From: Acanthopleura granulata
Taxonomy: Eukaryota > Mollusca > Polyplacophora > Chitonida > Chitonidae
Direction: 5' to 3'
Length of the DNA: 64,000 bases
Assembly (NCBI GenBank): GCA_016165875.1
Contig: JABBOT010000002.1
Coordinates: 27,418,265-27,482,264, forward strand
Made by a program: the position numbers and the translations under genes. The notes below the pieces were generated by a model, which did no database searches, was not told the DNA's origin, and saw only the letters and a list, made by a program, of their open reading frames with translations. Below, piece by piece: positions 1 through 64,000 of the stretch. Position 1 is the first letter of the stretch. Each line of letters begins with the position of its first letter.

Positions 1-1098
1 GTTTGGTAACTTGCTTCTATTTCTTAAATGAGTGCATAATAATGGACACAGTGTTAACTCATACTAGACAATAAGCAGCAAAAAACAGCTTATGTTTATT
101 GAATCTTCATCAACTGTATGGTTTCCATAAAGAACTTGCATTTCACATCCTTGGTTTGAAAGATGTGTACAAACCATGGTTGGTACCTGTTAAGCCCAGA
201 AAACAATAGATTGTCCACACCTGTGTCAGTCAAAGCGCCGCAGTAATTGTACAATTATGAATTTGACAAGACAACTCCTTGAAAGCCTTTTAATATTCAT
301 GAGTTTTTGTGTATCTGTAGGAGTACAGTCAAGCCACAGAGACTCGAAGGGTCTGCATGTTTCCCTTTCTATAGGACTAATGTGGCTCTTAGTGTGCTCC
401 ATTGTGAGATCATGCGTACAAATCTTTCTTATACTGTCACTAAGCACAACATAGCCTGTTGTTGATCTGCTCTTTATTATAGGTGAAAGGTTTAAATTTT
501 ATGTAGGTTTCTGGCTTAGAAATGAGATACAACAACAACACAAAGACTTTGTCCTCATACGTCATTACGGATAATAGACAAGGAAACTTTAACAAGACTT
601 GAAACTTTCAGTCGGACTCAGATATTTAAATATCTATAGCGTCATCTTGTTTAAAACTGAGAGAGCTCTACCTATTTAGTGGAATAATAACAAATATAAA
701 GCCTTTAGAAACTCACAATGAGTAACGCAACCAGATCATAGGTACACGTGGTCTTCAAAGCGTTAACATTTTATCAGGATTTATATGGTTAACTCCCTTG
801 TCAGTTCCTCAATCAGTTTCAGCTCTGTTTGCATCTTTCTTGTCACAATTCTAAACTTAAAAGAAAAGAACACATTTATACAACCTATACCCTACAAGAA
901 AGACCCTTACTTATAGTTAAATAACAAAATATCGATTTCTGGTAGAAGTCCTTGTTATTAGAGTATTTAATAGTTAAACATCCAAGATTGAGAAGCCTTT
1001 TTAGGCCGCCATTTTAAAAGGTTGCTTACATCATCGTGCTTAGCTTTGCAAAGTAGCTCTTCTGTCTCTGCAGGAAAAAAAATCATATATATAATGTA
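1..1098. other. Intergenic, no gene seen
   Basis: AT-rich sequence. Two short antiparallel open frames near 226-454 overlap each other and have no recognisable composition or splice context, so I do not call them. Nothing else is seen until the candidate exon at 1099. Confidence 0.6.
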
Positions 1099-1353
1099 AT
1101 GGAGGACTTCAGTGGGGTTCCCAGCTCTAGTTCTGATGATAGTGAATGTAACTTCGGCTTACAAGGCTACCAGCTGGAATCGCTGAGTGAGGCTGAGAAC
1201 AGTGGTTCGACCGACCTCGCATCCAGCTCAAGTGAGTGGGAACGGGGATTTCTGGCTTTAACAGGGGCAATCTGTGAAAGGACAGGTTGCGCTCTCAGCC
1301 TTCATGACATTGCAATTCAGACACGTTTTGGCAGCCTACAGCTACGCATGCAG
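1099..1353 (+). CDS. Possible first coding exon of an unknown gene
   Basis: An ATG with G at +4 opens an 85-codon frame that starts MEDFSGVPSSSSDDSE and is rich in Ser, Glu and Asp. It then runs into a less biased part (ERGFLALTGAICERTGCA) and reaches a plausible donor, CAG|GTATCA, in phase 0 at 1353/1354. Beyond the donor the frame stays open for only 22 codons. The acidic Ser-rich start and the GYQLES stretch recall N-termini of some invertebrate proteins with a P2X7-like C-terminal zinc-binding domain, but that is a weak impression and not an identification. No partner exon was recognised downstream, so this could be a gene remnant or a chance frame. Confidence 0.35.
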
Positions 1354-1925
1354 GTATCATGTGGCCCTCTAGTACTTCTCAAACTCTTCCTTTTTAGAGT
1401 TGGCTTTGACAGAACATAAAGTCCATGATTATCACGATGAACGAACATATTTAGCTGAGACTGGAAATGCACCTTAATAAAATAGTAGGAGTAAAACCTT
1501 AGGCACAGTGACGTCACAATGAATATTCAAGAGGAAAGGCGGATTTTCATTGGACATGCCTAAAACATGGCGGGACTTTCTATGTACCCCGAATAGGTGG
1601 ATTTTGTAAAAAAAATGACAATGTTTAAAACAGTTTGTCTCTTTTACGAAAGCTTTAACAAATATATAAAAAAAATAGTATTCCACACAGTTTGTATAGC
1701 TCTTAAATTTAAGTTTAGGTTGTATAGCTGTGTTCTTTTCTTTTAAGCGCAAACAGCTTCTCTTTTATCTTTGTTTTAAATACTATTTTCCTTAATTAGG
1801 AAGTTTACGAGTCACGAAGCTTAATAAATAATCCTGCTTACATCAGGTTGTAACCCAGCATGATCCCCGGTTTTATTGGTTAGATCTATTGGAGATGGTT
1901 CCATGGTTAATCCTTACTACATGTT
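1354..1925. other. Non-coding stretch
   Basis: AT-rich sequence with a perfect CRE-like octamer TGACGTCA at 1509-1516. The 92-codon minus-strand open frame at 1474-1752 is Lys/Phe/Tyr-rich, as expected from AT-rich noise. No gene is supported. Confidence 0.5.
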
Positions 1926-2125
1926 CGGGGGCCTCCGTGGTTCAGTGGGTAGCCGCTAGCGCAGCGTAATGGCCCAGAAGCCACCCACCAATGCGGTCGT
2001 TGTGAGTTCAAGTCCAGCTCATGTTGGTTTCCTCTCCAGCCGTACGTGGGAAGATATGCCAGCAACCTGCGGATGGTCGTGGGTTTTCCCCTGGCTCTAC
2101 AAGGTTTCCTCCCACCATAATACAC
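1926..2125 (+). mobile_element. tRNA-derived SINE, 5' part
   Basis: The element begins with a tRNA-like head. A box A-like segment (GTGGTTCAGTGGGTAGC) lies near 1936 and a box B-like segment (GAGTTCAAGTCC) near 2004. These are followed by the conserved body found in the other copies here (CGTACGTGGGAAGATATGCC, then GGATGGTCGTGGGTTTTCCC). The usual tail is missing after about 2125. It belongs to the same family as the copies at 13.7, 14.5, 18.5, 47.2 and 47.8 kb. This type of element is widespread in mollusc genomes; the exact family name would need a repeat library. Confidence 0.75.
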
Positions 2126-2280
2126 CCTTAAAAGGTGTATCCATGGATAAACATTTGCACAAACTAGGTCACCCTATGAAATTCCAATGACTTGAAAGTG
2201 CCCAATGTGTCCTTCCTGAATGCTTGAAAAAAGATTTGAGTCTTTTAAGTGGTCATCACTTAAAAATATTTGTTTATGCT

Positions 2281-2455
2281 TTTATACACCTGGCTCTACC
2301 ATAACACATTACACATGATACAGTCATGAAAGCTATGTGTCGCCGTGTTACTCAACTACCGTAAAACATTACACATGCTGCAGTAATGACAGCTACATGT
2401 GTGGCCATGATACACCTCTACCGTAACACATTGGATATGATGCAGTAATAATGGA
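2281..2455. repeat. Degenerate tandem repeat, about three copies
   Basis: About three diverged copies of a unit near 60 bp. Each contains a CTACC(A/G)TAAAACATTACACATG-like core followed by a GCAGTAATGACAGCTA-like segment. Confidence 0.6.
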
Positions 2456-5400
2456 TATGTTAGGATATGTGTATCAATTTCAGAAAATGCTCTGAACGCC
2501 GCAGATCTGAAACAAGATTTGTGGACAGGGTGATCGTGATCTATCTTATCATAGACCCTGTTTTATATCAAGAAAAGGGACATTTTAATGTTCTGACATA
2601 TTTATGCTTGGGACTCCCGACCTTATTATAAACATGTGTTTTTTTGTTGTTTTTTTCGCTCCTCTTTACAGAAAGTCAATGTTTCATTTGTTGCGACATC
2701 GGTTTTAGAAAAAAAAAAGCAGTTTTTATACCAGATCTCTCTCTCTGAATGTAACGATAGATCTACAAAAGAATTCAGTTCAGATCATTTTATTATGAGT
2801 GCAGAATGAACTAATTAATTGTATTGAGCTCGACTTAAATTGGTTTTTGTAATGGAACTTGTAATGTTCTCTATCAATCTCCAAAAGAAACATTAAAATC
2901 CACTGTCAAATGCAATCATTCGCTTTTCCAAAAACATTGAGTACATATCATTACTCAATATATAAAAAGTCATTCTTTTCAATATTAGTTCATTTTATTG
3001 AAGAAAAACCTTTTTTCTCTAAATAACTTGGTCGAGTTTAACGACCCGTTAAGACAATATTTTTGTTGAGTTGTACACATTGTAGGTTAGGCTCATCTCA
3101 GTACGTTTTATAGAAAGCAGTGGCTCCTAGAACCTGGTAACCGGTAGAACAGATAATGTGTTGTATTACTTCAAATTGTTATACAAAATCAGTCTCAATC
3201 TGACATTGTTGGTATGGCATTCTAATGCATAGTTTACTTCATTTTTAGATTTTTTCAACAATATAAATGTACTAAACATCTACTACACAGAAACAGAGAG
3301 CCTTTAACCAAGATCTCTACATCAAAAAGTGGAATTTACAGTATCTTTTCTTAAACCCTGACGCCACATGTGGCCGATTACTAAACAGAACATCTCTCAT
3401 AAAAATCCTACACAGATGAGCCCGAAGTCAGATTATATGAGTCGGCTAAATCGACCCTTGACTTATCCTAAAGATTAGTGATACAATTTATTAATTTCAA
3501 CATCGGTCATTCCCCCTCCCAAAAATTATTTGTTTACCCACCACAGTTGCCATTACTCTTTTTGCTTCAATTCGATAACGATAAAGGTACTACGTTTCCT
3601 GACGTACACGATTTTAGATTGCCTTCGCCTTTACTTTTCCCCTTATTTGCTTGACTGAAAGGTTTTGGAATTACAGGCCTTTAGATTTATAGTTTCTGGC
3701 TTTAAAAACGCCGCGTGTCACAATGTGTGTCTGTGAGATACTGGTCTAACCCTCTGAATACACAGCGAGGACATGAAAAACACGTAATTTTCTGTGAGGG
3801 ATGGTTGTCATTGACGTGTAATGGTGAAGGTGATGGTCCATTTCTCAAGAGGTTGGCCAGCTTCTCGTTTCGCCCAGTCATAAGGGGAGAAAAGACGACT
3901 ACTGCTAAAGGCTGTTAATTCAGCATCAGCCAAGCGACTCCTCACACGTGTTACACACAACAAAGGAACACAACATGCTCTACGTGGTGTCAAGACAAAA
4001 AAAACACTTGACTGATTTGTTACTCTAATTCGCTATTCTGTGTTACAGGTCATTATATAAAAGCAGTGCCGTGCAAGAACTAATCAAGCCTTAACAAACA
4101 ACATGTAGAGTATGGAATATACAAACCGGCGACACAAATCTCTTTTGGCACAATGCCAAATGCCTACTGTTAACTGTCTATAAACTGCAGACAGCATTTT
4201 CTCTGAGGTATCTGTTCTCAATTCAGTCAAACAATACTTTAGATCAGATGGAATGAAACATCCTAAGTCAGTGCAAAAGTGTTTTTTTTTCTTACCGAAA
4301 TGCCTCCGTCTGTGTTAAAAATACACCTCCTGTAACAGGATTTAAAGGAGATAGTTCTCAGAATTAATCGTTCCTCGTATTTTGAATGGCTCTATTTTGA
4401 ATGCCAAGTGAACTTTAGAGACCACAGCCACCTATGCAGTTGTGCTTATTCCTTTCTCCTTTGTCTTGTCAAAAGAATTGTTAGCTTCGTTAACTGCTTT
4501 CCAACATCAACTGACGGCATGCATTGCCTAAAATCTAGTGAATTGGAGGTTTTGACGATCCGATTACAGATCTCAGATGTCAACCTACTTTTTATCAAAT
4601 CAATCTCTCATATCGATTTTTAACAACCGTTCAAACAAAATTACAAAAACACCAGATTTGAGTTTACACAATGCATTCAAATAAATTAAATACACAATTA
4701 AAATGACCGCCAGCCTATACAAAACAATATTTAAAGCAATAAAATAATACCTTGAATACATAAATACGTTGTCATAAATATATACTCAGTCTTATACTGC
4801 AGGAGGTTGTTTGTCCCAGCGGAATTTAAACTGACAATTAAATCCAGGCCCCCTGAACCTACTACTGACCCGCAGCCTTTAAACACAACAGTTCACCAAA
4901 CTTATGAAGTAATCTGGACGCGGAAGTTCTGCAACTACATTTACACTTAAACGTTTAGTGTAGATATAATCACTACCACGCGGGCAAACATCAAAGCATA
5001 TCTGCGGGGCTAGAATATTTGCTGTGGTCAATCACAGATCGGCCAGCCAAACTACGCTTACGCGATGAAATCAACGAACAAGCTGGGAAATGCAATACAC
5101 CTATAGATACCAAACATGGTGGACATAGGACGCTTAAGTCCTCCTGCTAGTAGCGGTCTTCATTATATAAAGACAGATAAATGAAAGACTGAATGTCAGT
5201 GGATCTTTCCATCTGAACCTATCATATGTTATACTGGACAGCTTTGGTCGGAGAGAAAGATTGGTGAAGTATTGATTAGCAGTTCATTTCATGCCAATGA
5301 CCAACAATTTATTTTAGATCACATTGTGAACTAATTACGAGCACTGCCCTATTGTCCAACCGAAGGAAAGGCTTAGGGTGCATTGCGGATATTGGATATT

Positions 5401-6261
5401 ACTGATCATTTAGAGACCCCTTGCAGTGTACACAATGGACCTCCCTTGTCTATGGAAAGAGAATAGAGACAAAGCCCTAAGGTGGATGAATGGAAATCAG
5501 GTCACAGAAAATGTGAGATCGTGGTACATCGAGAAGGTACAGAACTGCTGACCTGAATTCTCATCAGAAGACATAACGCCTGATTACATCCCAGGAAATA
5601 GGCGTCCTGTTTTACCTGTTTGAAACGACCTTCTGTGAATAGACAGTATGGGAAAGCCCAGTAATTGAAGGGTAACTTGTACTACCACCAGTTGTGAAAG
5701 GCTCGGTGGAGAATTCACAGTGAAGCGTTGGAAATAGGTACTTGGGAACACAGCATGATGGCAATATTTAACCCATTCTAGTGATTCTATACACGCGAGT
5801 TGTAAAACAGTGAATTCATCGACAAATTGACAATAAGTTATCCTTATTTTCGCTACCAGTTTATTATATTCACAAACCGGCTTGCATGAAAAGTAAGTTA
5901 AACATGTTCAGGTGTATGTCTTGATGTCATCGACGGATATAGGCCGGAAGCTTTACAAACAGTTGTGCACTTCAGTCCTCGGCATTTTTTGAGATATGAT
6001 AAAACGAATTCCAGTCCACGAAAATATGTGACTATTTTCACTTCTAGTAAATTTATGCATAGTCTTCTTCTTTGTTGCCTTCTCTCATTTACAGATAAAC
6101 TTATTGGGATCTTTAACCAGTCCTTCTGGTATCGTCACTGGAGAAAATCATGTTTATGTTAAATATGTTAAATTACACGACGTGAAAGGCTAGATAAACT
6201 GGTACAAATCGCCTCGTCCGCGGTGGCACATTGAGGACGGCTGTAATAGGTTGCGATGATA
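2456..6261. other. Intergenic, no gene seen
   Basis: About 3.8 kb without supported coding sequence. The open frames at 3715-3918, 4408-4623 and 5965-6162 are all under 75 codons, have no flanking splice logic and show no recognisable domain. Confidence 0.55.
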
Positions 6262-6483
6262 AAATGCGAGTAAACGACAGCTCATGACTACGGGAATGTT
6301 CCTTAACAAGATTATAAAATTCTTTCTTGAATCCCAAAACCTGTTTGAATTTGTATGAATTCGTTGCTGGATTGTCTTCGCTTGAAGTTTGTAGTATAGT
6401 GCTGTCGACTGGGGATCTGACGGCGCCCATGTCTTTAACCTTATGAGAGATTAACCAATCAGAGGTAGTAGATGTCAGCTGTT
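6262..6483 (-). repeat. Interspersed repeat family, copy 1
   Basis: Read on the minus strand, this segment matches segments at 35546-35786 and 47914-48136 on the plus strand. Shared words include CAGCTGA..TCTCCTA, CATGGGCGCC, GATAATTCAGCAA and GAGCTGTCTTTTA. In this copy a 105-codon minus-strand frame (6173-6490) stays open through the repeat. The other two copies have stops in the same frame, so the frame is probably a relic or chance. Family unknown. Confidence 0.7.
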
Positions 6484-7269
6484 GTGGCATAAATCTTCAG
6501 AGTTGCCTGTCAATGCAACAAGCAACAGGGTCAGCTGAATACACATTTTCTAGCGAATACTTATCCGAAACATCACTGTAATCCCACGTAAAGTGACAGA
6601 AATATCTGAATTAAAAGACATACGAACACACAATGTCGCTTTTAGACAGAACTTACTTCACGTGAATATCCATGGGAACCCCATCGTATCAAACCGAAAG
6701 TCAATAATACAGACTGTCTGCTGGAAAATAGGCCAGTTTCACCCAACCTATAAGGGATGTTTTTCAATACACAATGTCTGTAATGTATGAGGGGGATATG
6801 TCTGTACGAAATTTTATGAAAAAGTTACTAGAGCTGACTGATTCGAACTGCTTCCTTCGTTAACCTTCAGTCAGTGCCTACTAACATTCCCAACAACGAG
6901 TAAGAATGGACAGATGATTCGAACTAGTCTACTGACTATGTTTCAAGAATGATTAATAAAGTTGCCAATAATTTTCTGGAGAAAAACACACTTACCAAAC
7001 AACGGCTATCGCCATTCTGCCCGTCAAAACTTTCAGTTTACGTAAAAAAGAACATTAATTATTTCTACAGCTGACAATTTCAATTCTATTATCTTGATTT
7101 ATAAACCCAAGCTAAAATTATGATAACATGTAATTTATTCTGTCACCGCTTGGAACGGTGGAAATATATCCCGGAACTTATTTAAGTAATTTACTCATCA
7201 CTCTTTCTGCAATTACCTTTGAAATTACAAATGTGTGGGCAAAAATAATTTGCTTTGAGGGAACGCTGT

Positions 7270-7955
7270 GAATAGTAGGCCTGACTGATGAACATTGTGC
7301 CGTGGCTAAGCTGTGTTAGCGCAGAGCGGCTAATACAATCACAGGCTGAGATCTGTTAGTGTGAAACAACGATCGTGTATCAGCTGTGTTAATGGAAAGC
7401 GGTAAACACAACTATGGCTGAGCGATGTAGCTACCGTGTAAGAGTGGAGTAATAAATATAACCCCGAATCAACTGTGTAAGTGTGAAGGAGGAAATACAA
7501 CCCTGAATCAACTAGCAGTATATTCAAGATATTTTACCTGAATGACGGCTGTCAGGTTTATCGGTGAAGAAAACCGGATTGGTCGGAGTAAACCACCGCT
7601 CATCGCTGGATACCTGACGCAGAGCTGCAAACAAAGGAGCTGGTCTCGAACACGCGACCACTATGGTCAAAGGCCTGATACCCGCAGAAAGCCTGTGCTG
7701 TTATCTGAGCGTACGAAGGGGTTCGGTGCAGTAAATACAACCGTTGTCTTGGTGTGAAGCCGGTCACGCAACTGTGACTGGGATGTGGATGTTTGAAGCG
7801 GTAAATACGATCGTTGCTGTGTTGCGTTAGCTCAAAGCGGTAACCACAACTGTATGTGACTGTGATGTGTATTTGCGTCAGCAAAGAGGTTAATACAGCA
7901 GTAGCTGAATTGTGCAAGCGTGAAGCTCTTACTTCGAGCGCCAAGTAAGATATTA
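7270..7955. repeat. Degenerate minisatellite region A
   Basis: Many diverged copies of a unit of about 40-60 bp built around GCGGTAAATACAACCGT and GGCTGAGCTGTGT. Spacing and sequence vary strongly. The same words reappear at 9598-9715, so the two blocks are probably one old array broken by other sequence. Confidence 0.6.
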
Positions 7956-8217
7956 TCAAGAAGTAAAAATCTTAGGTGTGTCTCGATTCGGTGTTGAACT
8001 CATGAATCTGGCGTTTACGAAGCAAAATCTTTCACCACGCCACCACAGCCGGTAATGAAACAAGTTCATAAGCTGTGTAAATCCGCGACAGTAAATGTGG
8101 CTGAGTCCTGTGGGATTGGCTAATTGTGTCTTACTCTTTGTTAGCACCATACTCTTGAATGTTTTACTATACGATGGCGGGAAGTATATCACGGGTTGAA
8201 GAAGTGCCCGGAATAAA

Positions 8218-8495
8218 TCAGTAACTTGTGGTAGGTAATGCTTGCATATGTGATCTGGTTAAAAGACTATAATGGTTCAGTTGCAAGTAACACCACGCCG
8301 TAGGGCACCACTGATCGCTTGATACTACCAAGGCTCCAAGAGTAATGGAAGTAAGAAGGTGAAGGATTAACAATCTTTTTCGGAGAAGGGTACTGGATCC
8401 GCGCCTGCATGTGACCTGGTGATAACCCACGTCCGCATGGTGTTATCTGGTGATAAACCACGCCTGGGTGTGACTGGAATAATGGATTGATCCCA
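8218..8495. repeat. Degenerate minisatellite region B
   Basis: Repeats around GTGACCTGGTGATAACCCAC and ACCACGCCTG, unit about 33 bp and best preserved at 8400-8480. One more piece lies at 9526-9560. Two short minus-strand open frames here are by-products of the repeat. Confidence 0.5.
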
Positions 8496-8923
8496 CGCAT
8501 GCCTTCTGGTATTTAGAAATCTTTATCATCCACACAAGGATGAAAGGAAATTGAAAAAAAGGGCCAAGAAATGTCTGCAATGATACAGAAAACGTCAGTG
8601 TTATATATAGTATTTATCGTGTCAGTACAAAGAGATCATTTGAGAAAAGGTACAAAAGATCACTGAGGTGTGTTACTAACAAACTGGAAATGTTTGTGAA
8701 CATGAATGCTTGAATCAACTATCTCTATGGCGCACTAATGAGACACCAAAACCACACACCATATTATTAATGATTAACCTGTACATGTGTTACATGCATA
8801 TGTATACTGGTTTCAGCACATGAGTACTTCTTACAGGATATAATCAGTTACAAAAATATGTCAGTCTGTCCATACAAATTCCAAGAAATATGTTTACTCA
8901 ACAGCCATGAGCATAACTAATAC

Positions 8924-9330
8924 GCCTTGCTACAGACAGTTACCTCTACTTACGTGATATGTCGGTACCACCAACTGCACACCTTGTACACAACAGATAT
9001 ACATATGTTCGCACAAAACAACATTATCATATCTGAAAACTATCCGCTATAGTGTCTGTTGTAACTAAAATCACTGCAGTTCGTGAAAACCGAAAGCACC
9101 ACACGTGGCTATTTATCCTTAACAGTCATATGCCTTGCTACAGACAGTTATCTCTATTCTCGTGACATGTCTGTACCACGAACTACACAGCTTCTACATA
9201 ACAGATATACCTGTGTTCGCCAAATACTGCACATACCACTTTATCATATCTGAAACTATCCACTATCGTGACTATTGTAACTAAAACAAATGTAGTTCGT
9301 AAAAACCGAATGCTCCACATGTGGCTATTA
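8924..9330. repeat. Tandem duplication with a 208-bp period, two copies
   Basis: GCCTTGCTACAGACAGTTA starts at 8924 and again at 9132, and the two copies remain alignable to their CACGTGGCTATT / CATGTGGCTATT ends near 9115 and 9328. They differ by scattered substitutions and small indels. Confidence 0.8.
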
Positions 9331-9715
9331 CATTAGCTACATATTGTCTGACATTTTTCAGTCAACAAATCAAACACAAAATAGAATACTTACTCGGACA
9401 CGATTGGTCGCAGATCACACGTTCATGCGACTATGGGTTGTGGGCGGAAGTGACTACGCAGCTTCTGCAAAGCTCGCCCCCTTCAAGTAATCAGGGGACG
9501 TAACTCTATCCCTACTGTTCCACATGGTGTGACCTGGTGATAACTCACGCCTGGATGATCTGAAATGGTGATTGACAAAACACCTGATCCGCTCCCTGTT
9601 CATTCAAGTGTAAAGCGATAAATACAACTGTTTTTAAGTTTCGCAAGTGTAAAATGGCTACCGCACTAATAAAACAGCGGCTAAGTTGTATGAATGTAAT
9701 AAATACAGTTAAGGC

Positions 9716-10690
9716 CACTCCATTTTTGTTTGCTGACGCACCATGCTTTAGGTGTAAAAACTGTCACAAAACCTGCCCGACATCCGTTGATTATGTCATA
9801 GTTTAGAACATTCTGATTTTATAGCATTTAAATACAGATATCGAGTGACAGCCCATGAATTCCAGTGTAGTTTAAGACCGTTGCTGTTCATTCCTTGCAG
9901 AACAGCAAGTGCATGGTACACACATTTTTATGTTAATTTCTCAGGAAAACAATTTTGTAAACTGGATGTTGTTCGCTGTGTCTTTGATCCAGAGCAAAAG
10001 AGGACTGTGTTTTGTGGATATACTTGAAGTATATTTATCGACGAACGTCTTCAAGTAGTGCCAGAAGTGCACGGGACTGAAGATCCTTTTTCAGTGCCTG
10101 GCTGTACCAGTGAAGTTATACACATTGTTCTGTCCGTCACATATTCCTACGTTGTATATGTGCATATTCGCCGGATCGACCAAGTGTGTACACATTTTTT
10201 CGGCGCACCCCACACCTTAGTTTTTAACCAGTTCTGACAATGAAATATACATACCTGTCAACTTTGGGAAATGTCAGAGAGGGAGGTTTTTGGGTGGAGC
10301 GAAAGATAAATGCTCAACCCACCCTTGAGCTTTGTAGAGCGCTGTGCTTCCTTTCTTTTTCTTTCGTTATTATTACTTAATTACTTAATTAACTAAATTA
10401 ATGTTTTTGCACAATATGTAAAACCGTAAAGCAAGGTGCAAAGTATTCCAGAAATTGTGACGAGTAGCAACATGAAAGACTGATTCCCAACCAGTACTAA
10501 ATTAGCCTGTACTGAACATTTTGTAAAATGATTAGCAAACTGCATGAGTTGTAGATTTGCGATGCGAAACAGGTTATTTTGTACCTGACGGCTTGGCGCT
10601 TTGGAAGCGCTCTGGCAGACTGAGCCCACTTGTGAACCTTGATATCGGAAGATTTTTAGTATTAATCGAGAGGTCGGGAAATAACTGTCC
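9716..10690. other. Non-coding stretch
   Basis: No supported gene. Open frames on both strands are under 100 codons and lack recognisable sequence. Confidence 0.5.
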
Positions 10691-10699
10691 AACTCGCCG

Positions 10700-11600
10700 G
10701 GCTCTTGACGATATCGGGAGAGTCAACAGGTATGAAGGCCTACTGCTATGGACTGTGGTGACGGCAAAAGTTGTAGGCCTGCGTGTATATCTGTGGATTG
10801 CCGAGACCATATTGGCTTTAGAACTACAGCTGTTGAATGTTGAGAGGACGAGAGCTGTAGGCTTACAGCTGTGGATTGCTCAGACGAAATGGTGGTTAGA
10901 CTACAAGTAGTCACGGCAAAGGCTGTAGGTCTATAGCTGTGGATGGTAGTGACGACAAGGTCTGTAAGCCTACAGTTATGGACTTTCGTGACAGAAAAGT
11001 TGTAGGCCTACGTGTAATCTGTGGATTGTAGAGACCATATTGGATGTAGAACTACAGCTGTTGAATGTCGAGAGGACTTACAGTTGTGGATTGGCCAGAC
11101 GAAATGAGCGTTAGACTATAGCTACCAGTTGATTTATAGCTTTGGATTGTCGTCATGATATGGGATGTAGGCCTATTGTTATTTAATGTGGAGAGGGCAC
11201 GAGCTGTAGGTCTGTATCTGTGGATTGCAGAGTTGACAGGCAAATAGCTGTGGATTGCCGAGACGATATTGGCTGTAGAACATGTCGTGCAATGTCGTGG
11301 CGGCAAAGGGTGTAGGCCTATATTTGTGGAGTTGCGAGAGGGCAAGAGCTGTAGGTGTGAATTACCCAGATAATACGCCTATAGCTGTGGGCTGTCATGA
11401 TAGCAAAGGTTGTTGGCCTATATGTACATCTGTGGACGATAGAACGGCTGTAGAACAATAGATGTGGAATGTTGAGTGGACCACAGCTGTAGGCCTACAG
11501 CTACAGGCTGTAACTCTATAGATGTGGATTGTCTCGACGGCAAGGATTGTAGGCTTATAGAAGTGGGTTGTTGTGACGGCATGAGCTGTATACCGTAGGA
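10700..11600. repeat. Degenerate minisatellite region C
   Basis: At least fifteen diverged occurrences of words such as GCTGTAGGCCTA, AGCTGTGGATTG and TGTCGTGACGGCAA in the same orientation, at irregular spacing. Several open frames on both strands (up to 154 codons at 11418-11882 minus) are products of this stop-poor repeat and not genes. Confidence 0.65.
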
Positions 11601-12760
11601 ATTGTAGAATTTTATGGCTGAGTAGTCTAACTGAATGTGTGAAGTGTGAAGCAAAGCGACCATAGAAGAATTCTCCAGATGTGGAGTAAAGTTCTGAATG
11701 AGATGCTTAGTTGTACAGCGGCGATCCTGGACGGGACTGTATAGCTGTTTAGTAATGCGTGCGCGAATTGTATGGAGGCGGAGTAGTGGATCTGCAGGAA
11801 GTGTACACTTGTAAAAAGGCGAGTTGTGTGCCTGGGGATAAGTGTTTCTGTGTTGAAATGTGTATACCAGTGCTAAGGTCATGATGGTGGAGCACCAAGT
11901 GTATGAAGTGTACAGCTAAGAGAGTAGAGTAATGTTTTGTACTTTTGGAGCAGCGTAAAGGAGTCTGCAAAGCGATGAAGTACTGATTATATGAACTGTA
12001 CAGCTGTGGACAATGTGGACTACCATAATTTGACCCTGTAGTTTTGAAGTAGCGTGACACAGCAGGCTACATAGCCCGGGAGTATCGTCAGGAGATATCC
12101 TGGGATTTGGCGGTAATCCGGGCCGGTTACATAAAACTATTATGTCTTTCTCCGGGAGACTGAAATGAGTTTGTATCAAACCCAAATCGATATGTCTTGC
12201 CAGAGGCGGTGTGTTGGTGCAGGCTACTTGTGAAGTGACATTTGCGGCGGCTAAATAAAGGCTGTGTCCATTGTGCTGGCATCCCGTTATCTGGGGGCTA
12301 CCTCATCAGCTGACAAATCAAAGACAGCGCCGTCCCCTAACTACGCCGGTTTCTCTTGACCGCTACCCGTTTTCACCGTGGACTGTGTATTGATTAACGA
12401 CCGAATGCCCTCTTTAACATTTACCACGATGTTTTACTCACAAATCGGCCCACGTTCATGTCGGCTCGCCCTTTAATTTTACATGTTTTTCCTGGCCTCG
12501 CGTATGCTAATGCCTTTTCCTTGGCATTTTTGACCAGGCACGTATGTTAAATGCTTAATATCAGATGTACATATTTCATGTGATGGTGCTTCTTTTTATC
12601 CTGTTAAATTTACAAGATTCATTTGCTCCCTAGTTCCAAAGTTGTTATTTCATGTTTTGTAAATCCTGCTTCATGTAACATCACATAAAAGAAGGACCTA
12701 GGCTTTGATGGAGTTCTCTGAAAGATGTCGCAGATGGACGTGAATATGTCTAAAAGTGCA
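11600..12760. other. Non-coding stretch
   Basis: No gene supported. The 103- and 89-codon minus-strand frames overlap each other and have no recognisable domain. Confidence 0.5.
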
Positions 12761-12779
12761 GAATCCAGTCCGGAGGCAT

Positions 12780-13205
12780 TTCCTTCTTTGGGTATTCCCG
12801 CTGTAGGCATTTCCCCCATAGACATTTCCCCCCATGGACATATCCATCTATGGACTCTTGCAGCTGAACAATTCCACTAATGAGCAATGGGGAACTCGTA
12901 AAAAATCCCTCCGGCCTTTAACAAAAGGCTCCAGAGCTGTGTATTCTCTTGTCCTGTCCTGGTAGCATATATGCTCACAAAACCCTTAGGTAATGCACAA
13001 GAACTACAGCGTCACAGCAGGAAACGATGCGTTCTGACACTTCCCACAGGACATTTACCCCCACGGAAAACTTCCTCTGGGACATCTCCCGCCGTGGACA
13101 ATTCCCCCATGGACACTTCCTCTATGGACATTTGCCGTTATCGACACTTCCCCCCATAAGCACTTCCCCATATCGACAATTTTTCTTCAGTATAAACTAT
13201 TCCCC
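12780..13205. repeat. Degenerate short tandem repeat (GGACATTTCCCCCAT-type)
   Basis: Repeated variants of CCCCCATGGACATTTCC with a period near 18-20 bp, for example around 12815-12850 and 13085-13175, interrupted by unrelated sequence. Related words on the opposite strand (GTCCACGGG.AAATGTCC-like) appear near 14000-14055. Confidence 0.55.
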
Positions 13206-13675
13206 TTATGCACACTGCGACTTTCCTCTATCATGGATTCCCCGGCCTACACAGACAAATCCCTGAGCGGATATATCCTCTTTCCGACATGTTCGCCTCA
13301 TATATAAATATGCAATGGGTTTTTGATAAAAGAATGTGTTTGCATGTATATTTATTCTTCCTGGTCTAGGTATGTAGATGCTTTTTCACCGCACCTTTGT
13401 CGTCGCTTTTCCCACCTACCATTTACAGTGTCCATGTCGATAAGAATCATACGAATAAGTAGCGTGAGAGGTGGATCACTGGATTTTGCTACCTTGTTGG
13501 CCATTCTGCATTTAATGTGTATCAACTTGTATTGATTGCCAAAGAAAAGACTATGAGAAAAGTCCAGATATGAAAAGAGCAATGGCTGCATGCATGCTAC
13601 CGGTCTCTACACTGGATGGCATCATATTTACATCATGTTAATGATATTAGGTGGTTTTGCGAAACTGCCATGAAT

Positions 13676-13810
13676 TTTACTTCATTTATTTATTGGATTG
13701 GTGTTTTACGGCATACTCAAGAATATTTCACTCTTATGGCGACGGCCAATATGAAGGTGGCAAGAAATCGGGCACAGGGAAACCCACGACCAATCATGAA
13801 TTTGAAATTG
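13676..13810 (-). mobile_element. tRNA-derived SINE, truncated copy
   Basis: The tail side comes first on the plus strand (TTTATTTATTGGATTGGTGT, then CAAGAATATTTCACTCTTAT, then GGGAAACCCACGACCA). The tRNA-like head is missing. The overlapping 76-codon frame is not a gene. Confidence 0.7.
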
Positions 13811-14508
13811 ACACGCCAAACTGCCGTAAATAGTATATTTTCATGAACTGCAATAAAAAAATAAATTACTTCATTTCCTTGTAACATATCTTTAGCACGA
13901 ATTGTCCATATAGGGGTTAATCTCTAAACTGGAAAAGCCCTATACAGAGGGAACTGGTGGAGAAATCTTTATAAGAGAAAGTGTTTTAAGAGGAAATGTC
14001 CATATATAGACCAGGATGTCCAGGGACAGATGTCCCACGGGCAAATGTCCAGAGTCTAAGCTTCTAAATTGTATGCATAACTAAATAGTTTGTATGTGCT
14101 TGAAGGCTAAATCACACAACAGAGTCATGCAGAATATGTTGATGAGTCTCATAAACTCATTTCTTTTTTCTGATGTGAAATGCTCCACCAAGACCTTTTG
14201 GTCATATGTTTTTACTATAATACCTCTTATCGACATGCGTGAACTATATGATTCTCGCCCATCACAGTCACTGGTTTTCCATTCATAACACTATAGCCTT
14301 ATGATTATGATAAGCGTTGGGGATCCCGTTATTCAGTGCACAGACACACGAATGCTTGTTTAACGAGTTACGTAATGTAAATAAACTCGTGACATTTGCT
14401 GCACCAGAATACTCGACTACCGACTCAACTCAAGGGAACAATCATGCAATCGTGTTAATCTGTTCATGTTTTTACCTTCCCACACAGACAATGTTTTATG
14501 AGAACAAA

Positions 14509-14745
14509 TGTTTACTTATTTATATGATTGGTGTGTTACGCCAATGTCAAGAATATTTCACAAAATACGACAGCGGTCAGTATTATTGTGGGGGGAAACC
14601 AGAGAGAGCCCGGGGAAACCCACGACTACCCACAGGTTGCTGGCAGATCTTCCCACGTACGGCCGGAGAGGAAGCCAGCCAAGAGCTGAACTTGAACTCA
14701 CAGTTACTACATTGGTGAGGGATCATTGCATTGCACTATCAGGCT
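14509..14745 (-). mobile_element. tRNA-derived SINE, near full length
   Basis: The most complete minus-oriented copy. It runs from TTATTTATATGATTGGTGTG through AGAATATTTCAC, GGGGAAACCCACGACTA, TTCCCACGTACGGCCGGAGA and GAACTTGAACTCACAG (reverse of box B) to CATTGGTGAGGGATCATTGC near the tRNA head. The 133- and 79-codon plus-strand frames across it are SINE-derived. Confidence 0.75.
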
Positions 14746-14839
14746 AACAGATAGGCAATGGGGGCCCAGTGAGAGCAGATAAGTAACATTTCATTCATTT
14801 GTGTTCATTATACCAAAGAGCTGGGTGTGGTCAACCGCC

Positions 14840-14863
14840 GGGGGAGGTGGGGGAGGGGCGGGG
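14840..14863 (+). other. G-quadruplex-forming motif
   Basis: Four G-runs of 4-5 bases separated by loops of 1-4 bases (GGGGGAGGTGGGGG followed by AGGGGCGGGG) fit the canonical quadruplex pattern. No nearby gene gives it an obvious role. Confidence 0.6.
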
Positions 14864-14869
14864 ATGGTT

Positions 14870-16430
14870 GTAACTAGTGGCCCTGAAATCTGGTCTCGTT
14901 CATTCCACTGCTCATTCTCTCTTCATATTTGGACAGGTCGTATTACAGCAAACTCCATTATCTAAAAAAAAGAGAAAGGAAAACAACAGCAGCAAATAAA
15001 CTTGATCCTTATAAATGATACTGACTTGAATTGTTTATTTACACCAATTCTCCATCAATCGCGTGCCATATGTCACACTGTGCTAGGTGGGTAATAATGT
15101 CTGGTGTCTTCTGCAAGGCGTTACACCATTAATATACCGGTAAACTAGCCTAAAGAAAGCGAACTCAAGGAAGATTCACTTTTCTTGGTATCTTTGCTAA
15201 TGACTGACTTCTGATATTGACACTTCGACTTTCCAAGAGAAGTAATCAGTGTCATACAGGGATAAAGATCCAGGGGCCCTACAGGATGTGCAATTCGGAT
15301 TCGAGGATGGTCTGATTTTGCGCGCCTTAGACATGTAGTGTGTGACTTCCTGCCCTCTAAACATGGACACAAGCCATGGGTTTACTAACATAAGCTACAG
15401 GTAAGCTTGTAGTTTAGCTTCCACATTTTCAATGCCTGACCCAAACACACGCCGTATTATTATATCCGCGAGAGGTTACCCATGGTTGTTGCACCCTAGC
15501 TCCTTCATGACAGAAACAGAGAGCACTCAGTGTGATGTTTACAATCAAGGTTTTTGCCGCTCATTTTACGGCCTATCCCGCCATTCCGTGTTGTTTACGT
15601 TCGCAGTTAATGGTTTTCAGGGACAACACTGTCAGATCACATGACTGGGAGTGATGCATCCAGGTACTGTTTTTAGATTACATGACGTCAATTGCCCTCA
15701 ACAAACTCATTTTACTACAGGTTACCCAGTGAACAAAACCTTCCAAGGGATACCAGAGCAACTACATCCGCTAAACAAAACGTTTGGTATATTGTGTGCG
15801 GATTTGCTTTCGGACTGGAATGGGGTGGGGATGGCGCGGGTGAATCACCCCTGCTTTGTACTGGTGTATAAATGCTTCGCTAAGGTGGAGGTTTATGTAT
15901 ACATAAACGGTGCTTGGATGAAACATACTCTCCCAGAAAAGAAGCGCCTAGTTAGAGGATGTTGGTGACAACGGATGACACAAAGGTTCACAATGAACGT
16001 CCACCAGTACACCTGCATGGTGTCATGGTTCAAAGCCACTACTTGTTTCATGATTCCTATTTGTTACTGACTAAGCCGCAAATGACAGCATATTAAATTA
16101 ATTATTCATCTTGGAACAAAACAGATCTTTAAGGTGAAGAGTCAGTCTATGCGTTACTTTTTAGCACCCCAAATATGTATATGACTGAATGTTGAATTTT
16201 GACCAAAACATGCTTATCGTGGACGAAATCAGCTTGAATGCATGATTTCCATCACCGGGTACCTGCCAATCTGGAATGCAATGGGGTCTGACGGTACCGC
16301 TACTTAGTGACGCATTAATATACACACATGTGTATGGTTAATGGTTTATTGAACGAGTTTGACAGAGTAGATATATTTTCACATAGATCGATTAATAGTA
16401 ACCTTTCTGAGAACGTAGAAATGCGGAATA
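14870..16430. other. Non-coding stretch
   Basis: No supported gene. A 105-codon plus-strand frame at 15651-15968 has no recognisable domain, Kozak context or splice partner. Confidence 0.45.
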
Positions 16431-16434
16431 AAGT

Positions 16435-17165
16435 ACGGCATGGGTTAGGTGACAGCAGTATTTCTGACTGTGATGGGGCGAGGGGAAACATGCATGGCAT
16501 AGGTGGGCGGGCGGTACCATTTATGACTGTGATGAAGCGAAAGGAAATATGTATGGCATGGGTGGACATTTCTGACTGCCATGATGCGATGGGTGGGCAG
16601 ACAGTAACATTTATTACTGTGATGAAGCGAGAGGAAACATGCATACCATAAGTGGAATGCATGGCGGTACATTTATGACCGTGAAGAAGCCAAAGGAAAC
16701 ATATATGCCATATGTAGGCTGACGGTAACATGTATGACCGCGATGAAGCGAGAAGAAACATATATGCCACAGGTGCGCTGGGGGTAACATTTATGACCAT
16801 GAAGAAGAGAATGGAAACATATATGCCATATGTAGGCTGTTGGTAACATTTCTGACTATGATGAAGCGAAAGGAAATATATATGTCCAAGTTGGGCTGGC
16901 CGTAACACTTATGACCGTGATGAAGCGAGGGAAAACATGCAAATCATGGGTGGACAATCGGTTACATTTCTGATTGTCATGAGGCCATGAATGCACCAAC
17001 AGTAACATTTATTACTGTGATGAGGCGAAAGGAAACATGTATTGCTTGGTGGACTGAGAAACATTTCTGACTGTGATGCAGCCAGAAAAAACATATATTG
17101 CAGGGGGGATTAGGAGTAACATCTCTAACCGTGATGCGGCGATAGTAAACATGTATGGCATTGGT
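16435..17165. repeat. Degenerate minisatellite region D, about 60-bp unit
   Basis: Roughly a dozen diverged copies of a unit with GATGAAGCGAAAGGAAACAT, ATGGCATGGGTGGGC and GTAACATTTATGACTGTGAT. Open frames in both directions (up to 197 codons on the minus strand at 16315-16908) follow from the repeat and not from coding. Confidence 0.75.
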
Positions 17166-17169
17166 GGCC

Positions 17170-18535
17170 CCACAGTATCATATGGCATTTCAGTGACAAA
17201 CGGGAATCATCCCGATGATTAAGCTATCATTATAACGAGGCAGTAAGACACACGCCCATACAATTAGGGAGCTGACACGGATCAGTATACCCAAACCATC
17301 ATCATCACCCCTACGCAAGTTTTCAGCTACAGAAGTATTGCGGTGCACTAACAAGTTCGTTGCTGGTCGACGCCCAGGCGTATATTTGCGGTTGTTCTAT
17401 TAGGGCCACACCATTCATCATATTTTCCAATTCCCTTGTCTAAACCAGCAAGCCCTCTTTAAACTGTGCGCGTTTCGCAGCTCCCCTGCACTGCAGCACC
17501 CGGTCTGTTACTGGACTGATGACATAAAGACCCCTGTGCAAGGGCCGTAATTACAGCTGAGTGTTTTGACTGAGCTATTCACTGCCCTCCACGTGCTGTT
17601 TACCATTCCTGCATTTACGTCAGCATACCAGTAATCATATTGCTACAGTGATCCAAGCCCATGTTTACAGGCACTCAGATTTGCATCATAGCAGAAAGCG
17701 GATGTTAATGTAATGCGTGAATTTCTCACACCGACGTAATATTAGCAGTCTGTCTGTGCTAATTGCAATAATTTCACAACATTGTTTCGCGAACGTGTAG
17801 AAAAGGTCTCTAAGATGAAACAAACTTTCTTTGATCTGGAGAACCGCGACACAATTATGTTTCACACTGACATAATGTCCGCACGACTTTCAAACTTGTT
17901 CAAACACATTCAGTTACCAACATTACATACCATGAATTATTTCAAAGTGGTAGAGTGTCTTTCTGTCCAACAAGGACACAATTGCCCGAGGCATTCTCAA
18001 GGTTGCATGCGGTTTAAGCACTCACCAGAAAACATGACATTCTCACTAAGACAGAAATTCAAAGCAATCTGTTTCTTCACCAGCTGCGTATTCCCTGATT
18101 GTCACCAAGTATTACTCAGCCTCGCTTTGACGTTCAGTTTGAATTTTAATTCACTGTGGTAAATGTCTGTTTTCCTCTTCTCTTTCGATAAATCTTTTAT
18201 GTTGCTAGCAGACATTTAGATTTCAGATCACATCAAACGCCAAAATATCTACAAATGAAAATGCAGAGCAAAATGAGTTCAACTGCACTATAGTGCCTAC
18301 TAATTGGGAAGGCAAGCAAAGAGGATGCAAATATTCCCAAGTAAAGATCTGATTCTTCGCCTAAGGTCGAAAGACCACCAGCTGAATAGTGAAAGCCAAA
18401 CAGACAGGCACACACCACAGGCTATACATGCTACCGGCCTCCATATCAAAGGGAACATGCACCTTGTATGTTCAAGTAGCTCACGTGCTTGACTTGAAAT
18501 ATCACAAAGAAGGCTGAGGGTAATGTGATATTCCT
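17170..18535. other. Non-coding stretch
   Basis: No supported gene. A 126-codon plus-strand frame at 17782-18162 has no family resemblance that I recognise and is not flanked by clear splice sites. Confidence 0.4.
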
Positions 18536-18539
18536 CAGC

Positions 18540-18745
18540 ATTATTTATTTATTATTTATTTGATTGGTCTTTTAGGCCGTACTCAAGAATATTTCACTTA
18601 TACGACGGTCTTTGTTATGGTGGGAGGAAGCCGGGCACAGCCCAGGAGAAACCCACGACCATCCGCGTCTTGCTGGCAGGTCTTCCCATATACAGCTGGA
18701 AAGCATGAGCTGGACTCATGGCGAAGTGAGTCACGATTGGGGGTG
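18540..18745 (-). mobile_element. tRNA-derived SINE, partial
   Basis: Starts with a TTATTTATTATTTATTTGAT tail, then TCAAGAATATTTCACTTATA, GTGGGAGGAAGCCGGGCACA and GGAGAAACCCACGACCATCC. It fades out around GAGCTGGACTCATGGCGAAG. Same family as the 14.5-kb copy. Confidence 0.75.
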
Positions 18746-18898
18746 CAGGTCGCTGAAAATATCATGTTTGAAGGCTGTGCAAATTTTGATGACTTTTCCT
18801 GGAAAAATTCTTGTTTAAAGGCTTCACTTTTCATTTTTATAGCAAAACCTTATTCAAGATATATCTCGTCTGGAAAAACTTTACTTTGTTTCAATAAG

Positions 18899-19016
18899 TG
18901 GTCGTAAGTGGCTTGGTGACCATAATTGGCCGTAAGGGCTATGGTGACCATAATAGGCCGTAAGGGCCATGGTGACAATAAGAGGTCGTAAGGGCCATGG
19001 TGACAATAAGCGATCT
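18899..19016. repeat. 28-bp tandem repeat, about four copies
   Basis: Four consecutive units with the core GGCCGTAAGGGCCATGGTGA and only a few differences between copies. Confidence 0.8.
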
Positions 19017-19569
19017 TGCTTCCATTTCTACCATAAGAGATGCCATGTTGAATTTATCAGCTTGGAATGGTTTCCTTAATCTGAATCGTCTTAATACTAT
19101 CCGATGTCCGGGCTATAAATAGCCGACAGGATAATGTTGTTCGCATGACACACAGGCAAAGCCCCCTGATACCAGCAATCAGGCCGAGGTGTGCTGTCGC
19201 CGAACATTTTATCTCCATAAAGAAGAGCCTTGTTTCCTGTTGCAAGTCCGAAAGCACTGAGCAGGCGGAGGCGTTCCTTACATGGGAATTTAGAATCCCT
19301 CCAATCACGTCTAATGCACACTGCTTCAGGCTAGGGATAACCTTTTACACTAAACGTAATTTGGTAGTGAGACACATAGACTACCTTTTCCAAGGACAGG
19401 CAAAAGGTCTTTTTTTATATATTAAACACACGTTGTCATTACATCCTGAGGAGACTAAATGGTTTCGCACCAAGGTAGACGAGTAAAAATTGAGTTAAAG
19501 GCAGCTTAATTAATGTGATCCAGAACATGTACGTGCAATTGGCTGCAGTGTTCCTCATTTCTATATACA

Positions 19570-19947
19570 TGTAGCTAATTGCTCGATGTACACACTTGTT
19601 TTAGTGCTGTTTGGCATCACACTCAAGAATGTGTGGCTAACAGCTCGGTGCAAACATTTGCTTTAATGCTGTTTAGCATCACACTCAAGAACTTGCAGCT
19701 GACAGCTCGGTGCAAGAATTTGCTCTAACTAGTGCTGTTCAACATCACACTCAAGAACTTATACCTAACAGCTCGGTACAAACATTTGCTTTACAGCTGT
19801 TTAACATCACACCGAAGAATATGTAGCTAACAGCTCGGTGCAAACATTATTCTTTAGTGTTGTTTAACATCACACTCAATAACTTATACCTAACAGCTCG
19901 GTGCAAACATTTGCTTTAGTGCTGTTTAACATCACACTCAAGAACTT
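19570..19947. repeat. Tandem repeat of about 62 bp, about six copies
   Basis: Each unit carries AACAGCTCGGTGCAAACATT, then GCTGTTTAACATCACACTCA and AGAACTTATA. The copies are moderately diverged. Confidence 0.8.
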
Positions 19948-19949
19948 TC

Positions 19950-21304
19950 CTGTGCAAAACTGCAGGCAACTCATTGCTCGTAATGTTTAGATGTCAATCG
20001 TCTAGTCCATTCCGTAAACAGGCTTCGCTATAAATGACTGGTAGCTAACTGGCAGAGCACTTATCAGCCTCAATGATCATTAGAAACGACTCAACTCCCT
20101 GAGCTGAACATATCAGAAGGACAGAATGGGTTAGACAGTCAGCATGTCTTGCTGTTGATAATGTCTAGGATTAGGTGTCAGACACCGGGGTCGCTGAAAC
20201 CCAGGCTTGCCTAAGCCAATCTTGTTAACTAAAATCTGTGATATATCCAGAATGTGTAAGCATCAGATATGTTCAGCAATGGGCGTTGTGTGGTTAATGA
20301 TTATCAGAGGGTTAATCCAGTGTTCGCCGTAAGGCTTCTTGATGGTATAGACGATCGACTGACACAAACAAGGTCACTAGCTCGGTACCAGGGATGGTTT
20401 CAGCCAATTATCAGCTCTAGAATCTGTGCATTATATCTAGAGAGTGCAATTCTCGATACTCCTAACAACGATGAGGCTTAATATTGTTACATGAGTTAAA
20501 ACACTCTCTAAATGACAACTGCTATAACTGATATATGCAGAGAGTCATGTGCTGCTTCGAACCACGGGCAACATTAGCCACATGCAAAACTATGTTCATC
20601 TACTGTTGGTATAAACTTATGCCACTTTTTTTGTAATATTAAATACCGAAAATACCTAAATACGCTGTAGTACATGTACCACCTGTTGTGTTCTATTTTC
20701 TTACATATTTCCTTCCATGTGGAGCGTCAGAATAACTAAATCACCGTCTACTATAGATAACACAGTGTGGACTGTCGTCTTGAAAGATGTTATGTATATG
20801 TCATACATGTAAATACACGAGAATGATGTACTTAGATAAATCTAGATTCAAGGGAGAAAACTGAAAAAATAAAACTGACAGCTTAAAACGGCTGAAGTTA
20901 CCTCCCTTCTTAATTTCGGGTCCAGTCCATGACTAGTTTTCAATAGGTTGGCACAGTTGACAAATTTTTGTTTCAGTAGATATATGTTCGCCATCTTTGC
21001 TATCTTAGTTTCTTGTGTTAAGTAAACTACATCAAAAGATAGACGTGTTTCTTTTCACCGTATCTCACGTGAACATTAGCCTTCACCAACGCTTTATTTC
21101 CGATTGAAACAAAATGATCACCCCCATACCAGACTTGACTATTCCAGATTTCAGCAGGCATGTGCTTGAGAAATTGACAAGTGCTTGAAGGAGGAAACAA
21201 GATAAGGTGACAGGGAGGAGAGTGTCAACCTGAGCAGAATTAAGCCATCTTACACAGGTCTGTTGTTCAAGAGCTTCGCACCACTGAAAATCGTGGACGG
21301 CGGC
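19950..21304. other. Upstream region of the testican gene
   Basis: About 1.3 kb without coding sequence. No clear TATA box is visible near the first coding exon. A CTTACACAG|GTCTG-like acceptor at about 21249-21257 leaves open that the 5' UTR is spliced, in which case the promoter lies further upstream. Confidence 0.4.
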
Positions 21305-21469
21305 ATGAGATCGTTAGTTGTCGCGATCGTTTTCTTTACTGTGGTTGCAGTTGCTACCGCAGGGAGAGAAAAACGAAAAAGTTTTGGTGCTGATAAAGTG
21401 AATCATGGCGACCACCCGCATCACCATAAGCGACTCCGCAAACAAGATTTTGACGGACATAAACCAGTG
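21305..21469 (+). CDS. Testican exon 1: signal peptide and His-rich N-terminus
   Basis: I chose the ATG at 21305 over the in-frame one at 21263 because it puts the hydrophobic core LVVAIVFFTVVAVA directly after MRS, giving a typical signal peptide with a likely cut after ATA (residues 17-19). The mature start is basic and contains HGDHPHHHK. Donor GTG|GTAAGT, phase 0, 55 codons. Confidence 0.75.
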
Positions 21470-24400
21470 GTAAGTTCTCCCGTACAGCTGAACTGTACAT
21501 TTAAAGTAGCTCAACATTAACACGAGACACGGTTTTGAACTACTTACCTCAACATTTTCTTATCTGTCCGGTACCGGTGGTAATATTGACATGGTTAGCG
21601 ACATTGGGCCAAACCTTCAGTTTGCGAATCCGTCCGATTTTTCGAAAAAGTTCAGTGCTGCCTCCTTACCTTACTGAACCAGATTGAAAATTCGAAGAAT
21701 TTAGGACGAAACTATTGCTAGAGTACTTCTGTTCTAAATAGCTGTGCGTGCAATTTATACTTGGTATACAGTCTACAGCCTGGACTGTTGGACACAAAAC
21801 CAACATAACATCTCTTTACAGTGCAAGGTAGGTATTGAGATGTGGAGAAGTCAACAAGAAAAAGAGAGTTTGAGAAATTAGATCTGTGCCACATGTCAGA
21901 ATAACAAAGTGTTTACCACATACTGGGTCTGAGTGTATTGATTTGGCCTTTCATTTCTTTTGGGAAATAAGCTGGTGATTGTAGATGATTCTCTGCTGCA
22001 AGTCTCATGTCACAGAGGTGATGGTACATGTAAAATTGAAAATAATCTTGAGTAATGAAAACAGAGCCACTTCAGTGAGACGAGAGTACCTTGTGACAGG
22101 GTGTTTGGTACCCACAACAGAAGAGGGAATTTCATGGATGCTTACAGGGGTTGTTAACCCAGTGCACTATTCTTGTTTAGCCATCAAAAAGCAGAGCATT
22201 GGTGAATATTTAATACCTACAGCTGAACTCAAGTATTAAACTTTTGTATCTTAAATGCTTTGAAATATTTAAGGTAATGTAAGTGAATTCATGACGTTTA
22301 CTAGGGTCCAATGTGTAACAGTCGAGCATTGTCAGAAATACGCTATGGAACTTACAAATAGGGACAGTGACTATACACAATGTTCAGTAGATTAAACCTT
22401 GTAGTATTAGGCACCATTTCAGATCTTGAAGACTTTGACATTGCCACTCCCAGAAACAATTAACATATTATCAGTTGATTGTAATGGAACATTTTGAAAA
22501 TGAAAGTTGATACTTAACAGTTAATGGATAAATGTGGATTCATATCCTGAAACTCATTCTGATATATTTAGGTTTTTATGGAGTGACGTCACTTAGAGAG
22601 CTGCGTTAGCTTTAATCTGATGTAATTCATAAGACAGGCACATCAGTTTGCTGCTCAGAACTGTGTCCGAGTCTCTTGTAGATTTTGGCAATCTGAACTT
22701 ATCCGTTGATAGACTTTTCACTTCAATGAGAGCTTACACATGTATGAAGATAGCAAAGTCAGCAATACAATTTATCAGTTTTATATACAGACCAATATAC
22801 AAACATGTCTGTCGGAACCTTAACGAATCCGGCACTGACTGTCATTGGGTTGAATGACATTGTAGGAAATTATGGATGATTCATCCCGAAATCACCAGGA
22901 AAGTACTTTTACTGTTCCATCCTGTTAGCTGCTTCTTCATGTCACAGAGGTGATGGTAAAGGTAAAATTGAAAATAATCTTGTAATGAAAACAGAGCCAC
23001 TTCAGTGAGACGAGAGTACCTTGTGACAGGGTGTTTGGTACCCACAACAGACGAGGGAATTTCATGGATGCTTACAGGGGTTGTTAACCCAGTGCACTAT
23101 TTTTGTTTAGGCATCAAAAAGCAGAGCATTGGTGAATATTTAATACCTACAGCTGAACTCAAGTATTACACTTTTGTATCTTAAATGCTTTGAAATGTTT
23201 AAGGTAATGCAAGTGAATTCATGACGTTTACTAGAGTCCAATGTGTAACACTCTGTTTAGCTTCCTAGCACACAATTTAAATAGGAGCAATAATACAGGT
23301 TGAATGTTCATGTACATTTTCATCTGGGGCCAACACATACAGCTATGAATCACTGTTCTACAGTTATCAGCACTTAAGATGCACAAGTTGACAAGTTGAA
23401 ATTTAATGCTGTCATAAATTTTGTTTATGTACATGTAATTTGAGGGGATCAGAAAACCAGCGCCTTAGTAGTAGATACATGCCAGCTGTAATGGTATTAC
23501 ATGGAACAAAATTTGGAATAAGTCATGATGCCCGTTTATGAAGGAATTTATCCCCCAAATTAGACTTGGTTGTTAAATTTGATTTGTGTAAGAAGCTTTA
23601 CAAGCACTATGTGCAGTAACAGACGTAAGGACGTACCAGTAGTTTAAAACATATACATGTAGATAATAAGCCTTTAACAAAGATGCAGAAGTATAAGTGT
23701 CAGTGCACAAAGTATATTTTTCTTTGAAAGATGCAAAGTGAGGAACTTGTGGTAAGCGCTTTTAGAGTCACAGTGTGCTAAGCTCCCAACTCTGGGCACT
23801 CAGTGGTTCAGCATTTCTGTATTGCTGGCAAACTTTGTTAAAATTAGCAGTCACTTGAATTTCATTTTTTCTTTGATATGGGGACAGGGAATATCTGATA
23901 TGTTGCCAGAACCACATTGTATCATGTTGGTAAAGCTCTGAAAAGACTTAAGAAAAGCAATACTGTGATTGAGTAGATGTTGAGAGGCCAAGTTGTTGAA
24001 ATTGAAAAAAAACTGTCAGCTGATAGCAGTGAACTTTCCAGTGATGATGTCACACAACATATCAACTCACATAAAGACATTCATTTTCAATGTCTCTATC
24101 TTGCGAACAGTTAATTTCATTTCTTGACAAGGAATGTGGCTATCAGCCATGCTTCTACCAGAAGCGACTACAGGTTTAGCCCTTGACTGTCCTGCCTGTC
24201 CATCTTGAGAACAGTTTCCCTGAGTGTCTTCCTAACACACTACCGTATTGAAGTGGAACATGTACATGATTACAAGTTACAGATCAAGTTTAAGTTCCAG
24301 ACTCATAAGACTCATATCAATATTAATCCTTTAATCTATATTTCAGTCCCTTCTTTGTTATATTGTTTATACTTGTCATTCCTTTGTTCAAACGTGTTCA

Positions 24401-27400
24401 GTCCATGTTGGAATTAGCCATTGCCACGATACCCAGCTAACCATTGCCACGATACCCAGCTAACCATTGCCACGATACCCAGCTAGCCATTGCCACGATA
24501 CCCAGCTAGCCATTGCCACGATACCCAGCTAACCATTGCCACGATACCCAGCTAACCATTGCCACGATACCCAGCTAGCTATTGCCAGCTAACCATTGCC
24601 ACGATACCCAGCTAACCATTGCCACGATACCCAGCTAACCATTGCCACGATACCCAGCTAACCATTGCCACGATACCCAGCTAGCTATTGCCACGATACC
24701 CAGCTAACCATTGCCACGATACCCAGCTAACCATTGCCACGATACCCAGTTAACCGTTGCCACGATACCCAGCTAACCATTGCCACGATACCCAGCTAAC
24801 CATTGCCACGATACCCAGTTAACCGTTGCCACGATACCCAGCTAACCATTGCCACGATACCCAGCTACCCACACATGGACTGATACATAAACCCTTTCAA
24901 AACTCAAAACGAGAGAGTGAAATGTACAGTGAATAAACTGAAGCACAACTTGGAAGACTAGTGGCCACAGCCATTTTTGAAGTCACCAGCAGTTTGAAGG
25001 CCAGAGCTTGTGGTGATAATATATGAGTGGTGTACCCTTTTGTCCATTTTCAACAAAATTATGGCCGGTTTTGTTCTGTTGTGTGTACTGTGTTTTGACT
25101 TTGTGGCTCAAATCAGTAGGAGACCTGTAGTGTGGTAGCAGTACTGACAGAAATCTTGTTCCCCATGCAGTTACAGATGTTAGCTAATGTGTAACGATTG
25201 AATTAAACTGGTTTGAAAATCACAAGCAAACCACGGCCTAAATATCAGCAGTGCATGAACTAACACATTCATGTAGCAGCACATACATTACTTGTGCATA
25301 GTGGGCATGTGAGTGAAGGTCTCCAGTCTCATGAAGCCCAGCAGGTATTCATGGTCTATCATTGACTGCTTGGGGTCGACTTCATTTCCTTGTTTGTGTC
25401 CTGATCTTTGTTAGGTGACAGGTCAGGTAGTGTAAATACCTGTGGGATGGCTGCAATGTGAGTCATCAGAACACCGTCTGTCCATTACCTGGCCAGTGGG
25501 GGTCGGAGAAGGGAGACCTACTGTCCCTGTGACCTCTATCAACATCTCCGGTGTCCTAAACTAGAGTGGCCGCTCAGCACAGTGAGTGTGGGATTTGGGG
25601 GAGGGAGGGCGGGCTAGATCTGGCGCTGATGAGTTTTGTTGTACAAGTACAAGAGTTTCATGAAATTGCCAAGAAAGTGGGAATCTGCATACATGTAGGT
25701 GTATTTCTGCAGTCTGATGGAGTCATACTGTGAACGCTGCACGTGTGGATTACATGCTGTATTTAATGGCAAGACCTCACCAACCTTTGTGTGCAAGAGC
25801 ATTGAGAACATGGTTAGGAGCGTTTCTGAAAGGATCAAGAGGAGTTGTGGGTTGTCAAACAGGATGAAGTAGGGGGTGTTACATCGGGCGCAATCAGACC
25901 TGTAATGTCAACACACCCTGATACACCCGCTTGTTTCTGTGTTTGAGTTAGGGGCTTACTTTCCCAGCTGAAGACTCTGTGGCAGCATTGATCGAGAAGA
26001 GGAATTCTGTTTCACAAAACCAGGTTCTTCCTCCCTGCCACATCCTAGACAAACATCAACAGCAGCTTACATTCCGAACAGCCTTGTATAGGCAACTCCA
26101 GTGTAAACGTTCGGTCTTCAATTCAGAACTTCATTTATTAAACATAATTTTTAATTATGACTTATGTGAAACACCTTGCAGGACAACACTTGTTCAGTTT
26201 AAGGTCACCCTGAAGCTGCATTTGTCATCTGGCATGAGTGTTTAAGAAATTGCATGCAAGGACCTTGTACAAACCATACATTTTGTACATGTTGACAATG
26301 TACTGATGGTATTCATATATATTCACACCCTTTAATAAGTTGAGGTCTCATAATATGGAAGATACCTTGGAATTGAAGATGTCTGTTTTAAAAATCCGGC
26401 CGTAAGTACCTGCAGAAAGGCATACACAGGTGTAGGATGTGCCAGTGTCTTGCCGAAAGATGACGAATTAAGATGTGTTGGCCTGAGGCAGGGCAGGATG
26501 AGCATACAGGTCCATGTGACTGTGGAGATGTTGTGAGATAACTGATGAGGGTCCCAGACCACTACCTTAGTCTCTCAGGAGGAACCCACACACAGCAACA
26601 CCTGGCTAATTGACCAGCCTTGTCCACCCCTCACCAGGTTACTGGATAACTACATTACTGGTATTACCTTCAACCTCCATTAGTGATAGAATAGATCTTG
26701 TTCGTGTTCAAACGTCAGAGAAGTCCCAATATCTTTTGATAACTTTTTTGATGGTTGTACATTGCATACATTTTCAAATGTACAACATTGTCATCACTGG
26801 TCTGTATTCATGCCAAAAAGTGTATTTCTTGGCATCATATCCTGACACCCCCTGTAGCCCCAGTGAGCATAGCAGATGAAAACAACTGCTACCATCTCTG
26901 CAAACATGCAATATCCGTTGCCTTTTTTCAGTAAGTTTACATTTTGAATACAAGATAACAGTCAGCGTGTTAAAATGTGTCCGTGTGTATCTGTATGTGA
27001 ATTTATCTAGTACACAAATACATGTCTCTGGATGTTGTACCTATCTGACGGACAGCTGTGCTAATGTTGTATCAAGGGACAAATACGTATGTACACAGAC
27101 TGTACAACTGTCTGTGTTGTATCAAGAGGCAAATACATGTTTCATAACATTTCATTTCCATAGCACAGTTGTCTTAATTATGTGCATTTTAGAAGCAGAA
27201 ACATGCATTAAGAAGCTCTTGATAAGACACATATAAACACATCTGCAAAATCCGTAGTATATAAAGAAGTAAATTCAACCGTAAACGTAGTGAATATTTT
27301 CACGTGACCAAACATTGTACTCAGCGAGTAACATCGTAGCATTGAGCGGGATTCTTCCAACTGCACATATTGAAGGCAGGATAGGTTAGTACAGCACATA

Positions 27401-30400
27401 CTGTCTGCCTGAATGAGAAGACATATGATGTCACCAACAGGGGTGCGTTCCTTTTGTAGGTCAACATGTTAAATACCACTCACCTCCAAAGTGAGAGGGT
27501 GGCGTTCACCAGGAAACAGGGTAAAACTCTGTAAGAAACAAGCGGGCTTGTAATGAATTTGTTTCGATGAGAGGCCTTAATTTTAGCCTTTTTAGTACAT
27601 GTAACTCACATCCTAATGCCATGACATTAATAAGAAAAAACATTTTGTATCATGACCTTCCAATCTGAAGGTCACGACCCACATAATTGCATACTGGATA
27701 AATGGAAATTCCACCTAAATGCAAAGAATTCCCCAGCACAAAACCAAATTCAGTATTCAGCCTCATTGTTTTTACATCATATATTGGCAAATCGTTTATA
27801 TGAAAAACTCTGTTAATGGCAAGGCTTTGAGCCCTGTAGTTTTGGTTAATCTGCAGCTAATCACATAAAATCACATTCTGAAAGACCCATCTGTGTATGT
27901 GAACCTTCTTGATGGGACATCATGTTGGTTGTCACGGGCATCAGCCTGGCTGGAGTTACATGTGTGAATGAATGAATGAACTGCTGTGACTGGGATAAAC
28001 TAATCAGAGTGTCATATAATGTTACATACCATGTCCCAGAGTCCGTGAAATTAAAGTTTCTGAGGCTACTTCTGAAAACTGTTAGCTCAAGTTTATACAT
28101 GTAATTGCAATCTGTTTCGTAAGTCATTAAAATATTGTCATCAAAGTGGTATATTTTTTTACATCATTTAAGATGTGTGAAGTATATAAATACTTCTGTG
28201 TTTTAATATTTATGTGGTATAAGAAAAAATAATAAAAAAGTCACTGGCAGATGCAAAGTTCTAGTTACAAAGTTACATGTATGCTCAGTGTACAATACTT
28301 GTATTAATTACCAAACTGAAAAAGCATTTATGGCTTAATAGTTAATTTTGTATTCTCTTCAGCAGTTCGATTTGTTCATTTCCCTTGCCACCAAAAGCCC
28401 CTGTTATTTTTCAATGTGGAGAGAAAAGAATGACAAATCTCACTGTCTGGAATTGTGCAATAAATTTCAGTATGACTTAAGCTGATAATCAGAGTGATTT
28501 GGTGGCTTCTATCTTTAGATTATACATGTAGTTTCCAATTAACTGAATGTTTAGATTAAATGAAGATATTATTCCTAATATTCAGGGGAAGTTTTCATGA
28601 AGCCTTGCATTTTCCAGATTATTAATTTCCTCTTCCAGAGAAGCTTATTCTACATGATCTATTGGCACTGGTAATTTATTATTCTCTTGTAGGGACCATG
28701 AGTTTGGTACAGACCTTTCAGCTTAACCTGAAAGGCTGCATATATTGCTCGCATTCATGTTTGTTAGGCTTTCCTTTCACCTGGACACGAACATTGTGTG
28801 TTGCTACCTGTTGTTGCTGGGGGAGCTCTGATGGCGTGAACTACAAGTACAAAATATTTCTTACCAGTGACTCATCTCTCTCTTTCAGACAAATGCCTGA
28901 CTGATACATTGCTCTGAAGGTGAAGGGACAGTTTGGGTTGAATACAATAGTAAAGCTCAATCCATTGTCTTCCAAAAACAGTGCTTGTTCTTGCAAAGAT
29001 ACTTGTAATCTATAGCTATGATGAAACTTTTTAGTTGTTTTAAACAAAACTAATGTTTTTTGCCATGCCTTGTATGTGTGAATTGTTCTCTTTCTTTAGG
29101 CCTGGTAACATGTAGAACCTGCTTGAGAGTGGGGTGGGGGAGAGGAGGACGGAGAAGAGGGGGTGGGCATGCTTAAAATAGCTGAGTTTTTATCACTCAG
29201 TTGTGATCAGAATGATCCATCTTTCAGTGGTGAAGTTATTGAAGTACATATAGTACATACATTAAGTATCATGTAATTAATGTAAAATGTTGAAATTAAT
29301 TACCTATGATTTGATGCGTTTTAGGGTGAGAGTCCCCACACTGTGTACAAGGATGAGTGGCTGAAAATGACCCGATACACCAAAACCAAAAGTAAGTTTC
29401 TTACAGGACATATATTTCACAGGTCTTTGAAACGTGTATTTAAAGACATTACCTACAAAATCCTAAATGGACTTAAGATAAATTTTGAATGCTTATCTGG
29501 AAGTGGAGATCAGTTCTGCTGCCAGAATTAATTGGCTTAGTTAATTAAAATATAAATGTAAGTTTTGAGTCGTAAAATTTGATACATGTTGGAAAATGCC
29601 GGATAGGATCATGTATTGCTGTTTACTGTCGTTCAATTCTACCTAAGTGTTGTCATTACGTGCCACAGATCTGTCAGGCTGTAGGCTTCGATAATTCACA
29701 GTTAGCCCCCCATCACGTTTTTGCTATGTCACAAATTTTGTACATCAATGGCCTCATCTACATGTTGTCAACTTTTGTGCGTCATGCATTACACATTCCT
29801 GGGAGGCAACTTTTGTACCATGTGCCTTATGGTTACATCTGTAGCCAATGCGCAACTTAGGGGCAAGTTTTGTGCCATATGCCTTATGGTTACATCTGTA
29901 GCCAATCCGCAACTTTGGAGCAACTTTTATACCTTGTGCCTTATGGTTATATCTGTAGTCAGTCCACAACTTTGGGGCAACATTTATATCTTGTGTTTTA
30001 TGGTTATATCTGTAGCCAGTGCACAACTTTGGTGCAACTTTTGTACCATATGCCTTATGGTTATATCTGTAGCCAGTCTGCAACTTTGGAGCAACTTTTG
30101 TACCTTGTGCTTTATGGTTATATCTGTAGCCAGTCTGCAGCTTTGGAGCAACTTTTGTACCTTGTGCTTTATGGTTATATCTGTAGCCAATCCACAACTC
30201 TGGGGCAACTTTTTTCCCTTGTACTTTATGGTTATGTCTGTAGCCAATGCACAACTTTGGGGCAACTTTTGTACCGTATGCCTTATGGTTGTATCTGTAG
30301 CCATTCTGCAAATTTGGAGCAACTTTTGTACTCTGTGCCTTATGGTTTTATCTGTAGCCAATCTGCAAATTTGGAGCAACTTTTGTACCTTGTGCTTTAT

Positions 30401-33400
30401 GGTTATATCTGTAGCTAATCTGCGACTATGGAGCAACTTTTTACCTTGTGCTTTATGGTTATATCTGTAGCTAATCCGCGACTATGGAGCAACTTTTGTA
30501 CCTTGTGCTTTATGGTTATATCCGTAGCTAATCCGCGACTATGGAGCAACTTTTACACCCTGTGTTTTATGGTTATGTCTGTAGCCAGTGCACAGCTTTG
30601 GGCCATCAGGTATCACACATTTCAGATTCACAGTATTGTACATCATGCCATACACTAATAGCTCTCTCTGATTTACCCCTGTTATATGCCATGCCACATG
30701 TGATTTGCTGATTTACAGGTACAGTATTCAGTTGTTTACAAAGCATGTAGCAGTGATATATCTTACATATATTTTTGGTTATAGGCACAGCCTGTAAACG
30801 GAAGTGTGGTAAACACCATATCTGTCTGGTGGATCAGACCACTGGGGAATCAGACTGTTTCAGCATTCACAGTTTTAGAGAAGGGTAAGTCTTGATGCTT
30901 TTTACAAGTAATTTTTATTGTTTTAACCTTTCAGAAATGATTTTTGTGTCAAGGAAAAAAAGGCATTGTGGACATTGTGGTGTTTTTCAAGGCTCCAATA
31001 GGTGTCCTGCATCTATTATCCTCATCACTGTCATGTGTGTGAAACAAGTAACACACTAGATCTCAATAAGAGAAAGGCATAAATACACAAATTTACATCT
31101 TAAGGCTTAAAACACTGACTTTCATGAAGATAATATCACATCTTCATTGATGAGATGTGTTGAATTCTCACTCTCTATGCTAATTAAATATCACTGGATC
31201 AGAGTAGTGGATGATGTAAACAAGTTATCACTCCAGGGCCTAGGCCATCCTCAACTTGGAGCTACATGCTAGGTCATTAACAGAGGTTTCATCCTAATTG
31301 ATGCCAGGTCATGCATAGTGGGTTCAGTGGGCACATTAATGAGAAATGGAACACTTGTGCTTGACTGATACTAGAGTTTGTGCTTTGTTGTTGAAATAGC
31401 TGTACAGCCTTCTTCCGCTCCAGTCTTGCCCATCATAGGCAGGTGTAGATGTGTGGCCATCGGCCCTGGAGCATAAAATGTATCGGCCACAGCAGACGCT
31501 CGCACATGACGCATTGGGTCAAAATGGAAAGGCAAACAGGTGCAGTGCTAACAGCGCAATGCAGGCTGCGTGTAACAGTAGGCTAGACGTCCAGTAGCGA
31601 TTCCATGTGAGAAAACCTCACTGGCTATTGAACTGTTTGAGCTCTTTGCAAACACCTCGTGTAGAGAAGGAACACAGACAAATACAAGCCTTTATATGGA
31701 GGATTATGATGCGGTAGATTTTTTCTACACATCTGACATGTTTACAGATTGATCAGGCACAAGCTTTGTTTTTTGTTTTATATCATGTAGACTAATACCA
31801 GCCTGATGCTCCGACCTTGTCACCTGACCTGAAAGGCTGATCATCCACAGGCTGTTTTCTCAAATAACTTCGAAGGTGTTGCCTAATGTTCAAATAGGCA
31901 TATTGTTTAATAACAGAAACACAAGTTAATATCACAAAAGGGTCATTCTGTTCCATTTTGGGTTATGTTCATAAATGAAACGTTCTTTCCTCTATATGCT
32001 AATGTTAATGGACCGATGTGAAATAAATCTTATATCACACAGATACTATTGTTTGTATTCCACAGTATGGCGAGTAGCCAGGATTTAGGTACATGTACTG
32101 CTCAAATGCGGGATCCACCCGTCTAAATGCTGAAATGTTCCCCACAAGTGTGGATGTAAAGCAGTGGCGTGCAGTAGGCTGCTATATATTCATGATCATC
32201 TCCATCAGTTTTACATAAAGTCATCCTGTAACATAGATAAAGGGAAAAACAGAAAAGTTTTTCCCAGATCAGTATGAAACGAGCAACGAGGTACTCCAAA
32301 ATCTTGCATTCCATGGAGTTTGGAAGACATTTCAACTGGAAGCTTATGATACAAGCTATGACACAAGCAGAAGCTGTATATTTGTCATGGTATGCTTAGC
32401 TGTTTAACATCACACACAAATTGGCTTTGTTTGTTAAATGTATTGCCTAAAGCTAGAGGAATGTTGCTCTTTCATCACTTACATTCTTAGATTGTTACAT
32501 CAACCACCTTTCCATTAATTATGACGTTTATTTTATTTTTTTTTGGAATTTGCCCTCTCCTGTCTAGTGCAAAAGGCACACGTAATTTCCCTTAACATTT
32601 GTAAGTGCGTTGGAATTGTCTTGTTGGTGTTGGTTACACCACAGAGTGTACTGCATTATAATAAGTGCATGTAGACAGGAATGTTTCGGGGTTATCTTGT
32701 ATATCAAGTACATGTATAAGTGAATATAATTTGAGTAAATGGCACACCTTAGTTTGTCAGATTCAGTACAGCTTTATCTTTTGTTGGTATCTGTATCAGA
32801 ATGTGAGTGTCAGACCAGGTGTGAGAATGGCGGGTCAGAAGGTCAGTCCCAGGTGGCATATTCCCAGTGTCCTTGTCAAAACAGGCAAATTTGAGGGGAA
32901 GCTCAGTTGTAGAGCAGTGTATCAGAGAGATAATTGTATGCTACAGATGTGTGTTGGAAGCTAATTTTTAGTGCCTGTACATTTTTATACCAGTAACAAG
33001 GAGTCTGGCTATTAAGATTGAGTCATGCACAACTTGACTAAGAGCTATTACATGGGCTTATGTGGTAATTACAGCTAATCTAGATCTCCATCAGACAAAC
33101 CCTAATTCTGTAGCTGGAATGTTTACCGATCCCTGATAAAACCCTGTATGCCCCACGTCCCGAGTCCTCTCTGTCAGGTCAGTGATCGGGCATTTGGAAC
33201 AGGAGTTGCTGTGATTTTCCCCTCAGTGAGACCCATGATATTTTGCACCAGCATACCCATAGACCCCCATGTTGTGGCCATGATACCCTCAGCACCCAGG
33301 AGTAGGCTGTGGGTTAGTGGCTAAAGGACATGCCATTCATTCTCCAGGACACAATGTTCTCGTTCAAGACCGGACTTGAACAGAGAATCGGGCGTGAAAT

Positions 33401-36400
33401 TCATGTAAGCAGAAATCACGCATTACAACGAAATTTATGGGTTGTCAGATAGACTCGTGTTCACATGTCAGTCATATCATTTTGAAGTAAATTCACGTTG
33501 AGTAGCAGGATTTCACATTACATGATTCCCCTGCTCTCAGTGCTTGTGATGCCTTAGTCACAGTAAGCATTGGAAGACATTTTGGGAGACATTCTGTGAG
33601 CAGCCCTCTGTTCATTATGGTGTGCAGATCTCTACATCATATGTTTGAAAGTTTGTCATGTCCTTGGTTTACCACAGGCACTCTGATTTCTTCTACCAAT
33701 GAAACTTGCTACCATCATATACTTAAAAATGTGTTTGAGTCTGGAATTAAGCAGTTCAGTAAATAAATACTTTTCCTCAGATATATATTTAGAAAGCTTT
33801 TCTTTGAACCAATGCTAACTTTGATATCTGATGAGAAAAGCCTCCCTCCTGCCATGTACATTCTAGACAGTTCCCTCGAACTCAGATTCTGTAAACAGTT
33901 CCCTCAAACTCAAATTCTGTAAACAGTTCCCTCAAACTCAAATTCTGTAGACAGTTCCCTCAAACTCAAATTCTGTAAACAGTTCCCTCAAGCTCAAATT
34001 CTGTAGACAGTTCCGTCACACTCAAATCCTGTAGACAACCGCTCAAGCTCAAATTCTTTAGACTGTTCCCTCATGCTCAAATTCTGTAGACATTTTCCAC
34101 CAGCCTGTTTTCAGATCCTGTAGATCTGTACATTAACTTGTATAAACATTTAGTAGACTATACAGTGTTTTCCACCCCGTGGTGTTGTGACGATATCCAT
34201 ATCGCCCTACATCAATACTAGCACTTTGTCCTGCCAACAGGTATGTTGACGCTGGAGGCTTACTGAGAATCCCTCTGTCCATTATCCAGTATCCACATGT
34301 TATACCTCCTCCCGCCACCCTGAGTGAAGCTGAAGACATTAAGACCATCAGCCAGATGGGCTCATATTGGTTCTGACGTTTTCCCTGGCTCTGTTCTTTA
34401 ATCAATGGCCCATCAGTTAGATATGTCTGCAGCTATCCTTTAGTGTTATTGACCAGATGGTATGATCAGCTGTGTAGACTGACTAGCATCTTCTGACCCA
34501 AGAGTAATGTGGCCAAAATTACTGGCTGTTTCCATGTTCTCATCAGCTCATGGTGTCCATTGATTTGTTGATATTGATAACGGATCTGGGCAAGAGGGGG
34601 CCTCCAGACAGCCTAACTCTGAGCTTATTGATTCCTGGGGGTCAACCATACCTGCACTTGTGCTGCTCAGACTTAATCAATCCTAAACTAAGTGGTCTTA
34701 AAAACTAGGCTGTGTCTGTAGTTTACCAAGTTGTAACCAAATCTGATGGGCATCGATTTATTGCCAGTAGTTTCTTTGCTTAAAGTGAAAGATAGCTCAT
34801 GTTCTATGTTAAGTTTGCCAAAAATGTTGCACAATATTATGTTTATTTCAGTAAAGTGTTTTTTCTAACAGCTACTACAACAGCGAAAACTGATATTTGA
34901 CAGTGATCCATCAACCAGCATGAAAACCAGCCATTCTGTCTATGTTGTGACGCAATTGTTCTGCGTGTGGAAGACTCTTCCCCCCTGTTGTAAGCTGCTA
35001 AGGTGTTTTGTTGGCTTAAGTATATATGTGAATTTACAACATGAAGTGATCAAGAAACTTACTCCCACCACAACACAATGGTCTGGAAATACTTTGCAGT
35101 GTTGATCACTATTGTACTTGTTATAATAGGGGAGTTTTGAGATCGAACTCTTTAATCTCTCAAAAGGTAAAAAAAATCCTACTGTACCATGTGACCTGTA
35201 TTTCTGATTACATATACTATGACACAGGCATCTAAGAAAAGTTTCAAAAAGGGTTATGTAAACTAGACATACAATAGGGAAAATTGGGGAACTGAAATTT
35301 TTTTTTAAATTAAGAAGCTGCTGATTGAAGGAGAGGTCATTTGTACCTCCCTAACATGGCAAGACTGGTGATCGATAAATTAAAATCAACAAAATTGCCT
35401 GATATTTTTGACAAGTCACATGACACAGCTGAACTCTTTTTACCTTCTACGAAAAAAGAGTTTGAACTCGAAATTCCCCTATTAAAACATATAACATTCA
35501 GTGTGCTGTCCCTGTGTTATAACATGTTACATTGACAGACAACGTCACAGCTTATGAACAGCTGATATCTCCTAGCTCTCTGACTTGTCAGTCCCTCATA
35601 AGCTTGAAAGCATGGGCACCTTCAGATTCCCAGTTGTCAGCACAATAGTCCACACTTTGAACGAAGATAATTCAGCAATGAATTCGTACAATATCAAACA
35701 GGTTTTGACATTCAAGAGAAAAATTTAGAATCTTTTGAATGAACAATACCTCAGTCATGAGCTGTCTTTTACTTCCAAGAGCACCATTTCATGTGAAAGC
35801 CTGTGGAACATTTGCACATACATTATCTTAATTATGTACATAGCTTTGATGGAGCCTGGAAAAGAGCAACTGATATCTTTATGTTTTGATGTTGACCATC
35901 AGTGATAGCTTTGCTGTGATTTAATCAGCCTGGTAATTGGTGAATAATTTTGGCAACCACTTCACTCATGGATTTCTGGTATTTCAGCTACAGCTGGGTA
36001 TCATCGATGCATTCAAAGGCTTTAACATAAAGGTTCAGATCTGAAGTTCTGAAGTTCTGATTTGTGAATAATTTTGGTGGACATCTTTAAAATACTGCTC
36101 ATATTTTAACACCACTAACTTGCTAAAATTCTGATTATACTCAGTCATAACCAGGGTGATTAAGATACTCGTAATGTATTTGTTTGTTGAATGACAGGTA
36201 GCTGGGTAACACTTTGAATGACCCTGTGTCTAATGGTCTTCCACAGCTTCAGACACATGTACATAGTTCAATGGTTTGCTATGAGTAGAGGTAACGTGTC
36301 TTTGTGGCTTACATAAGGCTGCATCATTGTTGTGTACACAGATTTGTATCCATGCACCATGCACAGCTCTCCTTCAAACAAGATGACTTCTTGGTCGTAT

Positions 36401-39400
36401 GTGTTATATCCCTGGTGCCTGTGAGACAGATTTGACCTTGCATACCAGACAGTTATTTTTGTAATGACGGTCATTAAGTACCAGTAATTGTTAACTTGTT
36501 ACATTCATAATTCATGCTCAAGGTCATTCGAAATTGCTTCATCAAAATACAGAACTACTTCCATATTTAATTGAACTGATGTAGTGCCTGTTGAAAATAA
36601 ATCATATCTTCCAAACAGTGTGAATGGCATGTCTCTAGTTCATATAGAAGTCATTCTACAGAAAAGGAATGTATACATGATATCATCATTGCCAAATTTG
36701 GGAAGCCAATTTTTGGAACACTCAACATTGCATTAACTTTGGCTTGGGTCTTGAGCAATACAAGGGCACAAATAAAACCATTCAAATGAATGGTTCTTTT
36801 GAACAAATGAAAGACAGAGATGCCTTGTTAAGGTTTGGATAGGGTAGGCTGTTTCTGAGCTGCAAAGTTTATGATTTTTTGAAATATCTTAGTCCAGCTA
36901 GTTGCAGATTTAATGTGGCATCAGGCCCCAGAATCACAAGTTGTTATTTATTTATTACAGAAACTTTTCTTAAATCTTCATGACAAAAATGAAAACTAGA
37001 TTTTAGGTTCAAAACTAAGGGCAGGAATAATACCACAAGTTAAGATTTGAGTAAAACTTAAATCTGAGACAGCTTCGTGATACTGGGGCCAGTACAAAAT
37101 TGCAGAATAGATTTGTAGTGAATTAGCTTTTCACAATGGACACTTTTTGAGTACTCGTCAATAACTCTTACTTTTCTTGCATGATTGTAAGATTATTAAT
37201 TTTGTTGTATTCCAGGCTGTGCATGTTTTGCAGTGGCTTTATCTTTTATATGTAATTTAAATTCTGTGTCTTATTCTGAGACCATTGTACATGTACACCT
37301 TCTTATCTCATGAAGGCGTGATGCTTCCTCTACAGTGTGACATGTATTTCTTTACCCTGGGTGTTAATGCAGTTTTGATCCTCACATCGTGGTCCCCAGA
37401 GAGATTAACAGTGTGATTTCACAGTTTGTTCACACATCTAGCCAAAAGATTGTGAACATTTGGCCCTACCCCTCCCAACACTGCTGTGAGCCCAGCTTAT
37501 CATGCCCTAATCAGTGATCATAGGCCTCTGGGTCAGTCCTCAACTCTCAGGAGGTCCGTCAGCGATTTACAGTTCTGGGCACTTGTAGCCCAACGATGTT
37601 TTGTAACTATTCATTAACTCTGTTTGACTAGGCGTAGTCATTTTCAGTGTGTGTTATTAACTTCTCTCTCAGACCTTGCACAACTTTATATGCAAAGGTA
37701 ATCAGGAGAAGATCATATGCCTGTGCCATAGGTATGGCAATCAAAGTAATGCAAGGAGGGTATTTCACCGTTGATGCCCTTTGCACATATTTACTGCCGT
37801 AAGTTTGAACACTCATGGCATAGCCTTTTGCGTCCTGGAATCAGTGTTAGGATAAATGTCAAGGGTGATATCTCTAAAAGTACTGCATGTATTCAGTTCA
37901 GTTTTGCATGTATGTTAAATAAGTACAACACGCTGTGTGCATATTAATTTCTGTAAAATACCAAATTCATAGCTTCTTGTGTAGTAGAATCTATGAAAAT
38001 GTGAAATATTTTTTCACAAACTGTTGCTTGTGTTGAGTTCAATTTTACATGCATGTAATATTGTAAAGCACAATAATACAGGGAGAATTGTCCATCGTTA
38101 CTCTACATGTATGTTAATTCCAGACATTGATGTTTTTTTTCATATCGCATGGTAAATGTATATGTACTTTGTGTATTGATATGAAGTTGTACATTCATGT
38201 GTTTCCTACACATTCATTCTCCAATAATAATCACAATGTGATTTCTTCATCGGTCATAAACTTCTTCTGTCCATAAACCGCACTGTTAAATGCATCTGAA
38301 TAAAAAACTAAAAAACATATAAATACTCTTTGACAGGAGATATAATGTGTAATATTTATTACCGATCTTTCACAAATTACTGTTGGGTTTAATGACAGAT
38401 GCTCAGGATGTTCCCTGTATCACACTGAATGACACTTGGGTGAACTGGGTCTGGTTCGTCTTGACCCATGGCATTGGTCATGGTACGTAACTTCTATAGC
38501 CTTGATGATATGTCTCCCTGCTCTCGCTGTTCATGGGGGCTGGATAACAATCAGCAGTTTACGAGGTGTGTTCCTTTAAGACCTCTTCGTCTTCCGTGGA
38601 TATGACACCAAAGGTCGGCGGAATGTACAAGCTACTCTGGTTTGCAATATTCATGAAACTTACCGCTATTATGGAAGTCAAAAATTCTTGAACATGTTGT
38701 TAAAACAATGATCAGATACATTAAGTAAATAATAAATGTTGGGTGAGGTATTTTTCTTTCAGTTCATAGTCCATGACCATGACCATGTCAGTGAAATATC
38801 TCCACAACAGCCAGGGATAATTATTCAAATTTATTTTTAAACTTTATATAATAAGGCTCTTAACAGCAGTCAGCTGCACCTGGTAGTCAGTATTTTCACA
38901 TTCTAATAAGATGGAGGTTGCTAATAGGTGGTATATATTGCTTTGACTATTCAAGTTTTTACTTAATCAGTTGGAATGTCTCTGAATATTGTTTTCTAGT
39001 CCTGTATCTGAAGCCTGTAAAGGTGTGCAAGGATTAGGGTTTGATATGTACAGAGCGACGGAACGTCGTATACTGTAAAGTGCAACTCATTACAACTTGG
39101 TTTGGCATCTTTCTTCACGAGTGACATCCCACTCAAAACACTGCCAGAACTTGCCACATGACAAATCCCATTTTTTTGTGAGTAGAAAATTTGGCAGTAG
39201 CAAATTGTTTTTGTGATTTTCTGTTTTATTATTATTTTTTTGTTTTTTTTTTTACCAGAAATAGTCTGGAAGGTTTGGTGTGAAGATATTCAGCTGGAAA
39301 TGCAGAGAGGTTTTAGGAGTTGGCCATCTGGGTTACTTCTGCAGGCAAATCCAATTGTCCATTGATTTTCTAGAATGTTTCAAATTACTGTTTGGTTGAA

Positions 39401-42400
39401 ATCCGACACAAAAGCAGTTCTCCAGTCACAACGCTGATCTACACGATCAACATAACCAAGTGGATCTTGTGTCAAGAGAAAGCGGTATCATTGTCACAGA
39501 ATGAGATCTCAGGAATACATGGTTATCAGATCGTTAGTGGAAATCGAGGGATTCTTCCTAGTGTAATAAGAAGTTATAGCTTTCAATGCATTTGCCAAAA
39601 TTGTTACTTGTATTAATAATAACCTGTACATTTCATGAATTTGTGTGTAGAATTTTTATAATACAGACATTGCACACCATTGTTAGAGAGTACAAAGGCA
39701 GTCCCTAGAGTTCTTGCTGATTCTAAAAGCCTACACTGATCAACATAGCATGTATATATCTGTATAGCATAACACTGCCCAGTAAGAAGTTATGTATGCC
39801 GGAGAACTGTTTGAATAGTATTGTTGTGGGTTGAAATATGCAGGGCATTTTTGTCTGTACAAGTAATTCCTTTATACATACAGTCCAGCTGTATGTATTA
39901 CAGTACAGTCCAGCTGTATGTATTAAGACATTTATGTATTTACAGTCCATCTTGCCTAAAACTCGTGACTTGTGGCTGTGGGCTCGAGTATTGTCGAGTA
40001 CACGTCACCTCGTCTCTCTGACATCAGGTCTATTCTCTGGGTTTATTCATGGCTTTGGCCCTCAGTGATTATACAGGTATTGGTAATGTGATATTGTGGG
40101 GTAGGAGGTTGTTTCAAGTGAGTGGGCACAAACCATCTGATCTGTGGAGTGGTGCCCTGTACAGGAGGCTAGGCTGTCATGGTTGTAAAGGAACACCCCG
40201 CAAGCGACTGGTCCCTTGTTAGAGATTGACAGGATGCATTCCCTAGTATTGCATCTAAGACAAAACTGACAACAACTGTTATATGTGAGAAATACATAGA
40301 TGTAGATGAAACTTTTACTGTGTATTGGTAGTGGAGAGTGAAGCCCTGGAATGAATGAACGAAACGAGGGTGAACTCCACATTGGCAGTATAGCCTCCAT
40401 AACTTGGTGAGAACGTGCTAGAGCCAGGACACAGCGTAGTTGCGGCTTTTGCTATGAAAGCGATAATATATGAAATCAGAACAAATAGGAAAATTCCTAA
40501 CAGATGAAATTGTGTTGCCAACATGTACTTACACTCTACCTGTTTGTAAGGACACTTGATGACCTCAGTAAATACCATCAAGACTACTGAATACTTCTAT
40601 TTTGATACAGCAGAGTTTTCATATTTTGCACCTTTCCTTGCCATTTGAAGTAACACTACTCCTTGCCAGTTTATGAAAGCATGGTGGTGAGCATGCATAT
40701 CAACAGGTGCTTCCACCGAAAGTTTAATGTGAGCAAGTAAAATGCACATGAAGTATAGGGCTGTGTGGTCAAGGAAGAAGTGAAATGTTATCAGTGATTG
40801 TTAAAGGTTTCAGTGTATGGGTGTGCCTTTACACCTGTAGTTCTGTGGAAATACCCCAGCCATTGTGTGCAAAGCTGGAAAGGAGATCAGTGCTGTCAGT
40901 CTCTAGAAGTAGAACAGGATGTGTCTAACCTTACATTCCAAGGTCATGTTCTATCCCGGTTGATTACTACTACCCGAATCCTGTCTAGCCTGCAGGAATG
41001 GGCCTACATGACAATAACCTAAGCACTGGGTCGGTGTCACTCATTAATATCAAGAAGTTTCTTATGTCCTTTTTCGCTGAAACCTGAAAATAAAAACGTG
41101 AACATCTTTGTTCATGGTATGAAGAGTATAATAGTATTCTACAAAGTGCCTTCATGATCAGCTTCTCTTTCCTCTCCACTGGCTGTAGCATAACAGAGTA
41201 AAGCTTGTGTAAGACGGCTTTTCTTCTCACAGTCACCCTTTTTGTGAGTGGCTCTGCCTTTTTGCCCTGAACAAAGCTGGCTGGTGTAATGGAGTGTTCT
41301 TGCTGTTTCCAATTTCAGCCTGATTTAAGCTGTAGGCTGTGAACCAGTGTTTAAGAGATGAAGCCCTGACTTGTCCAATCCTTCTCATCCATGTATCCTC
41401 AATACAGCGGGAGTCCACGTCCAGCTAAAGGATGAGATATGTTCAGCTAATGGCGGCCTTAATGACTTCACACGCACAAAGAACATCAACAGCATAGTAT
41501 TGATTCTGGAGTCTAGCTTCCATCAAAAAATGACCTCTGCCAAACTCAGTTTAGTCCTTGATGATTTTTTTCTGTCTTGATTTGCTTTTTCTCCCCATAG
41601 TCTCAGCTATTCAATAATATTTGCATATATATCTAATGATAATATATTATTTTCACTAACTGGCAGTGTTTCAGTATTTGTCAGTGTCTGTGTAATTTAC
41701 CCTAGGACATTTCAATCAAAATATATTTGACATCAAGAGTTACGTTGCCTAATAGTTTCCCTTGTCCTGCATTCTGCTAATGAGAGCTGAGAGCCAAGGG
41801 AGGTAAGCAGTGAATGTGTTCCTGTACATCACTGAGCATTTCAGAATGGACAGATATTGTAACGCTATTACATGGGCTTAGAGAGAAGGTATTACCCTTA
41901 ATAATGTAGTTTCTCGCAAAAAAAGTGCATTTTTATATACAGATTATGTCATAAAATATAATTTAGGCCTTTCTCAAACAAACTTCAGAACACCTTTCTA
42001 ATATCTACAGAACTCACAGAAAGGGGTAGCCAAGTAATCACATGGCGTTTCCATGGGAGAGAAAAGGTCCCATTGAACACTAATAGGGCAAACTTGGCAA
42101 CCCAGCATCCGGCTTTCACTCGACCAGTTCGGCTCTGCTTCTGCATTTTTCTCATTAGGTTGGGTGCCTTGCATCTGCTACAATTTACAACCCCTAATGC
42201 CCACTGTTAAGTCATAACAAACCTCGAGCATATTCTCTCTCTCTCAGTACACACCCGGGTTTGCCATGTTTGATAAAGCTGAGCATTATGGGAACAATAC
42301 TCACCCCTTCACCAGCTCGACCTTCGTAAAATGTATCCCAAGATTTACACTGTTATGGCCAGTTGTTCATTCTTTGGAGCAAAATCTAATTGATGGTGAT

Positions 42401-45400
42401 ATTTGATCCTCTTTAATAGACTCCGGAAGTATATCACATTTATTTGCAACAACAGCTGTGAAGGTTGATATTAAAAAGCTGAGCATAAGTTCCTAGGATA
42501 AAATTTCACGAGCCCTAGATCGGGATGCTCAGCTTCATCAAACATGGCAAACCCTGGTGCGTACCGAGATTTTCTGCCAATTTTGCTCGAGGTTTGTTAT
42601 GACTTAACAGTGGGCGTTAGGGGTCGGGTGAAAGCCAGACAGTAGGTCTGGTGGCCAGGTTTGCGCTATTAGTGTTCAATGGGACCTTCCCATGGCGTTG
42701 TAGAGTAGTAGAAACGCCATGTAATTAAGAATTGGGATGTGGTAAAATGTCCAGCTTAGTCATGGACTGAACTTTGTCATTTAGGGCATGTTCAAAGATC
42801 TGGAATGAGGCATGCCCCAGAGAAATCCACAACATTTATATCCCAAATTGACCATGAAGAGAATGGTTTGAATGGATTCGGTCTGCATTACCCAAATTGT
42901 TCAATCTATTTGGACAGATATTATCACTGCTGGAATCAGAATATTACCTTTCTCTCCCAGTTTTTTGAGAAAGTGAAGATTTGGATATGTTGGTCATTAG
43001 ATGGACGAACCAAAGGAGAAAAACAAAACTTTGTATTCCTGTTAAAATTACATGTGCTGAAAAACACAGATCAGGCGTCCCAAAAATTAGAAGAGTTAGG
43101 GTATTCATTTATGGTCACACTTTTTCATCTCAGGTTTTGACAGATATGACTCTTTTCTGCATTATCTCATTGCCTTTTACTTTTCTTACAGACGTCGATT
43201 GTTTCGAAATTTTCGGAATCATGATGTTAAGGGATTGAAACAGAGTATTGAGGATTATTCCAAGCACCATCAGAAGTCTGCAGGCAAACACAAGCACCAT
43301 CACAAACCACACAAGCATCACTATCAGCATGTAGAGCACCCTCAGCACAACAGAATCGACTCACCCGCCAAGGCCAAGAGGCAGCATGCTCCTGATGTGA
43401 ACCATGGACAACACAAGGACCATCCACAGCACAAGGACCACAAACAAAACAAGGACCATCCACAGCACAAGGACCACAAAGCAAAACAAGGACCATCCAC
43501 AGCACAAGGACCACAAGCAAAACAAGGACCATCCACAGCACAAGGACCACAAGCAAAACAAGGACCATCCACAGCACAAGGACCATAAACAAAACATGGA
43601 CCATGCCCAACACAAGGATCACGAGCAAAACAGGGACCATCCCCAGCACAAGCACCATGCAGAACACAAGCAAAAGGAGCATGAGAAGCACCCTGAACTC
43701 AAGCAACACTCTCAGAACCAGACACCAGGGATTGTTCACAACCACAGCGGGCCTCAGCAGAAATTGGAGGCTGTGGAGCTTCATGCTCACCTGCTGCCCA
43801 ATTCTATCCACGGCCACGTGAGTATTATGTTCCGAGGTCACAGAACTTCTGTGGCAGTGTCACTTCTCTTCCTCCTCATACATCAGCTGGGTTTCTATCT
43901 CTAACAAGCTATACGTACGATTTTAAAATCTTTCATCTTAGTACAACCTGACCTCACTTGGCATTCAAGAAGTGTAGGCAAAGTACTAGTTGGCCCAGTC
44001 ACACTGTATTTTGACTGGGCGAGTGTTCTGTCTTAGTGTTGCAGTGATGCATCACTGAAAATATATTAACAGTTGTGTCAAGCCTTGATATGACAGAAAT
44101 ATTGTTAAGAGTGATATTACACCCATAAGACCAGTAATTCCGTATAGAGTTTGAGAACACTTGTCTGAACACGCTGTATGAGTCCACACACTCTTTTTTT
44201 CGAGATTTTGGCATATGGAAATGATTTAATTTTAAAACTCTGTAAATATTTAGTAAATTTATATTATGTCTGTGTGGAAAAAGCCATGAATTGGTAAGCT
44301 AAAGTTGTCCCTTAATTTTCAGATTGTAGCAGCCAGTGAAGATGAGGCCCTCAAAGCACTGGAAGCTAAGGTGTCCATCCACAAGTCTGTACAGGTAAGA
44401 TTAAATCCCAAGGTAATTCATCATCCCACGGTCACTCTGCATCCCAAGGAGATAGTGATCTGTGGCTTATCCACATATAAACACCTTTGACTAATGTGAA
44501 ATAAGAAAAACAACAAAGCTTAGATCAAGTTGCCATATTTTTTTTATCCCCTGAAAGCAGCTCCCTCATTAATTACATCACATTGCTTGAAAAGGAGGGA
44601 CATGTAGCGATTGCTTTTTCCATCCATGCATCAGTCCGTCCGTTCTTCCGTCTCAGATCCTCAAACTCGCACAGTGTGTGCCTCATGACCTGAAGTTGTG
44701 CACTATCAGGTTATTTTTTTCACGTTTCGATATATTTTAAATGTTATCTGCCCTTGACCATATTTTTCAGATTTGTGCAGAGCGTATCTCAGCAGCTATT
44801 ATGCATAGGATTCTCAGACTCACACGAAGTATGCAAAATGACCTGTAGTTGTGCACTGTCAGGGTTTTTTTTCGCATTTCGATCTGCTTTAAGAGTTATC
44901 TTCCCTTGACCATATTTTTCAACTTTGTGCAGAGCATATTTCGGCAACTATTATGAATGGGCAAAATGACCTGAACTTGTGCATTGTCAGGTTATTTTTT
45001 CGCATTTCGATCTATTTTAGGAGTTATCTTCCCTTGTACATATTTCTCAAGTATCTGCAGAGCATATCTCTGCAACTATTAGGCACACAAAGTGTGCAAA
45101 ATGACCTGAAGTTGCTCTGTCTTGTCATTTTTTCACATTTCGATTTGTTTTAGAAGTTGTTTTCCCTTACACATGTTCAGATTTGTGCACAGACCCAGTT
45201 GCTCCCTTGACATTGTGTTCACCAACACGACCAGGGTGAAAAAGATAGTAACCTCTTCCTGCTATTTTTCTTGCCAAACATTTGTCCATGTCGTTATTGA
45301 ATCTGTACCTCTGTGAAGTAAGTCTTTTTTGTGGGGTGGGGGGGAGGGGAATTCTTTCATTTGCTCACGAGGGCACTCAGTTTCTTAAAGATATATTATT

Positions 45401-48400
45401 ACCGTGCAATTGCTGATTGTGCTACATTTATATTTTTCTGGAGGGGAGGAGAAACGTACAATTTGGCAATCTGTGATTGCTTTCTTGTTTTTTTTTTCAC
45501 TAAAGTTTAACAAGTGATATTGAAGAAGTCCACTTGGGTGCCATGTTAAAGAAATATATCCTTGGTGTTTTTCCCTCCAGAAAGCAGCGGTTAAGCGATT
45601 GATGAGACCAGTTCAAGGTCATCGCCTTGGAAAAACAGGGAAAAGTCACCTCAGAAATGACCATCATAAAGCTCACAAAGTTCCCCATCACAAACATCAT
45701 GGGAAGCACAGCCAGCCACACAAAGGTGCCAAACACCACGGTCAGTTGTTGTTGTTGTCACTTGTCAGTGGTTTTCAACAGTAGATGTTTCAATTCACAA
45801 GAACATACTGTTTAGTAACCCATTTTTTCATTGTCAGAGACTGTCTAAACTTTTAGGATTGAAAAACAATGTAACGTGGGAAATATCATTGAATTTTATA
45901 TATACATAGTTCATAAAGTGTATTGTAGGCATGTTGATTACAGTAATTCTTACTACATGTACTTTTCATAGTAATTTATCCAATTTTAATTTTAAAAAAC
46001 TCATAGGCTGTTATGTAATTGATGTTCTAGGGATTATTTCTTTATTGGTACTATATTGTTACAGTTTGTACCAAGGAGGAACTTGATGTGATGAGTAAAA
46101 GACTGACGGGCTGGTTTGCTCTTCTTCATGCGCGCAGAGAAGAGACCACCCATCATAAGATTCCGATCCACAAACATGATCGTGAGTTCCTCTTCAAAGT
46201 TTAGCTTCCTTTGAAAAACGTTTAGAAAGCATATATACTTCTTGGAAGTGGTCATAGCCAAGGGGCATATCTGTGACTTGCCAGTTGTCATCGTACAAGT
46301 GGAAACTTTTGAAGCATGGTGTTACACAACAACCAAATATAGTTCTTTCTTCCTTCGAAGCCCTCTAATTTGTAAGTAAGTGGAAAAGTAAAAATTATGA
46401 TGAGTAATTAAGTAAGGGTGGCACTGACCAATAGTGATTAACAAGCATATATGACACTCAGCCAGTAATGACTGAACAAGCACGTGGCATTCAGCCAGTA
46501 GTGACTGAACTGCAACCTGTGGCACTTTGCCAGTAATGATTGAACAAGCACATGTGTCACTCAGCTAGTAAAATACTGAACAAGCACATGTGATGCTGAC
46601 CAATAATGAGTGAAAAATATGTGACACATAGCCAGGAATGATCTAACAAGCACTTATTAAGAGTTGAGTTGGCTGTTAGAGTTCACTTTGTTAAAGGTGT
46701 CAACTGCGGCAGTTTATATCTGCCAGAGTATAATGCCACTTGACAGCTATTTACTCCTCTGTTTTAGCCCTTTCATATAGTACACATAATTGAAAGCATT
46801 TGAGTTAAGAATTGTTCAGATCCTTGCAATGACATCTGTCGTAACCCTTACTTTACAGATAAGTGTGACTGTCAGGAGACAGCCGTGTGGGCTCTTCACC
46901 AGTTTGACCTTAACGGAGACAATCACCTGAATCACACAGAAGTCAAACATCTGGAGACTAACCAGAATGAGCCCTGCCTGAAGCCCTTTATAGAATCCTG
47001 TGACCACAATCTGGACGCTCATCTCTCCAGGAAGGAATGGTGCTGCTGTTTTGCCAAAACACGTACGTGATCACAAATGTGCTTTCTGCGTAGGTCTGGT
47101 TTGGAAAACCATACATCGATACAGTTTTGGATATTGATTGTTTATTACCTGAATTACGTTGTATTGACATGGTCATCACAGTTAATTTGGTCTCCACAAG
47201 GACCCAGATTTGCTTGCATGTCATTATCTTAATCAAGAATAGCAACATGTGGATGGTCGTGGGTAACCCCCGGACTCTGCCTGGTTTCCTCCCACCATGA
47301 TGCTGGCTGTCGTCGTATAAGTGAAATATTCTTGAGTACGGCAGAAAACACCAATCAAGTAAATAAATAAATAATCAAGAATAAACTCCTTCGAAACAGC
47401 TACATACAGTATTAGAGATTTTGTCCAAATACACAGCAATTGCTTGTGGATACAACTTTTACGGTGGATTTCTAACACCATTACCAAGTCGTAATGCAGT
47501 GTGATAACCAACAACAAAAAGTAATGTGACTTAGTAACAGAGTTAAAATTCACATTAATTCATGATACTAATAATGAAGTTGTTACCAGAAAGCAATGTG
47601 TTACATATTTATTCACCAACCAACTTCAGTAATGTTTCTAGTGTAATTAAATTGTTTAACCGGCATCAACACTATGAATATTGCAGTCTCTAGCGGTCAC
47701 TATCCTTTTAATACTCGTTCATCCTGTTAACCAAACTTCACCCTTGCTGCCACGCTGGCTGTACGTGGGTAGGTCTTTCAGCAACCTGCAGATGCTCATG
47801 GACTTCTGCTCATATAAGTGAACTTTTCTTGAGGACAGTGTATAACATCAATCAGATAAATGAACAAATAAATATTGAAGTGAAAGACAGCGCATGTTCA
47901 AGTTTAAGTTTATGTCACAACTTATAAACAGCTGGTATCTCCTACCTCCCTGAGTAGTCAGTCTCTTAAAAGCATGGGCGCCTGATCCCCAGTCGGCAGC
48001 AACATACTCCAGACTTCAAGCAAAGATAATTCAGCAACAAATTCATATAAATTCAAAAGTTTTGGCATTCAAAAGAGAATTTTGTAATATTTTTAATGAA
48101 CAGTACCTCGCTCGTGAGCTGTCTTTTACCCTAACAAAACTTGACAATATTTTGTACATGTCTGAACAGTCATATTTCAATTTCAGAGCCACCATGTCTT
48201 CAAAGAAAACAAAGTCTTCAGCACCATCATTTATTAGGTAAGATATATCTAATCTCCCTGCCAGGGTGGACACTGAAGTGTATTATGTTGGTAGTTTAAG
48301 TTATTTCTTTGTATTGCTTGCCAACATTTTACCTGTATTTCTTCACACATAATAATAGATTACATTTCAGAGTGAAGATTCCTTAGGGCATTGGTATAGC

Positions 48401-49679
48401 AAAATCAAGTATTTAAAATAATTTTATAAACGTTCTGGATTTGATGATGCAGTTCATCATTTTCCGGTATGTTAGTCAATGTTCTCCATTATTATAATTT
48501 ATCTCAACAGGATTGCCATTGGTATTCATTGTGGTTATAGGTATTTGAAACCCATTTGATTAGCCCATGGTTGACTTTGAGAGATTCTATTCCTATGCCT
48601 TTTTTAGGATATCTGAGCATTATATCTTGAAGATGCTGTATGTTATACTTTTATGCCTGGTATTTCTCTGCTTCTTGGCACTACTGTGTTACCTCTTTTG
48701 ATGGCAGGCGCCTTCAGCCCGCGCTGTGATGAGACTGGATACTATCAGAAGGAGCAGTGTCATTCTGGCACTGGCTATTGCTGGTGTGTTGACCTCAATG
48801 GAAATGAAATACCCAACACTCGTGCGATGAAGAAAGCCCACTGTGGTGAGTATACAAGTTTGTCAGTGTATGAGATGAGACTTTATGGCATTCATGTGGA
48901 AATGACTTCAGATTTGTTACTCTCAAACCTGTAGATGTGTCATATCAGCCTTAATATCAAAATGCAACAGATGATACACATAATATGTGTTTGTCGACCA
49001 AAACAAAAAGTCAGTATTGATTATTGTGTGATTATCTAAATAAGAAATAGTTGCATGGCTTGAATTATCGCAGTATCGCTGATTTTTTTTTTTTTTTCTT
49101 AAATCATGACCTAGTAATTTTCTGGGAAGTGGTCTTCAAGTTCTGCATATTACCTTACACATCTGTGTTATATATCTTTATTATAAACAAGACAGCTGTT
49201 CATGATATTGGATTGGGTGATATGTCATACAGTGTATACAATGTTTGGTGTAATCTGTCTATGAGTAAACACCCCTCCGCCACCACCCTCTCCCAACCCA
49301 ACTTGTGTAAGCAATGAGGACCTGCTAAATTGATGGTGGGGTACAAGATCTGGCGCTTGGATGGCAAATTCCATATGAATTGTAATTCTGCACGGCCATG
49401 TGGGTTTATTACAATGTTCATTTCTGCTGTTGCCCATTAACTATTTTCTACACAATGGTGAGAACTAATGTTAGCCATCCCCAATAGTGGGATTTCTGTT
49501 GGACAAATCAATTGTAAAGTGAAGTTTATGAAAACCAAGATGCCATTTTTACAAGATGAGTTATTTTGTGTTCATTTTCTGCAGCATTTCCATCTCATAA
49601 TATCCAGTGTATTTAGTTATTAACTTTTCTTTGTTATTTTTCAGAAACTTTGAATGTCATGGGATATAAAAAGAATTGA
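21305..49679 (+). CDS. Testican-like secreted matrix protein, 11 exons
   Basis: Testicans are secreted, SPARC-related matrix proteins. The hand-built model joins 21305-21469, 29325-29391, 30785-30884, 43192-43817, 44323-44394, 45581-45740, 46065-46181, 46859-47062, 48187-48237, 48708-48845 and 49645-49679. All introns are GT-AG and every phase fits. If the single-base anomaly in exon 4 is ignored, the product is about 577 aa, against about 440 in vertebrate testicans. Order: signal peptide (1-19), four-Cys follistatin-like half, Cys-free His/Lys-rich region (about 280 residues), EC domain with two EF-hand loops, thyroglobulin type-1 domain, short tail. The EC-plus-thyroglobulin order, and the segment around GAFSPRCDETGYY, point to testican rather than SPARC or SMOC. 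The Kazal domain and an acidic glycosaminoglycan-bearing tail are not seen. I give no symbol because orthology to a specific SPOCK gene cannot be assigned. Confidence 0.85.
22006..22320. repeat. Direct repeat, copy 1 (315 bp)
   Basis: Runs from CATGTCACAGAGGTGATGGT to TCCAATGTGTAACA. It is nearly identical to 22938-23250, with a few substitutions and short indels. Confidence 0.9.
22938..23250. repeat. Direct repeat, copy 2 (313 bp)
   Basis: Second copy, 932 bp downstream in the same orientation. The sequence between the copies (about 620 bp) is not repeated elsewhere that I can see. The near identity suggests a recent event. Confidence 0.9.
24416..24868. repeat. 22-bp minisatellite, about 20 copies
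   Basis: Tandem copies containing CCATTGCCACGATACCCAGC, nearly identical, with variant units (GCTAGC for GCTAAC, GTTAACCGT) and one shortened unit near 24580. High homogeneity implies recent or ongoing turnover. It lies inside intron 1. Confidence 0.95.
29325..29391 (+). CDS. Testican exon 2
   Basis: 67 bp between TTTTAG|GGTGAG and AAA|A|GTAAGT. Enters in phase 0 and leaves with one base over. Encodes GESPHTVYKDEWLKMTRYTK plus two residues. This is the N-terminal segment before the follistatin-like half. It has no domain of its own; support comes from the strong splice sites and the phase chain. Confidence 0.75.
29800..30605. repeat. 57-bp minisatellite, about 14 copies
   Basis: Units with TTATGGTTATATCTGTAGCC, a GCAACTTTGGAGCAACTTTT-type segment and GTACCTTGTGC. 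Because 57 is a multiple of three and the unit lacks stops in several frames, long open frames (up to 249 codons on +, 185 on -) cross it. It lies in intron 2, between two exons already joined in phase, so I treat it as non-coding. Confidence 0.9.
30785..30884 (+). CDS. Testican exon 3: four-cysteine follistatin-like half
   Basis: Between GGTTATAG|GCACAG and GAAGG|GTAAGT. Encodes TACKRKCGKHHICLVDQTTG followed by ESDCFSIHSFREG. The CxxxCxxxxxCx10C spacing and the HHICLVD centre match the segment that precedes the Kazal domain in testicans (KCxxHKVC-type) and the EGF-like half of the SPARC follistatin module. Leaves two bases over, which exon 4 completes to Gly. Confidence 0.8.
33311..33385 (+). 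mobile_element. tRNA-like sequence, probable SINE head
   Basis: A box A-like TTAGTGGCTAAAGGACATGC and, about 40 bases on, a box B-like TCGTTCAAGACC. There is no convincing cloverleaf, so it is more likely a decayed SINE promoter than a tRNA gene. Confidence 0.35.
33866..34095. repeat. 28-bp minisatellite, about eight copies
   Basis: Copies of ACAGTTCCCTCAAACTCAAA followed by TTCTGTA. The early copies are well conserved and the later ones degrade. Confidence 0.9.
35546..35786 (+). repeat. Interspersed repeat family, copy 2
   Basis: Matches 47914-48136 in the same orientation and the reverse complement of 6262-6483. Shared words include GATATCTCCTAGCTCTCTGA, CATGGGCACC, AAGATAATTCAGCAATGAAT and GAGCTGTCTTTTA. 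Confidence 0.75.
36924..37090. mobile_element. MITE with GGCCCCAG termini
   Basis: A 167-bp element starting GGCCCCAGAATCAC and ending GTGATACTGGGGCC, i.e. inverted ends. The interior is AT-rich and roughly symmetrical (AACTTTTCTTAAATCTTCAT on one side, AAGTTAAGATTTGAGTAAAA on the other). A diverged relative lies at 58889-59130. It has no coding capacity. Confidence 0.75.
42034..42728. mobile_element. Fold-back (long inverted repeat) element
   Basis: The left arm (about 42034-42292) and right arm (about 42520-42728) are reverse complements over most of their length. Shared words include CATGGCGTTTC, GGTCCCATTGAACACTAATA, CCCACTGTTAAGTCATAACA, AACCTCGAGCA and GGTTTGCCATGTTTGAT. The left arm has about 70 extra bases. 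The spacer is about 230 bp and non-coding. This looks like a non-autonomous DNA transposon or fold-back element about 460 bp upstream of exon 4. Confidence 0.85.
43192..43817 (+). CDS. Testican exon 4: His/Lys-rich repeat exon with a one-base anomaly
   Basis: Between TTCTTACAG|ACGTCG and GGCCAC|GTGAGT. Begins RRLFRNFRNHDVKGLKQS, then becomes very rich in His, Lys and Gln (for example GKHKHHHKPHKHHYQHVEH). A 36-bp tandem repeat from 43415 encodes the 12-residue unit KDHPQHKDHKQN, with diverged units after 43596. Unit starts fall at 43415, 43451, 43488, 43524 and 43560, so one unit is 37 bp: an extra A at about 43478-43480. As written, the incoming frame ends at a stop at 43586-43588. The +1 frame carries the same repeat motif on to the donor in phase 0, fitting exon 5. 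The exon has no cysteine. The anomaly may be an assembly error, an indel allele or real decay. Confidence 0.85.
43415..43675 (+). repeat. 36-bp coding tandem repeat
   Basis: About five close copies and two diverged copies of AAGGACCATCCACAGCACAA plus GGACCACAAGCAAAAC. The period is a multiple of three, which keeps the 12-residue His-rich unit in frame except across the 37-bp unit at 43451-43487. Confidence 0.95.
44323..44394 (+). CDS. Testican exon 5
   Basis: A 72-bp phase 0-0 exon between TTTTCAG|ATTGTA and GTACAG|GTAAGA. Encodes IVAASEDEALKALEAKVSIH plus KSVQ. It is probably helical and has no cysteine. It links the His-rich exon to the second basic/His-rich exon. No family match is recognised. 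Confidence 0.75.
44590..45195. repeat. Tandem repeat of about 130-155 bp, about four copies
   Basis: In intron 5. Each copy has AATGACCTGAAGTTGTGCA, TTTTTTCGCATTTCGATCT, AGTTATCTTCCCTTGACCAT and GCAGAGCATATCTC.GCAACT. Copy length varies by internal deletion. Confidence 0.85.
45581..45740 (+). CDS. Testican exon 6: basic, His-rich
   Basis: Between TCCCTCCAG|AAAGCA and CACCACG|GTCAGT. Starts KAAVKRLMRPVQGHRLGKTG and ends in a His/Lys run (HHKAHKVPHHKHHGKH, then KGAKHH). Phase 0 in, one base over. No cysteines. With exon 4 it completes the long basic region between the follistatin-like half and the EC domain. Confidence 0.85.
46065..46181 (+). CDS. Testican exon 7: start of the EC domain
   Basis: Between TTACAG|TTTGTA and GATC|GTGAGT. 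Encodes VCTKEELDVMSKRLTGWFAL followed by LHARREETTHHKIPIHKHD. The C..EL..M..RL..WF..LH pattern is the first helix and leading cysteine of the SPARC/testican EC domain. A HH..IPIHKH stretch closes the exon. Confidence 0.9.
46425..46665. repeat. Degenerate tandem repeat of about 36 bp
   Basis: In intron 7. About six copies around CACTCAGCCAGTAATGACTG and AACAAGCACATGTG. Confidence 0.7.
46859..47062 (+). CDS. Testican exon 8: EC domain, both EF-hands
   Basis: Between CTTTACAG|ATAAGT and ACAC|GTACGT. Encodes HKCDCQETAVWALHQFDLNG and continues through two EF-hand loops, DLNGDNHLNHTE and DHNLDAHLSRKE. Acidic or amide ligands stand at loop positions 1, 3 and 5, with Glu at 12. The EPCLKPF, ESCDHN and EWCCCF contexts match the cysteine framework of SPARC-family EC domains (CxxPF..SCD, EWC.CF). 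Both loops look able to bind calcium. One base is left over and completes Gln with exon 9. Confidence 0.95.
47243..47376 (+). mobile_element. tRNA-derived SINE, 3' part
   Basis: Contains GGATGGTCGTGGGTAACCCC, TTTCCTCCCACCATGATGCT and AAGTGAAATATTCTTGAGTA, and ends in (AAAT)n at 47359-47375. In intron 8. Confidence 0.8.
47765..47875 (+). mobile_element. tRNA-derived SINE, 3' fragment
   Basis: Diverged fragment with GTACGTGGGTAGGTCTTTCA, GCAACCTGCAGATG and CATATAAGTGAACTTTTCTT, ending in an AAAT-rich tail. In intron 8. Confidence 0.65.
47914..48136 (+). repeat. Interspersed repeat family, copy 3
   Basis: Same family as 35546-35786. It ends about 50 bp upstream of micro-exon 9, so the acceptor region of that exon lies directly beside the repeat. 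Confidence 0.75.
48187..48237 (+). CDS. Testican exon 9: 51-bp micro-exon with the first thyroglobulin Cys
   Basis: Between CAATTTCAG|AGCCAC and TTATTAG|GTAAGA. The C left from exon 8 makes Gln, then PPCLQRKQSLQHHHLL follows, and the last G joins exon 10 to give GAFSPRC. This matches the testican linker (a PC before a basic stretch, then LLGAF.PRC) and supplies the cysteine that opens the thyroglobulin type-1 domain. It is too short to stand out as an open frame. Confidence 0.88.
   Translation, partial: SHHVFKENKVFSTIIY
48708..48845 (+). CDS. Testican exon 10: thyroglobulin type-1 domain
   Basis: Between GATGGCAG|GCGCCT and CACTGTG|GTGAGT. Encodes AFSPRCDETGYYQKEQCHSG, TGYCWCVDLNGNEIPNTRAM and KKAHC. 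The QC....GYCWCVD.NG signature with a closing Cys is diagnostic of thyroglobulin type-1 repeats, which in some proteins inhibit cysteine proteases. With the micro-exon Cys all six cysteines are present. Confidence 0.96.
49645..49679 (+). CDS. Testican exon 11: short C-terminal end
   Basis: Between TATTTTTCAG|AAACTT and the stop TGA at 49677-49679. The coding part adds only ETLNVMGYKKN after the last domain cysteine. It has no acidic stretch and no Ser-Gly attachment site of the vertebrate testican type. The phase fits, but so short a segment is weak evidence, and an alternative last exon is possible. Confidence 0.65.
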
Positions 49680-49723
49680 AGACAAGCTGTCGGAGTGAAA
49701 GATTTTAAGCGAAATTTAAAAAA

Positions 49724-49729
49724 AATAAA
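49724..49729 (+). promoter_or_regulatory. Possible poly(A) signal AATAAA
   Basis: AATAAA 45 bases after the testican stop, in an A-rich run. A short-3'-UTR candidate. Confidence 0.35.
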
Positions 49730-50446
49730 AATCTTGTGTTGATTTATAAGGAGCAGATGGATTACTTTCAAGGTGCACAGAAGAAATTAGTGGAGATTTA
49801 TGGAGATTTGTTTCTGTTGAGTGTTCTTTAAATAGCTTGATAATTGGATAATTTTTAGATTGCCTAGAATGTAAATAGGTAACCATGGCTATTGTGAGAT
49901 TTTTTTCGTGCAACATTATGTGACCATTTCATGGCCTCTAGCGGTTACTAATTTGTCTTCCTCTCTAGAATCCTGTGAAGTCTTCCCAGCATTCTCAGTG
50001 GTCAGCTGAACCAAACCTTTTATGTGTGTTACTTGGTAACATTATGAACACTACATGCATTTTGTCATTATCCCACCATGAGAGAGAACTTATCCTGCAT
50101 TTCCAGAAGAACCAGTCACTTGCCACTGTGTCTGGTTTGCTGGGAATTTAGATGAAATAGTTTGTGTCCATTGTTATTTGGTTGTTTTTTTTTTTATGCC
50201 TTTTTTTGGGACGGGTAGGGGGATATACATACATGTATATGTATATATTTTTAGTAGACATTTTAAACTTTTTCATTTTTATGCTAATGACCATGCCATT
50301 GTACATTCCTTTTGTGTTGTACATTTCATACGGATACTTAGGGTTGTGAGCTTCCAAGATGCAGCTTTGTACTACCATTGAAGTTTTCTTGTCATGTGAC
50401 TCATATTGCTCTTCCGTGTGTTCCATTGATACCAGACTATTTGTAC

Positions 50447-50452
50447 AATAAA
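50447..50452 (+). promoter_or_regulatory. Possible distal poly(A) signal AATAAA
   Basis: ACAATAAAGGAAG followed by T-rich sequence within 60 bases. A good candidate for the end of a 3' UTR of about 0.8 kb. Other AATAAA/AAATAAAA words near 51390 and 51440 could mark longer forms. Confidence 0.45.
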
Positions 50453-50499
50453 GGAAGTCTTTAGTACAGCATTTAATAATCAACCAAAAAATTCAAATG

Positions 50500-53100
50500 G
50501 TACAATGGGAAGTCTCCATGAAATTCCATGTTTTTTTTTGTTGTTTCAATAGAGTTGAAAATTTTAAAAGACTAAATGAGATTAGGAAAACATATACTGT
50601 AAAGAAACATTCCTATCATTTCTGAATGGACCACCGAATATTCTTGATTATATACATTGTGTCACAAGCTTTTACTTATTCATTCGTGTATTTTTGCTTT
50701 TTATTTTGCCAATTTTGAACTTTGGGCCAACTGTTTTTTTTTTATGTATGATATAGTGTTATTTTTGTTAGTGCTGTGTGTCATATTGGATTTATTGTAT
50801 TTCTGTATCCATTCCTCTCTCATTAGATCTCTTTTTTAACACAAAAGTTGTTTTCATGTGTCCACAGATATAATTTTAAAAGAACTTGGGAATGCTCAGT
50901 ATAACAAATTAGAAAAGTAATGCTGTTTATACTTTTCTGTAAACCTTCATCAAATCTGCTGGTCTGATTTTAATGATCTTGTGTATTACCTCCTTTTCAT
51001 CTCTAGGCTTTGTACTTACTGTGACATAAAGGTCAAAAACGTTAAGAACTTTGATAGTGAATCAATGGTTGCATTATTTTTTTGTTGTTTAAGAGTCATT
51101 TCATTTAGTGCAAAAGTCCTGAGAGGAAATGTAATTTGTCCGATAAACTACGACAGCAAGTAGATGATAATTTAAGAACAAATTGAAGTGAATCTTTTTG
51201 TTGTAATCAACCATTGCTTCAATTTGTTGTGTGTATCTTAGTTTAATTTGTTTTTGACAAAATTATGAAGTAATTTTTGGCTAAATTCAAAACGCAAACC
51301 TGCTCAAACTATTTTATTGAAACTTTTGGTTACACGTGAGTATAATGCATGTCTTTACTCACCTCTGTCCGTTATGCCCTCAGTTAAAATAAAATATCTT
51401 CATAAAAGCTGTTCGGTTCCTCTTTTAAGTGTTCTTTATGAAAATAAAAGTCATATTTTCTTCAAGAGAAGCTTTTTGGGGGAGGGTGCGGGGACATGGA
51501 TAACTAAGTACCACATCACTAGCTAATGGCAAGTCCAATGTATATGCTATCTGTTGTTCAGATCCAGATCCTGGCACAGCTTAGTAAAGGTCATCAGACC
51601 CTTAGAAGCAGAAAGGTGTGCACTGGCTAAGGTTAGAGCATCAGATTATTAAGTGGGACACCCAGGTTCATTCCTGATTCTGGTCATACCTTACGCTCGC
51701 ATACATGCAGCCGAGTTGTATTCCGACATTCGCTTGTGTCGGATCTTCATGTGGTATAGCCATCATAGACTGTGATGAACTCCTAAAACGGATAGACTTT
51801 AAAATGGTCAATGGTCATACCGATACTGGAATTACAAACTCAGCACGTTAGTAATGTCTGGTGCTTTCGACATGATTTACCAGTTATGAAGCACCATAAA
51901 TACGTCCACAGTCATGAGCCTTCCCAATGTCAACTGTTCTCTTTCTGTGCAGCAAGAAAACACTTCCCTGAAATGGACAGTGTGTGTGTTGTTAGACACA
52001 GTCACAGGTTAGCGAGAACTAGGTCATCTAATGAAATAGCGGGTCTCACACACCTTCAACAGTACGGTGAACAGTGAAGGTGGATACTGAGATTGGTGAC
52101 AATATCTCAAGCACCCCATTGGTCGAAACTTGTTATATGAACTGAACTGTAATTAAAATTAATTACCAATGATGCTAGTCAATCCTGAAGGCATAAAGGG
52201 ATGACCTCTGGTATGGCAATAATGCACTGACACGAGTTTCCTTCAAGAAGTCAACAATTGACGTCGAAAATTGTTTAGTGTGACAACCATTTGGAGGAAA
52301 AGGCCTGCGATGACACTTGGCAATACGTACTGTGAGCCTGCATCATTGCTGATTCAAAATCGAAGTGGTTTCGTATATTTGTTCCAATTTCAACCATACA
52401 ACTATCAAAGTAGGAGTTGAGGTACCAAAGGTAAAAGAGCTGGGCTTTGTGCTTATGCAAACAGATTAACATGTCGCAAAGTTTACATCGTACCGAACAG
52501 GACCGGGTCGCCAACGAAATTGTCAGCTTGTAACGAGTGCTTGATTGAATTTATCGCTCACATGACTGTAGCTTCTCAATTTGGCCGCAAGGATAGCGCT
52601 TCACCTCGAGACACTGATTGCCTGTATAGTAACTGTATTGCCAATTAACCTCCAGGCTTGTCTTGCTGTTGGTAATACTGTAGGCGATGGCCTTGCGATA
52701 CAGCCTGGCATTTGCATAATAAAGGCACGTATAAAGACTATATTTCTGTTCACAAGTCAAATTGCCTTGTAAAAATGACGTCAGTACATAATGGTATGCA
52801 AGGTTTTGATAAACACGTCACTAAAATATCCAGAAACTACGCGTCTGTGTATATCTTAAAGTATTCTTGCACCTGAACAAGAGCCACGCCACAACACCAG
52901 CGTTTTTTCAGTCTTATGAAGCTGTAATGTAATACTGGCTTCCTTTTTCTCGCCATGTATTTTTTTTTATTAAATCAGGTGTAATGTTTGGTCCTCCATT
53001 AGGATGATGTGACATGCACTAACGATTATAAATATAAATACACACTTAAACACAGTATAGAGGAACAAATGACAAACAACATAAAGTGGAAACTTGTAGT
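50500..53100. other. Intergenic between convergent genes
   Basis: No gene is supported between the two tail-to-tail genes. The open frames are under 90 codons, AT-driven, and without domains. It contains the tRNA-like sequence at 51.6 kb. Confidence 0.55.
51610..51690 (+). mobile_element. tRNA-like sequence, probable SINE head
   Basis: Box A-like CACTGGCTAAGGTTAGAGCA near 51619 and box B-like AGGTTCATTCCTG near 51665, spaced as in a pol III promoter. The flanks do not fold into an obvious tRNA, so a SINE head is more likely than a tRNA gene. Confidence 0.45.
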
Positions 53101-53108
53101 CTTTCCTA

Positions 53109-53114
53109 TTTATT
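53109..53114 (-). promoter_or_regulatory. Poly(A) signal of the minus-strand gene
   Basis: TTTATT on the plus strand is AATAAA on the minus strand, 66 bases past the stop codon at 53180-53182. It suggests a very short 3' UTR. Confidence 0.6.
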
Positions 53115-53179
53115 GGTTGCACAGTGTACAGAAAATATCAGTGCCACAAACAGAGGTTTATCGTTCAAGTTGAGATCAT

Positions 53180-55336
53180 TCACGTGGCAAAAACATCTGG
53201 CCTGGTAAAGGTGATGGATGTTAAGGATCTGTTCTTGTAATTTGAGATGACCTGTTCTTTTCTCACGACAAATTCCTCCACAGCAACAAGTAGCTGTGCC
53301 CTAAACTCCTTTGGGGTTGGGTGTCGGAAGTCTGGCGGGGCAATATCTGCTGGTATTAAGGCATCTCGGCGTTGTGTGGCTTGACCAACAAAATTTTCGG
53401 TTGGTTCTGGGCTGGGTGACATGACCAGAGGATTGCTAAAGGTCTTCTTTTGTTTTCCTTTTTTTCCTTTCATCATAGCTCCTTTTCTGAAAACGGACGC
53501 AATCTTTTGAATTCGTGTAAACTTTTTTAGTATGTCTCGGAAACCGTGTTTCTTCTGATATTTCCTGTTGGCCTTCAGTTTCTCGAAACTGTATTTGCGG
53601 TTAATCTTTCGGACATCAAACTGTTCTGGATTATCCGACACCGACTTTTCTGTCTGGTCTGGTTTGACTAAAAGCACTGACGGTTCCCTCAGGTACTCTG
53701 GGTCATCCCCATACGTTGGGGATGTCTTATCCGGGCTGGCTCCGTTATTAACTTTGTCAGTATATACTCCTCCGTTCGTTCTATTTGAGTTGGGTCTACT
53801 GTTTTTGGCCACCTTTTCTGGATTACTGGCTCTACTCTTTCTGTCAGACGAACGAGCTGGAGATTTGGGTAAAGATCCACTCTCGGCGTGTTGATGTGAA
53901 TCAGGGCTGACAGAGGCGGACAATTCTCCGTCAATGGTTGAGGATTCGACACTAGCGGTAGGAGATGAAGGCAATGACGTTGCAGGGGATGTGTCTTGGG
54001 CCAAGGCTTTCTGATCGGGAGCCCCATGGGAGCCATGTTCCGGGCTGTTAGCCTCTGAGCCGAGGCCTGAGGGGGGAGTCCCATCTTCATCAGATTCATT
54101 AATCCTTGCCAGGTTGTTTCGAAAAGCTACACAATCTGTGATCCCTACTATGATATCCACAAGGTTCTCTGTTTCTTTAAACTGTTCCGGATTTTCATCA
54201 GTACCCTCAGTTTCGTCAACCTCTCTGATAGTCTCTGGTCGCAGCTGAGAGCTAGTGGTGTCTTTTGACTTATTTTGTTTTTTCTGTGCTTTGTTGACCT
54301 TCTTCACAGTGAACTTCCCTTGTCTAGTGTTCTTTTTTCTAGCACTACTTTTCGGAGATTTCCATTCTTCAACGAAGAAATCTGGCTGATCGAATTTTTT
54401 TTTCATCCTATAACGTTTAGAATATCTGTAAATTCGTCGCCTGTTGCCCCTGAATCTTTGCTCAGCCCCCCTTTCTTTGATCATGTCGACTACGTACTGT
54501 TCAAAACTTGGTACCGCGTGACATCTGTTCAAAACAGGCGCAGCAAACGTGGTATGAGCATAGTTGGATGCTATCTTTTTCGCCACAGCTAGATGTTCTC
54601 CCTGAGAAGCTTTGACTTTTTGTTTCCTTCTGTTTCGTTCCTCCACGAGATCCTCGAGCCTTTTACGAAGCCTATCCACGGTTCGTCCGGAACTCATAGG
54701 CATACTGCATTTCGTGTCGATTAACCACTGTGCAGAGTGCTGGGCCGCCGCCATTTCTGCCAGAGACCTGAAATCTTTCTTGTTCATCACGCTGGGGCAG
54801 TCGGCTCTAGAGGGAAGTGGCCTCTCGCAGTTGAAGTGAGGGAGAGTGTAGATGGTTGGTAAAAACGGATTAGTTTTATCCGCAGCAGCTCGAGTGACCT
54901 TCGACGTCTGTTTAGTTTTGGTCCATTCCTTGTACGGTAGTTGCGGACCTCTAAGACTACGGACCACTCGGTTTGGGGAGAGAACATTGAATCCCTCCTC
55001 TTCGTTGTCTTCGTCGTATTCTGAGATGGATTCAAAAGAGCGTCTAACGTGTATATCGCTATAGTCATTGAGGGTGTCATCCAGAGAAATGACCGCACGC
55101 CTGGTACGGGGTCTCTGAAATCCACAATACCCATTTTGATGAATTTCCACATTCTCGGAAGCAGTTGATTCGACAGCGGAGAATTCTTCGTCGGACAGGA
55201 TTGCTTCCTCGATGTCAGGGACAGACATGGTGTCCGTGGAGCATACAGAACTACCCATCATGCCATCGAACTCACCTTGTCGCTTTGCGTAGTAAGTGAA
55301 ACTAATCCTCAAGGTTTCCTTGATTTCTTTTATTTC
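53180..55336 (-). CDS. Unknown gene exon 3 (long terminal exon)
   Basis: Acceptor TTCTTACAG|GAAATA, then 718 codons uninterrupted to TAA/TGA-side stop at 53180-53182. It is by far the longest open frame in the window, which alone makes it coding. Starts EIKEIKETLRISFTYYAKRQ and ends SLTSITFTRPDVFAT. Open frames on the other strand and frame within it are shadows. Confidence 0.92.
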   Translation of the reverse strand, partial: EIKEIKETLRISFTYYAKRQGEFDGMMGSSVCSTDTMSVPDIEEAILSDEEFSAVESTASENVEIHQNGYCGFQRPRTRRAVISLDDTLNDYSDIHVRRSFESISEYDEDNEEEGFNVLSPNRVVRSLRGPQLPYKEWTKTKQTSKVTRAAADKTNPFLPTIYTLPHFNCERPLPSRADCPSVMNKKDFRSLAEMAAAQHSAQWLIDTKCSMPMSSGRTVDRLRKRLEDLVEERNRRKQKVKASQGEHLAVAKKIASNYAHTTFAAPVLNRCHAVPSFEQYVVDMIKERGAEQRFRGNRRRIYRYSKRYRMKKKFDQPDFFVEEWKSPKSSARKKNTRQGKFTVKKVNKAQKKQNKSKDTTSSQLRPETIREVDETEGTDENPEQFKETENLVDIIVGITDCVAFRNNLARINESDEDGTPPSGLGSEANSPEHGSHGAPDQKALAQDTSPATSLPSSPTASVESSTIDGELSASVSPDSHQHAESGSLPKSPARSSDRKSRASNPEKVAKNSRPNSNRTNGGVYTDKVNNGASPDKTSPTYGDDPEYLREPSVLLVKPDQTEKSVSDNPEQFDVRKINRKYSFEKLKANRKYQKKHGFRDILKKFTRIQKIASVFRKGAMMKGKKGKQKKTFSNPLVMSPSPEPTENFVGQATQRRDALIPADIAPPDFRHPTPKEFRAQLLVAVEEFVVRKEQVISNYKNRSLTSITFTRPDVFAT

Positions 55337-56725
55337 CTGTAAGAAATGACAATAACACAAAGAATAATATTTGCTGTCTGAAATTCAACGATTTATCATC
55401 GTCACTTTGTACATGTTTAATTCACAGGTCAGATTTATAGATGCATGTGCAATTCGATATATGCACTTAAATACATGCATGTGGCAGAGCGAAGAAAGTC
55501 ATTCAAAACTTGGTCCTTACAATAAACTCCACCCAAGTGTGTGTGCGTTTTGTGTGAACAAGTAGCGGACTGATTGGTTACATTCCTTTGTGTATACGGC
55601 AAAGATGAGTGACTTACAGATGAACCTTTCAGAGGCCCTTTAATGTGTCGAATGTTCTGAGTGAAGACGCCGGTTTTGTGCGAGACGATCGTCCCGTCAT
55701 CCTCCAAGGTGTACAGCGCTTCCAAAAGCCATTCCATTAGCTGACCTTCAAACACGCGCACAGTCGACCAGTTCTTCCAATTCTCAGAGAAAAGGTAGTC
55801 CCAGAAATGAGCTAGAATTAAGAGAAATGGGTCGGATTAGTTGAAGCGAGCATACCATGCACTTAAATAAAGTGACCGCCGTGTGATTAGCATGTGTTGC
55901 ACTAAGTCAGACAATGTAGTCATGAATAAACGCCCTGGCCGCGACGCCACCGGATGTTAGACATTAGGATATGCTGTGTAGTGTTAAGAGGATCTTCGCT
56001 GATCTTAATTGGTAGATCTGAATGTCTAGTGGGTGGTTCGCAGACATTCAGTTTTGTAATTCTTTGAAATGTTGAGATCCTAAGCTGGACTTCGACATTG
56101 ACCGCATTGGCGAGAGGCGCCTGTGTCATTCTGCTCGCTAATTGCTCGGACATGCGTAAGGTATTAAGGAATATATTTGGCATAAATGAGATGCCATTGA
56201 TTTGCCAAATGCATCTAGAATAGTGGTGTATAGTATAATACTATTGGCCTTAACAGTTGTATAAGAATCGTTTCTGGGAAGATATATCATATCAACACAT
56301 AGCTGTTGTGTACAACCAGTTATTCTGTGATCAAGTAAAAATAAAAAAGTATTTTATTTGCATAAAAGATAAACTATGGCGCAGTTCAAACCTTGTTTGC
56401 ATTGTGATTTCTTTCCAGTGTGTAAAACTCTGGACCTGCAATTCTACAGCCCACTTTTGTGGATAAACATACAGGAAATATCAAAGAAAATTTTCTGTTA
56501 CTAACCCTCCGTGCATGTCTCTTGGAAAGCAGTTTCATCGTCTAAAATCCGCTCGCAAATCACCACGGACTGAAGGGGCATTGTAAACTGGCTGTTGTCC
56601 TTTTTATTCATGATGAACAGTGACGTCTTCTCCAGGAGGGGATTCAGGCGGAACCACACGCGTTTGGTAGGCTTCCCCAACAGAGCTCTGGCGTTGTGGT
56701 AAAATACCTCCTTCCGCACACTCAT
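53180..56725 (-). CDS. Unrecognised protein of about 856 aa, three exons
   Basis: Minus-strand model joining 56725-56506, 55811-55618 and 55336-53180, all GT-AG and in phase. Residues 1-138 (exons 1-2) look globular, with hydrophobic and aromatic residues spaced as in a folded domain (VWFRLNPLLEKTSLFIMNK, FWDYLFSENWKNWS, QLMEWLLEALYTLEDDGT). Residues from about 139 on are charged and low in complexity: an acidic stretch (EYDEDNEEEG), a basic helical stretch (DRLRKRLEDLVEERNRRKQK), Lys/Arg clusters and a long Ser/Pro/Glu-rich part. A more ordered end follows (PTPKEFRAQLLVAVEEFVVR). There is no signal peptide or membrane segment, so it is probably cytoplasmic or nuclear. I recognise no family. 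It converges with the testican gene with about 2.6 kb between them. Confidence 0.85.
55618..55811 (-). CDS. Unknown gene exon 2
   Basis: Acceptor TTAATTCTAG|CTCATT, donor TTCATCT|GTAAGT. Completes Ala and encodes HFWDYLFSENWKNWSTVRVF onward to GPLKGSS in phase 0. The codon pattern and the continuity of sense across both junctions support it. Confidence 0.85.
56506..56725 (-). CDS. Unknown gene exon 1
   Basis: ATG at 56725 with A at -3 begins MSVRKEVFYHNARALLGKPT. Donor ACGGAGG|GTTAGT, one base over. No upstream in-frame stop lies close by, so a slightly longer start is not excluded. Confidence 0.8.
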
Positions 56726-56869
56726 TTTGATGATGAGTTCACAAACACATTATTCAAGATACTTATTCATTCAATGCTTACTTATACAGTTTTCCAACTC
56801 CGTTCATATGGGCCACATATCTCCGACTTCAAAAGCCCATTAAATTGTAAACCTGTACAATGTCTATGT

Positions 56870-57180
56870 CATTATGACGTCATGACAACCATTCACGTAG
56901 TAAGCAAGGTTGACCCTGACAATACATCTACGTCATCAAAATTTGAACGAGGAGGACGTCTAATTAAATGTTTTAAACTTTCTGAATTAAACATTCACCA
57001 TTCTGTTCACGTTTAGTCCTATATTTATCCATAATAAAATATAACGAGCATAACCATACAGGATCGACGACAACAAAATTGGCAAATCGGTGAAAACCGG
57101 TTTCATAATGGCAGCACTCTGACGCCACTTTATTGACGTCAAACGTAGTTTCCTAGCTTATCATCACGACGTCACATAAC
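56870..57180. promoter_or_regulatory. Cluster of CRE-like sites upstream of the minus-strand gene
   Basis: Perfect TGACGTCA at 56875-56882 and 57134-57141, a one-off version CGACGTCA at 57168-57175, and TACGTCAT at about 56930. They lie 150-450 bases upstream of the start codon of the minus-strand gene, where a promoter is expected. Binding by CREB/ATF-type factors is inference. Confidence 0.45.
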
Positions 57181-58885
57181 AAAAACATCACAACGTTACA
57201 GATTTCGTCACAATCAGTTTTTGACGCATGTGGGTTGTGACTTAGAAAGTTTTCCTCTTTGTATGCATTTTCATATAGAATTCTATAGAGGAGAAAACGT
57301 AGGCATATATTGGTAATACAATTACCTATATTGACTGACACATTTATCATATAGGTCCACATGGGCTTGTGGGCTATATATGGATTATGGTATTAACAAA
57401 AAACACCGTGAAAACATTAGCTTGTAGCTTGTGTTTAAAGTTAAGGTAAAACTTCAGGTGAAATAGTAAGTCTTTAAAGGAGAAAACCGGGAAGGTATAA
57501 TGTAAATTATAGTGAAAGAGTAAGGTTGTATGATTTAAAAACCATCACCCTATCTCAGATCGGCAAACCGGAGCTCAGACCGGCTTTAAGGCTTCGCAGT
57601 CAACTCGGTACCGGTACGTGAATCTAGGGGAGGGATGAACCAAGGCATGGGTGTCTTGTACAGAAACTTTACTTTTTTATCAATAAACTTCGTGAAGCTG
57701 TAAAGTGACAGAAACAAGAACTAATGGTCACTAAATGACATACGACATATGCGTTAAAATACGATAACGATGACTAGTCCGAGGTTGCTCAGACGTTGGA
57801 ATTTGCATTAGAAATGATGCGGTCGCTCAATTTCCACGTCTGAGACCTGTCGTGTACTCTACCGTAAACCGATGCGGTCTGGTTTTTGGACTGGACCTCT
57901 ACTTAAGAGCTTAAGACAATTGTACGAATCTGGTTCATTCCGAGTTCTCTTTGGCTTTCAGATAACTACATGAACTGTATGCCCACATGCATGTACAGAT
58001 GCCAAAAAGATTCCGTCAAATCCATTGTCTAAGGGACGACAGATTGCATTTTCGCCACTTTAACGGATTAATGTATTTATGATTACGGATTAATTCGTTA
58101 TGATTAGCAAGTTGCTCCGGGCTGGGTGAATTCCTAACTTTATTTTGGTGGTAGACTTGAAACCCATATAGACCGCCGTTTCTGGTGACGTTCTAAAAAC
58201 TCATGCGGATCGACGAAGTTAGCGTCATAGAATTTGGGAGTGGTCAAGCAGAAGATACTATATCCCAACCCTGTACGGCGGGGTCCAGAGGCCCCCTTGG
58301 CCCCAACCGGAATCTCTACCCTGAAAGAAAAAATCCTCCGTTAAACCTGTTATACCTGAGGGATAACGGATTGTGCTTTTGTCGATGGAACCGGTTTCGG
58401 CGTTTGATCGTCGGAAAAGCAAACCATCATCAAAAGGAATATTTTTTAGGCTTTTAGCTACCCGCGATGTGTTTTAGGCGAGTTTTGGCAACTAAAAATT
58501 ATGATAGGATACACTCTTTGATCGATCTTTACACGGAAGGTCACACGATATGGGGTTGCTGAAACGGCGGGATTATACTGTCCCAGGCAGACAGGCGACG
58601 GCCTGTAGAAGTGACCAAGGCCCCGGGAGCTCCAGAAACTCCCTGGACTTACGCGGAACACCGATTCTTTCAAGTTTTGGACAGGAGATGGCATTCCTTA
58701 ACTTGGTGACTTGTGTTGGACGACTATTTGTGACTTATATAGGCCTATATATATGCCATGCAGGAAACCGGGAAAACCAAATATTTGAATGTCCTTTTCG
58801 GTGGAACGTCATATAATTTTGAGATATAACTGAAAGTAGCACAACTGCAGTATAGGCCTATTCAAATCCAGCAGGAGATTTTTTG
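57180..58885. other. Intergenic, no gene seen
   Basis: Only short unrelated open frames (78-88 codons, on opposite strands of the same DNA). Nothing is supported. Confidence 0.5.
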
Positions 58886-58888
58886 TCC

Positions 58889-59130
58889 CAGGACCACAAA
58901 GCTCAATATCTCAGACTTATCGCGAACTTAGTCTTATGTCGAACTCAGTCTTAATTTCAAAATAGGCTAGCAAGCTAAAATTGTGACTCAGCTGGAGGAT
59001 TTTTCTGTTAACAGTACCAGTAACAGTTGCCTCAGACCTTCAAAACAAAAATCAAAATTATAGTATTTAAGCTCAAATCTAAGTTCAGGAATGATAGGCT
59101 ACCACAAGTTAACGCTGAGCCTGACTTAAA
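58889..59130. mobile_element. Degraded relative of the GGCCCCAG MITE
   Basis: Begins CCAGGACCACAAAGCTCAAT. Its 3' half (TCTAAGTTCAGGAATGATAG, ACCACAAGTTAACGC, CTTAA) aligns with the 3' half of the 36.9-kb MITE (CTAAGGGCAGGAATAATACC, ACAAGTTAAGATTTG). The far terminus is lost. Confidence 0.5.
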
Positions 59131-59215
59131 AGAAAAGACAACAAAACATATAACCAAACTATTTGAGAAGAGGGTTCCAAACAAACCTAAACGGGCATGG
59201 GCATCTTTTTATGGC
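59120..59215 (+). repeat. Interspersed repeat, partner of 61875-61965
   Basis: AAAAGAAAAGACAACAAAAC, ACTATTTGAGAAGAGGG and CCTAAACGGGCAT match the reverse complement of 61875-61965 (AAAAGAAAAGACAACCAAAT, TTATTTGAGAAGAGGGG, CCTAAACGGACAT). Family unknown. Confidence 0.7.
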
Positions 59216-59225
59216 GTGCTTGGAT

Positions 59226-59845
59226 AGTAACTATATAAATCATCTTTTAATGTGGAATTCTTACGAGGCTGTAGGATACGCCATTTTAGAGAAACCGGAA
59301 ACACGATGTCGCGTCATCCGTACCCTGAGCTCTTCAGTGTTAGAGGCGAGATACTCGTTTGTGTGCGAGGTACGGTCTCCATTATTATTACAATAAAAGG
59401 CCACGCATTGTGGCCTCCTGGGTGAGAAATTGGGGAATAACCCCAGAAGGGCGAGCTATTTCTAAAACCCGAGAACACATCTGATTCTCGCTGTGGCGTC
59501 ACCACTACCTAGTTCACCACTTTGCCATATAGAAGTAATATTAAATCAGCTGTTTTCCTTGTGATTGCGAGAATTCTGATATACTTTAAAGCCATTTTCA
59601 ACGAGAAAGTGGTAGTGAAATAGTCTGAGGTTATTTCCCAAGGTCTCAACCAAGACACTACAGTGCGCCGATTTCGATTGTAATAGTAAACCTGGCCGTC
59701 CTTTGCACACAAATGAGTGTCTCGCCTCTAATACTGAAGAGCGTAGGGTACGGATTACACGACATCGTGTTTCCGGTTTTTCCAAAATCGCATGTCTCGT
59801 GGACTCGAAAGGATTCCAGATTAAAAGATGATTTATAGAGTTACC
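59226..59845. mobile_element. Second fold-back element, about 620 bp
   Basis: Left arm (about 59226-59450) and right arm (about 59625-59845) are reverse complements with point differences. Shared words include ATAAATCATCTTTTAAT, GAAACCGGAAACACGATGTC, TTAGAGGCGAGA and TTTGTGTGC. Each arm reads EKPETRCRVIRTL and LEA.(Y/H)SFVC in its own outside-in frame. Non-autonomous DNA transposon or fold-back is the likeliest class. Confidence 0.85.
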
Positions 59846-59967
59846 GAGTGTAAACCCCCAGGTCAGACCTTCTCTGGGTGTTCACCAGTAAAACATCAGT
59901 ACCAACCCTTATGCTTATGGGTCACATGACCTCCACACCCCAGTCTTGTCATGTGGTTCTTTGTTTT

Positions 59968-60055
59968 AACCCCCGTTCCCTCCAAGACAGCAGAGCCGTC
60001 AAGACGTGATTCATAAAGCTAAAACCAAACTATTCGATACATTACACCTAGATAA
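59968..60055 (+). repeat. Interspersed repeat, partner of 61446-61530
   Basis: TTCCCTCCAAGACAGCAGAG, CGTCAAGACGTG, TCATAAAGCTAAAACCAAAC and GATACATTACACC match 61446-61530. That second copy has CAGCCGAGTGGTCAAGA, which resembles box A of a Ser/Leu tRNA, so the family may be a tRNA-derived SINE. Confidence 0.65.
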
Positions 60056-61445
60056 GAATTTAACCCTTGTAGTCTCAGAATATCTTGTTTAACTGCATTA
60101 ATTAACTTGCTATTATGTTTGTACTTATCTGACTGTGCCATATAGGATGTTATTCACATTGTTCTTAAGTTAATTAATTAATTACTTTTGTCAGCCGTCT
60201 AGTTCTTGGTGTAATATTGTTTGGGTAATTTACATTAAGAAGCAGCTTTAACAACTATTTCTCCAACCACCTGTTTGTAGAGAAAATATTTGGTTAAGCT
60301 GGGTTACTTTGGATAAACTCCCTCACTGAAGCTTTTGACACCTTAAAATTCACGAGAGTACAAAAAAATGACTGCTGTAATCAAACTAATTTGGAAAATC
60401 AGGATTTATATGTATCAATTACTAAGCTCTAGTTCTGTTTAGTACTTGATGACCCCTGCTGGTTTATCCTATCCTGGCAGCCCAGCCTCAATCTGGTGGC
60501 AGAACAAAGTGGTGGCACAGGAAGTAAACAAACTGCATCAAAACAAACTAGCCTTTTTAGTTATTATTGTGGGTTATCGCCTTCAGAGATGTTTTGGTTA
60601 ACTCCCTAACACAACACCGCCCTCAGTAATAAGACAGCATTGCATTCTTCAGTAAATTTACATTTACTGGAATTTAGCTTCATTTTGAACCCAAACATTT
60701 TGAGTTCAGTGCATATATATATATTTATGGCCAGTCGGAAAAAATCTGTTACAAATATTGTCAAGTATATGTATGTACACTCGCGTTTAAATGTCCCTTT
60801 AATATTACACATGTATTATACTGTCTAGATGTGTAAGTCCGCACAGTTAGCGTTGAAACTAGAGAACAAAGGTTATCAGCATATTATCTACAGGTACAAT
60901 GTTACATGCAACACTTACTTTTTATGTATGACTCAATTGTACAACTGTTTCCTATGTGGTAGCTGTTCTGGATTGTGCAGTCTGTATCGTACATATGTAA
61001 TTATGTTTTGGTTGGAGATGAAGGATAGCTGGCTAAGACCAGTGCGCCTTTCTAATATGTATAACATATAACCTAGTATCACAAATGTATGTGTGTAGCA
61101 CATTATGTGGATTCACTAGGGCATCTAAATTTGTAAAGCGAACCAGGCCCCTCATATGCCTGGAAACGTACTCGACTTGCATGTTTAGATACCTTCCCTA
61201 AGCAGGGTACCGTAGCCTCTCTAGAATTGACCATATTGCAATTACTGGAAACATGATGTCTCCCAGTTTCTAGATGCTACATTTAGATGTTAAATACATT
61301 GCGATCTGCTTGTCAGACTGACCTTTCAGCTCCAACTTATGTTTGACTTATATAAATATACACAGGTCATTGTGTATATTCATGGTTTGTTTAGGCCTAT
61401 TGAAGTAAAATTCGAAATTATTAACTAGTTGTGAGCTATAGCAGC

Positions 61446-61530
61446 CCGATTCCCTCCGAGACAGCCGAGTGGTCAAGATGTGTTTCATGAAGCTAAAGCC
61501 AAGCTTTTAGATACACTACACCCAGGTGCT
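61446..61530 (+). repeat. Interspersed repeat with tRNA-like box A
   Basis: Second copy of the family at 59968. The AGCCGAGTGGTCAAGATGTG segment is the tRNA-like part. No clear box B was found. Confidence 0.6.
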
Positions 61531-61660
61531 GTGCCATCTCTTGACTACCCCACGCTACCACAGAAGGCTGAAGGCTGACTCTATGAGTCCCTCAGAGTGA
61601 GCACTACTCAAACGCAGAGGGAGGGAAGAAAGACACATAGTGACATGAAAGCAGATTCTT

Positions 61661-61668
<8 letters not shown>

Positions 61669-61710
<42 letters not shown>
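61669..61710. repeat. (AT)n microsatellite
   Basis: About 21 uninterrupted AT units after an ATACATACAT lead-in. The overlapping minus-strand frame with an IY run is an artefact. Confidence 0.95.
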
Positions 61711-61712
<2 letters not shown>

Positions 61713-61874
61713 CTGAACCCATGTAATAAAATCTAGACTGGGATTTGTATAACCCAGTATTGGATTTGCGTGTAATTATCCAGTAATACATTTAATACCG
61801 GTTTCCTCTAGAGGCTAAAGATAGCTTGGCTGATGGTTGCACCGTAGACTAACAGGTCTTACACGGGTACATCA

Positions 61875-61965
61875 TAACAAATGGCAATGTCCGTTTAGGT
61901 CTGTATGGACCCCTCTTCTCAAATAACTTTGGCTGTGTATTTGGTTGTCTTTTCTTTTCAGCGGC
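61875..61965 (-). repeat. Interspersed repeat, inverted partner of 59120-59215
   Basis: Reverse complement of the segment described at 59120-59215, with moderate divergence. Confidence 0.7.
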
Positions 61966-62457
61966 CGACAGGACGGCTGAATCGGCCCCAGGCAATTAGG
62001 CAGCCGAGGGATACGCAGACTCTGTAATATGTCGGCGTTTCGTTTTTGTGGTCCTCTCATATATATATACTTTCTACAGCTAAATGTAAATATAAAGAGG
62101 ATCCGGGAAATTTTAACCCGAGTGGAAGATACTGTGCATCATTAGCGACTTTCTATATTGGGCTGGTGCCGTCGTTATTGATGCAAAGTGTACATGTATC
62201 TACCGAGGGGAGATATAGGCCTATTTATAACAGACAAGATAATATGACACGGTATATACGTGTCATGAGACTTATCAAGCCTTCACGGGATGTAAACCCA
62301 AAAGCTATACTAAAGGAAATTTATCCCTCCATAGTATGAGCTGACCACATGGATGCATCGAGAAAGATGGTTTAAGTACTTAAAGGCGGCGATTGCCAGG
62401 TCACATGATAATTTGAAGCGCATGACTGGTAGAGGGCGCTGTCATATATCAACAAGC

Positions 62458-62607
62458 ATGGCTGACATCTCACACGAAAAGTTAGGCGAATATGACGAAA
62501 ACGTCACAGAAAACGGCTCTTATGGGCTGTCAGAATCTGAGAGGCAATCAGAAGATAGTGTGGAGACATCACCGCAAAGCACAGAGCCCATATTTACAGA
62601 TGGTCAC
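62458..62607 (+). CDS. Possible first coding exon of a gene running off the right edge
   Basis: CAAGCATGGC gives a good start context. Fifty codons begin MADISHEKLGEYDENVTENG, are acidic and Ser-rich (SESERQSEDSVETSPQS), and end at a strong donor, GGTCAC|GTAAGA, in phase 0. The DNA just before it is richer in CG (GCGGCG, GGGCGC) than the surroundings, as near a promoter. No downstream exon is recognised in the last 1.4 kb, so the gene would continue outside the window. The product is unknown. Confidence 0.45.
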
Positions 62608-64000
62608 GTAAGAACCTTGTAATCAGTGTACCGATTTCTGCTCAACCACTTGTCAGTTGCTAACTAAGCCGTGATGAGTTCTCACATCAATCAGCAGCAA
62701 CGCGCTTACAAACTTAATTTATGATGCCAGCTACGCGATTTATATTACCTTGTACAGGTCGATGTGAGTTGTGCTTTTAATCTATGACTTTGGCCATATG
62801 TTTGTGTTATGGTTGTAGGCCTTCCTCTGTACATTGGTCACATCGCGGTTTGATTTTCACGTCTGAATGCAGCACTCTGGTAGTACCGGCCAAGAGAAAT
62901 TCCCTATAGCTAGGCTTACTGATAGTATAACGGTAATGTAAGCCTCTCCCGTTACATGTTTTCAGCTTGTTGACAGGGTTACAAGCAACAGCTAATTACT
63001 GAAATTTTACAATAATCCAGTGGCACTTGATGGAAGTGCATCTCATAGTTGTACTTAAAAGTTACATGTTATTGACTCGAAATGGTAGGCCTGTTGAGTC
63101 ATAGTGAAACTGAAATAATTCCAGGTTGTGGGACAATACCCTCCTGCATAATACTCATGTTATTAGGACATCATAGACTGCATGGTGTGTTGTATAGAAT
63201 GTTTACATTACCAGTACCTATCCAAATTTTTTATTTTGCTTCTTTTCATTAGTATGGCCTCTTCAGCTTTGAAATATTTTGAAATTAATTATGCCCATCT
63301 ATATTTTGGGGAATGATGCAAAAGAGGCAGCTTGAAAGTTTAGGCATGACAGATTGTCTGTAAAAGACAAAGGTAAAACTCTAATTAGAGCCTGCATGTC
63401 CTAATTACTTTTTTTGAAATCCTGATCACATACATGTAGAGGGAGCTGTTGAATCCCTTCAGCAGTGACAGTTGTTTTTCATCATTTTGAGAGTTTGCCT
63501 TTAATATTTGTAGTGAAAGATAAATATATGAGATGCATTTAAAAATGTATGGCTTCACTGTGTAAATTATCATTATTCTAACTGTATTCTCTGAAGTGGT
63601 AACCTTATCCGTATCACTGATGTGCACTTCCTGGTCCAATCACCGTCCATGCCTCACTATAGATAAAAAAAAAAAAAAAAAAAAAGGTTACACAAAGCCA
63701 TTTCAAACTGCTTGTTATCTAAATGTGGTGAAGAACTGTTTACATATCTTTGGTCTACCAAAGACTAATGTAATAAGCTGGTTGGCAGGTAGATTGGTGA
63801 ATAAGCCATGAGACTTTTGCCCAGTCCTCTGTCATCTAGTAGCAAGCTTTCTTATGATCTGTAGGTTCATGTGGGGTTCAAGTATAACACATATGCTTTC
63901 AGCAAAGTGAGTTGCAATCCATACAGTTTAAACAGGGATTAAATAGTTAACAGGGAGATTCATGGAAAGGTTGTAACTATAATGTGCTATGAATTCAGGA
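62608..64000. other. Non-coding, possibly first intron
   Basis: No coding signal. Contains a run of 21 A at 63665-63685. It would be intron if the exon at 62458-62607 is real. Confidence 0.4.

What the first reader, a model, noticed from the sequence alone, without database searches (positions are those of the whole stretch)
30785..46181. Testican-like gene whose Kazal domain appears replaced by a long histidine-rich region
Seen: exon 3 gives the four-cysteine half that normally precedes a Kazal domain, and its phase joins directly to exon 4. Exons 4-6 contain no cysteine and add roughly 280 His/Lys-rich residues before the EC domain begins. Known: testicans and SPARC have a follistatin/Kazal module at this position. 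Inference: the Kazal domain was lost or is only in an alternative exon, and a metal- or mineral-binding polybasic region took its place. This is an architecture I do not know from described SPARC-family proteins.
Basis: partly seen in the sequence, partly recalled or inferred. Interest (0 to 1): 0.78.

Follow-up and report, generated by a model that had tools for sequence, protein, structure and literature searches.

The report
Testican-like gene lacking its Kazal domain
An animal gene for a calcium-binding matrix protein of the testican kind seems to have lost its usual Kazal module and to carry a long histidine-rich stretch in its place, but the assembled copy has a one-base frame break inside that stretch and no transcript was available to confirm it.

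Summary
The gene is real and testican-like. The model gives a SPARC-type calcium-binding (EC) domain and then a thyroglobulin-1 (TY) domain, 38% identical over 180 columns to human SPOCK1 as I recall it. The genome searches show no second testican.

Exons 4-6 give 285 residues with no Cys, 62 His and 45 Lys. No Kazal turned up in the model, in genome scans with two Pfam Kazal families, with an HMM from 22 of this genome's own Kazals that passed a sensitivity test, or in a strict scan for missed exons. "Kazal absent, His-rich region present" is well supported at DNA level.

Exon 4 is not one open frame: one extra base in its 36-bp repeat (about 43478-43482) shifts the frame, and the literal reading stops at 43586-43588 after 242 residues. 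And exons 1-3 are joined only by splice phase and loose resemblance. The break may be an assembly error or a real defect. Absence of the follistatin domain has a precedent in C. elegans SMOC-1. New variant of a known kind; metal or heparan binding is inference.

The parts
21305..21469 (+). Exon 1: ATG, signal peptide MRSLVVAIVFFTVVAVATA, then a short basic His-rich stretch (DHPHHHKRLRKQDFDGHKPV); ends phase 0
   Evidence: sequence; donor GTG|gtaagt, phase; signal peptide judged by eye
29325..29391 (+). Exon 2 (candidate): GESPHTVYKDEWLKMTRYTKTK, phase 0 to 1
   Evidence: one of 6 phase-fitting candidates between exons 1 and 3, ranked third of the 6 by my splice score; chosen over the first two for a loose resemblance to the human testican N-terminus as I recall it; low to medium confidence
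30785..30884 (+). Exon 3: four-Cys hairpin TACKRKCGKHHICLVDQTTGESDCFSIHSFRE, phase 1 to 2
   Evidence: Cys spacing; HMM score not above noise (8.4 against 8.5 bits)
43192..43817 (+). Exon 4: His/Lys-rich exon with 36-bp tandem repeat (peptide KDHPQHKDHKQN)
   Evidence: acceptor ttacag|ACG and donor CAC|gtgagt; tandem array 43408-43657, 6.9 copies; one match, itself, in the genome
43478..43482 (+). One-base frame break in exon 4 (CACAAAGC where other copies have CACAAGC or CACAAAC); the frame from exon 3 then stops at 43586-43588
44323..44394 (+). Exon 5: IVAASEDEALKALEAKVSIHKSVQ, phase 0 to 0
45581..45740 (+). Exon 6: His/Lys-rich, ends KVPHHKHHGKHSQPHKGAKHH, phase 0 to 1
46065..46181 (+). Exon 7: start of the EC domain (VCTKEELDVMSKRLTGWFALLH...)
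   Evidence: Pfam SPARC_Ca_bdg on the model, 63.8 bits over exons 7-8
46859..47062 (+). Exon 8: rest of the EC domain with two EF-hand loops (DLNGDNHLNHTE, DHNLDAHLSRKE)
   Evidence: genome search with the EC family, 50.1 bits; loops read by eye
48187..48237 (+). Exon 9: 51-nt exon QPPCLQRKQSLQHHHLLG, first Cys of the thyroglobulin region
   Evidence: first spotted by resemblance to the recalled human sequence; also returned, as 1 of 2 candidates, by the phase-preserving exon scan
48708..48845 (+). Exon 10: thyroglobulin type-1 core (QC ... CWCV), phase 1 to 1
   Evidence: Pfam Thyroglobulin_1, 64 bits
30885..43191 (+). Intron 3: 12.3 kb with no recognisable Kazal exon
   Evidence: own-genome Kazal HMM, best + strand score 5.3 bits in 29392-46064; 4 phase-preserving exon candidates, none with a Kazal pattern

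Best explanation
This is the one testican-type gene seen in this genome. It encodes a secreted matrix protein with a short N-terminal region, a four-Cys hairpin, a long disordered His/Lys-rich segment, an EF-hand EC domain and a thyroglobulin-1 domain. The Kazal half of the follistatin module has been lost from the gene, and the linker around it has grown through tandem duplication of a 36-bp unit. Shown: the EC and TY domains and their order, splice phases that chain in the model, absence of a recognisable Kazal in the window, and the His-rich exons. Inferred: EC and TY keep the usual calcium-stabilised core and a possible cysteine-protease or ligand-binding role. The His-rich segment works like the His-rich region of vertebrate histidine-rich glycoprotein, a flexible chain whose charge changes with Zn2+/Cu2+ or pH and so tunes binding to heparan sulfate or mineral surfaces. 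I treat the one-base break as most likely an error in a hard-to-assemble repeat, but that is not shown.
For: Pfam on the spliced model: SPARC_Ca_bdg 63.8 bits, Thyroglobulin_1 64 bits, no Kazal at E<=1. Genome EC-family search: 4 matches; by reading their frames the other three are a SMOC, a SPARC and an unrelated EF-hand protein. Own-genome search with the EC-TY protein: 12 matches, 4 of them in this locus, among these the three strongest (157.8, 106.1 and 77.9 bits); the best elsewhere has 51.7. Kazal absence: Kazal_2 90 matches and Kazal_1 82 matches genome-wide at E<=10, none in the window. HMM from 22 of the genome's Kazals: SMOC 44.9 and SPARC 20.0 bits as controls, 5.3 bits at best in 29392-46064 (+ strand), 7.7 at best in six frames of the whole window (7.9 with a wider HMM). 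Sensitivity: 27 of 27 Kazals score 22 bits or more and 27 of 27 of their 3' halves 11 bits or more. Phase-preserving exon scan: none in introns 4-6, 4 in intron 3 without a Kazal pattern. Even Cys counts: 4 in exons 1-3, 0 in 4-6, 14 in 7-10. Coding nature of the repeat: among 5 parsed units, 14 synonymous codon differences in the coding frame and 0 in either shifted frame. HRG analogy: passages of PMC5372734.
Against: Exon 4 does not read through as assembled. No transcript and no related species could be consulted: the protein database gave 30 word candidates, none at E<=0.001. Exons 1-3 are attached by phase and resemblance only, and exon 2 is not the best-scoring candidate. EC followed by TY is not confined to this locus: the SMOC locus on C10 has TY, EC, TY matches in that order on one strand, so order alone does not make a testican. 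The 5' halves of test Kazals score as low as 4.3 bits, so a lone 5' half could be missed. A weak Kazal-like peptide (VQSDGTSYTVKC, 39045-39158, 10.2 bits) lies in intron 3, though 4 of 100 random introns score as high. In the repeat 20 nonsynonymous codon differences also occur, and about 2 of some 7 units (across the break or not matching my pattern) were left out of the count. The tail exon with glycosaminoglycan sites was not found.
Confidence: 0.6

Rival explanations
1. The locus is a decaying or null allele: the one-base insertion is real, translation ends after 242 residues, and loss of the Kazal is part of the decay.
For: Literal translation of the joined exons stops at 43586-43588 after 242 residues. 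The genome search with exon 4 returned only exon 4 itself, so no intact copy is seen.
Against: EC and TY exons are open, with GT-AG splice sites and EF-hand and CWCV residues kept. The break is a single base in a run of A inside a tandem repeat, where consensus errors are plausible. The coding frame resumes at once and stays open for 112 codons to the exon 4 donor.
Confidence: 0.17
2. A Kazal is encoded but was missed: very divergent, cut by introns into small pieces, or placed outside the window by misassembly.
For: SPARC's own Kazal in this genome is already weak with Pfam models (22.1-22.2 bits). Intron 3 is 12.3 kb. A 10.2-bit fragment exists at 39045-39158. The genome scans scored only 100 and 88 candidates. 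Some 5' halves of Kazals score as low as 4.3 bits. The exon scan used strict splice rules with one control exon only.
Against: 27 of 27 test Kazals and 27 of 27 of their 3' halves score well above anything that the same HMM finds in the introns. The phase-aware scan finds no Cys-rich cassette with a Kazal pattern. The window has no N. The fragment has no Cys at the expected VCG position and random introns reach its score in 4 of 100.
Confidence: 0.13
3. Two neighbouring genes: exons 1-3 belong to a small secreted Cys protein, exons 4-10 to a separate EC-TY gene with its own start.
For: The first half has no significant family or structure match, its hairpin scores at noise, and the exon 3-4 gap is 12.3 kb.
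Against: Exon 4 starts in phase 2 with a good acceptor and no Met before its His-rich part, so it needs an upstream coding exon. Exon 3 ends in the matching phase. Exon 1 already carries a DHPHHHK stretch like exons 4-6. A four-Cys hairpin is what precedes Kazal in testicans as I recall them.
Confidence: 0.1
4. Exon 4 contains an internal intron inside the repeat, which restores the frame, so the protein is shorter but intact.
For: 79 GT-AG pairs inside exon 4 would restore the frame.
Against: The donors are poor (the better ones are GAT|gtgaac and CAT|gtagag, by eye) and the acceptors lie in purine-rich repeat without a pyrimidine tract. Much of such an intron would encode the same peptide repeat in phase with its upstream neighbour.
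Confidence: 0.05

Closest known systems
Testicans / SPOCK1-3 of vertebrates (Drosophila Carrier of Wingless is named as a homologue of testican-2 in PMC7070448, passages; its domains were not checked)
   Same: EC domain directly followed by a TY domain, 38% identical to recalled human SPOCK1 over that part; a secreted N-terminal region plus four-Cys hairpin upstream in the model; EC-TY exon boundaries resemble those I recall for human SPOCK1
   Different: No Kazal module found; 285-residue Cys-free His/Lys-rich segment in its place; two more Cys in the EC domain than in human testican as I recall it; acidic tail with glycosaminoglycan sites not found
C. elegans SMOC-1
   Same: A SPARC-family protein with TY and EC and without the follistatin-like domain (PMC10464977, passages)
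   Different: Order TY then EC, so a SMOC and not a testican; the passages read mention no His-rich region
Histidine-rich glycoprotein (HRG), His-rich region
   Same: Tandem His-rich repeats with proline in a secreted protein; described there as sensing Zn2+ and pH and affecting ligand binding, with Zn2+ favouring heparin binding (PMC5372734, passages)
   Different: Unrelated domains; GHHPH-like repeats against KDHPQHKDHKQN here; an analogy in composition, not homology
SPARC and SMOC of the same genome
   Same: EC domain family
   Different: Both have a Kazal nearby on the same contig (C2:10793853 for SPARC; C10:3480862 for SMOC); the SMOC locus has TY matches on both sides of its EC match

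Membership tests
Testican (SPOCK) | Calcium-binding EC domain | tested here: met
   SPARC_Ca_bdg 63.8 bits, cut-off 22
Testican (SPOCK) | Thyroglobulin type-1 domain after the EC domain | tested here: met
   Thyroglobulin_1 64 bits, residues 510-567, after EC at 398-500; 38% identity to recalled human SPOCK1 over EC-TY. Order alone is not exclusive: the SMOC locus shows TY-EC-TY
Testican (SPOCK) | Follistatin-like domain with a Kazal module between N-terminal region and EC (definition in PMC7763218, passages) | tested here: not met
   No Kazal in the model or window; only a four-Cys hairpin whose HMM score equals noise
Testican (SPOCK) | Unique N-terminal region | tested here: inconclusive
   Exons 1-2 modelled by phase; loose resemblance to the recalled human sequence only
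Testican (SPOCK) | Acidic C-terminal tail with glycosaminoglycan sites | tested here: inconclusive
   No clear exon found after exon 10
SPARC/BM-40 family | FS-EC domain pair (PMC7763218, passages) | tested here: not met
   EC present, Kazal part of FS not found
SMOC | TY before EC | tested here: not met
   In the model TY follows EC; no TY match lies upstream of the EC exons in this locus
Works like the HRG His-rich region | Zn2+ or pH dependent ligand binding | not testable with these tools
   Composition only: 62 His of 285

The most novel reading that the evidence does not exclude
A functional testican in which the Kazal module has been exchanged for a tandem-repeat, HRG-like metal- and pH-sensing polyelectrolyte, so that a Ca2+-stabilised EC-TY core is combined with a Zn/Cu- or mineral-responsive arm: convergent evolution of a His-rich region in a matrix protein unrelated to vertebrate HRG.
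Probability: 0.3. Interest if true: 0.6.

Novelty: new variant of a known kind. Interest (0 to 1): 0.42.

Why it matters
If transcripts confirm it, this would be a natural deletion of the module that gives SPOCK proteins part of their name (SPARC, CWCV and Kazal-like domains), in a genome where no other testican was seen. It would show which testican functions do not need Kazal, and it offers a case of a His-rich, possibly metal-responsive arm gained by a matrix protein. As a domain rearrangement it extends a pattern already known in the family (C. elegans SMOC-1 has no FS domain), so it is of specialist rather than general surprise.

Tried and rejected
Tried without result: homologous-protein search with exons 7-10 (30 word candidates, none at E<=0.001); viral contigs (17 pattern matches, no relative); Rfam on the window (0 matches at gathering threshold); solved structures for exon 2 to the start of exon 4 (0 at E<=10); finding a mitochondrial contig to name the animal (4 of 87 contigs looked at, C84-C87, 57 kb to 6.2 Mb; COX1 family 0 matches).

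Considered and rejected: a Kazal relic at 39045-39158 (VQSDGTSYTVKC). It scores 10.2 bits only with an HMM of two recalled human SPOCK Kazals; 4 of 100 first-order Markov introns reach it; no Cys follows KC in its frame. The acidic frame at 62335-62619 as a C-terminal exon: no family match, and it lies beyond a 734-codon frame on the other strand.

Literature: I saw listings (titles and starts of abstracts) for (8 of 8 papers; 15 of 321; 15 of 25; 5 of 5; 5 of 5; 1 of 1; 0 found; 6 of 10); none of the listed titles is about a testican without Kazal. The library lacks most subscription journals, so this does not show absence from print. Passages read: PMC7763218, PMC7070448, PMC10464977, PMC5372734.
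Full report
Setting. The window is C2:27418265-27482264 (+) of an unnamed 606.5-Mb genome in 87 contigs, an animal by gene content. It has no N.

Gene model. Reading the sequence with splice sites and phases gives ten exons on the + strand: E1 21305-21469 (signal peptide), E2 29325-29391 (candidate; third of 6 by splice score, chosen for resemblance), E3 30785-30884, E4 43192-43817, E5 44323-44394, E6 45581-45740, E7 46065-46181, E8 46859-47062, E9 48187-48237, E10 48708-48845. The nine introns of the model are GT-AG. End phases of the ten exons are 0, 1, 2, 0, 0, 1, 1, 1, 1, 1 and every join fits, provided that one base of exon 4 is not counted (one search takes it off). A C-terminal exon was not found.

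What the protein is. Pfam on the model gives SPARC_Ca_bdg (63.8 bits) then Thyroglobulin_1 (64 bits) and no Kazal. EC followed by TY is the testican order. Exons 7-10 are 38% identical over 180 columns (125 bits) to the EC-TY part of human SPOCK1 as I recall it, against 43.9 and 33.1 bits for the EC pieces of this genome's SMOC and SPARC. In the whole genome the EC family matches 4 places. From their frames I read the other three as a SMOC (C10), a SPARC (C2:10796363) and an EF-hand protein. A search with the EC-TY protein returned 12 matches; 4 lie in this locus (157.8, 106.1, 77.9 and 28.5 bits) and 8 elsewhere (51.7 bits or less; not all examined). Three of the 8 lie on C10 in the order TY, EC, TY, so the SMOC locus also has a TY after an EC. 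With that caution, this looks like the only testican-type gene; the searches score a limited number of candidates. Both EF-hand loops have acidic residues at the usual positions (direct reading), though in human testican-2 only one site is active (abstract of PMC7763218, seen).

Is the Kazal really missing? (1) No Kazal in the model at E<=1. (2) Kazal_2 finds 90 and Kazal_1 82 matches in the genome at E<=10, including those beside SPARC and SMOC, and none in the window (100 and 88 candidates scored). (3) An HMM from 22 of the genome's own Kazals, SPARC and SMOC left out, finds SMOC's at 44.9 and SPARC's at 20.0 bits but nothing above 5.3 bits on the + strand of 29392-46064, and nothing above 7.7 in six frames of the whole window; a wider HMM with SPARC, SMOC and recalled human members gives 7.9 at best. 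Their 5' halves score 4.3 to 18.9, so a lone 5' half could be missed. (5) A scan for phase-preserving cassette exons gives none in introns 4-6 and 4 in intron 3, none with a Kazal pattern; as its single control it returns the 51-nt exon 9 among 2 candidates. Its splice rules are strict, so it could miss exons with unusual sites. (6) The remaining parts have even Cys counts: 4, 0 and 14. Against this, an HMM of two recalled human SPOCK Kazals gives 10.2 bits to VQSDGTSYTVKC at 39045-39158 in intron 3, the best score of that HMM in the window. Four of 100 random introns do as well, and the peptide lacks the Cys before SDG and those after KC. I treat it as chance, or at most a decayed relic.

The His-rich segment. 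Exons 4-6 give 285 residues with 62 His, 45 Lys, 11 Arg and no Cys. The core is a 36-bp tandem array, 43408-43657, about 6.9 copies, that encodes KDHPQHKDHKQN. Among 5 units that my pattern caught, codon differences are 14 synonymous and 20 not in the coding frame, against 0/31 and 0/27 in the shifted frames, so the array looks coding. A genome search with exon 4 returned exon 4 alone (that search skips simple repeats and very common words).

The frame break. The frame that enters exon 4 from exon 3 is open to a stop at 43586-43588; the frame that leaves toward exon 5 is open from 43401. Both encode the same repeat, and the change happens at CACAAAGC (about 43478-43482), one base longer than the neighbouring copies. 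Read literally, the protein ends after 242 residues, before EC and TY. Internal introns could restore the frame in 79 ways on paper, but with poor donors and purine-rich acceptors. An assembly error in a repeat is the simplest reading; a real null allele is not excluded.

How it may work. Shown: EC and TY sequences are intact. From papers: testicans are FS-EC-TY proteoglycans whose triplet forms a moderately compact core (PMC7763218, passages); Drosophila Cow, homologue of testican-2, binds Wingless (PMC7070448, passages); testicans can inhibit cathepsin L or act as its chaperone (PMC10464977, passages); the His-rich region of HRG senses Zn2+ and pH, and Zn2+ favours heparin binding (PMC5372734, passages). 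Inferred: without Kazal, the His-rich arm makes a flexible, metal- or pH-tunable link between N-terminus and EC-TY core.

Against known kinds. It fails one defining feature of testicans, the Kazal-containing FS domain, and of the SPARC family as defined by an FS-EC pair. I therefore call it testican-like or testican-derived, not a complete testican. Absence of FS is known for C. elegans SMOC-1. I saw no description of a testican with this change in the listings named under Tried and rejected.

Verdict. Observation partly confirmed, interpretation partly supported, new variant of a known kind, interest 0.42. The main gaps are transcripts, related species and the frame break.

Noticed in passing
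29806-30601: 57-bp minisatellite, 14 copies, between exons 2 and 3; several of its frames stay open for 165-254 codons on both strands, which could mislead gene finders.
   Followed up: partly
24418-24871: 23-bp tandem array, about 20 copies, in intron 1 of the model.
   Followed up: no
53183-55384 (minus strand): 734-codon open frame on the opposite strand with no Pfam match above cut-off; probably a separate gene with a long exon.
   Followed up: partly
46859-47062: The EC domain has KCDC and WCCC, two Cys more than human testican as I recall it; an extra disulfide is possible.
   Followed up: no
44821-45168: 128-bp repeat, 2.6 copies, in intron 5.
   Followed up: no
G000:C83:41287631-41329491: 9 Kazal_2 matches on one strand within 42 kb of another contig.
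   Followed up: no
G000:C10:3480862-3502647: SMOC locus with Kazal, TY, EC and TY matches in that order on the + strand, which recalls the FS plus alternating TY and EC layout described for Drosophila Pentagone.
   Followed up: no
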